DNA from: Liolophura sinensis
Taxonomy: Eukaryota > Mollusca > Polyplacophora > Chitonida > Chitonidae
NCBI RefSeq assembly: GCF_032854445.1
Contig: NC_088298.1
Coordinates: forward strand, 5,638,160-5,702,159
Reading direction: 5' to 3'
DNA: 64,000 bases
In this document: piece by piece, positions 1 to 64,000 of the stretch
Layout of the letters: each line of letters begins with the position of its first letter
Numbering within the stretch: position 1 is the stretch's first letter
The notes under the pieces: generated by a model
Databases searched by the model: none
What the model saw: only the letters and a program-made list of their open reading frames with translations
Told to the model about the DNA's origin: nothing
Made by a program: the position numbers and the translations under genes

Positions 1-236
1 CATAAAGCTGACAGGCGCCGTATATGTATGTTACGACCCAAACTGTCTGTACTATAAAGAGATGGCTTGTTCGAAATACACGACAGTTTAGCCGCACAAA
101 AAAGTAACCAAAAACCAGCAGATTTTACAATTTATTAGGTTTAACAAGAACAGATAACAAGAGTTTTACAAATACTAAAGTACTTAAGTTTAACAAGAAA
201 GGATAGCAGTATCTATACAAATACTAAAGTACTTAC

Positions 237-485
237 ATGTACAACGGTGTCAAGTCCAAACGGACGCATATACTCCACAATGCTCAAAAAAAATGTGTAC
301 AGCGCTGTGTACACAAGAGCACAAATTAAATATACAAGTTCAGACTGAACAAGTGCTGGGTGGAGATATGACATAACAAAGCCAGAGGCTATAAAGACAC
401 CAAAATTCAGCACAAAAGGCCTACTAAAGTAATACACAGCGAAAGCATCCAAAACTCTCAATAATTCTCCTTTCTCTCCTTTGAC
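237..485 (-). CDS. Possible exon of a multi-pass membrane protein
   Basis: An open minus-strand segment of 83 codons is followed by a good donor (GTAAGT, complement of 231-236) and preceded by an AG acceptor (complement of 486-487). The translation has two long hydrophobic stretches, around FVLNFGVFIASGF and LVYLICALVYTALYTFFL, separated by a short polar loop, which would fit two membrane-spanning helices. I do not recognise the family. The sequence before the acceptor is purine-rich, so that boundary is weak, and the remaining exons would lie outside the window or are not visible. A chance open frame is possible. Confidence 0.35.
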
Positions 486-779
486 CTGCTTTCATAGGTC
501 TTATATAGACTGGTGGAATTGTCTAGAAAAAGAAAATTCTTGAACACTTGTTGTAAACAAACAGGCCCCGAACTGAGCGTACTCTGGATCATTCTAAGAT
601 AGAGGCAGACAGCAGGCCCTGAACTCAGCATATGTAAACAGTGGCAAGCTAAATTTATAAACTGACGGCAGTTGTTCACATAACAATGTAAAAAATTCTT
701 TAGTATGGGGTTAAGCAGTAATGGAATGAATTAATAAATAAGTAAGTCTTATATTCCAGCTTCTGAGGAGGATGAGTGA
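462..779. other. Intergenic, no gene seen
   Basis: AT-rich sequence between the possible membrane-protein exon and the LACC1-like copy. I see no coding signal or promoter motif that I can support. Confidence 0.5.
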
Positions 780-1959
780 AAAGAGCATGTTGTCTTTCTG
801 GACTTGTTCGGGTGCGCGCCTTCCAAAGAGGACCTTCAGAATTCGTTACCCAAGGTGGGCACGGCAATTCAAGGAGCCAAGCTTTTAGCTGCTCTACTCC
901 ATGACGCCAACACCGGTTTGGACTTGCCGGCACTTCTTTCTGGAATCCCGACAGAGAGTGTCAGCCACGTGTATGTCAAGGCGGTCTTGATGGCGAAGGC
1001 GCGACTAGATGATTTGTCAAGTGAAGCGTCTTCGCATTGTGACGGATCGCGATTGTGCCGAGTGGTGGAAGAGAGTCCAGAAGTCTACTTCACCCGTGTT
1101 ACAACATAGATCAAATCCACACCACCGTGCCAAAGCGGACGGTGAAGATCAATGCAGATTCTGTCAGTTCGATCGGAAACCAGGTTAGGCATTTCTTTCG
1201 AAGCCTTGCGACCATTGGTCAAATCGGCTTTCTCCGGTCACCGAATATTCCGGCGGAGGTGTTCGGCGGTTTGAGCTCTTACCCAGGAACGATATTTCTA
1301 AATCTAACATACGCCACGAAAGAACCGGATCCGTAAGCTCTGGTCAAGGAAAACATCCGACTCCTGGCGAAAGTTGCGGGCTTTGACGGCGGCAACCTCC
1401 GCGTAGCAGCAGCTACCCACGGCATCCAGGTTTGGGCGGTCGGAGAAAAGAAATAAGAGGGAAACGACGCCGTCATTCCATCATGTCAGGCGTTGTTGTT
1501 GCTGCGCCGTCGGCTGACTGCACGCTCGTGCTTTTCGCAGACCCGGTCAACAAATGCTGCGGCGCGGTGCATGCTGGCTGGCGTGGAACTGTGATGTCAG
1601 AAGGCATTGCCATGGCAACTGTGAATGCCATGAAGAGCAAATTCTGCACGAATCCGAAAGATGTGTTGGTAGCTATCGGCCCTTCCATCGGTACGTGCTG
1701 CTACGAATTCGGTGTAGGTAAGGCCCAACAACTCGAAGAATTTGACTCCAGCTGCACTGTACACAAGCCTGATTATCCTAAGCTCTTTGTGGACGTCGCC
1801 TGGAGGAATAAGCTTCAACTGCAGAGAGGAGTCCCAGCATCCAATATCGACATGCCTAATACTCTCTGCACAAAATGTCCCCTGGACAAGTTTTTCTCCT
1901 ACAGACGGGATGGGACACCCTTTGGAAACCAGATTGGCTTTATTGGGATTAAGCAGTAA
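780..1959 (+). pseudogene. LACC1: LACC1/YfiH-type laccase-domain protein, intronless and frame-broken
   Basis: The 3' part (about 1485-1959) reads as the C-terminal laccase-type domain: FADPVNKCCGAVHAGWRGT, then GPSIGTCCYEFGVG, then CTKCPLDKFFSYRRDG and a C-terminal NQIGFIGIKQ. Family members act on purine nucleosides, and animal LACC1 is linked to macrophage metabolism. The proposed metal ligands are all present: the His of ATHG (about 1417), the Cys of SADC (about 1518) and the His of HAGW (about 1570). The gene is broken. Similarity runs in one frame from about 800, changes frame at least once between about 1020 and 1110, continues in a second frame with stops at 1334-1336 and 1454-1456, and moves to a third frame near 1485. 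No intron is needed, unlike typical animal LACC1. The segment is clearly richer in GC than its flanks. A decayed retrocopy fits best; clustered assembly errors in a real gene are the alternative. An AATAAA lies at 2461-2466. Confidence 0.8.
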
Positions 1960-2750
1960 TTCATACAGATTGCCAGATTGTTTAAAATGAGCTTGTACGA
2001 AAACGATATACCAGAATTTTAACCGTTCAAGCGTAACGTTGATTCCTGGAGACGTCGATCACAGCTTTGTTCTGACATCTTTTGAGTTAAATCCACGAAA
2101 TGGAAATCCAACCATTGCTTATTACCTTTACACAACGCTGCATTCTCAGACATTCCATATTCCGCAAAGCCTATGGAGAAATTAGCCATGGTAGTCTGCC
2201 ATCAACTAAGACAACATTACCAAGTACCAGTACCAAGTTTGTTTTCTTGCCATCCTATATTTTTATTTATATTTTAGGTTTTTATATATTTTTGAGATGG
2301 TAGATACGTTCATTAAATTGTCTGTCCTTTTATAATTGACCTGACGTTTGAGCACTGTCTATAATCGCCATTTTGCTGGATCATGGATGATCATGGTTGA
2401 TCTTCAGTCTGTATGCTGATTTGTAATTGAGTTTTTTGTCCTGATTTCTCGAGACCCCTGAATAAATATCAATCAAACTCAGATTCCGACCATGCTTTGG
2501 AGTGTGTTTTACAGCAGAATTTTAAATCAATAGGCGCAAAAACAAAAAATTTGCCAATCTATTACTTTGTTCAACTGGCACTCAGTATACATAATAACGC
2601 ATGCGCCGCTCTCTATGTTCGCTGTCATCATAAGTAAGTTTCGTTCAGGAATGGTGTGCAAATCCAAGGTCACATGGACCACAGTGATGAGGCAGGAAAT
2701 GTCAGAAAAAGCAAAAACGCCCACTGGGGTGGGGGGGCTAATCTTTGTAC
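1960..2750. other. Intergenic; candidate poly(A) signal at 2461
   Basis: Non-coding sequence downstream of the LACC1-like copy. AATAAA at 2461-2466 is the only signal I can point to. There is no poly(A) tract behind it that would prove retrotransposition. Confidence 0.4.
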
Positions 2751-2753
2751 AGC

Positions 2754-3640
2754 TCTAACCTCGGCCTGCGTGTGAACGTGTCCGATACACAGTCAGAATA
2801 TTTCCTTCTGACGGAAAACGACTGGATTTAGGTTCATACTGTTTAACTGTGTCGATCCAGTCACGATCTGTACAGGGTGATGAGACGTTATTAATGTGAG
2901 GTTCTGAAGATTTAACATTGAAAAGCATTATGCCGCTATGCTGAAGGTCGATTACTGGCGGCGACGCGCCGCCTATGGCACACAAAGGTCGAATACCATG
3001 CCTCTATGGATCGCTGTTTATTTACCTTTTACAACGTTTGACTGTCATGGTCCAAATATAAAAAAATAAATAAATATTACTAGACCTAATTTGTTATCAC
3101 CGTTGATTTATGAGCCACCCGATCAGATGCAGCTCAAACCGTACTCTGTAAATAACGACCAATCAAATAAATAAATAAATAAAATATATTGCTCATAACG
3201 TCAAAGCTGAGGAATGTGGGTATACGCAAATAGTGCTAAAAGTAATAGAATTGAATAGAATTATTTATTTAGTAATAGAATTAAAATTATATACGGATTT
3301 GCACATATTTTCTTCAGCCTTACCTACAATGTATATAGGTCCCCGTAAGGCTGTCTGTTGTACAACGCTAAGACGCAAATGTACACCACCTGCCCTCAGT
3401 CACTGGTAATACTGGTCTCTTCAATTAGGGGTCACAACTCAGGGCAAAAAGGTATTCCTTTATGGCCTCTCACACAAAACGAGCAGATCTGGGTCTATAA
3501 TATTTATCGGGGCCACATGGGAGAGCTCTAGGTTAGTCACCTATAACGACAAGGTTGCCTTGAAGGATGTACTTTTATTCTGTTCACCCAGAGACCCCAG
3601 TGGGGTTATGCGCTTTAAATTAGCTTTTGTTTCTCGATGA
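2754..3640. repeat. Unclassified repeat, copy A
   Basis: The segment 2754-3030 is closely similar to 5341-5620. From about 3070 on it matches 4310-4810, including the phrases GCTCAAACCGTAC, GTATACGCAAATAGT and TTTATCGGGGCCACATGGGAG. The SINE body and the stretch before it, present in copy B, are absent here: the sequence jumps from AAATATAAAA into the AATAAATAAATAT tail. Confidence 0.7.
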
Positions 3641-3894
3641 AGAGATGAGGCAACGTGCTTCTTGAAAAGTTATTTTGTTTTTAGCTTTTAAGGTAATGAC
3701 ATGTTTCTGTTTTATAAAGAAAGAACAGTCCCTAGAAGACGCCATGTGGGCATTGTCGTAATTTAAACATTTCATTGTCTACGTACAGTCAGCCCTCATG
3801 GCCTTCTCCTGCGCATCGGACGCAAACCAGTTTTTTGTCTACATTGGTCATTGCCCAAACTTTTGTCATGTACAGCAACTAGTCGGATTAGGTA

Positions 3895-4815
3895 TGTACA
3901 GGATCGCTGTTTATTTACTTACAACTTTCGCCTCTCTGGTCCAAATATAAAAATTGTGATAGTAAAAAAAAATCATGTTATAAGGGTATTAGTGCTCTCC
4001 TAATCCATATACCTCAGTCTGTCTGTTATATGAGAGCCTATATCACTGGCTCGTAGGGGTATCTGTGGCCGAGGGTATTATCACGTCAGCATGGCGCAAT
4101 GACTGAGGAGCCGCCCGCCAATGCGGTCGATGTGAGTTCAAGTCCAATTCTTGCTGGCTTCCTCCTAGGCCGTACGTGAGTAGGTCTGACAGCAACATGC
4201 GGATTTTCGTGGGTTTTCCCAGGGCGTTGCCAGGTTTCCTCCCACCATAATGCTGGCCGCCGTCGTATAAGTGAAATATTCTTGAGTACGGGGTAAAACA
4301 CCAATCAAACAAATAAATAAATATCACTAGAGGCAAATTGTTATGATCGGTAATTTGTGAGCTATCCTATCAGAGGTAGCTCAAACCGTACACTGTAAAT
4401 GACAGTCATGTCTAAAGATAGCATTTTTGAAATTATGCGCACATTCTTGAGTTTGGCGTAAACACCAGTCGAGTAAGGAAATAAACTCAATTACTCATAA
4501 TGTCGAAGGCATGGAATGTGTGTATACGCAAATAGTTTCTAACCGGTTTCTAACTTAAGTAAGAGCCGAAGTGGGGTGTTGGGATTGCGAATCCCGCAAC
4601 ACCAACTTGCCCACAGTCACCGGAATCACCGTATTTTCGATCAAGGGTCCAAACTGAGGCCAAACAGGCACTCATCATTGGCCTCTCACACAAACCGAGG
4701 AGATCTGGGTCTATAACATTTATCGGGGCCACATGGGAGAGTTCTAGGTTAGTCACACTGTGCTTTTATTCTTTTCACCCAGGAGATCCCACGGGGGTAA
4801 TGCCGTTTGAATTCG
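3895..4815. repeat. Unclassified repeat, copy B, containing a SINE
   Basis: 3897-4050 matches 5605-5755, starting at ATCGCTGTTTATTTACT. The part after the SINE (4325-4810) matches 3090-3600 of copy A. The copies are diverged and carry indels, so the duplication is old. Confidence 0.7.
4052..4322 (+). mobile_element. tRNA-derived SINE, full length, type 1
   Basis: The head CTGTGGCCGAGGGTATTA resembles a tRNA A box and GAGTTCAAGTCC a B box. The conserved body has AATGCTGGCCGCCGTCGTATAAG and CTTGAGTACGGGGTAAAACACCAATCA, followed by an AATAAATAAATA tail. The element sits inside repeat copy B, and its head is also present in copy C, so it inserted before that duplication. Confidence 0.85.
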
Positions 4816-5089
4816 ATGTCAAAGTGTTGTAGTTATAGCCTAATCTCATTATATTGTTTTCAGAAACCCCTCCGACATTTTTCAACTAGACTTTCAATGT
4901 GTTCTGTTTGGAAATAAACGTAATAAATAATACAAATGATTTAAGCCCATTTGCTGAAATAATTTTATGGGAAACTGTTTGCTGAATTGTGAAATTCACA
5001 TATAGGCCTAAGTATAATGGCGAGCTGTGGAAACCGTCGTTGAGATGTCACAGAGTATAAATGTGTACAAACATACTGAGGGATTTACC

Positions 5090-5825
5090 TCCCCTTCACA
5101 AATCACGTGCATCTCTCAGAACTGCGAAGTTTTATTACATGGTGAAGAACGGCGGTCTTTGTGTCGACAGGTAAGTTCTGTAAGAAGGGGTACGTGTATT
5201 TTGGGTGGAAATGTTTCTGTCCATTTACGGAGTTGTTTTTACTTGGTCGTGTTACCGACTGTCAAACACTGCGTAGCCTGCGTTGCCCTCATATCGACAC
5301 AAGGGAGACATACCACTAGGGAGGCGTGTCTTTGTAGAGACTCTAACCTCGGCCTGTGTGTGAACGTCTAACATTGCCGATACACAGTCAGTATATTTCC
5401 TTCTGGCGAAAAACGACTGGATTCAGGTTCATATTGTTTACCTGTGTCGATCTTGTCACGATATGTACAGGTTGATGAGACCTTAATAATGAGAGGCTCT
5501 GAAGCTTTAACATTGAAAGGTATTAGGCAGTTATGCTGAAGGTCGATCACTGGCAGTGACGTGCCGTCTATGGCACACAATGTGGGAATATTATGCCTAT
5601 GTGGATCGCTGTTTATTTACTGACAACGTTCGCCTGTCTGGTCCAAATATAAAAATTGTGATAGTAAAAAAATTGTCTTCTAAGGGTATAAGCGTTCTCC
5701 TAATCAATGTACGTCAGTCCGTCTGTTATATGATAGCCTATATCACTTGCTCGGGAATCTGTAGCCGAAAATATTAGCACGTCAGCACGGCGCAATGACT
5801 CAGTAGCCAGATGCTCAGGTGACGT
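5090..5825. repeat. Unclassified repeat, copy C (first unit of a ~735-bp tandem pair)
   Basis: The phrase GTGTCGACAGGTAAG lies at about 5161 here and about 5899 in the next unit. The phrase CAGCCTGTGTGTGAAC or its equivalent recurs with the same spacing of about 735 bp. The 3' end carries a truncated SINE head (about 5757-5815). No long frame is conserved between copies, so I do not call it coding. Confidence 0.7.
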
Positions 5826-6420
5826 GTATTTCTAAGATCTAAGTATTTTCTGTTTCACTCTGTGCAGTTTTATCAATTTGTGAAGCACGGTGGGAATTGT
5901 GTCGACAGGTAAGTGCTGTAAGACGGATTACGTCTATTTTTATGTCCTGATGTTTCTATCAGATGAGGGAGTTGTCTTTACTTGATCGTGTACCGACTCT
6001 TAGTATTTAGTTGGTCTGGTCGCCTTTAAATGGACACAAAGTAGACGTAGGATTTGGGGTGGTACCATACGGACTCTACTCTCAGCCTGTGTGTGAACCT
6101 CTGATACCGTCAATACAAAGTCAGAATAATTTCTTCTTAAGAAAAAAACTACTGATTTGGGTTTAGGTTCATACTGTTTAATTATGTCGATCTTGTCACC
6201 GACTAGGCAGGGCGATAGTACGTCATTAATGTGTTTTGAAGCTTTGGTCTTGAAAGGCGTTACGTAGGGTTTTTCCTGAAGGCCGTTGGTTGCCGGTGAC
6301 CTGTTGTCTGGCGTTGGGCCCACATAGGTGTAAATAGCCAGAACAACCGACATGTATGGATAGCTGTTTGTTTACTTACACTGTTCTCCTCTCTGCTCCA
6401 AATATTCAAGTGTAATAGTC
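5826..6420. repeat. Unclassified repeat, copy D (second unit of the tandem pair)
   Basis: This segment matches 5130-5640 with many substitutions and small indels and ends after the GCTGTTTGTTTACTTACA phrase. It is more diverged than copies A-C are from one another. Confidence 0.6.
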
Positions 6421-7610
6421 AAAACTTCATAGTTAGGATATACATGTTCTTATATTCCAAGCGACGCAGAAACAGATACAATTTTTTGTATGATCCGACT
6501 CGGGTTTGATATCAGGTCTCCTGACTTCGAGGTGGGCTGAAACCTAAGGAATGTGTTACAGTGTATAAGTGAATCGAATCTTAAAATAATGTACTGAATT
6601 GTACATAGGATTTTCAGTGATACAGAACTGAAAGGCTACGTGTATTAGTAACTTCCCACTCAGCAAGCTATTACAACCTCGCCCCACTGATCACCAATAA
6701 TGGGGTGTGTAACTTGACACAGCTGAGTCAGTCAGGACAGCCGCATACTGCATATAGGTCTACTTATACATTAGCTCGATCTGTCTGCGTGTGCAGACAC
6801 TGACCAACTTCTACTGTCTAAGTGGGGTTACATATCTCCAATCCAAGGTTTTTAGTTGTCTCTAAACTTTCTCCGTCATAACACTGTATCTAATCGGACA
6901 TGTATTTCGCGCTTCTACGTTGGAGCGAAGTCAATATTAAGGGTTTAAACATTTTATTTGATCTGTGTTGATCGTAGGACAGCTCTGTTGTGGTCTGAAC
7001 TTCTGTGGTTCTTGACAATAACATGATAAAACACCCTTACTCGTCATTGTAAGTAATGTGGTATTTATCATGTGTCAAAAATTCAGCAGATCGAGATAAT
7101 CCAGAGGTTTGGTCCGGTTATCATACAGTACATAGGCTCAAGTTACCTTCATAACCACTGCAGTCCACAATCTTGGCCAAATGACCATACTGAGTCAAGT
7201 CCCGACACTGCTGCTGAAGGTGTTTTCGTACTGGCTGTATATAAATCGACTTTTAAATCGCGACAATCTCTTTTTACACACAAATCTGCTGATTATGGAT
7301 GGGAGCTATATATCTATCGAACATCACTATCAAACATGTCTGCCCAAATTGGCTTGAGCAGACCTTTGCCAATCTCTCGTGCGCAATAAAAGGAAGAATC
7401 GCTATATTTCTAACTGAGCGGAATGGATTTATTCTCAGGAAACGAGGTGCGCATACTCTCCTCGTACATGTATAGGTACTCTAATGCTTCTTAAATGAGA
7501 ATTGGAGAATAGCGAGAAAAAGTATTGTACCGGTACCCAATATGATGTTGGAAGACCTTAATATTTTTGTATAGGAACACACTCACAGTGCTAATCTGAG
7601 CGATTTGCCA
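6421..7610. other. Intergenic / presumed 5' region of the TRIM gene
   Basis: I see no recognisable coding exon. A 105-codon open frame at 7072-7389 has no AUG start and no recognisable domain. The TRIM promoter and first non-coding exon may lie here but cannot be placed from sequence alone. Confidence 0.4.
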
Positions 7611-7620
7611 TTTTCATTTC

Positions 7621-7622
7621 AG
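7621..7622 (+). promoter_or_regulatory. Probable splice acceptor of a 5' UTR intron
   Basis: A T-rich stretch ending TTTTCATTTCAG lies 20 nt before the TRIM start codon at 7643, suggesting that the leader is spliced and transcription starts upstream. Confidence 0.5.
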
Positions 7623-7642
7623 GAGAAAAAGACAAGAGAATA

Positions 7643-8311
7643 ATGGCCGAAAGCAAGCAGAATCGTGATGATGTTTCCACATGCTCTATATGTATGGAAA
7701 CGTTCCGGAAACCAGTAACGCTACCCTGTCAGCACAGCTTTTGTAGGGAATGCATTGGTTTGTATGCTGACAAGTCTAAACCTGTACGGGCAGATGAGAC
7801 CTCTGGCAGCACGGGGAATGAGGACGTTCATCAACTGATCTCATGCCCTGTGTGTCGGGCACCGACCAGTCTAGGGAGAGAAGGTGTGGCTGGTCTGCCA
7901 CCCAACTTTCATCTGGCAAAAATTGTGGAGAGGTTCTCGTCTGTTGTAAAGGTTGAGGATGACACCCCATATTGTTCTATGTGTGAGGTGGAAAATCACG
8001 CTAAAGCTGTCAAGTTTTGTACCAACTGTGGTGTGCTCTACTGTCAGGAATGTCTTGCAAATTACCATCCAATGCGGGGGCCTCTGAAACGTCACCGACT
8101 GATTTCCTCCGTGGAGTACCTCTCCCAGGACACCTCACAGGGTCAAGTCAGCAGAGACCACCAATCTACTCAACAAGCCACATGTTCTAGACATGGTCAG
8201 CCATTCTGCTTGTACTGTGTAACGTGCCGGATGGTGATCTGTCTGGGGTGTGTGGTTGACCATCCGAAACACGCTGTGCAAGATATAAAATCTGCAGCTG
8301 AGAATGACAAG
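7643..8311 (+). CDS. TRIM exon 1: RING, B-box 1, B-box 2
   Basis: It encodes residues 1-223, phase 0 at the end, donor AAG|GTAAGG. The RING has an unusually long, acidic, Ser/Gly-rich loop of 30 residues between C37 and C68. B-box 1 ligands are C111, C114, C126, C129, C134, C137, H142 and H151. B-box 2 ligands are C181, H184, C192, C195, C200, C203, H207 and H210. All zinc ligands are present, so the module looks functional. Confidence 0.95.
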
Positions 8312-11300
8312 GTAAGGCGAAAAGAAATTCGTATATCAGTCATCAACCAAAATGGATGTTCTGAGTCAATAATAGCAAGACCAATTCCGTAAACAACGAT
8401 TAATACGAACCACAAAAAAAAAAATAAGAAACTGTATAAGTACATAATTACTTTGGAATAATGCGAAGTAGGAAACAGATTTCAGTGATGTCGGAAAGAG
8501 GCAAGGACTGTTCAAGGCGAATAACTTAAATTAGTATCTAAATTGTATACCATGCTAGTATATAAGTCGCTAATTAAAATTAATAGTTTTTGAACTATAT
8601 ATTGACCCAACGTTTATGATCTATAGTGAAAAAGGCCACATTTTTTCTTGTACCGTAGTGAGTCGTTTGAAAGCCTGGTTTTTGAATGCATTGCAGCCAG
8701 ATGTTTTAACCAAGACTAGTGAACTGGAGAAAGTTCTACAAGAAACTAAAGAATCACTGTCAGGAGTTATGAGGCTGCACAATAAGATACAGGTGGGTAT
8801 TTTCCATGACACCTGTTCAGTCTGTGTTGTACTGCATACCCTGGTAACTCATTTTGACTATGTAGAATATCGCTATCATTCACAAATCCAGGTCACATAC
8901 ACCTGTCAATCATCTTCAATAAAGCTCTATTCTGTCACATATTATACGACTTTTTATAAGAATTTAAATAGTGTTATGCACGGGCTGATGCCGGGATTCG
9001 TTTGCATGAAGGACAAGTCTATTTACCTACATGTATTTCTGGTTTATCTAATCAGACTGTCCTACCATTAATATGACTTTCTTCTCTGTGACACACGCGC
9101 AATATGCCCACCTCAGACAACTCCAGTTGATACATCATCACCGATCATACGCTGTTATGATAATATCTATAGTATATAGACATGTAAGTACACCATTTGA
9201 TCTGATTTGGCGACAGTGTTTTAGTTTGAACCAGCCTCAGGTATCTGAGGTGCTATCCGAAGCATCTAAGGCTTCACCATCTCACCTTGCTCGGAGAATC
9301 AGTTGTGATGGCACGACCCTTTTGGGGGTTGAACCACCTACCTGTCCGTTTTGAGTCGACATATACTTGCACATCACTGGACTAAAGGGGAATCCCCGCC
9401 AGCCCGGAGGTACATTGTAGATACAGTTGTGTAGCGTGTATATTTTACCCTGTTATAAATGCATATGTAATATCTTGAACACATAACTCAAAATCTGTGG
9501 ATGAGGTAATAAACGATTTTTCTGTTTGGCAGGAAAACCAGGATCTTCACACTCAGGAGGTAGAAAAGGCTTATTGCGCAGCCTTGGAAGCTTTACAAGC
9601 CTGGCGGCTGCACTCATTAGAGGCTATGAAAACGCGCTATTCACAGTGGAGAGTGGAGTGTAGCGCCATACTCAAACATTTCCAAATACAGGCTCAGGAA
9701 ATGGAGAGTATGGTACAGGCTTCCAAAGATTTGTTGACGTCAATGGACGTCGAGTTTTTACAGGTAAGTCAAATGTACACAATCTCTAACATTGGTTCAG
9801 CTGCCTCAACTCCAGTTAAATACCTCAAGTAACCACACAGAACAAACTGCCAATAATTTGTCAGCTTCAGAGAACATGCAAAGTTTTCTTACCTCTATGG
9901 GCTGTAAATATCTTTATTTTGACCGCTCATTTGTAAACAGATGTGATATGTAGGCGTATGTAGTGTAAGTACACAGAGGTGTCTCATTTACCATTGTCAC
10001 ATTATTGAACCTGTGACCGGCCTCATACAATGCCCCTTATGAACAGTGATCAGGTGTTCAAATCCATCTCATGCTGCCAGATCTACTGAAGGTTTAGTTC
10101 CAGAGTTTAACTGCTTTACTTTGTTCAGTGGTTCTCTCCGGTTGCTCTCCGTTTTTCTACCCATAAACATAACCGCTCAGCGATTAGACCAATAAACAAC
10201 TCCAGGATCTTGTCTATGTAATGTTAAAAAAGAGTGTATTGTTTGATGTTTTTCGAAAACGACATGTGAATACAAACAGTAATAAAGGCATTATCTGTGT
10301 TTGAAACAATAAATTAGCCAATGTACAAACCAGATATCGACAACTATATCTCTGTTGATGTCCCCAGGCACTGGCCGGTTTCCTCCAACCAAAGGGCTAA
10401 GCACGGTCTAAAAAGAGAAATATTTTTGAGCACGACGTAAAACACCAACCAAACAAACCATCATGTTGTGGCTCATTATGTTGTCCCAATTTTCAATCAT
10501 TTGGATGATAACAGCTGTTTGCTGTTTTGGGTTTTTCGGTCCAAAGTTGATTTACCTGGAACAGAAAGTCCAGGCCCATAGGTGATAAACACAATGGCTA
10601 CTTTCACAAGCTTGTAACACACAGAATTTGATAGCGTTTACTGTGTTTGTGGTATTTGTTTGTTTCGGATTGTAAACATCGTCCTTTTGTATGCACCAGT
10701 AGTCTACTTTAGCCTAACATTTTCATAAACGCGCCGTAAAATAACCATATAACAGTCGTAGAAAGGGACTCCTAACAGGAAGACAAGAATTTAGCCATTT
10801 CTTCATTTTCCTGACATCACTGGTTTATATCCCTCTCTTTAGAAGATTTCTACCCTGGTCTTCTTATTTATAGTCCACGGTTAATACGATTGTTTACCTT
10901 CTTCCCACAGCTGTTAGGGGAAGGGGAGATAACTCTAGTGCCTTCCACTATAATGAAACTTTCTGCCACAATACTCGTGACATTGACTAAAGATTGCTTC
11001 GATGACAGTAGCGTAGGATTCAGAAACCTTACCACATGCTAAGATTTATGCAACCACTATCTTTAAGTTGGTTACTGTTTTACTTTTAATCTGTGGAACA
11101 AATCATTTTCAACTAAGATTGGGTGATCTCGAAATCTTTGGGGAAAAATTACACAGCAACAAGCCCCAAAGAATTTATTACACCGGAATTTAGAGCTGAT
11201 TTTGACTATGTGATTGACTAGGGAGTGGTCTAATTTTTTGAGGGAAAAGCCAAGGGCCCCTGTGTACTATAGGGGAGGTAAACCATTTCAGTTACAACTG

Positions 11301-14300
11301 TGTTCTTGTTACATATTGTGGTGAAAGTACAATGTATACCCTAATTTTTCTAAAATTTGGGACAGATATTACTAGTGTTTGAAAGAAAGAAGATATGAAT
11401 AGATTGTTCATTAGATGGTCCAACCATGTGACAAAAAAGAAACTCAATATTCCTGCTATAATTACATGTTAATTGGCTACAATGGGCAGACCAGGTGTCC
11501 CAAATTTTAGAAGAAACAGGGTAGGTACAGAATCTTAGTTTCGGTTATCATCTTTACTTGATTTTATATGGGTTTTCAATTCTGTTTGTTGACAGGGTTC
11601 CACAGACTTCACCAAAATGTATGTATGAATATGTTATACCTATCAAGGTTTGTTACACATGTGCATGTGACTATTGTCAGCAGATGTGTTTCTGTAACGC
11701 TGAGCACCAGCACTGTAGGCCTCCAGAACATGACTCAAGCGTAAAATATATCTAGTGTTCAAACATACGTATGTTCGGACAAATCAGATTTAACCTGCTA
11801 GGAATAGTACACTGTATATTATGGCATTCTCATAACTGCGTGGTACATAGGATTATTACACGACTTTGTCTCTTTCTTTTCTCCCCCCTTCTCACAGAAT
11901 TGATGATCGATTGAATGAGATAAGAGCAGATCTGGAGAAACATGAAGTCAGCAGACAGAAGCTTCTAGATTCTGTACAACAGGACCATGTTGTCCCCAGA
12001 CACGTGACTGTAAAGGAGTCAGTGCAAGATAGTCAGGACTTAGAAGCAGCAGTCGGTGAACAAATGTCACCCCTACGTGTTAAAAGTAGGTTCTTATATG
12101 TTTAAATGGTGTACATTTGGGTGTGCTCAGAGAGCATAAACGACTGTGGGGTTTACACTAGTGTGTGCATCAAAAACACAAACATAAAATGAAGGCACAC
12201 AGTTGTGTTTAGAAAACATGCAGAAGACTGTGTTAAGAAGGAAACAAAACAATACGAGCTGTAATACAGCTGGGTGTGCCCAGAAAATGAACAGTATTCC
12301 AAGAGAAACGAAAATGGGAAGAGTTTACAAAAAGCACAAATACTATGAGGTGTTCGCAAGGGCGTGAACAAAACACAAACTGGTGTCAGGTTTACTGTAG
12401 AGTGTGGGCAAAAAACACAAAGTAATGCAAAAAACACAAAGTAATGCAAAACACAAAGTAATGCAAGGTGTATAGTGGAGTGTCTACAACAGATACAAAC
12501 TAATGTGAGGTATGCATTAGGGTGTGAACAAAAGCTACAAACTAATGTTAGCCATGTCAAAGGGTTGGCAAAACAGAGAAAAACTAATATAAGGTGCACT
12601 AAAAACAATGTGGGAATTACCTTAGGATGTGCTCAGAAGACAAAAACAATGTAAAGCAAACATTTGGGTGTGCCCAGAAGACGCAGACTAATGTGAGGTA
12701 TACAGTAGGGTGTGCTCAGAAGACAGAGACTAATGTGAGGTATACAGTAGGGTGGGCACAGAAGACACAGACTAATGTTAGGTATACAGTAGGGTGTGCA
12801 CATAGGATATAAACTTATGTGAGGTGTACAGTAGGGTGTGCACAGAAAGATCGAGACTAATGTGAGGTATACAGTAAGTTGTGTACAGAGGACACAAACC
12901 AATGTGAGGTATACAGTAGGGTGTGTACAGAGGACGGAAACTGATGTGAGGTATACAGTAGGTTGTGCACAAAATACACAAACTAATGTGAGGTGTACAG
13001 TAGAGTGTGTACAGAAGAAACAAACTAATGTGAGGTGTACAGAAATGTGTGAACAGAGGACACGAACTAATGTGAGGTATATAGTAGAGTGTGCCCAAAA
13101 AGAAACAAACTAATGTGAGGTATACAGTAGGGTGTGTACAGAGGACACAAGCTAATGTGAGGTGTAAAGTAAGGTGTGTACAGAGTAGACAGACTAATGT
13201 GAGGTATACAGTAAGTTGTGTACAGAGGACACAAACCAATGTGAGGTATACAGTAAGGTGTATACAGAGGACACAGACTAATGTGAGGTGTACAGTAGGG
13301 TGTGCTCAGAAGACACAGACTAATGTGAGGTATACAGTAGGGTGTGCACAGAAGAAACAAACTAATGTTAGTTATACAGTAGGGTGGGCACAGAAGACAC
13401 AAACCAATGTGAGGTATACAGTAGGGTGTGTACAGAGGACGGAAACTGATGTGAGGTATACAGTAGGTTGTGCACAAAATACACAAACTAATGTGAAGTG
13501 TACAGTAGGGTGTGTACAGAAGAAACAAACTAATGTGAGGTGTACAGAAGTGTGTGTACAGAGGACACGAACTAATGTGAGGTATATAGTAGAGTGTGCC
13601 CAAAAAGAAACAAACTAATGTGAGGTATACAGTAGGGTGTGTACAGAGGACACAAGCTAATGTGAGGTGTAAAGTAAGGTGTGTACAGAGGAGACAGACT
13701 AATGTGAGGTATACAGTAAGTTGTGTACAGAGGACACAAACCAATGTGAGGTATACAGTAGGGTGTGTACAGAGGACGGAAACTGATGTGAGGTATACAG
13801 TAGGTTGTGCACAAAATACACAAACTAATGTGAGGTGTACAGTAGGGTGTGTACAGAAGAAACAAACTAATGTGAGGTGTACAGAAGTGTGTGTACAGAG
13901 GACACGAACTAATGTGAGGTATATAGTAGAGTGTGCCCAAAAAGAAACAAACTAATGTGAGGTATACAGTAGGGTGTGTACAGAGGACACAAGCTAATGT
14001 GAGGTGTAAAATAAGGTGTATACAGAGGAGACAGACTAATGTGTGGTATACAGTAGGGTGTGCCCAGAAGACACAGACTAATGTGAGGTATACAGTAGGG
14101 TGTGCTCAGAAGACCAAGACTAATGTTAGGTATACAGTAGGATGTGCTCAGAAGACACAGACTAATGTGAGGTATACAGTAGGGTGTGTTCAGAAGACAC
14201 AGACTAATGTGAGGTATACAGTAGGGTGTGCTCAGAAGACAGAGACTAATGTGAGGTATACAGTAAGTTGTGTACAGAGGACACAAACCAATGTGAAGTA

Positions 14301-17300
14301 TACAGTAGGGTGTGTACAGAGGACGGAAACTGATGTGAGGTATACAGTAGGGTGTGCACAGAAGACACGAATTAATGTGAGGTATACAGTAGGGTGTGCT
14401 CAGAAGACAGAGACTAATGTGAGGTATACAGTAGGGTGTGCTCAGAAGACAGAGACTAATGTGAGGTATACAGTAGGGTGTGTACAGAGGACACAATCTA
14501 ATGTGAGGTATACAGTAGGGTGTGTACAGAAGACACTGTAGACAGTAGGGAGCGCAGAAAAGACAGAAACTAATGTGAGGTGTACCGTAGGGTGTGTATA
14601 GAGGACACAAACTAATGAGAGGTGTACATTAGGGTGTGTACAGAAGACACAGACTAATGTGACGTATACAGTAGGGTGTTTGAGGTATACAGGAAGGTGT
14701 GTAGAGAGGACACAAACTAAGGTGAGGTGTACAGGAAGGTGTGTACACAGGACAGAAACTAATATCAGACATAAAATTGTGTATGATTATTGTAAAGTGT
14801 ACAGTGGGCTGAGAAGTCAAGAGGAATTCAGTAGGCAATCCTAAGAAATTTAAAGTCAATGTAAGCTATATACAGCATGGTTTGCTAATAAATAAATAAA
14901 AATGTAGTGTATACAACAGTATGTTTTTCCCAAAAAACAAAGGAAAGTACACTGCAGGGTTATATATCAGCAGATGTACATGAAGTTAGAACAGGGCAGG
15001 TGGGAGCGTACCCCTCAGTTTATTCTATGTGTACAAATCATCAGGTGTATTGCCTAGTGTCTGGGTGGTATTTATACCATGTATAAAAATCAGCAGGAGT
15101 CCTGTTAGATGTCTGTGTGATGTTTACCTCATAGGTAGAAATCAACAAGTTTACTGCCAGAGCAGGACAGATGGCAGTGTACCCCTCAATGCCAGGTGTG
15201 ATATTTACCCATTTGTACATATCAGCAGGTGTCTGCTGTTAGAATAGGACAGATGAAAGTGTTCCCATCAGTGTCTGGGTGATATTTACCTAATGAGTAG
15301 AAATCAGCAGGTGTACTGTCAGGACAGAACAGATAACATATTGTACCCCTGAGTGTCTGAGTGATATTTACCCCATGTGTACAAATCGGTAGGTGTACTG
15401 TTAGGACAGACCAGATAACATATTGTACCACTGAGTGTCTGGGTGATATTTACCTCATGTGTACAAATCAGTAGGTGTACTGTTGGCACAGAACAGGTAA
15501 CATATTGTACCCCTGAGGGTCTGAGAGATATGTACCCCGTGTGAACAAATCAGTAGGTGTACTGTCAGGACAGACCAGATAACATATTGTACCCCTGAGT
15601 GTCTGGGTGATATTTACCCCATGTGTACAAATCAGTAGGTGTACTGTTTGGACAGAACAGATAAGATATTGTACCCCTGAGTGTCTGGGTGATATTTACC
15701 TCGTGTACAAATCAGTAGGTGTACTGTTAGGACAGAACAGATAACATATTGTACCCCTGAGTGTCTGGGTGATATTTACCTCATGTGTACCAATCAGTAG
15801 GTGTACTGTCAGGACAGACCAGATAACATATTGTACCCCTGAGTGTCTGAGTGATATTTACCCCATGTGTACAAATCAGTAGGTGTACTGTTTGGACAGA
15901 ACAGATAACATATTGTACCCCTGAGTGTCTGAGTGATGTTTACCCCATGTGTACAAATCAGGAGGTGTACTGTTTGGACAGAACAGATAACATATTGTAC
16001 TCCTGAGTGTCTGGGTGATATATACCTCATGTGTACAAATCAGCAGGTATACTGTTAGGACAGAACAGATAACACACTGTAGCCTATCTCTCAGCGTCTA
16101 GACCTGTGATATTTAACCCATAAGTGATAACATGATATATGTCAACTCTCTTAATTATTAATGAAACAGTTATCCAAGTAAAAACTCACAATGATTTGCT
16201 AGATTCAAATGTAGTCAAACACATATTTCAAAGGGTAAAAAACCCTCATATCTGTTTTTGTTTCATTGTTATTTAAAGGTAGAGATTCGATGTATGCAGG
16301 CCTATATATTAATAATCGTTGATCTTCATGTATTTCCTCACTTGATATAAGTTTGTTTTTAATATTTAAATATTTAACTCTCATTTGAAAAAATCTGCTG
16401 AAGAAAATTGAATCTAATAGTTCTTTACTACTAATAATTCTGATGGATTAAGTAGTCTTTGGAGTACTGCGGCAAAGAAAGTCACTTGGTGAGTTATGTG
16501 TGGCGAGTTACCTCCCTTACTAGACATACGGCTTCGGTACCGGTAGCTTGTTACTCCACAAATGGCAACAGGCCTACTACAGCTTCATAGTGAATTGTGT
16601 GTTCAGATGTGCCATAACTGACAACTAAAACCAAATGCCGGATAGAGGAAGGTATTGTTCTTGTTGTAGGTGATAATATTCAAACAATTTAGAGCTAAAA
16701 ATCTGTATTTTAACCCAGCACTTAGTCAATATCGTACCCGTCATTTGGTGATAGATCCAGATCATGTCGGAGATCACCTCTTTTTCAAACCAGCTGAAAT
16801 TGACTGAAACCTGTGTATAAATTACATTCGTGTCAGCAGTATATGTCAGTTTATTCCTAGAGATTGTGTTGAGAAGATAAAACCACGGTATGTGTACAGG
16901 TATTTACACCTCAGTCTCACAGCGTGTGTTTATGGTTTGCTGTTGTTTATGATGCTTCTGTTATGTTTTTGCAGAGCCGACGCTGAGATTCACAGAGACA
17001 GACGACAGTGACCTGCGAATCATTGAGAGCGGCTCTGTGGTAAAGGCTGAGGTCTTGTCCGTGGGGAGGTGGTGGTGGAGGAGAGCTGTGTCAGACGGGC
17101 GTTACCAGACGGGCAGGTACTACTGGGAGGTGCAGATCACCTGTTCACATGGCTGTTACTGTGACTGTTGTGTAGGAGTGACACAGGTGAGGCGTGATGT
17201 GAGTGAGGAGACAGACCGTGGCCGTAACTGCTGGTACATTGGGATGCAGTACAGTGGTGATAAGGTCAGGTGTGATAGTCTCTGTGGTGGTGAGGTCAAA

Positions 17301-17570
17301 CCTGGCTATCGACAGGACAGACGTTACACACGACCTCATCACCTGGGTGTGTACCTGGACTGTGATAACCACACACTGACAGTCCTGGACTGTGACAACA
17401 ACCAGGTAATGTGCACTGTCAGTGATGTTATCGTCACAGAGCCTCTCGTGCCATGGGTTGAGTTTGAAGTCTGGTCTGAATCTGGATCTGTGTCTCTGTC
17501 TGCTCGTCTGGTAACGGGTGACTCTGCAACTCTGCCTCCAGTTCTCTATGATATGATAAACACTTCCTGA
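7643..17570 (+). CDS. TRIM-family E3 ubiquitin ligase (RING, two B-boxes, coiled coil, PRY-SPRY), complete six-exon gene
   Basis: The join is 7643-8311, 8697-8792, 9533-9763, 11596-11618, 11898-12085 and 16975-17570: 1803 nt, 600 aa plus stop. All junctions are GT-AG and the phases agree (0, 0, 0, 2, 1). The RING uses C14, C17, C29, H31, C34, C37, C68 and C71. B-box 1 is at 111-151 and B-box 2 at 181-210. A coiled coil spans about 224-400 and a PRY-SPRY domain about 404-595. The RING would recruit E2-ubiquitin, the coiled coil would dimerise, and the SPRY would choose the target; this is family knowledge and the substrate is unknown. The central exons of 96, 231 and 23 nt are, as I recall them, the sizes of vertebrate C-IV TRIM genes. 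The start at 7643 is the first AUG after a splice acceptor and directly precedes the RING. Orthology to a named TRIM cannot be decided here. Confidence 0.95.
8697..8792 (+). CDS. TRIM exon 2 (96 nt): start of coiled coil
   Basis: It encodes residues 224-255, phase 0 on both sides. Acceptor TTGCAG|CCAGAT, donor ATACAG|GTGGGT. The peptide is charged and heptad-like (SELEKVLQETKESL). A second AG four bases downstream is possible but would shift the frame. Confidence 0.9.
9533..9763 (+). CDS. TRIM exon 3 (231 nt): main coiled coil
   Basis: It encodes residues 256-332, phase 0 on both sides. Acceptor TTTGGCAG|GAAAAC, donor TTACAG|GTAAGT. It is a long helix with no proline or glycine, rich in Gln, Glu, Ala and Leu, as expected for the antiparallel TRIM coiled coil. 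Confidence 0.93.
10365..10458 (+). mobile_element. SINE type 1, 3' fragment in TRIM intron 3
   Basis: Only the end of the element remains: CCGGTTTCCTCC, then TTTTTGAGCACGACGTAAAACACCAACCAA. It is diverged and truncated. Confidence 0.6.
11339..11521. mobile_element. MITE with terminal inverted repeats and TA target duplication
   Basis: The left end CCCTAATTTTTCTAAAATTT is answered by an inverted copy at the right end (AAATTTTAGAAGAAACAGGG). The element is 183 bp and flanked by TA at 11337-11338 and 11522-11523. TA duplication with such ends suggests a Tc1/mariner-type non-autonomous element. A diverged relative lies at about 58708-58915. Confidence 0.75.
11596..11618 (+). CDS. TRIM exon 4 (23-nt micro-exon)
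   Basis: It encodes GSTDFTK plus two bases of the next codon (residues 333-340). Acceptor TTGACAG|GGTTCC, donor AAAAT|GTATGT. It is the only way I find to join the phase-0 end of exon 3 to the phase-2 start of exon 5, and 23 nt is the size I recall for this exon in vertebrate TRIM genes. No ORF scan would find it. Confidence 0.85.
11898..12085 (+). CDS. TRIM exon 5: linker between coiled coil and SPRY
   Basis: It encodes residues 340-403 in part, entering in phase 2 and leaving in phase 1. The acceptor follows a long pyrimidine tract (TTTTCTCCCCCCTTCTCACAG). The donor is AAAA|GTAGGT. The peptide is helical and charged at first (RLNEIRADLEKHEVSRQKLL), then less ordered. Within about 25 nt of the donor the DNA turns into degenerate copies of the 42-bp array. 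Confidence 0.85.
12108..14790. repeat. 42-bp minisatellite in TRIM intron 5, with higher-order structure
   Basis: The consensus unit has three parts: GAGGTATACAGTAG, GGTGTGCTCAGAAG and ACACAGACTAATGT, 42 bp in all. There are about 60 units. Copies at the left edge (12108-12640) are degenerate and those from about 12640 to 14560 are homogeneous. Because 42 is a multiple of three and the unit lacks stops, long frames open on both strands; they are by-products. Larger blocks recur: the variant GGAAACTGATGTGAG appears at 12936, 13441, 13778 and 14325, so blocks of 505, 337 and 547 nt, each a multiple of 42 plus 1. Confidence 0.95.
15000..16095. repeat. 82-bp minisatellite in TRIM intron 5
   Basis: The unit contains TTGTACCCCTGAGTGTCTG, GTGATATTTACC and AATCAGTAGGTGTACTG. 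TTGTAC recurs at 15341, 15423, 15505, 15587 and 15669, exactly 82 bp apart. There are about 13 units, the first few degenerate. It shares no obvious sequence with the 42-bp array upstream. Confidence 0.93.
16096..16970. other. Remainder of TRIM intron 5, nothing recognised
   Basis: Unique AT-rich intron sequence leading to the acceptor TTATGTTTTTGCAG at 16974. No exon or repeat is seen. Confidence 0.6.
16975..17570 (+). CDS. TRIM exon 6: PRY-SPRY (B30.2) domain and stop
   Basis: It encodes residues 403-600 and the TGA stop at 17568-17570. PRY landmarks are LRF near the start, then GRYYWEVQI. SPRY landmarks are GRNCWYIGMQY, LGVYLDCDNHTLTVLD and PWVEFEV. The domain is cysteine-rich near CSHGCYCDCC, which is unusual for a cytosolic SPRY. 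The region is the likely substrate-recognition surface. Confidence 0.95.
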
Positions 17571-18115
17571 CCCTCGGGTCATTATTCATTACATCTTTTC
17601 CATCATATTATAATTTGTTGAAATAGACTTTAATTAGCATTTAAACAAACTGACAAATTTGTGTATTGATGTTTTAGTTAATGTCAGCAGTGGGGCTAAT
17701 TCAGTATGTATAGCTTCTTCTGCAAAGTGGTCAGTGATCTGTTACAAGCTTACAACTTGCTGTAGTTATACACAGTCTGTCTGACTTGTCCTGAACATCA
17801 ATGTCAGTTTTCTTCCAGATAAAATACATGTAGATAATGACTGGGTAGTTTTATTTTTAGTAATGGAGACTTGTAAATCAGCATAATCAGGAGTGTCACT
17901 GAGCAAAACAGTTCACAGTTTATACATGACAATACATAATATAGTTAACATAGTACATGTAGTAATTCTTGTTGTGTTACGTAACTTTAGTTCCTAAAAA
18001 AGTACTAAATGAGAGATATATCACTTACCCTTTTAGGTTAGACAGGATAATTGACTTTCCTTAATAACTATGTAGTAAATCTTCAACGTGGAAAATATAT
18101 ATACCCTTACTTTCG
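17571..18115. other. TRIM 3' UTR and downstream region
   Basis: AT-rich with no recognisable exon. I find no AATAAA until 18294, which lies inside a repeat; the true poly(A) site is unresolved. Confidence 0.4.
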
Positions 18116-18660
18116 CGTGGTACCTTGCCATACCTCCACATGCAGCTTGCACTTTTGTCTACAACATTCTCGGCTACCATTTTTTTTTAGCTGAAGTGGC
18201 TGAGAGTGAAGTCATAACATTTTCTTACCTTGGTATCCGCTACAGAGGTGAGTAATAACACTAGGGGAAAGATTTTCAGTTCTATCTAGAACGAATAAAA
18301 TTCTGATATATTTTATTTCAGACATGATTTTTTTCCGCTTTTTAGCGGAATTCCGCTTTTTCTTTGTTCAGTTTCGATTAATTTACCTGTTTTCCGCAGA
18401 TTTTTCTAGCTTCCGGGGCCTAGGCGGCCCCTGGACCCCGGCCTTTTTGGGCTATGATAGTAAATTTCAGCTATTTTCTTGGTTCACCACAATCATGTCT
18501 GTTATTTAGACATGTTAGATGTAAAATAGCACAGCAGAAATTTATAGTGTACAACTTACATGCCTCGGTGTCAGTTTTATCCAATCAGTCCTCCGACTTC
18601 AGTTCGGAGGCAAATCTTGGACCCAATTTCCCGAATTGCGCATGTGTAACCTATAATTAG
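18116..18660. repeat. Unclassified repeat, copy 1 (pair with 19552-19897)
   Basis: 18119-18240 resembles 19552-19690 (shared GTACC, TGCCATACCT, CTACAACAT and AGTGAAG). 18515-18658 resembles 19757-19897 (GCAGAAATTTATAGTGT, CAGTTTTATCCA, TTGGACCCAATT, CCGAATTGCGCA). Copy 1 has an extra block at 18330-18460, rich in TTCCGC and GGGGCC, with the palindrome-like GGGGCCTAGGCGGCCCC. Confidence 0.65.
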
Positions 18661-19551
18661 GACGAAGTCTTTACAGATTTTGTAAGTAATTTGTTTATAT
18701 AAATTTGGCACTGAAACCAAAATTTTACATGGCTAATAGCAAAAGTCAGATTTCAGAGCTGTGTATAGTAGCCCACCTGGTTTGATACTCTACACGTAAG
18801 TGTCTGGGATAGAATGTTTTGTGAAGAACGGGGTTTAAATTTCTTTATGTCAAAAAGAAAATCTGCAGAAATGAACATTTACCCTGTATTTCCTTAAAAT
18901 GCAACACTTGTTCTTAGATGCTAAAACCCTTTCCCCACTTGTGCATTTGGAAATGAATTTAAAAAACTGAACAAATTTTTATTATTATTGCTTAACAGAC
19001 AGCATATTTAATCAAATTTCATCAAAGATAAGAAGCAGATCAACTTTCAGACGTATTTTGAAACACAGCATTAGCATATGTAATGTTGTAAAGTCACTTT
19101 GCATATAACAAAATTGCAATACATAATTGTGCATTGCTGTACTAAGTGTCATACATGTATATAGGTGTTTCAGAATATGTGATAAAAATGACTTGCTAGG
19201 TCTATCTGTACACATCCTAAAACAGTTCTGGTCAAATAAATGCAATCTTACACTCGCCTGTGTAAATGAAATTTGGAAATACAAGCCTTATAAGTGTGAG
19301 GGGGAAATTTTGCATAAAAAGCAAGGGAGTGGGAAGAGTAGGCGGAGTTGGGGTTTTAATGGTTGGGGATAACCCATGGTAAATACACAAAAAGTAGTCC
19401 AGTTAAGGCACTCACAACTTGACCTTATCACAATTAACGGTGATCAGGCAAAAATTGTTTTGTTTTTTTTTGTTTTTTGTCCTTACTGTGTATGTAGTAA
19501 ATTTGTTAAATTTAACCTCAAAAATACATCCCCTACTAAATTTTCGTGTGG

Positions 19552-19897
19552 TACCATGCCATACCTGTAAGCCTACATGCAGTTTGGACTTTTCTCTACA
19601 ACATATCGAAAATCAACGTATCATTATCGCCATTTGTTTGAGCTGTGGTTACTGGAAGTGAAGACATAACATCTTCTTACCTTCGTAACCTTCATGGGGT
19701 GTGCAGAAGGTTTTTAGTTCTATCCAAAACAACTAAAATTCTGATGTAATTTAACTAGATGCAAAATAGCAGTGCAGAAATTTATAGTGTGTCTTAGTGG
19801 CAGTTTTATCCAGTTTTATCAGTGCTTGTTCACACTTCAGTTTCGGAAGCAAAGGTTGGACCCAATTGCCCGAATGGCGCATTTATAACCTATAAGG
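19552..19897. repeat. Unclassified repeat, copy 2
   Basis: Partner of 18116-18660, lacking the GC-rich block. The copies are diverged and have no conserved reading frame. Confidence 0.6.
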
Positions 19898-20175
19898 TGT
19901 GCTGGAGGTATACATGAGGTACATCTAAGGTGTACCCTTGAGGTGTAGCATATCTGATGGTGTTTCTGAGGTATACATGTACTTGGGGATGTATGTCAGG
20001 TGTATTGAGGGTGTATCTGAGGTACTGCCAATTATGCAAATGAGTACCTCAAGTAAACCTATAGATATGGCACACCTCAGGTATACCCTGCAAAGATTAC
20101 ATAAAAATATGATGTCTGAGGTATAGCTGGAAATATAGCTCAGGTATATGCTATTGGCAAGGTGGATGTACATGA
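19898..20175. repeat. Degenerate GAGGTATAC-type repeat
   Basis: The words GAGGTATAC, GAGGTACAT, GAGGTGTA and CAGGTATAC recur every 15-30 bp, with inverted forms (TACCTCA) near 20050-20080. It looks like a very old tandem array. Confidence 0.5.
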
Positions 20176-21930
20176 GTTACTAGACATATTTCCTTCATGA
20201 ATACAGACCAAAATGTGTTCTAAAAGTATAACAGAAATGTGTTTAAAAACGAAACACCTGTTTTAGTTTGTAAGCTATGTGAAGAAGGGTGCTAAGCAAG
20301 TATATCATAAAAATAGACTTCTTTATTTAAACAAGATTTCCATGTAAGTGCTGGGATGTTAGATAATATGCATTATTGGACATTGTATTCACTTCTCAGG
20401 TGGATCCCTATCCTGTAAGTATTACACCGTGTCTGGTGATTGTATATGATGACATTGTGATAATTTGGCCCAGTGCAAATGATTTGTTTTAGGTGTGTTA
20501 TACGTTTTTCTAAATACATGTACATTGATTACATGCATGCCGTGTGTCAGTTGTGTAAGGACTTCGTTTAGAATGTAGTTTGTGTTTGGCTCGGATGTGC
20601 TTAGTCCGGTGAACTGATATGTGTATAGTTGTTACACCGTTTTTCTTTGGTTTTCCTTTTTTTCAAATTATGATGTAAACAATCCTGAAAATAATTTTTC
20701 TTTCATCAATTTTTGGTGTACTTATATTGAGCGTTAATTAATGTATGTATTGTTGTTAAGACGTTTTTTCTTTGTGTTTTGTTTTTCAGATTTTGTAAAC
20801 AATCTTATCCACAATTTTTCTTTTAAAAGCCGGATCAGTTTTGTTTATATGTACTGAGCGTTGAGTTTTCTTTATTGCATACATGTATTAATAACTTTAA
20901 CATGAGCTGTCCCGTTCTTTTGTTTAATTAACTTCATCCAGATCTGTAGACCTACTCGTGCTTAGAGTAAATTGACATGTATAATATACACCCTGATATT
21001 ATCTGCTTGTAAGACACTCACAGCCAGCTTGTAATGGCACGTATCACTATGTGTGCTCTACAGAATGGGTAGATAGTTCCATTTTAAGTTTAACATCAAA
21101 GACCACCATTCATCTCCAACTTGATCTGTAGCTCATCCAAACACTTGATATGTTGCCATGTGTAACTTTGTCAGGGTGTTTTTGGTTCAAAGTCCCCGTT
21201 CATGTATATGTTAAAACAAACAACATTGTGTCCATCTAAAATCAGCTGGAAAATCATCTTTGGTTTCTGAACTTTGCAAGTGCTAACGTCTGGCTTTGAG
21301 TCTAGACCAGTGACCTCATATATATTTCAATTAACAAACCCCTCATTTTTTTACCTAATTCTCCTTAAGCCATGATGCTTGGGGGTTTGTAAATTGCTAC
21401 TATTTATGCATTTACAAGAACAGCTAGAACAAAACCCTAATTGAGGTAAATTGATAAGAGACTGTATTTCGCCGGTTACGTGTGACCATTTGCCAGCTCT
21501 GGTTTACTCTCTATGCTGTACGCCTTTAATTATATTGTGTCTGATTTACTTTAACAAGCGGCGTCATCACTAGTACTGTATCTATGGCAACCTGCGGTCA
21601 AGATTATGAAGTCATCTATTAGCGCATTGCGCCATTGCATCTGCTTGCTGTTATTTTGATGTCAGTTGTATTTTTACTCATCCACATGTAAGATTCAGTG
21701 ATATTTTGCCATTTTCTGTCCTTTGTGTTCCAACTTCTGATGGAAATATGCTAAATAAAAATGAATGATTGTTTATTTTTGTAATTCTCGTTTGAGTGGT
21801 TGAGTTAGTATCAGTGAAATATAGTAATACACACTCAAAATCATGAACCGTATGTAGTATTGTTACAGAATTTTGTATGTATACAAACTTCATATTTTCA
21901 TATTCAACATATTCATGTAATCTCATGGGT
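20176..21930. other. Intergenic, no gene seen
   Basis: AT-rich. A diverged duplication of about 130 bp is visible around 20670-20740 and 20785-20860 (TGTAAACAATC, then TTTTTCTTT, then GAGCGTT). No exon could be supported. Confidence 0.5.
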
Positions 21931-21934
21931 ATGT

Positions 21935-22352
21935 TATCAGAAGTGCTGGGTTTCCTCTCTTTCCAATACCGAGCCCTCACAGTACCTGATGTGTATCTTC
22001 TCGGGAAAGCTGGTTTTCATCTCTCTAATGCCGGATCCACACATTACCTGATAGGTGTCTTCTCAGGTTTGGTCGATTTCGTCTTTGTCTGATACCTTGT
22101 CCGTATATTACCTGATGTTTAACTTCTCAGGAGGGCTGGTTTTCCTCTCTTTCTAATACCGAGTCCACACATTACCTGATGTGTAACTTTTCAGGAGAGC
22201 TGGTTTTCCTCTATCTACATGTAATACCGGGTCTTCACATGTGTATCTTTCAACGTGTGCTGGGTTTCCTCTCTGGCTGACACCCCGTTCACACATTACA
22301 TGGTACATGTATCCGTCTTCTCTGATGTGGTACGTTTCCTCTCTGTCTGACA

Positions 22353-22385
<33 letters not shown>

Positions 22386-22795
22386 ATTGGTGTTTTACGC
22401 CGTACTCAAGAATATTTCACTTATACGACGGCGGCCAGCATTATGGTGGGTGGGAACCGGGGGAAACCCACGACCATCCGCAGGTTGCTGTCAGACCTTC
22501 CCACTTACGGTCGGAGAGGAAGCCAGCATGAGCTGGACTTGAACTCACAGCGACCGCATTGGTGAGAGACTCCTGGGTCATTACGCTGCGCTAGCGCGCT
22601 AACCGACTGAGCCACGGAGGCCCCTGTCTGACACCTGATTCAGATGTTAGGTTACCTGATTTGTATTTCCTTAGGTGTGGACAGTTTCGTTTCTTTCTGA
22701 TTTCGGGCCCACATGTTACATGAGTTGTATCTTCTTGGGTGTACTTTGTTTCCTTTCTGTCTAATTCCTGGTCCCCCTATCTGCTTTCTTGTGAA
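21935..22795. repeat. ~64-bp degenerate minisatellite split by a SINE
   Basis: Units contain GCTGGTTTTCCTCTCT, then AATACCGAGTCCACACATTACCTGATGTGTA, then CTTCTCAGG. Clear unit starts lie at about 22136 and 22200. The array stops at 22354 and resumes at 22624 after the SINE, still recognisable to about 22790. Confidence 0.8.
22355..22623 (-). mobile_element. tRNA-derived SINE type 1, full length, with target duplication
   Basis: It reads 5' to 3' on the minus strand: head GGGGCCTCCGTGGCTCAGTC, A box TGGCTCAGTCGG, B box GTTCAAGTCC, and a tail ending in 30 A (T at 22355-22384). The 12-bp target duplication CTGTCTGACACC is at 22343-22354 and 22624-22635. The intact duplication indicates a fairly young insertion, into an array unit. 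Confidence 0.95.
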
Positions 22796-22916
22796 TACGT
22801 GGTTCAAATTTTAATATAGGTTGTGTAAGAAGCCAGACAGGAGACTCTGGCAAAAAGATGTGATCCCATATAGCTTGTTGGCCTCCAGAATATGCTCGTG
22901 CGTATGGTATGCGGAT

Positions 22917-23027
22917 GGTAATGGGTTTCTCTCTGGCCTTGTCCTTTTTCCTCCCACCATGATACAGGGCCGCACCAGTATAAGTGAAACGTTCTTGAGT
23001 GCGGCGTTAAACACCAACCAAATACTT
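22917..23027 (+). mobile_element. SINE type 1, 3' fragment
   Basis: It has TTTTCCTCCCACCATGATAC, then AAGTGAAACGTTCTTGAGTG and GCGTTAAACACCAACCAAAT. The head is missing. Confidence 0.7.
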
Positions 23028-25290
23028 ACGTATAAAGAAGGCTCATTAACTCTCCACCGTGAGGTCCTAAAAGCACCAAGGCTGAGCTTCAAACTCTTGT
23101 GATGGGCAGGATCCAATATTTTAACTCATGATTTCCTTGTGGAGTCGTAACTGATAGACCCATCGTGCATGTACTGCCCAACTTCTTATGTGCTGGGAAG
23201 CGATGAGTTTAGTTAAGCCGCGTCTCGTGCCTTGTGAATGATGATATGATTTATTGCTGGAATGAAGCTGTGAAGTCACATGATGAGCGCGAGATGTTGA
23301 GGTAAAAGCTACAAAATTAGCGAAAGGATAGCTCGATAAGTATTTATGTTACACAGTTAGAAGCCATGCATCAAGATATTAAGAGTTAAAGCATGACAAA
23401 TATATCGCGCCTAGTAGATGTATGTATATCAAAACACATTAAAATGGCTCGTAAAAATCATGACATTTGAAGTTTGATCAATTCTAACAGCATTAAGAAT
23501 TAACAAAATTATCGTTGACATGAAATGACGGACAACTTTATGTTCTCCAATCTTAAAACATGCATGTAGCCGCCTGCTAACACTAGCTGAACAGTAGTGT
23601 ATTACCGAGTGCCGGCGGAGGTATTAATTAAGGAAGGTGGAAGGCGAAACACATGTTTATAGAACTTATGTCATTTTTACCTAACTTAGCAAAATACCAT
23701 GATATACCATGATCAGATGTTTACAGATTCCAATTACACACACCTTAAAACGTTATTTAAGTAGACTGGTGCATAATACGGAGAAAACCAAATTACAGAT
23801 TTGACGAGAACACAGTCACTTTCGATTTCAATAACAGCATGTACGGCACTCATCAATAAATATCTCTCATATAAATTTTACACAATTTCGTGATATGAAC
23901 ATAACAGAAGTTTCATTTATGCTGTAAGTCAACTCACCCTGGAGGGGAAATCTGATGAGATTCGACCCTGTGGCACGAGGCCTATGTCGTCCGTGTTCAA
24001 TGCTAAACGTTCGATTTCGCTGCCAATTGCCTACAGTGGTAATGTTCACGACAAGAACATACCAAGAAACAGACGGTGGCCTCCAGTTTAGCCCTCACCA
24101 AAGATCGATATAATGTTAGTAAATCAAACCAGATCGCTTAATATCGATAGACTTTAATATTGTCATTGTGTATTCGATGTGATGACCATATTCCAGACCG
24201 TTTAACGTCACGTCTGAAACAACGTCTCTTGACCTTAAATAATCGGCAAGATTTTAGGTCTAATAAGACGTACCTGTTCTAAATTATCATTAGTAGGACA
24301 ATGATTAAAACTGTGTACAGCATTTACCGTCCTGTATGGCTTCACGACAGTCATTGTCGTGTTAGGATATACATTTGGATTTTTAGATGTCAACATCTTA
24401 TGAGTTGTTCTTTCCGCTGCTGTTGAAATAGTTTCATTTTTTTAGTGTTAACGAAAAACAGTCAAACCATCTCCAGATCTGAGATTTGTAATCTGTCTTT
24501 TACGTTCAGCACAACCTTCAGTACTTTTGTTTAAAGCAACGACTTTAGACGCCGCTTTTCTCTGTTTTTTTTTGTCGTGAGAATCATGAAAGCAGGCCAA
24601 AGCTCCAACAGAGCTTCATTTATCCTTGTCTTAGCACCAAGTGAAGATGTAGGCTGATAGTGAGGCACAATTAGTTGTGGGTACATCAGAAAAAGTAGAA
24701 GAATGAGAACTGGAAGACGACATCACAAAGACATACAAGAATTCATAGCCCCGTGTTTCTCACCCACCACAGAAGGCCAACTACGGTGAACCCCTTCTGC
24801 GAGTAGCCATCAGAAAGAGAAACAAGACTTCCACGCCATCCTCGAGGAGATGGTTTTATGGCTTCTACTCGGACATGCCAGATCTAAACAGTAAGAAATA
24901 ACCTACTCGACAGACTGTAAAGATGTCAGGGCCAAAGCGCAGTGTTCGGCGTGAAGGTCTCGTAGGACCAATCAACCATCAGCTCCCACGGAAGACCGCT
25001 TTAAGGGAAAGTGTGGTTTGTTTCTGAATTATTTTTGAAAGATTCTCTTTCAGAATTATGTCTACAATTCTATTCCAGTTCGTCGATCACTGTTTGACTT
25101 TTACGCTCTACAAAGACAGTCAGCGAGAAACGACTGCGTATTGACATGGCCAATTTCTTGTGCGAGACGGAATGAAGCTTGCCACCAGGCTTTCGTAAGA
25201 TTATAGAATATGGCACAGACAATCCCTTGTGTGTTCGCAAGGCTCTAATTAGTCTACTTATCCCCATGTTTAAGAAATCTGTAAGCTAAC
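23028..25290. other. Intergenic, no gene seen
   Basis: No exon, known element or tandem array recognised. Short open frames here have no domain signature. Confidence 0.5.
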
Positions 25291-25302
25291 ATGGTTTTGG
25301 CA

Positions 25303-25460
25303 CGAAAATATGCCCTAGGGCTCACAAAGAGCCCCATGCCTCAGGGCCAATATGCTCCAGGGCTCACAAAGAGCCCCATGCCTCAGGGCCAATATGCTGC
25401 AGGGCTCACAAAGAGCCCCATGCCTCAGGGCCAATATGCTACAGGGCTCACAAATCACAA
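25303..25460. repeat. 42-bp tandem repeat, about 3.7 copies
   Basis: The unit is CAATATGCTCCAGGGCTC followed by ACAAAGAGCCCCATGCCTCAGGGC. Each unit contains the small inverted repeat GGGCTC...GAGCCC. The frame is open (14 residues per unit, GLTKSPMPQGQYA) but there is no evidence of coding. Confidence 0.85.
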
Positions 25461-25599
25461 AGGCTCACTAATAAATCTCATCAACTATCAGAATCGTTTA
25501 ATAACACACAATGTTCAGACACATAAAGATATTTGGGGAATGTGCAGGCTGGTGATTTTAACTACCCAATTAATGCCAAGGTTCGGAAGGTAACTCACT

Positions 25600-26300
25600 C
25601 TGAAAAATTGTCACTACCTTTAATGGATTGCTAAAGAGTGTATGTCGTTTGTAGAAGATAAGTAAGTTGGAAAATGTTATAAAGTAACTGCATGTGAATG
25701 ATTTAATAATTAAACCCCTCGGCCTACAAACTTACGTAACTTGAAGCAACTGTTTGTTGAAGAAAGGGATACTGTGTAATAAAACACCGCAATAATTTAT
25801 CATCATTTGAAGGGAGTTTTTATGATTTTTAGAAAATTAAAAGGTAATTATAAGGGTGAACAACAGTAAGTCAATCTAAGTCTAAATGTAAACCTCAATA
25901 TCAAAAAGGTATTTTAAGAAGGAATATATAGTTTCTGAAGGACACACTTGTCAGTGATTGATACATCATATTTACTTTTTCAGACTTTTTGTGATTAGCT
26001 CATAACACTTGAGTACAAAATTATATTGATTGGCTGAAGCCTGGACTGGAGGAAACTGAGTAACTGAGCACGTAACGCCCTTAGGTTGTTAGAGATATTA
26101 CATGATCACTTAAACACAAATCACCATGTGACTTTATTTCTTTGTTACAATATTAATTAACAGTAAAACAGCAAACAATAATATTCATCTTGTATTCTCC
26201 TTGGGTTTCTTGTACATGTATGTCAAATGTGTTTTGTGTTCACTCAGGGTTTGTTGCACATACATCTTATAGATTTTGAGGTCTTGTACGTCTGATTCAT
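25600..26300. other. Intergenic, no gene seen
   Basis: AT-rich sequence between two tandem arrays; nothing recognised. Confidence 0.45.
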
Positions 26301-26315
26301 TTCGCGTTTCATTGA

Positions 26316-27655
26316 TCACAAAGGACGTCCATAAACTGGCCCAGTCAAGACGTCCAGCCGACGGCAAAACAGTGATCACAGAAGGTCTAACCGAGGACAA
26401 AAGACTGACCATAACAGGACGTTCACACCCTGTCTCGGTCATGACGTCCAGCCGACCACACAACACTGACCACAAAAGGACGTCCATACACAGCCCATGT
26501 CAAGACGTCCAGCCAACGACAAAATCCTGACCACTAAAGGACGTCCATACACAGCCCCTGTCAAGATATCCGGCCGACAACAGAACACTGACAACAGAAG
26601 GACGTCCACACACTGCCCCGGTCAAGACGTCCAGCCGACGACAGAACACTGGTCACAAAAAGACGCCCACAGACTGCCCCTGTCAAAACGTCCAGCCGAC
26701 GACAAAGCACTGAAACATAAAACCACGTCCATACACTGTCTCGGACAAGACGTCCAGCCGACAACAAAACACTAACCATAAAGGGACGTCCATATACTGC
26801 CCCTGTCAAGACATCCGGAGACGATAAAACACTAACCACAAATGAACGTCCGTACACTGCCCTTGTCAAGTCGTACAGCCGACGACAAAACATTGACCAT
26901 AAAAGGATGTCCATACACTGCCCCGGTCAAGGTGTCCAACCAACGACAAGACCATGACAACAAGTGGACGAACGCATAATGCCCCTGTCAGGACGTCCAG
27001 CCAAAGACAAATCTCTGATCACAAAAGGACGTCCATTCACTGCCATGTCGTGATATCAAGCCGACTACAAACCACTGACCACAGAAGGACGTCCATATAT
27101 TGCCTCTGCCAAGACGTTAATTCGATCGCAAAACACCGACCACAGAAGAACGTCCATACACTGCCCCGGTCAAGACATCCAGCCGACCACAAAACACTGC
27201 CACAGAAGAACTTCCATACACTGCCCAGGTCAAGGCGTCCAACCGACGACAAAAAACTGTCAAAAATAGGACGTGCATACACTGCCCCTGCCAAGACATC
27301 CAGTCGACCACAAAACACTGACCAAAAAAGGACGTGCATATGCTGCCCTTGTCAAGCCGTCTAGCCGACGACAAAACACTAAACACAAACCGACGTCCGT
27401 ATATTGTCCCTATCAAGACATCCAACCGACCACAAAACATTGACCACAAATTGACGTTCGTATTCTGCCCCTTCAAGACGCCTAGCCGATGACAAAACCC
27501 TGACAACAAATGGACGTCCATATACTGCCACTGTGAAGACATTAAGTCGACCACAAAACGCTGACAACAAAAGCACGTCCATACACTGCCCCGGTCAAGA
27601 CGCCCAGCCAACGACAAATCACTGACAATAAATGGACGTGCGTATATTGACCTTC
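26316..27655. repeat. 61-bp minisatellite with GACGTC in most units
   Basis: The unit is GGACGTCCATACACTGCCCC, then GGTCAAGACGTCCAGCCGAC, then GACAAAACACTGACCACAAAA. About 22 moderately diverged units are present. Each unit has two GACGTC-like sites, making the array unusually CpG-rich for this locus. The open frames on both strands are by-products. Confidence 0.93.
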
Positions 27656-27659
27656 TCGG

Positions 27660-28500
27660 CACCTCGATCGTTACGATCAAATGACCATATGCGACCTCTG
27701 CCAGTGTTATGCAGAACGTTACAACGTCCCCGCGACTGGAATGTTAAAATGTTAGCCACTCTCTATTGTATACAAAGTCTACATTGTCATACGTACTGGA
27801 GATTTTCCACCGGGAGTAAACGCACGACTTAAGGGAAAATGGCGATCATTTCTTTGCAGCGGCTATCTATCTGAATTGGAAAATATGACAGGGCTGTGAA
27901 TCAGATGCTACAGTCTGAAGTTATTATTAGTTATTGTTTATATTAGCCTATTCATTTTGTGTTTTGTATCCACAAAATGTAAAAGGCTTAATACAGTATG
28001 AGTTAACACACCAATACAGCAAGAACAACACCAGTGTAATCCATTTTCTATACTAAACTTATCACATTGACATAAGGCAAGAAAGCATACATTCTACATA
28101 CAATCGCTAAAGGAATACATTCCAGACTATCAGATAAATGTTCCAAATATTCGTTGAAAATGCCTATTTTCCCCGAGTCTTTGGATAGCTAAACGGGCTA
28201 AATTTCTGTTTAAATCGTTGAATGACCAAATCTGCCGACCATTCGTACCTGTGTGTACAAACGTATACATCAGGGACTTCGTTTATGTGACAAAACGTTT
28301 CACAAAGTCTATGTGATTTGTTCTTGAGGTACATAAATACAATATGTTCCGCCAGATTGTATCAATTCAGTATAGGTTTAAGGTATTACACTAATCGTCT
28401 TCATTATGTAGCTCTCAACCAGCGTGTGATAATCAGCTCTTCGTGACCTGTTTGCTTTGCTTGTTTAAATCAACATGCAGACTAAATGAGATGAGCATAC
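27660..28500. other. Intergenic, no gene seen
   Basis: AT-rich; nothing recognised. Confidence 0.45.
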
Positions 28501-28503
28501 ACA

Positions 28504-28674
28504 GCTGTCTCCGGCCGTAAGTGGGAAGGTCTGTCATCAACCTGCGGATGGTCGTGGCATTCCCCCGGGCTGTGCCGGGTTTCCTCTACCATAATGCTGG
28601 CCGCCATCGTATAATTGAAATAGTCTTGAGTACGGCGTAAAACACCAATCAAGTAAATAAACAAATAAATAAAA
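28504..28674 (+). mobile_element. SINE type 1, 5'-truncated
   Basis: It begins inside the body (CCGGCCGTAAGTGGGAAGGT), and continues through AATGCTGGCCGCCATCGTAT to GTACGGCGTAAAACACCAAT and an AATAAATAAA tail. The tRNA-like head is missing. Confidence 0.85.
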
Positions 28675-28787
28675 ACACTGCTGTTAAATATACAAGCTCT
28701 GTTAGAGCATGATACATACATACATATACGAATCAGATAATCAAATAAATAAATAAATAAAATGAATCTTACCCCAGATTAATAATA

Positions 28788-29075
28788 TTTACAGTTGTTA
28801 TCTTACAAGTAAATTGTGTGTCATATAACTCTATCACAGTTGTTATTCTACAAGTAAATTGTGTGTCATATAACTCTATTACAGTTGTTATTCTACAAGT
28901 AAATTGTGTGAATCAAATAACTTTATTACAGTTGTTATTCTACATGTAAAATGTGTGAGTTAAATAACTTTATTACCGTTGTTATTCTACATGTAAATTG
29001 TGTGAGTAAAATAACTTTATTACAGTTGGTATTCTACAAGTAAAATTGTGTGAGTCAAATAACTTTAGAATTAGA
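28788..29075. repeat. ~45-48-bp tandem repeat, six copies
   Basis: The unit is ACAGTTGTTATTCTACAAGT followed by AAATTGTGTGTCATATAACTCTATT. Unit starts are at 28791, 28836, 28881, 28928, about 28976 and 29021; later copies are slightly longer. Confidence 0.85.
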
Positions 29076-29079
29076 GTTG

Positions 29080-29885
29080 GATCAGTCTTATTTCTAAATT
29101 TTTCCGATTTCCATGCAGGAATCTGGTGTTCTGTGAAAACTGCATGGTAGAAAATCAGGTAAACTGTATTCCTGTTTCACAGGCAAACTTTAATGGGCCT
29201 GTTTGCGAGTAAGCCAGTTTTAGCCTCTTTTTCTCTATCAGTTTTCATACCACGCAACGTATAAACCTTTCAGACTACTTTGAATGCCGGACCATACCGT
29301 CAGTGTATTGTATACGCTGTCAGTAGTGACAAAAGCGCTTTACTTAGCAAGTGACAAAAGCGCGTTACTTACCCATGTAACCCGCAAGTAGATAGGGACC
29401 TGCTCCCTCATCCCACCCCACGCCACCAAAACCCAACCCACCCTACTGCCTGTTCCCGGAGTATACTGGTTGGATTGCCGCCCTCATAGATTAGACAGGT
29501 AATAACTTAACGCACAAGTGGTCTCAGGTAGTCTGATGTCTCGCCGTCAACCATATGGGCGGAATCGTGGATGTACATGACAGAAGGACAGACCAAAAGC
29601 AAAGATGTGTGTCTTTTGAAAACACTGAATGAAATAAACATGGGTATGTGTAGGCTATATGTAGAGTAGATCACATCATTAAACATGATTCTACGACATG
29701 CGATTGTGATATAATATACACATATATTACGCGTGTATACGCGTGGTGATGAAGCCATGTTTAGATATTGTGTTTCTTTGTATAAAATATTTCACTTATA
29801 TACAAGCATGGGCATATTTGTGAAGATTAAGAAAAAAAAAAGAATGCTATATAAGTGGTACATGATTCACATGTCAGGATATAAA
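29080..29885. other. Intergenic, no gene seen
   Basis: Nothing recognised. The stretch GTGACAAAAGCGC(T/G)TTACTTA is repeated twice at about 29325-29370. Confidence 0.45.
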
Positions 29886-29905
29886 AATGGATAAAATATT
29901 TAATT

Positions 29906-30169
29906 TATTTATTTATTTGATTGGTGTTTTACGCCGTACTCAAGAATATTTCACTTATACGACGGCGGCCAGCATTATGGTGGGTGGAAACCGGGCAGAG
30001 CCCATGGAAAACCCCGACCATCCACAGGTTGCTGGCAGACTTTCCCACGTATGGCCGGAGAGGAAGCCAGCCTGAGCTAGACTTGAACTCACAGCGACCG
30101 CATTGGTGAGAGGCTCCTGGGTCATTTACGCTGCGCTAGCGGGCTAACCAACTGGGCCACGGAGGCCCC
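29906..30169 (-). mobile_element. tRNA-derived SINE type 1, full length, with target duplication
   Basis: On the minus strand the head begins GGGGCCTCCGTGGCCCAGTT and the tail ends in AATAAATAAATAA. The target duplication TAAAATATTTAATT is at 29892-29905 and 30170-30183. Confidence 0.95.
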
Positions 30170-30183
30170 TAAAATATTTAATT

Positions 30184-31050
30184 ATGCGTGTGTATATGTA
30201 TATGTATGTATGTGCGTATGTTTGTGATTTTTCACGCCTGAGTTTTACGTCATATTAACACTTTTGCAGTCATATGCCGTCGAGGGGCCATTAGATGTAT
30301 GTACATACACTGTGTCTTCTTGTAGCAGCTCGAATCTTTGCCGCCAAAGTGCAGCCGCCACTGAAGTATCATGCCGAAGACACTAAGGCACTGAGCGCCA
30401 AGACAAAAAGAAGTTCCATTTTTATAGACGTTTGTAGTTGAATTCTGGGAGAAGTATTAAGGTGTGCTGTATATAGCGGCTAGGTAAGGTGATTTGGCCG
30501 AGAGGGGTAAGGGAAGCATTACTAATGTTAGAATAAAACCCCTAACTAGGGCAAATTGACAAGACTTATCTTGATGACATTTTCCAGTTTTGATATACAT
30601 GTAGCTTGAAACTGCGGTGAGTTCATGTACAAATAGGTGTACATATGTGCGCAGGTGTCTAGAAGTCCGGTTCCAGAGATTGGTATGGCCACAGACCCCC
30701 ATTAGTTTTCCATAAGCGACAATGTTAACGTTTAGCGCTGTAGCTCAGTCCCAAACATTCCGAGGCCAATAAGCTTTGGTGCATACCTGGCCCAGCCTGT
30801 GAGAAAGAAGCTGTAAAAATCTTGACATAGGTTGACCGTCAAAATCTGGACCTTTCCATGCCGGCAGTTGGGAGGGGTGCCTAGCAACGCCAAGGGGACG
30901 TCACTCGCAGGTCTCCTTGTGTCCTCTCGCCCAGAATTTCAAACTTTCACCATTAAAACTCATACCTGCCCAAAGCTTAGACAATTTCCATCATTTTAAT
31001 ACCAAGCATGCACCTGTACACCAAAAACGGCAGGCTGGCAGCAAAAAAAG
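30184..31050. other. Intergenic, no gene seen
   Basis: Short TATG(TG) tracts at 30185-30225; nothing else recognised. Confidence 0.45.
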
Positions 31051-31167
31051 ACTTTACACCCTAAAATACACAGAACTACAATCGTCCCTACTGAAAAACG
31101 GAAGTTGTAATGGGGGTCTGTGTCCGTATAGCCTGTACAGGAGGGCGTCTGATTCCAGACTCCTTAC

Positions 31168-31434
31168 AGCGCATGCTCCGCTCCATAATGTTCGGTTTTC
31201 ATCACTGCCTCCACTAACAAATTTTGTGCAGAAATCTCGAACAACGCCGGGGTCACTTGAGACACGGTGATGAATATAAGCGTCAAGTCCGACATTCATA
31301 TACCATTCGTAGTCCGTAAAAGGCGTTCCAAGTCGATAATCGCAAGATCCATTTCCAAAACAACGTTTAACATTAACTCCCAAAGACAAAGGTACGTAAG
31401 AAATTATACAAATGAGAAATAAAGCCGGTAACAC
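31168..31434 (-). CDS. Possible first exon of a secreted cysteine-containing protein
   Basis: On the minus strand an ATG at 31434 opens 89 codons that end in phase 0 at a good donor, GCT|GTAAGG (GT is the complement of 31166-31167). The first 20 or so residues are a convincing signal peptide (MLPALFLICIISYVPLSLG). The rest has four cysteines and the phrase GTPFTDYEWYMNVGLDAY. That phrase also occurs, damaged, on the minus strand at 35545-35618 and in a shorter form at 31490-31555, so it belongs to a repeated family or element. No downstream exon is identified. The family is not recognised. Confidence 0.35.
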
Positions 31435-31779
31435 ACGAGAGAGAAGCGGTCATAAGTTTTCAATGATGCCGGGCAGACAATGAATATTCCAGGCATGAAT
31501 TCCATATCAAAGTTCAAATTCGTAGTCCGTGAATGAGTTCCACGTCAAATAACAATTAAGCAAGTATCTCAGTCGAGCTTTAATTGCAACTGTTCATAAA
31601 GGCATCATGCTGATGTAATGAGCATGGCTACCTTTACGGCCCCTAGCCCCAGGTTAAGCGGTATTAGATACAGTTTGAAAATGACGAGCGTTACAGACCC
31701 TAACCGATCAGATTGTGATTCAAAAGTAACGGACGATTACGTCTTTCCTGTTAATATGCAAAGATCTCATGTTACAAGA

Positions 31780-31998
31780 TTTATTTATTTATTTGATTGG
31801 TGTTTTACGCCGTACTCAAGAATATTTATTTATACGACGGCGGCCAGCATTATGGTGGGTGGAAACTGGGCACACCCCGGGGGAAACCCACGACTATCCG
31901 CAGGTTGCTGGCAGACCTTCCCACTTACGGCCGGAGAGGAAGCCAGCATGAGCTGGAGTTGAACTCACAGCGATCGCATTGGTGAGAGGCTCCTGGGT
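31780..31998 (-). mobile_element. SINE type 1, head-truncated, with target duplication
   Basis: The element has the usual body and an AATAAATAAAT tail on the minus strand but stops at TGACCCAGGAGCCTCTCACC, lacking the A-box head. The imperfect duplication CATG(T/C)TACAAGA is at 31768-31779 and 31999-32010, so the truncation occurred during integration. Confidence 0.9.
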
Positions 31999-32123
31999 CA
32001 TGCTACAAGAGGCGCCATCTATGATGTTACACATGACATACAAGATAGACGGATGGGCAACCAGCGCCATCTATGTTGTTAAATACCATGTGTGTGATAG
32101 ATATGTACATAGGGATAACATCG

Positions 32124-32606
32124 CTATGGTTGATCACAATGCAGATGGCCAAGATTCTGAACGCTCTGTCCATACCTCCCAACGAGAGTGTTATACTCAT
32201 TGTAAAATTTGAGAAACTTAGAATGAAGGCGTTTGATGGAATATCCTTGACAAACTAGTTTTTGAACTAGCAACTTGTGACGCAGATTAAAGTCATCACA
32301 ATTAACGCAATATCTGACAAATGCTACAAGGCGAGATATGTATACGCCATATGCAGGACCCTTTGGTATATTGCTATCTAAATAAGCATAATTTACAATA
32401 TCAAAATTGAAATTATCCCTTTTGTCGTAAAGGCGGCGTGAAAGGAGACCTTGTTCATCTTTGTACAGATATAGATCCAAATAAGATGTACCATCAGGAC
32501 TATCTGTTGTCTCCTTTAAATCCAATGAAGGCGGAGAGATTTCAGGAAGTGACGTCAGAAAACACAGAAAAGCTCTCTCAGCCTTTGCTTCTAAATAACA
32601 CTTCAT
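32124..32606 (-). pseudogene. Retroelement reverse-transcriptase C-terminal fragment
   Basis: A 160-codon minus-strand frame reads DLYLYKDEQGLLSRRLYDKR, then DNFNFDIVNYAYLDSNIPKG, PAYGVYISRLVAFVRYC and KLLVQKLVCQGYSIKRLHSKF. From memory, this matches the segment after the catalytic motif in a reverse-transcriptase group common in marine invertebrate genomes. The palm motif is not present. Reading further upstream meets a stop, so this is a relic. I cannot assign the clade. Confidence 0.6.
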
Positions 32607-32699
32607 ATACTCATGCGCTCTGTGAATCTAAAGTATCCACAGCATGCTTCCAACCCACATCTGAAACAATTTAATGGATGTATGCTGATAAAGTAGTTC

Positions 32700-34039
32700 C
32701 GCGCAAGGACACCAGTGATGAGCCTAAACAAGCCTAAGCGGTCCAAAGCTAAAGGTTGTCTGGGAGTACTAAGGAGTCCTTATATGGTACGATTCCAATA
32801 AGACACCATGCAAATGGGATTGATAGAAGTGTCGGCCTAATGTTCGACACAGTCGCTGATTGATGTATTTGGTTTTGTGTGTTGTTGGGGTGGTGTTAGC
32901 TTCCACATTGTTTTCATGTGATTGGTGGGTTTGCTTCCATATAATGACGCTCTTCCTGCATATATAATGCATGTCTATTATGTTATTATTCTGTGAATAA
33001 TAGAGTGAAATATAGCATTTACATGGGTGTCGGAACCGGGGGAGGGGGGCAGAGGGGGCAGTCCCCCCCCCCCCAGCCCCCACACCACCACCCCACCCCA
33101 CGCCCACCACCACCACCGGGTCCGACATGGTGGGGGGGCGGATATCTCCCCCCGCCCAACCCCTCGCCCCTACTTAGGTTTGCCGTTGATGAAGTCAAGC
33201 CAAATGTTATGAAATGCTTTGGGCAGTGACAAACACAGCATGAAATTTGCTCCAGCACGGCCGTACAGGCCCTATTTCCCAGACGCAAAAGCTAATCATG
33301 ATATACCCATTATATGACACCACATCTAGGCCTACTGTATAAGTCTATGGTTTCCTAGGATAAGACATATGTACGAAAAGAGAATGGCCTATATATAGAG
33401 AAGCTACGACAAATTAAAAGATGGTCGTACTTTAACATATGTACGCTATATTACGGCTAAGGCCTAGGGCCACTTGATATATAGTGCTCTCAGAATTCAA
33501 ACTTTTAATTTACCAAGACATTGTTGTGATATTTTATATCAAATTTTAGAAAAGGAGTTTTGATGTGATTTATCTTTTCCTGTGTCACCAAATTAGCCGA
33601 TAAAGATTTCCATCTAATGTAGGCCCCATATAGCCTAGGCCAATCGGCCTTTCAGTCAATATTTGACGCCAAATTGCAGCCAAACTCTGATCTTTTATGT
33701 CTTTGCAGTTCAAACATAAAATTTAGAGACAGAAAATGTCATATATTTGCCGAAAAAAGTCCGTACTTTACATTCATATTATGTGCACGAATCATTCGAA
33801 GGTCAAATGCACTGACTAATTAACCCAGTGGTCTTTTGGAAGTGATTAACCGAAGAATATTCCGCCAGGCGGATTTATCTGACTAGCCAGATCACCGCGC
33901 CATCTATGTTACCGCTGCCTATTGTACGTGTTTGGTATGGTAACAAGCGGACAAGCATGAAACGACAACAACTGAATAGCACTCATCTTTTCAAGAAGCC
34001 AAGTAGGCCTAATTGCTTACAAAATCACAGTACGTGTAT
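32700..34039. other. Intergenic with a C-rich tract at 33042-33170
   Basis: A low-complexity patch of long C runs, CCACCACC and GGGGGGG occurs at 33042-33170. It gives spurious proline- and glycine-rich frames. No gene is seen around it. Confidence 0.5.
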
Positions 34040-34052
34040 CTGACACAAATGA

Positions 34053-34411
34053 CCGGCCCGGTATAGCTCATTTAAAGCGTCGTCTTCGGGGGCGGGAGAT
34101 CAAGGGTCAATCCTGGGTTGGGTCTCACCTAAGACTTTAAAGGAGAGAGTTGCAGCTTCCTTTGGCGCTCTGCATTAAGAAGATAGCGCAACGACTAGTC
34201 GACTCGTATCAGTATAAAGGCTAGGGTGGGGAGGCTTACTTGCCTACGGTACGTCGTTTCGGTGAAGCAACACCAGATAAAAGAGCGGTCGAAATCCGTC
34301 CTGCAACAAGGAGGCACATTACATATGCTTACACCTAAAGACTCCCTCGTCGTCATATGTATGAAAAATTGTTAAGTACGGCGTTAAACCCTAAGCACGC
34401 ACTGACTCACT
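34053..34411 (+). mobile_element. tRNA-derived SINE type 2, long form, with target duplication
   Basis: The head GGCCCGGTATAGCTCATTTA carries an A-box-like stretch and AAGGGTCAATCC a B box. The end is GAAAAATTGTTAAGTACGGC followed by GTTAAACCCTAAGCACGC and CACTGACTCACT. The duplication CTGA(C/T)ACAAATGA is at 34040-34052 and 34412-34424. Confidence 0.9.
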
Positions 34412-35137
34412 CTGATACAAATGAAACTATGAGCACATGCGTTAGCACACTCCCTTTTTTGCATAGCGACATCTTGACCTATGTCTCTGAGATATGTTAC
34501 TTTTTATTTCAGGGGATGTTGAAATACATGGTAGAGACTGGTAGAGAGAGTCCAATATCTACTAATGCAAGCAAAGCAGTTTTTCTGGCGGAATCCTCTA
34601 GCAATGAAACAAGCCGCTCCTGCGAAGGTGTTTAAGGCATTACAGAGGACCAGTCTATCGTGAAAAGGTGAGCAAGATACAATAAAATAATTTTATTCCA
34701 GCGTTAAGTCCATAAATACATTAATAAAAAAAAGAAAAATAGGTACATTACAGTGTTTTACACATGCAGTTAAGTAAATGGGAAAACGCTTGATATAATG
34801 TAGCGAGTTAAATGCGTTTTAATTCATGAACCCCAAACCGAGAAAACCTGCATTCCCCATATATATGTGGCATTACTTGTGTACAATTACAGCTGTTAAT
34901 GGGTAGCCAATAGGTATAGGATAAATACATTTTCTTATGCGTGCATAAATTTATGGAGGCATCCCCAAAAGTGACAATAAGCAACCAAATATCTTTCTAC
35001 TTCCAGTGGGACAAGTACAAGTGACACGCCTCATTGCACTGCGGACTGTTGCTTAAGTAAAGATTCCCCACATCAACCAGCAGGCGACGAGACAAAGGGT
35101 TGGGAACAAAACTGAGCGCAGAAAATTTAACTAAGAC

Positions 35138-36965
35138 TGGTACAACGACTTCCAATGGCTTTCACTCTGTCTGACCAAGAAGAGTGTGTTTTGTTTTCAT
35201 TGCCGAAAATGCCACCGAAACAAGGAACTGACGGTGAGTAGAAATTTGGAGAGTGCATTTACAAAGGATGGATTCCAGAATTGGAAAAAGCTAGACAGAG
35301 ATTTCAGCAACATGGACAGAATGAAGGACATCGGGAAGTAGTGTATAAATTAAAATCCCATGAAAATAGACCGATCCAGGCACAACTTCTGGACCAATTA
35401 TCTAAATCTCAAGCTCTTAACAGAGAAATGTTTCTGAAACAGCTGTCAAGTTTGCGAATGCTGCTGAGGCAGGGAAGCGCTATCCGCGGACACCACGATA
35501 TGGAATCCAATCTTGAACAACTTCTTTTACTGAGATTAGAATATAAGCGTCATATCCGACATTCGTATACCACTCGTAGTCCGTAAAGGGCGTTCCAAGT
35601 CGCTAATCGCAAGAATTCCTGCACTGAAAAATTGGAAAAATTGAAAAAAGACCTCATAGGAATGGTGAATGTTGACAAAACAGATTCAGATACTTTGACC
35701 AAATCCATTAAAGATGTCCTCCTTCAGTCCTCTTAGTCACTTAACCAATGTAGAGGTCAGGGTTATGACGGCGCATCAAATATGATAGGAAGCCTTCATG
35801 GTGTGGCTACACAAGTCAGGAAGGAAGAACTGTTTGCTCTCCATGTACACTGCTTCGGCCATTGCTTGTACCTTTGTCTGCAAAACGCTGCTAAACAGTG
35901 TAGTATTGTTAGGGACTCTCTTAGTCTAATTCAGGAAATATACCAACTCATTCGCTTTTCACCAAAACGAAACGCTTTGTTCCAGAAGGTGCAAAGCGAA
36001 ATATCCCCTGCATCTCCAAGTTTGCGTCCACTCTGTCCTACAAGGTGGACGGGCCGCACAGGTACAATACAATCAGTCGTGGACAACTGTGAAGCTCTTT
36101 TGGAAACCACGGAGGAAATAAATTCCACAACGCATGAGGAATGTGGGATAAACACTCTGGGGGAATAGTCGCTCAAATGACGAAATTCCAAACATTATTT
36201 GGCCTTCTCTTGTGTCCTGCTTTCTTTAGGGAAAATCAAGCACTGTAAACTCCCCTCATCGAAATTGACGTGGCAAAAAAATCCTTAACCGGACAGCATG
36301 AAGATGGGTCGTTTGAGATATTTTATCAACAGGTGCTGGAGGCTGCCAGTAAACACACGGACAATCCTTGTTTACGGAGGTATGTTCGAGGACCCGGGCG
36401 TGTGAGAGTACTTTCGTAAAATCTACTTTGAGGTGCTGGACTTGGTGACGCAGGAAATTTCAGGACGGTTTGACCAATACTCCTTGACTGTTTCAAAAGC
36501 TGTACGGGATCTCCTTCTCGAGGCAACAGATTGGGATGGAGTTCGGGATTTGGATGTCAACGAGAAAGTTCTCAAATTGTATGCCAAAGACCTAGATGGA
36601 AGTCGCCTCAAAAGTCAGCTGAAAATGTTACCAAAACTAGTTCGGCAAGTGCGAGAAGGCCCGGGCGTCTTGCACTGTCTTAAGAAAGTAACAACTGTTG
36701 AAACCGTTGTTGAAATCCTGGAGCATACAAGTAACTACCCGTTGGTACCTGCTGAAACCGGGTTGTTCTCAGAGGTCGCCAAACTTCTAAGGATATTCAG
36801 AACAATCCCAATTTCCAGTGCTTCTGCAGAGAGATCGTTTTCAGATCTACGTAGGTTAAAAACATACTTGCGTTCAACAATGACTCAATCTAGACTAAGT
36901 AATCTAATACTGATTCATTGCCACAAAGACCTTGCTGACAAAATTCATTTATTGGGGGTAGTGAG
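35138..36965 (+). pseudogene. Decayed hAT-type transposase (TTF/BED finger class)
   Basis: Three in-order pieces lie in shifting frames. (1) At 35138-35300 is a TTF-type zinc finger: WYNDFQWLSLC, FCFHCRKC, then ESAFTKDGFQNWKKA. (2) At 35750-36165 is the catalytic core region: QCRGQGYDGASNM, HCFGHCLYLCLQNA and CPTRWTGR. (3) At 36430-36960 is the C-terminal dimerisation region: ASAERSFSDLRRLKTYLR, then SRLSNLILIH. At least one early frameshift and stops at about 35736, 36166 and 36250 break it. A 75-bp foreign segment at 35545-35618 replaces part of the core. I could not find terminal inverted repeats or an 8-bp duplication. Extinct copy. Confidence 0.88.
35545..35618 (-). repeat. Fragment related to the 31168-31434 exon, inside the hAT relic
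   Basis: On the minus strand it reads CD, a stop, RLGTPFTDYEWYTNVGYDAY, nearly the same as the phrase in the exon at 31168-31434. It interrupts the transposase frame. Confidence 0.7.
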
Positions 36966-36984
36966 GGAATCCGGGAGGTTTTTC

Positions 36985-37175
36985 TTTTATCTGTTTCATT
37001 AGTGCTTTACGCCGTACTCAAGGATATTTCACTTATACGACGGTGGCCAGCATTGTAGTGGGAGGATATCGAGCAGAGACCCAGGGGATCCCAAGGCCAT
37101 CCGTAGGTTGCTGGGGAACCTTCCCACATACGGCAGTGATTCGTAGGCGAGCTCCTAGACAACTCGGCCACCAGT
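36985..37175 (-). mobile_element. SINE type 1, diverged
   Basis: It has GTGCTTTACGCCGTACTCAA, then ATTTCACTTATACGACGGTG and GCCATCCGTAGGTTGCTG. It starts right after the end of the hAT relic. Confidence 0.75.
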
Positions 37176-38460
37176 AACATGGTCGGTAATTGGTGTTACA
37201 TTTTAAGGTACCTTCATAATACTTTCTCTTGGAACATGTAAGTGTATGATTTTATTTTAACGACACGTTTGTACGGAAGGTATGTGAGTGAAGGATTCAG
37301 AATCCTAAAGTTAGCCATTGTTTTTCAATTTTAATTTTCCCACCTCAAATATTAATAAATGAGAAGCACTTGAGGTACATTTCTTCTTGAGAATGTAGCA
37401 GTTCTTCCGTTTTCATAAAGCTTTTGATTCAATTCCCGTATCATTGCATAGAAGTCTAACTGATGTCAACGTTGGACAATCAGTTAATGACTTGAAACCT
37501 GAAAGCGAATCACACAGCCAAATTGCTGTTAAAAGATAATGTTATTTCGAAGTACTGTAAAAAAAATTAGGGGAATTCCATGTGCGAATTTTTTTTAAAG
37601 CTATGTGACATGTAAGAGATAAGTATGCATGATAAAATGCTTCTACCTGTCTCCAATTGCCTGTGTTACACATTAGGTTGAAGGATTCATTTTGATTTAG
37701 CAGTCTGTTGGAGTTTTTCCCTGTGAGAAGACTCAGATTTATTTTCAACTGTTTCAGAATACAAAGATTATTAAAGTTGAAAACAAATGTAACTAACAAC
37801 AGCAAAATAAAACCAAATACATCGTGACAAAATCCACCAGATGTTTGAGTGATATTGCCGTGTTCATACGCGCCAAACACAAATCTAAAGACCGTAGGAT
37901 TAGTCCTTGGCTATAGGTCGCACCTAAGACCGAAAAAATGAGGAAGATGCCTCTTCCTCGCTCACCATTATGGGGAAATAACAATGACGGCAAGGTTTCC
38001 CCGGTATAATGGTGTCGACGTATAAGAGATAAGCGAAACGTCTACCCTAGCCACTTGTAGATGAGAGTCGTTTTGGGACCAATAAAAGTGTATATAAACA
38101 GATGTGAACAGAGGTTATATCACTGAATTATAAGAAGAAAGTTAGACATACATTGATTGTAGATAGGCCTAGGCTTGGCTAAGTACGTACAGTATTAGCA
38201 ACAATCTTTTGTCTTTCTTTCTTTTGTCTTCCTTTAAATATTTTGTTTATTATCTTTTATATTTTTTTACCTGATTTATTTTAATTTCAACGAATTGAAG
38301 TGTGAAAGTCCGTGACCGTTTTCGCCAGATCATTGCGGCGGACTTTAGATTCACCCGCCTCTTACTCGCTACAACAGCGAGAACACATGTTGAAAAAGCG
38401 ACGCACATGGCGTGAAAGTGAGATGCCTTAGTTTAATGGTTTTTGGGAGCAAATTAAGTT
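37176..38460. other. Intergenic and presumed POLR1B promoter region
   Basis: Apart from AT-rich DNA I see a slightly GC-richer block at 38310-38440, with the inverted repeat CTCGCTACAACAGCGAG, just upstream of the POLR1B start. No TATA box is convincing. The palindrome GAGGAAGATGCCTCTTCCTC lies at 37937-37956. Confidence 0.4.
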
Positions 38461-38541
38461 ATGGCAGATACACAGACATTACCGAACTATAGCTACACGA
38501 CCGACAAAGACTATGGAAGGCCAAAGAAAGAACAACATCCC
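38461..38541 (+). CDS. POLR1B: POLR1B exon 1 (residues 1-27)
   Basis: It encodes the start codon and N-terminal tail, ending in phase 0 at CATCCC|GTAAGT. The tail is weakly conserved in the family, so the start rests on being the only AUG in frame with a donor of the right phase. Confidence 0.85.
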
Positions 38542-41500
38542 GTAAGTGTTTGTATATCAGGTGTGTGCTACCAGAGTGTAAGATGTTTCTTCGTCTTATA
38601 GTCAGTATGTTTCGTTGTTTTTACTTTCGAGTTTTGTTGCGAAGAAAATATTTTGTTGTTTATTTGTATCAAATTAAACCTCTGACAAACGCATTACGAC
38701 TAAATCTTCGAGGAACAAGAAAGGTTTCGGTGTTACAGTAAGGCATAAGAACTGAGGTTGGGAGTTGTAAAGTTCAGATTGCTGCCATTGTTCATCATTG
38801 CCCCCATTACCAAGTTTTCACTGTCAAAATCAGATTCTCCAGTGAACTCTACTCCCCGAGCAACGCAGCAATCTCGCTCTGGAGCCCATTAATTCACAGG
38901 TGCTTATTTGCAGAGTGTACATCTTAAGTGGAAGAAGTGTTGGGAAATTGAAAAGTTGCATTCCACAGCTAACAGGTGCTCTGACAGTGAGTTGGCAATT
39001 GGACTAAATGAATCTTACGATAGTTTCTGAAATTCTGAGTACTGCATAGAAGGTATTGTTGTCTTGCACTGAGGCACTCTATTTAAAGATGTGAAAAATT
39101 TTACAGACAGAGTGACCCACTGTGAAGCTTAGTCACAGGTAAAAGCGATTTCACAAGAAATGTAGAAATGTGAAGTGATGAAAACAACCTAGCATCACAA
39201 CATTCACTGAGAGTTGTAATTGGTATGCTTCATTCCGAAAAATGGGGGCCTCCTTGGCTGAGGGGGTTAGCACGGCACAATGATCCAGGGGGCTCTCATC
39301 AATGGGGTTGCTGTGGACTCATTCCCAGCTCATGCTGTTTTGGGAAGGTCGTCAGCAACCTGCAGATGGTCATGCAGGCCTCGACATAAGAGGCGATTGA
39401 ACCGGCTGATCACCTGTCGATCTCCTAAATGCAAATTCAGAAGAACAAATTTTAGATCACCATGTAAGCTCCAGGGGACAATAGTTTCACGCGTTGGCAA
39501 GTACAATGTGTTTTCAGTAGGTTGCAAATAGCTAACTTTATTCTACCTACAGGACAATCCGCACAAACTTTATGCCGGTTTAAATAGAAAAAGAACTGAT
39601 GACCGATGTTGGTAAAATGAAAATGGTTGCTTGTTTCGGTGAGCATTGACTACCTGTATGTGTGACCTATGATTGGCTCAGCAAAAATTGCGTGACCAAT
39701 GAAATGTTTCGTTTCATAATCCCAAATAAATGTTTACACCTCGGAGGAGTTTGTGAGTGATGTAATACATGAATACACAGGATATTGACTGTAATTTAAT
39801 GATTAATATTTTAATTAACACTATTACCACGATGAAATCAATCAAAGAATATTATTAAAATCAACATATATGTATGACAATTCTCTGTAAGAGTCTTCTT
39901 TCAAACACAATCAAACCTGATTCTTAAAATGAAGAAAACATATAGCTTGTACATTGGGACCCATTATCTTTACACGGCAACGTGGGTATATGTACCATGA
40001 AATACACCTGTTAATACAAGACATTTCTGTAGTCAGAATGTGGTGCTAATATATGGGTTTCGGATGATGTCAACAAGCACACATAGTAGAAGGCTGGATG
40101 AAGTATGTAATCTGAAGGGGAACGAATGATCCCTTAGACCTCTGTTGGGGTGATAAGAATTTTGATAGCCTGGCAGAAAATCCAGGAGAATGATTTTCTG
40201 ATCCCCTCGTTCATCGTTATGTTGAGGCCTGTCACGGGTTTCCCACTGGTTTTGCCCAGTTTCTTTCCACCATAATGTGGGCCACCATCATATAAGAAAC
40301 CAATCAAATGAATAAATAAATGAAAACCTTTTTTTTTCTCATTCGTTATGAGCATTTTGTTTTATGTTTCCAAAAAACAAGTCTGATAAATCAAATATAT
40401 GAGGTAACAATGGATTAATATCACTGTTTCAGCCATTACAAGAGCTGACAAAGCCTCATACAGACTCCTTTAATTACATGTTGCGAGAAGGACTGACGAA
40501 AGCAGTACAGGTAAGTTAAATGATCATAATGCTTGTCAAGTGAACGATCTGCATGGGAAGATTTTGAGAACATTCGGGTTTAATTTCATCGGTTCCCATC
40601 CTCGGACAAACTTTCCAGATTCACCTGCCTCCACTTTTCTTGGTGTTTTGGTGCAAAAAAAAAAGTTCATGGCACCGTCTTGTGTGCTATGACATGAAAG
40701 TCACTGCGGAATGTTTTCCTATACAATACAGAAAAGTTTACCAGTAACTTGCCAAATTTTTATTTCAGTATTTTGCACCCATTAAATTAATGATTATAAT
40801 ATGTGTAATATGAGTGTGAAATATCAGATTCCCATGAAACTACAACTGTTTATGCTGTAAATTCACACACAGTTATAAATTGTTATAAAACACACAACTT
40901 AGGCACTATTGGCATCGCTAATTACATATTTTATGTCGATCTTAGTTGTTAAATAAATACATACTGAAAATGACATAGTGCTGGTCTCCGTGGCCGAGGT
41001 GGTTAACATGCCAGCACGGTGCAGTGACCCAGGAGCCTCTCTCCGATGATGTCGCTGTGAGTTCCAAGTCCAGCCCATACTGGCTTCCTCTCCGGCCGTA
41101 AGTGGGACAGTCGGCCAGCAACCTGCGGAACAACAGAAACAAATCAAACTGATAATTTATTAGCATGTTTTATGTTTGTGATAAGGTTAAATTAAAACAT
41201 GCTGAAAAGAGAAATAAAGAATGTATCCAAGACAAGTACTGTGAAAAAAAAAAACAAAAAAGAAAAAAGAACAGGCTTGGCACTGAGCTGAGGTGTGTTA
41301 ATTTTAATATGATTTTGTTTCAGAACATAGAACCAGTAGAGTTTGTCCTTCCCAATGACGACAAGATTGCGCTTTTCATTAGGGTAAGATTTATATGGGA
41401 GCAAGACCTGGCTCAGTGGTAAGGCGTAGATATTTCCACGTTCATTATTCTTTGGTAGACACCTACATGTACTTGGTAACAACAAAGTGTTTCATGGCTG

Positions 41501-44500
41501 TCATGAGGCTATTCACAATGTCTAACATTCATTGAAGACCATGAGTGGAGGATCAAGTTTGAACTCTTTTGTCGCTAAGATATGAACAGTCCCAGTGTTT
41601 ACGGGTCACTTTTCGTGTGGTGGTTTGGAAACACAAATGACACCTCTTTCCTTCAGTTTTATATGTCACTTGTGTTTGTTCAGGAAATTGTGTCAGTATT
41701 TAGTCAAAAGTTGGTGCTTTACTCTGTGGCATGTTAAAAAAATTCTTAAGTATGGTGTCAAACAAGAATCAAATAAATACATGGCAATGAGAAGAGAGTG
41801 GACTGTGCAGTTTGGTGCATGAGACTAAAGGGGTTGTGTAGGGAGGAATTAATAGGGTTGTGCAGAACAGGGATTAAAAGGCTTGTGTAGGAAGGGATTA
41901 AAAGGCTTGTATAAGAAGGGATTAAAAGGCTTGTGTAGGAAGGGATTAAAGCTTGTGAAGGAAGGAGTTAGGAGGCTTGTGTATGAAGGGATTAAGAGGC
42001 CTGTGTAGCAAGAGATTAAGAGGCTTGTGTAGCAAGGGATTAAGAGGCTTGTGTAGCAAGGGATTAAAAGGCTTGTGTAGCAAGGGATTAAAAGGCTTGT
42101 GTTAGAAGGGATTAAGAGGCTTGTGTAGCTAGGGATTAAGAGGCTTGTGTAGCAAGGGATTAAAGGCTTGTGTAGCAAGGGATTAAAGGCTTGTGTAGCA
42201 AGGGATTAAAAGGCTTGTGTAGCAAGGGATTAAAAGGCTTGTGTTAGAAGGGATTAAGAGGCTTGTGTAGCAAGGGATTGAGAGGCTTGTGTAGCAAGGG
42301 ATTAAAGGCTTGTGTAGCAAGGGATTAAAAGGCGTGTGTAGCAAGGGATTAAAGGCTTGTGTAGCAAGGGATTAAAAGGCTTGTGTAAGAAAGGATTAAA
42401 AGGCTTGTGTAAGAAGGGATTAAGAGGCTTGTCTATAATATAGTAATAATAATGATATATGTTTAATGGGTAAAATGCTCATGTACATGTAAGTCCTGGG
42501 AAATGGTTATAATGCATATTATAAAGGGTATACCTCGATATAAATTGTTTTACCCTGAACTTCAGTACCCCTCTTACACCCTGTCTTTTCCTCTTTAATA
42601 TCCCCCAATCGCAGCAAGCTGTATATCTTGCAAACTATCTGTACAACAGATAAATGTCCCAAACTTGGATGACAAAATCTGAAGACTTTCAGAAATGCAT
42701 ACCCTTTCTATTTGTAGGATGCGACAGTGTTCAGTCCCGCAGTGGTGCAAACCAACATCCACGCCACCTCCCTGAAGGTCTACCCAGCTGAGGTGAGCCA
42801 GTCAAACAGTTTGCCAGGAGTGTTTGTTAAAGATAGAATTCTTGAAATGTAGGACAGAGATGATTTTTGAGATCAAGATTAATTTTCGCCTTGATAAAAG
42901 TTTCTAAAGCAGCATTCTTTTGGTAGTTGATGAGGTGTTGACGAATGAAATTGCAGGCCTGTATCAAGGTTACACTGGAGCGGCCATGCATATAAGTAGA
43001 CAAGTTTGTCAGGCACCTGCCAAAGGGCAGTTGGTTTTTTTCCAGGACACTTCAGTCTCCTCCATACAAATGCATGGGCATGTAAAGGACCACTGTTATT
43101 TAAGTGAAAACCTCTTAAGCAGTGTTAAACACAAGTCTATTTAGCGAACAAGTCAAAAATTTAATAAAGTGGTGAATAAATAAACATTGATACACTTCAG
43201 TTAAAATATTTTCCCAGTTTATTATTTCACCTTGTGTCTCTGTTGATTCATCTTCACATAGACCTTCATATCTCCAGCTTCATTCTACAAGATCAGACAT
43301 TCTGCAGCTTGGCGTTCAGCATTAAAAGGATAGTGCAATGACAGATTGACCCATATCGGTATAATGGCTGCAACGTCTTGCAACAAGGAGGCACATTACA
43401 TACGCTCTTAAGAACTCCTTTGTCGTCATTTGTTAAGTGTGACGTAAACCCTAAGAAATCACTCGCTCACTCCAACGTAGGGTTCATTGTGTCATGGATC
43501 ATGCCTGATAGCGCCACACTCTGTGTGACCTCACCTTGCACAGGCAGTTTAATGTGGTGAGTTGAGATGTCAGATGTGTATATATTATCTGCATACATTA
43601 ATGAGGTGGCGTAACAAAATTTGAAGAAAGTGTATTCAAATAGCTGAGCATTTATTTCAGTGTCGAGAACGTGGGGTGACCTACAAGGGGAGACTTTTAG
43701 TGAATTTGGTATGGCAGGTGAATGGACAAGTGATGGGAAACACAGAGCGAGTGATCGGTGAAGTGCCAATCATGGTCAAGGTGGGTGTGTCTTGTTACCA
43801 TGGAGACATCAATCTTACACGCATTTTAGCTGATCAGCTTACTCGGATAAATAAAGTTGACTTATTCATGTGTAAATTTGGTATTGGTTTGTGATAGTGT
43901 CTTGTATGGTGTTTTGTAGCACATTGTTGCAGTAAAAGAAAACTTTACAATTGTCTGCATTTCAACCACCTGGCCTAAAGGAGAGACTGTTGTAGGTTGA
44001 GAAAAATAATGTTGAAAGTGATATTAAACCCGGGTGATCATATGCAATTTTTTCAATAGTTGCAATGGCTTAGATTTTTACTTCTTAATTTTGATTGAAA
44101 TGAAAGTATTGAGAAGATTTGGAAATGCTCACGTCATTATTTTGACAGACTTTTAGTGTCATTTCTGCATTACGTGTGCACCTGTTATTGCAATGGAGGC
44201 CTCTCTGGCTGAGGTGGTTAGCACGCCAGCATATCGCAATGACTCAGGAGTCTCTAACCAATATGATTACTGTGAGTTCAAGTCCAGTTCATGCTGGCTT
44301 CCTCTATACATGGAAAGGTATGCAGGCAACATGCGCATGGCCGTGGGTTTGCCCCCCTTTTCTCCTATCATAATGCAGGCCACCGCCTCTTAAGTGAAAT
44401 ATTCTTGAGGAAGATGTAAAACACCAGTCAAATAAAGAAATAAAACTTATTGCCTTATTTGTGTTGGTTTCACAGTCCGAGATCTGTAACTTACACAAGC

Positions 44501-47500
44501 TGGGTCCTGCAGAACTGATACGTCGTGGGGAAGAAACAGAGGTGAGACAATAGCTAATCTTATCTGATAGACTATTAACAAGAAAGAAAGGAAGATATCA
44601 CCTGTCAAATAACTAATACAAATGTATTACAAATATCTGAGTTTAGATGCCCACCATATGACCACGAGAGGGAGATGGATTTAAGTTTAGGATCTGGCTG
44701 TACTTCACCTCCCCGGTTAAAAAAAATATCAAAGAGTTCAAAGAGCCTTTCCCACATGTATATTTCCCTGGCACAGTGTTGGAGGTTTACTCTGTTATTA
44801 TCCACTGGTTAGTGGTTAATGTGCCAGCACATTGTAATGACTCAGGAGCCTCTCGTCAGTTGATGCTGTCACTTTGAGTTCAAATCCGGCTCATGCTGGC
44901 TTTCTCCCTGACCCTGCTCGGGAAAGTCTGCCAACAACCAGATGGTCGTGGGATTTCCTCGGGCTCTGCCCCGGTCTCCTTCCATCATAACGTTGTCACC
45001 ATTGTATAAGTGAAATATTCTGGACTATGGCATTAACCGTCAATCAAATAAATAATTACATAAATTTCTGATTTCAGGAGATGGGAGGATATTTCATCGT
45101 TAACGGAATAGAAAGAATTATCCGTATGCTCATCATGCCCAGGAGAAATTTTGTGAGTTTGTCAATCACCACTCCATGTTATATTTCAGCTTTTAGCACC
45201 AACACTTTTTTTATCTAAAAAAAAAATAATTATAATTATAGTGAATGTTGTGAAATACGAGTGAGAGATAATTTTATGTTCCAAAAAAATTTATCACACC
45301 GTAATGATTCATTCAAAGCTGAATTGCAGCCCTCATAATTAGGGATCACATTCTGCAGAAGCCGTCACCCTTGTAATTAGGAATGGCATTCTGCAGAAGC
45401 CGTCACCCTTGTAATTAGGAATGGCAATCCACAGAAGCCGTCACCCTTGTAATTAGGGATGGCAATCTGCAGAAGCCATCACCCTTGTAATTAGGGATGG
45501 CATTCTACAGAAGGCGTCACCCTTGTAATTAGGAATGGCATTCTGCAGAAGCCGTCATGATTGTAATTAGGGATGGCATTCTGCAGAAGCCGTCACCCTT
45601 GTAATTAGAGATGGCATTCTGCAGAAGCCGTCACCCTTGTAATTAGGGATGGCAATCTGCAGAAGCCGTCATGATTGTAATTAGGGATGGCTTTCTGCAG
45701 AAGCCGTCACCCTTGTAATTAGGGATGGCATTCTGCAGAAGCCTTCACCCTTGTAATTAGGGATGGCATTCTGCAGAAGCCGTCACCCTTGTAATTAGGG
45801 ATGACATTCTGCAGAAGCCGTCACCCTTGTAATTAGGGATGGCAATCTGCAGAAGCCGTCACCCTTGTAATTAGGGATGGCATTCTGCAGAAGCCTTCAC
45901 CCTTGTAATTAGGGATGGCATTCTGCAGAAGCCGTCACCCTTGTAATTAGGGATGGCTTTCTGCAGAAGCCGTCACCCTTGTAATTAGGAGTGGCATTCT
46001 GCAGAAGCCGTCACCCTTGTAATTAGGAATGGCATTCTGCAGAAGCCGTCACCCTTGTAATTAGGGATGGCAATCTGCAGAAGCCATCACCCTTGTAATT
46101 AGGGATGGCATTCTGCAGAAGCCGTCACCCTTGTAATTAGGAATGGCATTCTGCAGAAGCAGAATAAGTGAAAATTTTCACCCGTTAAGTGAAAATAGGA
46201 TGCACTGTCCTTCATGCCATTACAGCATTTGACAAATGGCATCGTTGTGAACATAGCCGATAAAAATAAACTTGACTTACTTTTAGTCCACTCGTTGTAC
46301 TGTATTTCATGCCTAGATACAACAAATCACATCGTCTGAATGTGGCTTCTGAAATAAACTCGTCATGTTTTTTTCATTCTTTCACTTCTAGGTCGGATTC
46401 CATGTGTCAAAACAACTAATTGCATTTTATGTACACGACTTTACAAACCTGATCAATATTTTCCACCCAACAGCCCATGTGTATCGTACGTCCGTCCTGG
46501 AAAAAACCGTGGCAACCAGTACACAGAGTTTGGCATCTCCCTACGCTGTGTGACGGAGGACCAGTCAGGAGCGGTAAGTCTGTTTTGTTGTCATGACAAC
46601 AGTACAGGCAGACAAACTCTGATCATGCCAATATGGGAGTTTCAGTTTGAACTCTGTTATCGCTTTTGGTAAAAAAGGAAAGCCCTACTGTACCATTTGA
46701 CCTGCCTGAAATTGTTTTTTTCTTTTTTTTTTTTTTTTTTTTGATCACATGTGCTAAAACATGAGTGTCTGAAAATACCTTAAAGTTATTTAGAGTAGAT
46801 AAACAATGGAGGAAATAGAAGAGCTGAACATCAGAAAGTTGTGAAGTTTCTAAATAATGTCCACAAGAGTTGCCTTACATTTTTGACAAGACACATGATA
46901 CAGTGGGACATTTTTTGCCTTTAGCAACAATCAAAGTTTGATCTTTAAAGCTCTCCATAGTATTGGTTTTTTCGATGGTTAGCAGGGGTCAAGGGTATTA
47001 AAAGGTAGTTAAGTTGATAAATAGATTTGAACATACAGGTTTTCTTAGTTGATTTATCTATTTATTTCCTGGGTATTATATTTGTTGTATATTTTGATAT
47101 AACACTGAAGTACACAAAATTTTGTTTTCTACATGTTGTTTTGCATGTGAAAGCCTTAAGGAAAGAGTAGTTTCACTGAACTGTAATTTCTTTAACCTTT
47201 TGTATGTTTGCAAGATGTTTGTTTAAGCATATTCCGACAGCATTATTTTGAGCAAATTGATAAAATTATGCTTTTTGTGAAGCCCTGAAAATTTCCAATC
47301 CAACCAATGTAGTTTGATCTCCAAAATCAAGTTATAATTGTGCTAAAAGTGCTCAGAAAGTTTGCTCTTTCATATGCGAAAAGGCCGAGGGTTGAAAAAA
47401 GAAAGATATAATTACTGTATGTATATATACCAGTAGGTTAAGTTATCCAGCCATTGTGAGGCTCCTAAAGGAATAATTGTAACGTTGTCTAACAAAGTAA

Positions 47501-50500
47501 GAGCTTAGTTCTCCTTAAAACACAGATATTGAGTTTGTGAATTTGTGCCTGGGGGTATTCTCTATTTCTTCCCTCAGAACCATGTACTGCATTACCTATC
47601 CAACGGTACAGCCTCCCTAAGCTTCACTTACCAAAAGGAGCAGTTCTTTGTTCCGGTTGTCTTCATTCTCAAGGTAAATCGTATTAAAACGTGGAGAAGA
47701 ACATAAAAAAAACTTTCAGAGAAAAAGTGTGGAAAGATATTTGTAAGAATGGTCTTGATTATGTTTTTTTTTTATTTATTTATTCTTAAGCAGAGGAAAA
47801 GAGAAAAAGACAGCTGAAAATAATTTTTGTAGCATGGATATTTGGGATTGCCTCTTGGAGTTTATCAGCTTTGTAGAAATTATGCTCTAGATGAGAGTGT
47901 AACACCAGAATTTTCATTATATTTATAGTTTTAACATATTAATAAATATTATCAAAAGACCACTCAAAAATGAAGTATAGATCAGATCATTAAAAACTGT
48001 CCAGGAAAATAGTTGGATTTATTTTTTTTAAATTTTTTGGTAGAATTTTTGTGATTAAGTAAATTTGTGTTAAAAGATCGCATTCAGTGGTGGTCTGTGG
48101 TGACCTAGAATGTATAAACAACGTCACATCTATACTTTTTGCCAGAAATAATTTGTTTCAAGGTCAAGTGGGTGAATGCATTTATAGATCTATATATGCA
48201 TATGCATTTTGAATGATGAAATGTAGCAGTCTAATGTGTGTTAAGTAGAAAAAACCTTATGCGATGTCTCTGGTCCCATTGTGGTCAGAAACAGCAACCA
48301 TAAAATATTAAAATGCATTTTACTAGGTTAAAAAAATTTTAAAAAGTAAATAAATCCAAGTACTTTCTTGGACAGTGTTTAATGGTTTTTCATCTGATAC
48401 ATACTTCAGTTTAGTGTTTTCTTTTGCCTTTAAACTGAACTTCATAGTTCGGCTTCATCATCTTCGATAACTGTTTTACAATGTGACTAACCTGGAGCTT
48501 TCTCTCTTTTCTGTTTTTTGGCTTTTTTTAAATAACTGTAAAATGACGATTATGATTTTAAGGAAAGCTTATATCCCAAAAATCTTAATATTCCCTTTGT
48601 TCTATGCATATTTTCATTCAATGGTTAGAAATTTTTTGAAACTAACATCATCAATGAGCTTACTGGGAACAGAGGGAGGAGCTTAGCACTCATAATTGGG
48701 ACATCTGCCCTCACATTGTTGTTTTGATAGCTGTTACATGTATCATTGACTGCAGGTTATCTTATTTCTAGATTGGCCACTTGGGCCTCAGGAAAGCTAG
48801 TTTTCACAACTCAAAAAGAAAGCTTAGAAGTTTTCTTGTAGTTTTATTATGCATATTATAGATACATATTATGAAATGAAAACCAAACGCTGCATGTATT
48901 GTTGAAATATAAGTGTGTTCATCGATAACTTGCGAAAGGTTAGTAAGTTTCCCCCTGGGCACTGGTTTCCTCTGGGTGCTGTGGTTTCCTCTGGGCACTG
49001 TGATTTCCCATGGCCTCTGTGGTTTCACCTGGGTGCTTTGGTTTCCCTCTTGGGCACTGTGATTTCCCCTGGGCGCTGTGGTTCTCCTTGGGTACTGTGG
49101 TTTTCCCCGGTGCACTGTGGTTCCCAGCACCCCCTACTCCCATCCCCGGGAAATGTGGTTCCCTCCCGGGCACTCTGGTTTCCCTGTGCACTCTGGTTTC
49201 CTATACTTTTAACACACTAATTACCGTTGTACAAGTGAAAAATTCTAGAGTGTGTCATTAAACAACAGATTAAATCATACTTAGAGTACCAAGAAAATGG
49301 CCATATTGTTTTTGTGACCCAGGGTCTGCTGAAGGTGACTGATAAACACATCTACAACCAGCTGATAGCGGGCAGAGAGGATGACTCTTTCTACAGAGGG
49401 TAAGTTTTCTGTATGGTTAAGCCAAATCACATTTTCCCCTATTAGCAAGAAAAACTCAAATATCAAACTTGTAACTGTGCTGTTTATAATGGTAAAATAA
49501 TTATAAAGTTTGAAAAAGTTATTAAATGACTCACCATGTATATTTTGTGAACTTTATGACTGATTTTGAACGGTAATGACAGATAGGAGATGTGATATTT
49601 TGTGAACTTTATGACTGATTTTGAACGGCAACGACAGATAGGAGATGTGATATTTTGTGAACTTGATTACTGATTTTGAACAGTAACGACAGATAGGAGA
49701 TATGATATTCTGTGAACTTTATGACTGATTTTGAATGGTAACAACAGATAGAAGGTGTGATATTTTGTGAACTTTATGACTGATTTTGAACGGTAACGAC
49801 AGATAGGAGATGTGATATTTTGTGAACTTTATTACTGATTTTGAACGGTAACGACACATAGGAGATGCAATACTTTGTGAACTTTATTACTGATTTTGAA
49901 CAGTAACGACAGATAGGAGATGTGATATTTTGTGAACTTTATGACTAATTTTGAATGGTAATGACAGATAGGAGATGTGATATTTTGTGAACTTTATGAC
50001 TGATTTTGAATGGTAACGACAGATAGGAGATGTGCACTACTGGTATTGAGCTCATGGTTTGCACACATGTAGTGCACAATAACATGAGGGGAATATTCCA
50101 TCGTTGATTTGGTGTGTAGATATTAAATACCATAAATTACTGAATTCCTGACTTAGTGTATTGTGCAATAGAATCCATGTTAAACAGAATGTTGGGGGTG
50201 GTATCTCAAAAAGTACTCACCAGCCCGGATAGCACAGTTGGTAGAGCGTCTGCTTCTCGAGCGGCAGATGAACTTTACATGAACTGTAAGGACTCCTTCG
50301 TCGTCGTATGACTGAAAAATTGTTGAGTACGACGTTAAACCCCAAGCACTCACTCACTCACTCAAAAAGTACTCTGTGTTGATCTGAAATTTTACATGCA
50401 TATAAAGCACAATGACACAAGGGGGATGTTCCATCAGTGATGATCTATGTGCATATTAATTACCGTAAATTGCACTGAAGAGATTGTGCTCCAGTTGATT

Positions 50501-53500
50501 GCAGTGGTCATGGGTTGTTAGCAAGTAAATAGGGCCAGTTGTGAGGTTTTGCCTAAATAAATATGGGATACATATGAGTTGAGCTTACATGTTAGAAAGT
50601 TTGTTAGTAACTGTATGTTTCCATCACACTTTTTTTTTCTTTTGGGTACAGCTGTGTTATCTTCATGCTGAGGCAGGCATTGGATGAAGGGTTGACCAAT
50701 CAGAAGACAGTCCTCAAACACATCGGGGAACGATTCCGTCCCAAACTGCGAAAACCAGAGTGGTACTCTGATGAGGATCTTGGGAGACATTTGTTTCGGT
50801 AAGTCCCAGGAATGTCTTAGGAGACATTTGTTTCAGTCAGTCCCAGGAATGTCTTGGGAGACATTTGTTTCGGTAAGCCCCAGGAATGTCTTAGGAGACA
50901 GTTGTTTCGGTAAGTCCCAGGAATGTCTTAGGAGACATTTGTTTCGGTAAGTCCCAGGAATGTCTTGGGAGACATTTGTTTCAGTCAGTCCCAGGAATGT
51001 CTTAGGAGACATTTGTTTCGGTAAGTCCCAGGAATGTCTTAGGAGACATTTGTTTCAGTCAGTCCCAGGAATGTCTTAGGAGACAGTTGTTTCAGTCAGT
51101 CCCAGGAATGTCTTAGGAGACATTTGTTTCAGTAAGTCCCAGGAATGTCTTAGGAGACATTTGTTTCAGTCAGTCCCAGGAATGTCTTAGGAGACATTTG
51201 TTTCAGTCAGTCCCAGGAATGTCTTAGGAGACATTTGTTTCAGTCAATCCCAGGAATGTCTTAGGAGACAGTTGTTTCAGTCAGTCCCAGGAATGTCTTA
51301 GGAGACATTTGTTTCGGTAAGTCCCAGGAATGTCTTAGGAGACATTTGTTTCAGTCAGTCCCAGGAATGTCTTAGGAGATATTTGTTTCAGTCAGTCCCA
51401 GGAATGTCTTAGGAGACATTTGTTTCAATAAGTCACAGGAATGCCTTGGGGGACATATTTCAAAAAGTGCTGAGGTTTTGGTTGTTCCTCTGGCTTTATT
51501 GTCTATACCCATGTAGTCCTGTGTGTAAGGATACCCACGTAGTCCTGTGTGTAAGGATACCCACGTAGTCCTGTGTGTAAGGATACCCACGTAGTCCTGT
51601 GTGTAAGGATACCCATGTAGTCCTGTGTGTAAGGATACCCACATAGTCCAGTGTGTAAGGATACCCATGTAGTCCTGTGTGTAAGGATACCCACGTAGTC
51701 CTGTGTGTAAGGATACCCACATAGTCCTGTGTGTAAGGATACCCATGTAGTCCTGTGTGTAAGGATACCCACATAGTCCAGTGTGTAAGGATACCCATGT
51801 AGTCCTGTGTGTAAGGATACCCACGTAGTCCTGTGTGTAAGGATACCCACGTAGTCCTGTGTGTAAGGATACCCATGTAGTCCTGTGTGTAAGGATACCC
51901 ACATAGTCCAGTGTGTAAGGATACCCACATAGTCCTGTGTGTAAGGATACCCACGTAGTCTAGTGTGTAAGGATATCCACGTAGTCCTGTGTGTAAGGAT
52001 ACCCATGTAGTCCTGTGTGTAAGGATACCCACGTAGTCCTGTGTGTAAGGATACCCATGTAGTCCTGTGTGTAAGGATACCCACATAGTCCAGTGTGTAA
52101 GGATACCCATGTAGTCCTGTGTGTAAGGATACCCATGTAGTCCTGTGTGTAAGGATACCCACGTAGTCCTGTGTGTAAGGATATCCACGTAGTCCTGTGT
52201 GTAAGGACACCCACGTAGTCCTGTGTGTAAGGATACCCATGTAGTCCTGTGTGTAAGGATACCCATGTAGTCCTGTGTGTAAGGATACCCACGTAGTCCT
52301 GTGTGTAAGGATACCCATGTAGTCCTGTGTGTAAGGATACCCACGTAGTCCTGTGTGTAAAGATACCCATGTAGTCCTGTGTGTAAGGATACATATGTGT
52401 TATGAAATGAAAACTAAATTATTTGGGTACCAATGGCCATCAGACATTATACAGTATACCTAATGCACAGATCTCGTGATACGTATGAGAAGTAGTTTGG
52501 CATATAAAAAGATTAATGATGTACTTGTGAATAAGGTAAAATTAATGCCAAGTTTTCGATGAAGTGTTTGTATTGTGGATATGAATATGAAATATATTTA
52601 ATACAAAAAAATGCAACATTCTCTGTCATGGATGATGTTTTTTCTTTTATATTTGTGTATTTTTTTATTCTTAACTAACTTCATATTTGTGGTCTCTTCC
52701 TTCTTGTTTCAGACATTGTGTGTGCTTTCATCTCCACTCCAATGTGGAAAAGTTCAACCTTTTAGTGTGAGTTTCAAGTTTTTGAATGTAACAAATGTTT
52801 GATGAGGTCAGGAATTTTTACACTGGGATATGTAATTATGTATTCACAAAAAAAGATATCAAATCAAAATACATGTACCTGTAAACAGATTGTTCATATA
52901 TTCTTTTATTATGAATCACAAGTACATACATATATTTAGGCCAAAACCTGGAATGGTGTCAGAGTCTAGAATGGGGCCAAAGCCTGGAATGGGGTCAAAG
53001 TCTGGAATGAGGCCAATATCTTGAATAGGGTTAAAGCCTGGAATGGGGTCAAAGTCTGGAATGAGGCCAATATCTTGATGGGGTTAAAGCCTGGAATGGG
53101 GTCAAAGTCTGGAATGGGGTCAATGTCCGGAATGGGGCCAAAGCCTGGATTGGGGTCAAAATAGCCATTGAGGCCAAAGCCTTGAGTGGGGCCTTAGCTC
53201 AGGGATTGGGATCAAAGCTGAAGGATTGGAACCAAAGCTGGAGGATTGGAACCAAAGCTGGAGGATTGAGACCAAAGCGGAAGGATAAGGGCCAGTGCTA
53301 AGGGACTGGGGCCAATGCTGAAGGATTGAGGCCAAAGCTAGATGTCATGGCTTGGGGAATGAATCTAGCTCCTGGTGGTATCTCTGTACCTGTGTATGCA
53401 ACTTTGTTCAAGAAATGTGATAATCTTGATTGATGAAGTCTATTTTTGCCGACCAACATTCTGTTGTTAAAACCTTGTCTTAACATTACATGTACACTTT

Positions 53501-56500
53501 TGTGAAAAGAAAAACATAGATCTGAAGAAAAGGGAAATTCTGAAGCTGTATGTTATCACTTCTCAGGTACATGACACAGAAACTGTTCGTGTTTGCCAAA
53601 GGTGGCTGTGCCACAGAGAGTGCGGATAATCCCATGAACCAGGAGGTGCTGCTAGGGGGTCATCTCTACCTCATGGTGCTCAAGGTAGGGACCATCTTCA
53701 AATAACATGATGTTTGGTGATTTATGAGCATTTGGCGAAAAAGGTTGCCACAGCACATAGATCTGTAGAAGAGAAATGTCATAAAATAGTACTTTTGCTA
53801 CTGAGACTTGAATTGTCCAGTATGGTGGTATTACCCTCTTTACAATCCAAACAAACCTCAAACATCATTTTAAGATCAGCAGAACACTTTAAAATGTGGC
53901 AGAAGGAGGAAATTAGTCAACAGATTTGTCCATTTTATATGTCAGTATTTTATTCATTTGATTGATACTTTACACTGTGCAGAAGAATAGTTCATGTAAA
54001 CATAAAAACCCACTGTCACATTGTGATTTTTCATGGGACGTTGAAATTTAAACTTTATAAACTTGTGGCATGAGTTCTGAGCTGGACACAAAACACTGAA
54101 AAACTTGTGAGGCTCATTATTCACACAGACTGAGGTGTGTGTGTGTGTGTCGGGAGTGGGGGGGACGGGACCGGCAGGGCAGTGGGGACTGGATTGGGTG
54201 ACTTGAGGGTCCTATACTCTGTCCTTCATAGTCTTTCAGTGATCCATGTGTATATATAGTTTTAGTGGACACACATAAAGTAATATTGTACTGGACACAC
54301 AGGAAACAATGTTTTACTGGACACAGAAAACAATGTTTTACTGGACATACAGAAAACAATGTTTTACTGGACACACAGAAAACAATGTTTTACTGGACAT
54401 ACAGACAACAATGTTTTACTGGACACACAGAAAATAATGTTTTACTGGACACACTGAAAACAATGCTTTACTGGACACACAGAAAATAATGTTTTACTGG
54501 ACACACAAAAAACAATGTTTTACTGGACACACAGAAAACAGTGTTTTACTGGACTCCCAGAAAACAGTGTTTTACTGGACACACACAAAGCATTTTTTTA
54601 CCGGATACACAGAAAGCAATATTTTACTGGATACAAAGTGTTTTACTGGACTGATGGAAACCAATGTTTTTCTGGACACAGAGAAAACAGTGTTTAGCTG
54701 GACTCAGAGAAAGCTGTGTTGTACTGGACACAGAGACAACAGTGTTTCACTGGACACAGAGAAAGCATTGTTTTACTGGACATGGAGAAAACAGTGTTTT
54801 ACTGGACACGGACACGGAAAGCAATGTTTTACTGGACACAGGGAATATAGTATTTTACTGGACACAGAGAAAACAGTGTTTTATTGGACACAGATAAAGC
54901 AGTGTTTTATTGGACACAGATAAAACAATGTTTTATTGGACACAGATAAAGCAGTGTTTTATTGAACACAGATAAAGCAGTGTTTTACTGGACACACAAA
55001 AAACAGGGTTGTACTCGACACCCAGAAAACCATGTTTCACTGCACACTCAAAAAGCAATATTTACTGACAAACAAAAAAACAATGTTGTACTCGCCACAC
55101 AACGTAATGCTTTGCTGGACACACATAAACCATTGTGTTACTGGATACACAGAAAACAGTGTTCAACTGCACACTCAAAAATCAAAGGTTTACTGGACAC
55201 AAACAACTTTTGTGTTGCAGGAGAAGATAGAATCTTGGCTTCATTCTCTTAGGACATCCATTGAAAGGACAGCCAAAGGAAAAGGCACTGCTTTGGATGT
55301 AAACCTGGGTAAGTAAGAACATATAATTCATTTGAAACAGTGGATTGTGGGATGACTGTTTCTGACCATTTTGACCAGTGATGTCAGGTGTTTACCAGTA
55401 AGCACGCACTCAGGGTCTTACCTTTCTGCATTCACAGGGTATGTACATGTAAAGGTGTGAAGAGCAAAATATACTGATGTAGGAACATTGACACCCATTG
55501 GGTACTAACAGACCACTGTAGAATCTAATGTTTTACAAGAATTCAACTGGGATAAATTCCACCAAGAAAAAAAAAAGAAACAAAAACTAATTAAACTAAT
55601 GGTCTTTCCTCAGTTGCAACTTCACTGTCTCTATCACTGCTTCTTTCTTAGGTACAATTTCTGATGCATGTCGGCATGGCCTAGAGGTGACCAAACCCAT
55701 GGAGTATCTCATGGCCACAGGGAACCTGGTATCCAGAACAGGACTGGGCCTTATGCAGGTACAGTACAGCTGGTGTTTACCTGATTGTGCTATATCCCTC
55801 ATGACGTGGAGGTGACCAATCCCATGGAGTATCTCATGGCCACAGGGACAGGACTGGGCCTCATGCAGGTACAGTACAACTGGTGTTTACGTGATTGTCC
55901 TGTATCCCTCATGACATGGAGGTGACCAAACCCATGGACTATCTCATGGCCACAGGGACAGGACTGCGACTCATGTAGGTACAGTACAGCTGGTGTTTAC
56001 CTGATTGTGCTATATCCCTCATGACGTGGAGGTGACCAATCCCATGGAGTGTCTCATGGTCACAGGGACAGGACTGCGACTCATGCAGGTACAGTACAGC
56101 TGGTGTTTACCTGAATGTGCTATATCCCTCATGACGTGGAGGTGACCAATCCCATGGAGTGTCTCATGGCCACAGGGACAGGACTGCGACTCATGCAGGT
56201 ACAGTACAGCTGGTGTTTACCTGAATGTGCTATATCCCTCATGACGTGGAGGTGACCAATCCCATGGAGTGTCTCATGGCCACAGGGACAGGACTGCGAC
56301 TCATGCAGGTAGAGTACAGCTGGTGTTTCCTGATTGCGTTATATCCCTCATGACATGGAGGTGACCAAACCCATGGAGTATCTCATGGCCACAGGGAACC
56401 TGGTATCCAGAACAGGACTGCGACTCATGCAGGTACAGTACAGCTGGTGTTTACCTGATTGTGCTATATCCCTCATGACGTGGAAGTGAACAATCCCATG

Positions 56501-59500
56501 GAGTGTCTCATGGCCACAGGGACAGGACAGCGACTCATGTAGGTACAGTACAGCTGGTGTTTACCTGATTGTGCTATATCCCTCATGACGTGGAAGTGAA
56601 CAATCCCATGGAGTGTCTCATGGCCACAGGGACAGGACTGGGCCTCATGCAGGTACAGTACAACTGGTGTTTACGTGATTGTCCTGTATCCCTCATGACA
56701 TGGAGGTGACCAAACCCATGGACTATCTCATGGCCACAGGGACAGGACTGCGACTCATGTAGGTACAGTGCAGCTGGTGTTTACCTGAATGTGCTATATC
56801 CCTCATGACGTGGAAGTGAACAATCCCATGGAGTGTCTCATGGCCACAGGGACAGGACTGCGACTCATGCAGGTACAGTACAGCTGGTGTTTACCTGAAT
56901 GTGCTATATCCCTCACGACGTGGAGGTGACCAATCCCATGGAGTGTCTCATGGCCACAGGGACAGGACTGGGACTCATGCAGGTAGAGTACAGCTGGTGT
57001 TTCCTGATTGCGTTATATCCCTCATGACATGGAGGTGACCAAACCCATGAGTGTCTCATGGCCACAGGGACAGGACTGCGACTCATGCAGGTACAGTACA
57101 GCTGGTGTTTACCTGATTGTCCTATATCCCTCATGACATGGAGGTGACCAATCCCATGGAGTGTCTCATGGCCACAGGGAACCTGGTATCCAGAACAGGA
57201 CTGCGACTCATGCAGGTACAGTACAGCTGGTGTTTACCTGAATGTGCTATATCCCTCATGACGTGGAGGTGACCAATCCCATGGCCACAGGGACAGGACT
57301 GAGACTCATGCAGGTACAGTACAGCTGGTGTTTACCTGATTGTGCTATATCCCTCATGACGTGGAGGTGACCAATCCCATGGAGTGTCTCATGGCCACAG
57401 GGACAGGACTGCGACTCATGCAGGTACAGTACAGCTGGTGTTTACCTGATTGTGCTATATCCCTCATGACGTGGAGGTGACCAATCCCATGGAGTGTCTC
57501 ATGGCCACAGGGACAGGACTGGGCCTTATGCAGGTACAGTACAGCTGGTGTTTACCTTATTGTCCTGTGTCCCTCATGACATGGAGGTGACCAAACCCAT
57601 GGAGTATCTCATGGCCACAGGGACAGGACTGCGACTCATGCAGGTAGAGTACAGCTGGTGTTTACCTGATTGTCCTGTATCCCTCATGACATGGAGGTGA
57701 CCAAACCCATGGAGTATCTCATGGACACAGGGACAGGACTGGATCTCATGTAGGTACAGTACAGCTTGTGTTTACCTGATTGTCCTATATCCCTCATGAC
57801 ATGGAGGTGACCAAACCCATGGAGTATCTCATGGCCACAGGAACAAGACTGGATCTCACGTAGGTACAGTACAGCTGGAGTTTACCTGATTGTCCTGTAT
57901 CCCTCATGACGTGAAGGTGACCAAACCCATGGTATCTCATGGACACAGGGACAGGACTGGGACTCATGTAGGTACAGTACAGCTGATGTTTACGTGATTG
58001 TCCTGTATCCCTCATGACGTGAAGGTGACCAAACCCATGTAGCCACCAGTGTGTGCCTTTGTTTGGTGGGAATAATTATTACTTAGACAAACGATATGTG
58101 GATTTCACTTAAGTTTAATTATATTTAAAATCAGTGGGCAAAACTTATGCAAAATTACCTGAATACAATTGGCACATGACTTGAAGGGTGCCAAAGATAT
58201 TTTAGCCTTATAAATCGAATTGACTTCAGGTTTGTGTTTGTGCGGGGCATGAAACCAAAACTGACCCATGTTATCCAGGCATTAAAATCATTGTGTGAAG
58301 TCTTTCATGGGTAATTGTAGCTGCCCACACTGTAAAAAATTGCACTTAGAAAAAACTGATGACTACTTGTGTTTTTTTGCTTTTTTGTTATAAAATGATG
58401 AATTTTTGCATTGTAGGCCACAGGTCTGACTGTTGTAGCCGACAAACTGAACTTCATGCGTTACATATCTCACTTCCGATGTATTCATCGCGGAGCGTTT
58501 TTCGCACAAATGAGGACGACAGCCGTTCGTAAACTTCTACCCGAGGCCTGGGGTATGTATGCTATGTGTAACATTGTCATTTCTGGCAGTAGAGTGCAAA
58601 TGTTTTTATTTCTGACCAGGTTAATTTGGAAATTTATCACGTACTTGTAGACATATTGTTATGTCATGACAAGGTGTCCAATCCGGTGTCCAGTACGGTG
58701 TCCATTACCCTAATTCTAAGGCCAGATATTAGTACTGCTGAAAGCCAGAAATTCTCCCCCAGTGTTTTGGGAAAAGGAAAGATATGAATACATTGTTCAT
58801 TAGATGGACTAACCATGCAAAAACAAATGAAATATTCTGCACATAATTACACATATATTGGCAAAAATAGAGCAGACTAGGTGTCATAAACTTTCTTTTG
58901 GAAGAAGTTTTTTAAATCCAGCCTCCACCTTAATTGTGTTAGTCACATCTAAAAGCATGACTTTAAAATAATTGGGATCAGCCCCAGTTCTGTTACTCTC
59001 TCTTTGCCTGTATTCCAGGTTTCCTGTGCCCCGTACACACACCCGATGGAACCCCCTGTGGACTGATGAACCACATGTCTGCTCTCTGCCAGGTGAGTGC
59101 GGGACAGGTATAATGGGTGGATGTAACAGTATCGAATGTTATTTTCACATTTTTATAAGGAAAATAGACAGGCATAAAATACAAGAAGAGACAACGCCAG
59201 TCCAAATGTATATATCAGCATGGATAAAGTATTCCACAGGAGGTTTAGGAAGCATAACTTTCTATTTTTGTAATGGTGCATAAACAGGCTATCACAGTTC
59301 AAAGTGAGCAAAAGGATGTGCCTTGAGAAATCAAAAATGCTACCGTGTGTTCAGTGTTAACCTGTCATGTCAGAACCAAATGGCTGACATCTGACCACTT
59401 GTTCCACCCTTATCTGAAGTACGCCCTAACTAAGGTTAAATTATTTGTGGCCTTTTTAAGTAAAACTGTTAACAGAACTCAATCTTTTTCTTTGGAGAAG

Positions 59501-62500
59501 TAAAGTGTAAATAGAGTTTTTAAAAAAAACCTGATTTATTGTTGCAGATTGTGAACATTCAGTTCCGTGTGGCCCACCTCCCGAGAGTTCTCGTGGCATT
59601 AGGGATATGCCCGTTTGATGGGCCATTACCAGCTCCCGTGAAGGAATGCTACACTGTGCTGCTGGATGGGAAAGTCTGTGGCTACGTCCCCGATGAACAT
59701 GCGCAGGATTTAGAGCGAAGGTTACGGGTCATGAAGGTTCAAGGTCAGGAAAAGGTCAGGAGTTTTAATTCATCACTTTAAAGTTGTAAGTAAAATTAAC
59801 GAATTCATTCTCTCACATACTCATTCTTTCTACCCGGCGCGCATAAAACTGGCAAACAACAGTGAGATAAAATAAATAGCTTCGGCAAGGATTTTACTGT
59901 CATCAGTTTCAGCATAAACAATTTATGTATTCATTTATTTGATTGGAAATTTATGTCCTACTCAAGATTTATTTCACTTATATATGCACAATGGCGGTCA
60001 GCATTTTGGTGGAAAGAAACTGAGCAGAGCTTGGACAAAACCCAGCGATTATCTGCAGGTGTCGTGGTAGAGCGTCCCACTAACGACTGAGGAGGAAGCC
60101 AGCATGACCTGGACCTAACTCACAGTGACTGCATTGGTAAAAGGACCCTGAGCCATTATGCTGCGCTAGCACACTTTAAATCAGTAGGCCATGATGGAAC
60201 AAACATAAGTAAATGCTATCGCTGATTTTAATTATCAGTGACACTTCCAGAATTAACCACCAGTGACAAAAGTGCATCTTTGTTTTTGTTATCCGTAGAT
60301 TCCACCACTGATAGAAATCTGTCTTGTGCCCAAAACAAAAGTGGCTAGTCAGTACCCAGGATTGTACATCTTTACCGGCTTAGCGCGGATGATGAGACCC
60401 GTTACAAACCTGGCGCTGAATAAGGTGGAGATGATAGGCACATTTGAACAAGTTTACATGAACATAGCCATAGTACCAGAGGAGATGGAGGTAGCCGTAA
60501 GTTTTCATTTTTATCTCGTATGTCATATATTATATCCAAGGGTAAGATGAGCCAAAGCTTGACTAAATATAAAACTGAAAATCCACTATTTATTTTGTCA
60601 GTGCTCCATGTTTTTATGATATACCTGTTTTTATGATATACCTGTTTTTATGATATACCTGTTTTTATGATATACCTGTTTTTATAGGCTTTCTGATAAT
60701 GTAAATGTGACTTCAGCAGGAAAAATTGTCAGGACAATCCTGGTTTTTACGTTCTTGGTCTTATCCTGACACACCCACTCTAAAATTTAAATTTATCTAT
60801 TAGATTGGAGTTTTTCTGCCATTCTCAAGAATATTTCACTCATACTCAGTGGCGAGCATTATGGTGGAAGGAAACTGGGGGGAAGACCTTTCAACATATG
60901 ACAGGAAAGGAAGCCAATGTAACCTGAGCTTACAGTGAACACATTGGTGAGAGGCCCCTGAGTCATTGTGCTGCGGTAGCATGCTGACTGCATGGCCATG
61001 GAGGCCTCTCTCTCACATTTAAAAAGTTACAGTAGATTATTAGTATTTTTTAATGCTCTCACATTTAAAAAGTTACCGTAGAGTATTCCTATTTTTTTTA
61101 ATGGTCTCACATTTAAAAAGTTACAGTAGATTATTCCTATTTTTTAATGCTCTCCTGTGGATGCAATTAGGGGATCTTGATTTGCACCTGTACATGGATG
61201 TGTTGTCAACTTCTGCTTTTTCTTTTACATGTGGAATAAGGTAATTTTTAAATACCAATGAGAATGTAATCAAAAATTTAATAAAAGGAGACTTTACACC
61301 ATATTTGTCATATTCAGATTAAATTTTTCTGTTTTCAAGTTTTCAGATTATTTAAAAAATTTGGACTATTTTTATAGAAATATTGATAGTGAACAAAAAA
61401 TTTCAACATAAAAAAACAAAAATTTTGTAACAACACACATGAACATCCAAAGACTGTTTTGTTGTGGTGTCAGTATAATGTAACTGGGTGGGTGTCCAGT
61501 TTGGTGTCTTCAGCATGGCATACCACTGAGCAGCATTGTAAATAATTCTGACTTTAATCATGTTGAAAGCAGCATTAATACTCAACCAAGCAAACTTGGA
61601 GATAAATTAGATAGTTAATTATTCCACAAAAGATGTGAAGATATTATGATTCTTTAATGGCATGTCTATCTTGTCTCAGACTTCAGTCTTGCTGCTCTCA
61701 ATCTGTTTCAGGTAACGACCCACCAGGAGCTTAATGAGCAGAGCATGCTGAGTGCCGTCGCCAGCTTTACACCTTTTTCTGACTTCAACCAAAGTCCCAG
61801 GAATATGTACCAGTGTCAGGTGTGTGGCAAGATTGACTCATACATTGGTCAGTTATGTTTTTTTTTTTTTTTTTAATGACTAATTACTTAATTAAATATG
61901 TAAATAATTAGATACCATGTTTTTCACTTCTGGATAATATTTATTTATGTATTTGATTGATGTTTTACGCCATAAATTTCACTTATACGACGGCGGCCAG
62001 CGTTGTGATGGGAGGAAACCGGGCAGAACCTGGGGGAAAACCATGACCATCCGCAGGTTCATGCCATCACTCACCGCTAAAACAACAGTGTATGTTTGTA
62101 ACAGATATATATGTTTGCTTTTGGATGGGTAAACAAACGATGGGCACACCTCTTCATGCCATCGCTCACCGCTAAGACAACAGTGTATGTTTGTAACAGA
62201 CATATATGTTTGGTTTCAGATGGGTAAACAAACGGCGGGCACACCTCTTCATGCCTTCGCTTACCTCTAAGACAACAGTGTATGTTTGTAACAGATATAT
62301 ATGTTTGGTTTCAGATGGGTAAACAAACGATGGGCACACCTCTTCATGCCTTCACTCACCGCGCGGACAACAAACTGTACAGGATCCTCTTCCCACAAAC
62401 CCCTATGGTCCGACCAATCATCTATGACCAGTACAAGGTGGATAACTACCCGTTGGGAACCAACGCTATTGTGGCTGTCATCTCGTACACGGTAAGACTT

Positions 62501-62989
62501 CGGTATTGAACCCTCAGAACACAAAAAAAAAAATTTTTGTAGCATGTTTGTTGTGGTTTTTTTCATCATGGGTTCAATGAAACCATTAACTGTATGTAGC
62601 TTGCTGTTTCTACCAAAGCGTTGTTGAAGTCAAAATTGGTGTATTTTCAAGGCTTATTATTACTAACACATAATTTAGAATTAAGAACCATTTCAAAAAA
62701 CATTTGTTATTTTACCATAATTCACAGTTTGAACTCAGGAGGCATCATGGTACGTGCTCATCTACTTCACACAAGACGGGAACTCACATGATTTGTAAAC
62801 ACTCAGCTTTGATGTCGTATTTTTGTCATTTTCCATATTTTTATCATTTCCGTATTTTTGTCATTTCCATATTTTTGTCATTTTCGTACCCTTTCTGTGG
62901 CACAGGGCTACGACATGGAGGATGCAATGTGTCTGAACAAGGCTTCATATGAGAGAGGTTTTGCTCACGGGGTGATCTACAAGTCAGAG
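38461..62989 (+). CDS. POLR1B: POLR1B (RPA2): second-largest subunit of RNA polymerase I, 5' 22 exons; continues beyond the window
   Basis: Twenty-two exons, listed separately, encode 775 residues of a protein of about 1130 aa; the wall, anchor and clamp regions lie past the right edge. Every intron is GT-AG and all phases agree, apart from one extra A in exon 8. It is the Pol I form, not Pol II or [33 protein letters not shown] and SHFRCIHRG follow RPA2. The protein pairs with POLR1A to form the catalytic core that transcribes the 47S pre-rRNA in the nucleolus. GYDMEDA (exon 22) corresponds to the Rpb2 motif whose acidic residues help hold the second magnesium. The start at 38461 is chosen because [12 protein letters not shown] runs straight into the conserved N-terminus with a good donor. 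Introns are loaded with minisatellites and SINEs. Confidence 0.97.
39242..39385 (+). mobile_element. SINE type 1, head half only
   Basis: In POLR1B intron 1. It has GGGCCTCCTTGGCTGAGGGG, then GGTTAGCACGGCACAATGAT and CAGCAACCTGCAGATGGTCATG; the 3' half is missing. Confidence 0.75.
40222..40322 (+). mobile_element. SINE type 1, 3' fragment
   Basis: In POLR1B intron 1. It has TTTCTTTCCACCATAATGTG, then GGCCACCATCATATAAG, and the end AACCAATCAAATGAATAAAT. An internal deletion has removed the TTCACTT...CGTAAAAC part. Confidence 0.7.
40433..40510 (+). CDS. POLR1B: POLR1B exon 2 (residues 28-53)
   Basis: Phase 0 on both sides; acceptor CTGTTTCAG, donor GTACAG|GTAAGT. It encodes [20 protein letters not shown], the conserved start of the protrusion, where the FN.ML motif meets the POLR1B family. 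Confidence 0.95.
40979..41130 (+). mobile_element. SINE type 1, head half
   Basis: In POLR1B intron 2. Head GGTCTCCGTGGCCGAGGTGG, B-box region GTGAGTTCCAAGTCC, ending at CAGCAACCTGCGG. The 3' half is missing. Confidence 0.8.
41324..41383 (+). CDS. POLR1B: POLR1B exon 3 (residues 54-73)
   Basis: Sixty nt, phase 0 on both sides; acceptor TTGTTTCAG, donor ATTAGG|GTAAGA. It encodes [20 protein letters not shown], part of the protrusion. Confidence 0.93.
41840..42440. repeat. 24-bp minisatellite in POLR1B intron 3
   Basis: The unit is TTAAGAGGCTTGTGTAGCAAGGGA, about 25 copies, some 22-23 bp. It shares nothing with the flanking exons. Confidence 0.93.
42718..42792 (+). CDS. POLR1B: POLR1B exon 4 (residues 74-98)
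   Basis: Phase 0; acceptor CTATTTGTAG, donor GCTGAG|GTGAGC. It encodes [13 protein letters not shown] followed by [12 protein letters not shown], the conserved block in which the strand leads to the ECR motif. Confidence 0.95.
43303..43475 (+). mobile_element. SINE type 2, diverged and head-truncated
   Basis: In POLR1B intron 4. It has CTTGCAACAAGGAGGCACAT, then AACTCCTTTGTCGTCATTTG and GACGTAAACCCTAAG, ending in CACTCGCTCACTC. It aligns to 34170-34411. Confidence 0.75.
43661..43780 (+). CDS. POLR1B: POLR1B exon 5 (residues 99-138)
   Basis: Phase 0; acceptor TTTATTTCAG, donor GTCAAG|GTGGGT. It encodes [20 protein letters not shown] and ends with GEVPIMVK, the IP.MVKS motif shared by all eukaryotic second-largest subunits, completed in exon 6. 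Confidence 0.97.
44194..44443 (+). mobile_element. SINE type 1, nearly full length
   Basis: In POLR1B intron 5. Head GGAGGCCTCTCTGGCTGAGG, B box GAGTTCAAGTCC, end GAAATATTCTTGAGGAAG and AAACACCAGTCAAATAAAG. A 7-bp TTATTGC on both sides may be the target duplication. Confidence 0.88.
44476..44541 (+). CDS. POLR1B: POLR1B exon 6 (residues 139-160)
   Basis: Phase 0; acceptor GGTTTCACAG, donor ACAGAG|GTGAGA. It encodes [20 protein letters not shown] and TE, the variable stretch before the conserved GGYFI motif. Confidence 0.94.
44803..45060 (+). mobile_element. SINE type 1, diverged
   Basis: In POLR1B intron 6. It has GGTTAGTGGTTAATGTGCCA, then GAGTTCAAATCCGGCTCATG and the tail GTCAATCAAATAAATAATTA. 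It ends about 17 nt before exon 7. Confidence 0.85.
45078..45152 (+). CDS. POLR1B: POLR1B exon 7 (residues 161-185)
   Basis: Phase 0; acceptor CTGATTTCAG, donor AATTTT|GTGAGT. It encodes [20 protein letters not shown] and PRRNF, one of the most conserved blocks of the subunit. Confidence 0.98.
45322..46165. repeat. 38-bp minisatellite in POLR1B intron 7
   Basis: The unit is TGCAGAAGCCGTCACCCTTG followed by TAATTAGGGATGGCATTC, about 22 homogeneous copies. Two copies (near 45556 and 45668) share the variant GTCATGATTG, which suggests unit copying over distance. Confidence 0.95.
46474..46573 (+). CDS. POLR1B: POLR1B exon 8 (residues 186-218) with a one-base frame break
   Basis: Acceptor CACCCAACAG, donor GGAGCG|GTAAGT. 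The exon is 100 nt, but the flanking phases require 99. The first part reads [10 protein letters not shown]; the second part reads [18 protein letters not shown] one frame away. The six-A run at 46501-46506 has one A too many. Otherwise the family pattern (RP.WK.RG..YT.(F/Y)G) is intact. A sequencing or assembly error in a homopolymer is the simplest reading; a real null allele is the alternative. Confidence 0.93.
47578..47673 (+). CDS. POLR1B: POLR1B exon 9 (residues 219-250)
   Basis: Phase 0; acceptor TTCCCTCAG, donor CTCAAG|GTAAAT. It encodes [20 protein letters not shown] and [12 protein letters not shown], beginning of the lobe. Confidence 0.96.
48945..49205. repeat. ~21-24-bp degenerate minisatellite in POLR1B intron 9
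   Basis: Units of the type GGGCACTGTGGTTTCCCCT repeat about 12 times with much variation. Spurious frames open on both strands. Confidence 0.8.
49323..49399 (+). CDS. POLR1B: POLR1B exon 10 (residues 251-276 in part)
   Basis: Acceptor TTTGTGACCCAG, donor CAGAGG|GTAAGT, leaving in phase 2. It encodes [20 protein letters not shown] and DSFYR; the G.EDDSF pattern is typical of the lobe. Confidence 0.95.
49533..50035. repeat. 55-bp minisatellite in POLR1B intron 10
   Basis: The unit is GTGATATTTTGTGAACTTTA, then TGACTGATTTTGAACGGTAA and CGACAGATAGGAGAT, about 9 copies, 55 bp apart where measured (49591 to 49646). Confidence 0.93.
50219..50360 (+). mobile_element. SINE type 2, short form, with target duplication
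   Basis: In POLR1B intron 10. Head AGCCCGGATAGCACAGTTGG then TAGAGCGTCTGCTTC (A-box type), end TTGTTGAGTACGACGTTAAA and (CTCA)n. The duplication CTCAAAAAGTACTC is at 50205-50218 and 50361-50374. The B-box region has been lost compared with the copy at 34053. Confidence 0.93.
50652..50798 (+). CDS. POLR1B: POLR1B exon 11 (residues 276-325 in part)
   Basis: It enters and leaves in phase 2; acceptor TTTTGGGTACAG, donor TTTCG|GTAAGT. It encodes [20 protein letters not shown], then [10 protein letters not shown]. Its last 18 nt and the donor are the first unit of the 37-bp array that follows. Confidence 0.95.
50781..51456. repeat. 37-bp array made from the exon 11 / intron 11 border
   Basis: Eighteen units, starting with the true border. 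Each has 18 nt of exon (GGAGACATTTGTTTCG in most), the donor position, and 19 nt of intron (GTAAGTCCCAGGAATGTCT). TTGTTTC recurs at 50791, 50828, 50865 and so on to 51420. About six extra units keep a usable donor (CGGTAAG or CAGTAAG); the others carry CAGTCAGT, which lacks the GTAAG core. Confidence 0.95.
51508..52395. repeat. 26-bp minisatellite in POLR1B intron 11
   Basis: The unit is GTAGTCCTGTGTGTAAGGAT followed by ACCCAC, about 34 copies, very homogeneous. The period is not a multiple of three, yet all three minus-strand frames stay open for hundreds of codons because no phase of the unit contains a stop. Confidence 0.96.
52713..52766 (+). CDS. POLR1B: POLR1B exon 12 (residues 325-343 in part)
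   Basis: Fifty-four nt, phase 2 to phase 2; acceptor TCTTGTTTCAG, donor TTTAGT|GTGAGT. It encodes [17 protein letters not shown], matching the IC.HL.SN.EKF.ML pattern. A donor two bases upstream (GTGTGA) would break the frame with exon 13. Confidence 0.92.
52940..53345. repeat. 18-20-bp degenerate array in POLR1B intron 12
   Basis: The first part has 18-bp units (GGGGTCAAAGTCTGGAAT and variants). From about 53215 the units are 20 bp (GGAACCAAAGCTGGAGGATT). About 20 units in total; one array changes period along its length. Confidence 0.88.
53567..53684 (+). CDS. POLR1B: POLR1B exon 13 (residues 343-382)
   Basis: It enters in phase 2 and leaves in phase 0; acceptor ATCACTTCTCAG, donor CTCAAG|GTAGGG. 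It encodes [14 protein letters not shown], then [19 protein letters not shown], with the D(N/S)..NQEVL signature. Confidence 0.96.
54268..55205. repeat. 26-bp minisatellite in POLR1B intron 13
   Basis: The unit is GTTTTACTGGACACACAGAAA plus ACAAT, about 36 copies, diverging towards the 3' end; it runs to within about 15 nt of exon 14. Confidence 0.94.
55221..55308 (+). CDS. POLR1B: POLR1B exon 14 (residues 383-412 in part)
   Basis: It leaves in phase 1; acceptor TTTTGTGTTGCAG, donor AACCTGG|GTAAGT. It encodes [20 protein letters not shown] and KGTALDVNL. Confidence 0.94.
55652..55758 (+). CDS. POLR1B: POLR1B exon 15 (residues 412-447)
   Basis: It enters in phase 1 and leaves in phase 0; acceptor CTTCTTTCTTAG, donor ATGCAG|GTACAG. 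It encodes [20 protein letters not shown] and LGLMQ, the fork-region signature of POLR1B. Its last 75 nt are the source of the 110-bp array in intron 15. Confidence 0.97.
55684..58040. repeat. 110-bp array made from the exon 15 / intron 15 border
   Basis: About 20 units follow the true border. Each has about 60 nt of exon 15 (GAGGTGACCAAACCCATGGA...TCATGCAG) and 50 nt of intron (GTACAGTACAGCTGGTGTTT...). The donor recurs at 55759, 55869, 55979 and 56089, 110 bp apart. Most units lack 15 nt of the exon (the NLVSR codons), but the ones near 56391 and 57178 keep them. Confidence 0.96.
58417..58552 (+). CDS. POLR1B: POLR1B exon 16 (residues 448-493 in part)
   Basis: It leaves in phase 1; acceptor TTGCATTGTAG, donor CCTGGG|GTATGT. 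It encodes [20 protein letters not shown] and [20 protein letters not shown], the fork loop, among the most conserved parts of the enzyme. Confidence 0.98.
58708..58915. mobile_element. MITE relative of 11339-11521, degenerate
   Basis: In POLR1B intron 16. It has TA then CCCTAATTCTAAGGCCAGAT, the shared core AAAGATATGAATA.ATTGTTCATTAGATGG, and CTAGGTGTC near the right end. The right inverted repeat is eroded. Confidence 0.65.
59019..59092 (+). CDS. POLR1B: POLR1B exon 17 (residues 493-517)
   Basis: It enters in phase 1 and leaves in phase 0; acceptor CTGTATTCCAG, donor TGCCAG|GTGAGT. It encodes [20 protein letters not shown] and ALCQ; the [14 protein letters not shown] motif is near-universal in this subunit. 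Confidence 0.98.
59548..59754 (+). CDS. POLR1B: POLR1B exon 18 (residues 518-586)
   Basis: Phase 0; acceptor TTGTTGCAG, donor GAAAAG|GTCAGG (a weaker donor). It encodes the external-2 region, including [19 protein letters not shown]. Confidence 0.95.
59935..60192 (-). mobile_element. SINE type 1, diverged, near full length
   Basis: In POLR1B intron 18. It has ATTTATTTGATTGGAAATTT, then CTACTCAAGATTTATTTCAC and GAGGAAGCCAGCATGACC, ending at TTATGCTGCGCTAGCAC. Confidence 0.85.
60299..60496 (+). CDS. POLR1B: POLR1B exon 19 (residues 587-652)
   Basis: Phase 0; acceptor GTTATCCGTAG, donor GTAGCC|GTAAGT. It encodes [14 protein letters not shown], then [17 protein letters not shown] and [15 protein letters not shown], matching the YPGL..FT...R..RPV..L and IGT.EQ..MN signatures. 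Confidence 0.97.
60606..60688. repeat. 17-bp tandem repeat in POLR1B intron 19
   Basis: GTTTTTATGATATACCT repeated just under five times without change; a very young array. Confidence 0.9.
60790..61010 (-). mobile_element. SINE type 1, diverged
   Basis: In POLR1B intron 19. It has TTAGATTGGAGTTTTTCTGC, then CTCAAGAATATTTCACTCAT and GAGCATTATGGTGGAAGG, ending GGCCATGGAGGCC. Confidence 0.82.
61012..61152. repeat. ~46-48-bp tandem repeat, three copies
   Basis: The unit is CTCTCACATTTAAAAAGTTA, then CAGTAGATTATTAGTATTTT plus TTAATG; starts at about 61012, 61058 and 61105. Confidence 0.85.
61712..61819 (+). CDS. POLR1B: POLR1B exon 20 (residues 653-688)
   Basis: Phase 0; acceptor CTGTTTCAG, donor TGTCAG|GTGTGT. 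It encodes [20 protein letters not shown], then [16 protein letters not shown]; the FSD.NQSPRN motif is family-diagnostic. Confidence 0.98.
61938..62058 (-). mobile_element. SINE type 1, truncated at the 95-bp array
   Basis: It has TATTTGATTGATGTTTTACG, then TCACTTATACGACGGCGGCC and CCATGACCATCCGCAGGT, then passes directly into exon-21-like sequence at 62059. Confidence 0.85.
62059..62372. repeat. 95-bp array made from the intron 20 / exon 21 border
   Basis: Exon-like starts (ATGGGTAAACAAACG) lie at 62125, 62220 and 62315 (the real one), 95 bp apart, with a partial unit before them. Each unit has about 58 nt resembling exon 21 and 37 nt of intron ending in the acceptor. The unit at 62220 keeps a perfect TTTGGTTTCAG acceptor; the one at 62125 has lost the AG (TTTTGG). 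Confidence 0.93.
62315..62491 (+). CDS. POLR1B: POLR1B exon 21 (residues 689-747)
   Basis: Phase 0; acceptor TTTGGTTTCAG, donor TACACG|GTAAGA. It encodes [20 protein letters not shown], then [20 protein letters not shown] and [19 protein letters not shown] is the Pol I form of the MGKQAMG motif. Confidence 0.98.
62818..62888. repeat. ~18-bp T-rich tandem repeat before exon 22
   Basis: TATTTTTGTCATTTCCA-type units repeat four times and form the pyrimidine-rich run into the exon 22 acceptor. Confidence 0.8.
62906..62989 (+). CDS. POLR1B: POLR1B exon 22 (residues 748-775), last exon seen
   Basis: Phase 0; acceptor TTCTGTGGCACAG, donor TCAGAG|GTAAGT. It encodes [20 protein letters not shown] and HGVIYKSE. 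The Glu-Asp of GYDMEDA corresponds to the acidic pair of Rpb2 near the second active-site magnesium. Its last 31 nt seed the array that fills the rest of the window. Confidence 0.97.
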
Positions 62990-64000
62990 GTAAGTACACA
63001 GTAGCTGTGTGATGGGAGGATTTGGTCACGGGATGATCTACAAGACAGAGGTAAGTACGCAGTAGCTGTGTGATGGGAGGATTTGGTCACAGGGCGATCT
63101 ACAAGTCAGAGGTAAGTACGCAGTAGCTGTGTGATGGGAGGATTTGGTCACGGGGTGATTTACAAGTCAGAGGTAAGTACGCAGTAGCTGTGTGATGGGA
63201 GGATTTGGTCACGGGGTGATCTACAAGTCAGAGGTAAGTACGCAGTAGCTGTGTGATGGGAGGATTTGGTCACGGGGCGATCTACAAGTCAGAGGTAAGT
63301 GCGCAGTAGCTGTGTGATGGGAGGATTTGGTCACGGGGTGATCTACCAGTCAGAGGTAAGTGTGCAGTAGCTGTGTGATGGGAGGATTTGGTCACGGGGT
63401 GATCTACAAGTCAGAGGTAAGTACGCAGTAGATGTGTGATGGGAGGATTTGGTCATGGGGTGATCTACAAGTCAGAGGTAAGTACGCAGTAGCTGTGTGA
63501 TGGGAGGATTTGGTCACAGGGCGATCTACAAGTCAGAGGTAAGTACGTAAGTACACAGTAGCTGTGTGATGGGAGGATTTGGTCAAGGGTTGATCTACAT
63601 GTCAGAGGTAAGTACGCAGTAGCTGTGTGATGGGAGGATTTGGTCACGGGGTGATCTACAAGTCAGAGGTAAGTACGCAGTAGCTGTGTGATGGGAGGAT
63701 TTGGTCACGGGTTGATCTACAAGTCAGAGGTAAGTGCGCAGTAGCTGTGTGATGGGAGGATTTGGTCACAGGGCGATCTACAAGTCAGAGGTAAGTACGC
63801 AGTAGCTGTGTGATGGGAGGATTTGGTCACTGGGAGATCTACAAGTCAGAGGTAAGTACGCAGTAGCTGTGTGATGGGAGGATTTGGTCACGGGGAGATC
63901 TACAAGTCAGAGGTAAGTGCGCAGTAGCTGTGTGATGGGAGGATTTGGTCACGGGGAGATCTACAAGTCAGAGGTAAGTACGCAGTAGCTGTGTGATGGG
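62959..64000. repeat. 61-bp array made from the exon 22 / intron 22 border, runs past the window
   Basis: At least 16 units follow the true border. Each has about 31 nt of exon 22 (TTTGGTCACGGGGTGATCTA...CAGAG) and 30 nt of intron (GTAAGTACGCAGTAGCTGTG...). Nearly every unit keeps the donor CAGAG|GTAAGT or GTAAGTG. One unit near 63541 has an extra AAGTACGT. The end of the array is not in the window. Confidence 0.96.

Follow-up and report, generated by a model that had tools for sequence, protein, structure and literature searches.

Four tandem arrays built from exon–intron borders in a POLR1B gene

The window, by which we mean the whole stretch of 64,000 bp that was analysed, contains a piece of a LACC1-like gene at 1387–1956 (Pfam Cu-oxidase_4, E 6.5e-41), a TRIM-like gene, the remains of a hAT-type transposase at 36406–36999 (Pfam Dimer_Tnp_hAT, E 4.3e-9), and, from 40433 to the window end, a gene for POLR1B/RPA2, the second-largest subunit of RNA polymerase I. 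The ORF at 35737–36165 gave no match in Pfam, and an Rfam scan of the whole window returned 0 matches. The TRIM-like gene was recognised by its RING and B-box (ORF 7595–8389) and its SPRY domain (ORF 16953–17567), all of them identified with Pfam. The intron before its SPRY exon carries two minisatellites between 12408 and 16081, with units of 42 bp (49 copies) and 82 bp (12 copies), which lie off the exon borders as these were set by eye.

The POLR1B gene is encoded on the + strand. Its exons were mapped by the reading frame and by the GT/AG sites, which defined exons 2–22 and their introns between 40433 and 62989 (21 exons, approximately 2.2 kb of coding sequence); the mapping did not reach exon 1, and the window ends before the last exons. 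Joined together, exons 11–22 give one uninterrupted reading frame (499 aa) corresponding to residues 284–777 of human RPA2 (7ob9_B) with an E value of 5.8e-194, while exons 2–7 match residues 35–189 (E 2.5e-46) and exons 9–10 match residues 225–279 (E 1.6e-13) of the same protein. Given the frame and these matches, the exon borders used in the analysis can be considered secure. A Pfam search of two short POLR1B exons found no match. Exon 8 (46474–46573) has 100 nt, where 99 would preserve the frame, and the frame switches between two well-matching pieces of this exon at a run of six A; this disruption is probably a homopolymer sequencing error, and possibly the mark of a broken allele.

Within this gene, we observed four tandem arrays, with units of 37, 110, 95 and 61 bp, each of which consists of a piece of exon, the splice site and a piece of intron. 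The borders amplified are the donors of exons 11, 15 and 22, and the acceptor of exon 21. Array 1 (50778..51456, + strand; TRF 37 bp × 18.4, 93% match) is formed by units of 21 bp of exon 11 and 16 bp of intron, and its first copy is the 3' end of exon 11 itself (50652..50798, donor at 50798/50799). Array 2 (55738–58039 according to TRF, + strand; 110 bp × 20.8) includes 21 copies of the donor of exon 15 (55652..55758, donor at 55758/55759), and its unit is composed of the end of this exon and about 50 bp of intron; the likeness to exon 15 extends upstream of the TRF start at 55738, to about 55685. Array 3 (62058..62362, + strand; 95 bp × 3.2) is located at the acceptor of exon 21 (62315..62491, acceptor at 62315), with a unit of about 47 bp from the end of intron 20 and the first 48 bp of the exon; in this array the real border is the last copy. 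Finally, array 4 (62955..64000, + strand; 61 bp × 17.0), which is cut by the window end, corresponds to the donor of exon 22 (62906..62989, donor at 62989); its unit is made of 35 bp of the exon and 26 bp of intron, and the sequence AG/GTAAGT is retained in all 17 copies.

The mapped borders at 50798, 55758, 62315 and 62989 are therefore contained in the TRF arrays, as anticipated by a preliminary description of this DNA in which the four arrays were regarded as amplified splice junctions, and its numbering of the exons (11, 15, 21 and 22) fits if a single, unlocated exon 1 is counted. The same description had every array starting at the real border, which is correct for the donors of exons 11, 15 and 22 but not for exon 21, where the array ends at the acceptor border. 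The units of the four arrays are unrelated to each other: the six pairwise local scores fell in the range of shuffled sequences, with the observed score being reached by 0.16–0.65 of 300 shuffles. Descent of the four arrays from one ancestral repeat was accordingly rejected, and the proposal that they arose as independent events is supported.

Other repeats are present in their neighbourhood. Directly after array 1, in the same intron, there is an array of 26 bp × 34 (51505–52392) that does not include a border, in which the donor-like sequence TGTGTAAGG occurs 33 times. A SINE-like interspersed repeat (61995–62060) directly abuts the upstream edge of array 3, and its core pattern recurs at 12 places across the two strands of the window when at most 5 of 25 mismatches are allowed. 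Overall, the region is rich in tandem repeats, which occupy 9029 of 23568 bp in POLR1B versus 5528 of 40432 bp outside it.

We evaluated the consequences that splicing at the additional copies would have on the reading frame. All 53 donor copies located downstream of the real donors (17, 20 and 16 in arrays 1, 2 and 4, respectively) would bring an in-frame stop codon into the mRNA. This stop is found 1 nt past the real donor in array 1, 54 nt past it in array 2 and 12 nt past it in array 4; given that each donor array has one stop, the 53/53 represents three facts and not 53 independent ones. Regarding the upstream copies of array 3, the first has no AG, and use of the second would change the frame and lead to a stop. 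From these results, obtaining the protein requires splicing at the outermost border of each array. This contradicts the idea, put forward earlier, that any one good splice site would be enough, since the outermost copy is the only useful one.

The predicted pairing with U1 was then compared among the donor copies. In array 4, the first donor has a predicted energy of −12.1 kcal/mol and the 17 copies range from −11.8 to −12.6 kcal/mol, and in array 2 the 21 copies range from −7.5 to −9.5 kcal/mol, with −9.4 for the first. In array 1, 17 of the 18 copies were scored, as the search pattern missed one, which has no pairing energy; five of these 17, including the first, showed −9.3 kcal/mol, one showed −5.6, and the remaining 11 were weakened to between −1.2 and −2.5 kcal/mol, mostly by carrying A/GTCAGT. 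According to these predictions, the strength of U1 pairing would not single out the outermost border. The exon 22 array presents 17 donors in a row with nearly equal predicted strength, and splicing at any but the first would give no protein. The gene therefore provides a natural test of how the correct site is selected among many near-identical ones, by being transcribed first or by the pairing of exons.

To describe the variation among the copies, the exon part of the units was compared allowing gaps. The identity between inner copies was 0.948, 0.938 and 0.941 in arrays 1, 2 and 4, and that between the first copy and the inner ones was 0.913, 0.921 and 0.907, respectively, with 16 of the 17 copies of array 4 included in this comparison. 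When the copies were ordered by how distinct their exon part is, the first one ranked 1 of 18, 4 of 21 and 2 of 16, respectively; in the intron part, it was more distinct than the inner copies only in array 4, and the reverse was observed in arrays 1 and 2. In the exon part, edge and inner copies therefore differ only slightly, and a marked difference was not retained: the larger gap of array 2 was due to an alignment without gaps across a 15-bp deletion, and it shrank when gaps were introduced. This deletion affects the exon piece of 18 of the 21 copies of array 2; the full-length piece is kept by the exon itself and by two inner copies, whose ends lie at 56432 and 57215. Over the compared stretches, 10 of 17 inner units were distinct in array 1, 19 of 20 in array 2, and 14 of 16 in array 4. 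In array 2, an exact repeat of 154 bp recurs at a distance of 784 bp; in array 1, one of 108 bp recurs after 296 bp, and in array 4, one of 111 bp after 435 bp. Such long exact matches, many units apart, indicate that blocks of several units were duplicated.

Considering these observations, which come from one gene in one assembly and from one sequence, we think it probable that the arrays are minisatellites of the type known as 'mirages' in amphioxus, that is, segments spanning a border that were expanded by ordinary turnover and tolerated, with no sign that the extra sites are under selection. In each of the four introns, a short segment that included the exon–intron border by chance would have been duplicated in tandem, and the arrays may then have grown and rearranged by ordinary minisatellite turnover, including the duplication of blocks of several units and unequal exchange or slippage. 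Such duplications would do no harm as long as the outermost border is preserved: in a donor array, this is the copy contiguous with the rest of the exon, and the further copies would become intron, whereas in an acceptor array it is the last copy that would remain intact. For the protein to be made, the spliceosome would have to use the outermost copy, as the others would bring a stop into the mRNA. This site is probably used because it is transcribed first, or because it is the first to be paired with the upstream acceptor; we assume that the correct donor is chosen, although the existence of equally strong donors downstream, as in array 4, counts against this model.

A different possibility is that duplications across exon borders are promoted by some local process (involving, for example, R-loops, nucleosome edges or a change of composition between exon and intron), in which case the borders would be real hotspots. 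To evaluate the position of the arrays, we considered the TRF rows with a score of at least 50 between 40433 and 64000, merging by hand those that overlapped or were neighbours. An exon border was present inside 4 of the 16 arrays obtained. As a null model, every array was collapsed to one unit, and units of the observed lengths were placed randomly in the collapsed gene, excluding the positions in which a unit was wholly inside an exon or covered a whole exon. Four arrays were run with two unit lengths each (short and long), and other arrays with longer TRF periods were run with a single length. When at least 1 bp was required on each side of the border, 1.7 or 2.0 of 16 arrays were expected on a border (short or long units), with P(≥4) of 0.076 or 0.134; with at least 6 bp on each side, the expectation was 1.23 or 1.59 of 16 and P(≥4) was 0.025 or 0.063. 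The P value decreased to 0.006 or 0.028 with at least 10 bp, and to 0.001 or 0.005 with at least 16 bp, although 16 bp is the minimum share among the observed arrays, and the thresholds of 10–16 bp are stricter and post hoc.

Other settings were also applied at 1 and 6 bp. Using 55685 as the start of array 2 resulted in P values of 0.136 (1 bp) and 0.063 (6 bp), and restricting the model to the 12 larger arrays resulted in 0.075 (1 bp) and 0.036 (6 bp). When three arrays of the TRIM-like gene were added, none of which is on a border according to the approximate borders set by eye in that gene, P was 0.181 (1 bp) and 0.089 (6 bp). Across the null runs, 1.2–2.1 of 16 arrays were expected to overlap a border versus the 4 observed, and the weight of these P values is limited by the fact that POLR1B was picked because of its striking appearance. 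A clear statistical excess of arrays on borders was consequently rejected (P 0.025–0.136 at 1–6 bp), and the overlap represents at most a weak excess; the repeats themselves are certainly beyond chance, and their position on borders only weakly so. Hence, the earlier argument that ordinary minisatellites should fall on exon borders too rarely to explain this gene was not established. The arrays on borders have long units (37, 61, 95 and 110 bp; Mann–Whitney P 0.006–0.017), which is predicted by random placement.

Copies of the borders were also searched for directly, using 25 bp on either side of each of 42 borders and a reach of 1500 bp. High-scoring nearby copies were detected at 4 of the 42 borders. 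At the other 38, no nearby copy was found within 1500 bp; the best score was 23, and the control, consisting of 300 intron positions, had a 95th percentile of 32.1 and a maximum of 50. The existence of old duplications at these borders was rejected, as 38/38 were not above the background within this reach.

These data bear on both sides of the proposal that the borders are hotspots. That 4 of 16 arrays exceed the expectation, with P values of 0.001–0.028 when 10–16 bp are demanded on each side, agrees with it and counts against an ordinary turnover indifferent to borders; the values for the 12 larger arrays likewise count against the latter. Additionally, several genes with this type of array have been reported in amphioxus, according to the portions available of PMC3087553 and PMC3902484. 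However, the P values at 1–6 bp (0.025–0.136, and 0.089–0.181 once the TRIM-like gene is included) and the selection of the gene for its appearance weaken the case, and a hotspot would be expected to leave remnants of two copies, none of which was found, at the sensitivity of the search, at 38 of the 42 borders. We consider this process rather unlikely. If it did operate, the borders would be true duplication hotspots in this lineage, which is probably molluscan and not amphioxus, and the long runs of competing sites would point to a splicing in which the first site transcribed is the first to be committed, independently of site strength; to this broader reading we likewise give only limited credence.

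We also contemplated that the arrays could be under selection, with the extra donors acting as decoys for U1 or generating isoforms with stops that lower the output of POLR1B, as in regulated unproductive splicing. The appearance of a stop from each of the inner donors (53/53) and the strong donors of array 4 (17/17) would be in line with this role, as would the GT kept in the 20 inner copies of array 2, a count for which the search pattern required GT and in which the even spacing leaves no room for a missed copy. In contrast, the donors of array 1 are mostly decayed (11 of 17 scored copies are weaker than −3 kcal/mol), and the conservation of the donor 9-mer does not clearly exceed that of the rest of the unit. 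In array 1, no part varies more than this 9-mer (rank 0.97); it is average in array 2 (0.39) and invariant in array 4, where 17% of the windows are equally invariant. On these grounds, selection for keeping the donors was rejected, and an adaptive role of the arrays seems quite improbable. The least probable explanation is that collapsed or misjoined reads created or lengthened the arrays, since, even though a single assembly is at hand and the one-base disruption in the six-A run of exon 8 may be a sequencing error, the inner units differ from each other in the proportions given above, and the deletion shared in array 2 and the multi-unit blocks are as in real minisatellites.

A minisatellite with multiple splice donor sites reportedly exists in the human gene 6-16 (G1P3/IFI6; Nucleic Acids Res. 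1995, reportedly by Turri), where several donors are reported to be used and to give usable transcripts. POLR1B differs from this example, as its 53/53 downstream donors would bring a stop. Contrary to the preliminary description, which knew of no named system like this one, the mirages of amphioxus have the same structure. In the parts of PMC3087553 and PMC3902484 available, they are described in the Adh, globin, troponin C and PGBD5 genes, with units of 10–72, 60, 108 and 150–160 bp and many copies that keep AG/GT; the repeats of 60 and 108 bp are those located on splice sites of lancelet PGBD5, in the portion of PMC3902484 that also cites troponin C and, for the original Adh paper, Canestro 2002. 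As in these genes, the unit of the four POLR1B arrays spans the exon–intron border and joins a piece of exon, the splice site and a piece of intron, both donor and acceptor borders are affected, and some copies keep AG/GT. The two cases differ in that RT-PCR and somatic instability are reported in the available text on amphioxus, whereas the POLR1B arrays are known from one DNA sequence and by their consequences on the frame, and in that, relative to the amphioxus genes as described there, POLR1B combines four arrays, with as many as 21 copies, in a genome whose interspersed repeats seem molluscan. Mirages are also marked by homogenised inner copies with a distinct authentic copy at the edge, of which the POLR1B arrays show only a slight difference in the exon part, and by normal splicing of the mRNA despite the copies and length instability between alleles or cells. 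This kind of structure is, then, already known, and four arrays in one gene make a rich example of it.

Two further systems resemble the POLR1B arrays in part. In human paralogs within segmental duplications, variable internal tandem repeats with units averaging 30 bp occur at exon–intron boundaries (PMC2812944, in the part available), and, as in POLR1B, these minisatellites change the structure of the gene; unlike the POLR1B arrays, they were found by comparing the exons of paralogs, many of them are exonic and polymorphic, and that text does not define them as border arrays. The gain of introns by tandem genomic duplication has also been proposed, for example in the RdRp gene of potato (available part of PMC4974935); in that type a new intron arises, whereas in POLR1B existing introns grow and no new intron was seen. 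If the host of this DNA is a lancelet, the POLR1B arrays would be one more case of a phenomenon already described, and if it is a mollusc, they would extend it. If the host is not a lancelet, mirages would reach beyond the lancelet genes for which the literature found uses the name, and their presence outside lancelets, if true, would bear on the proposals that such repeats seed new introns.
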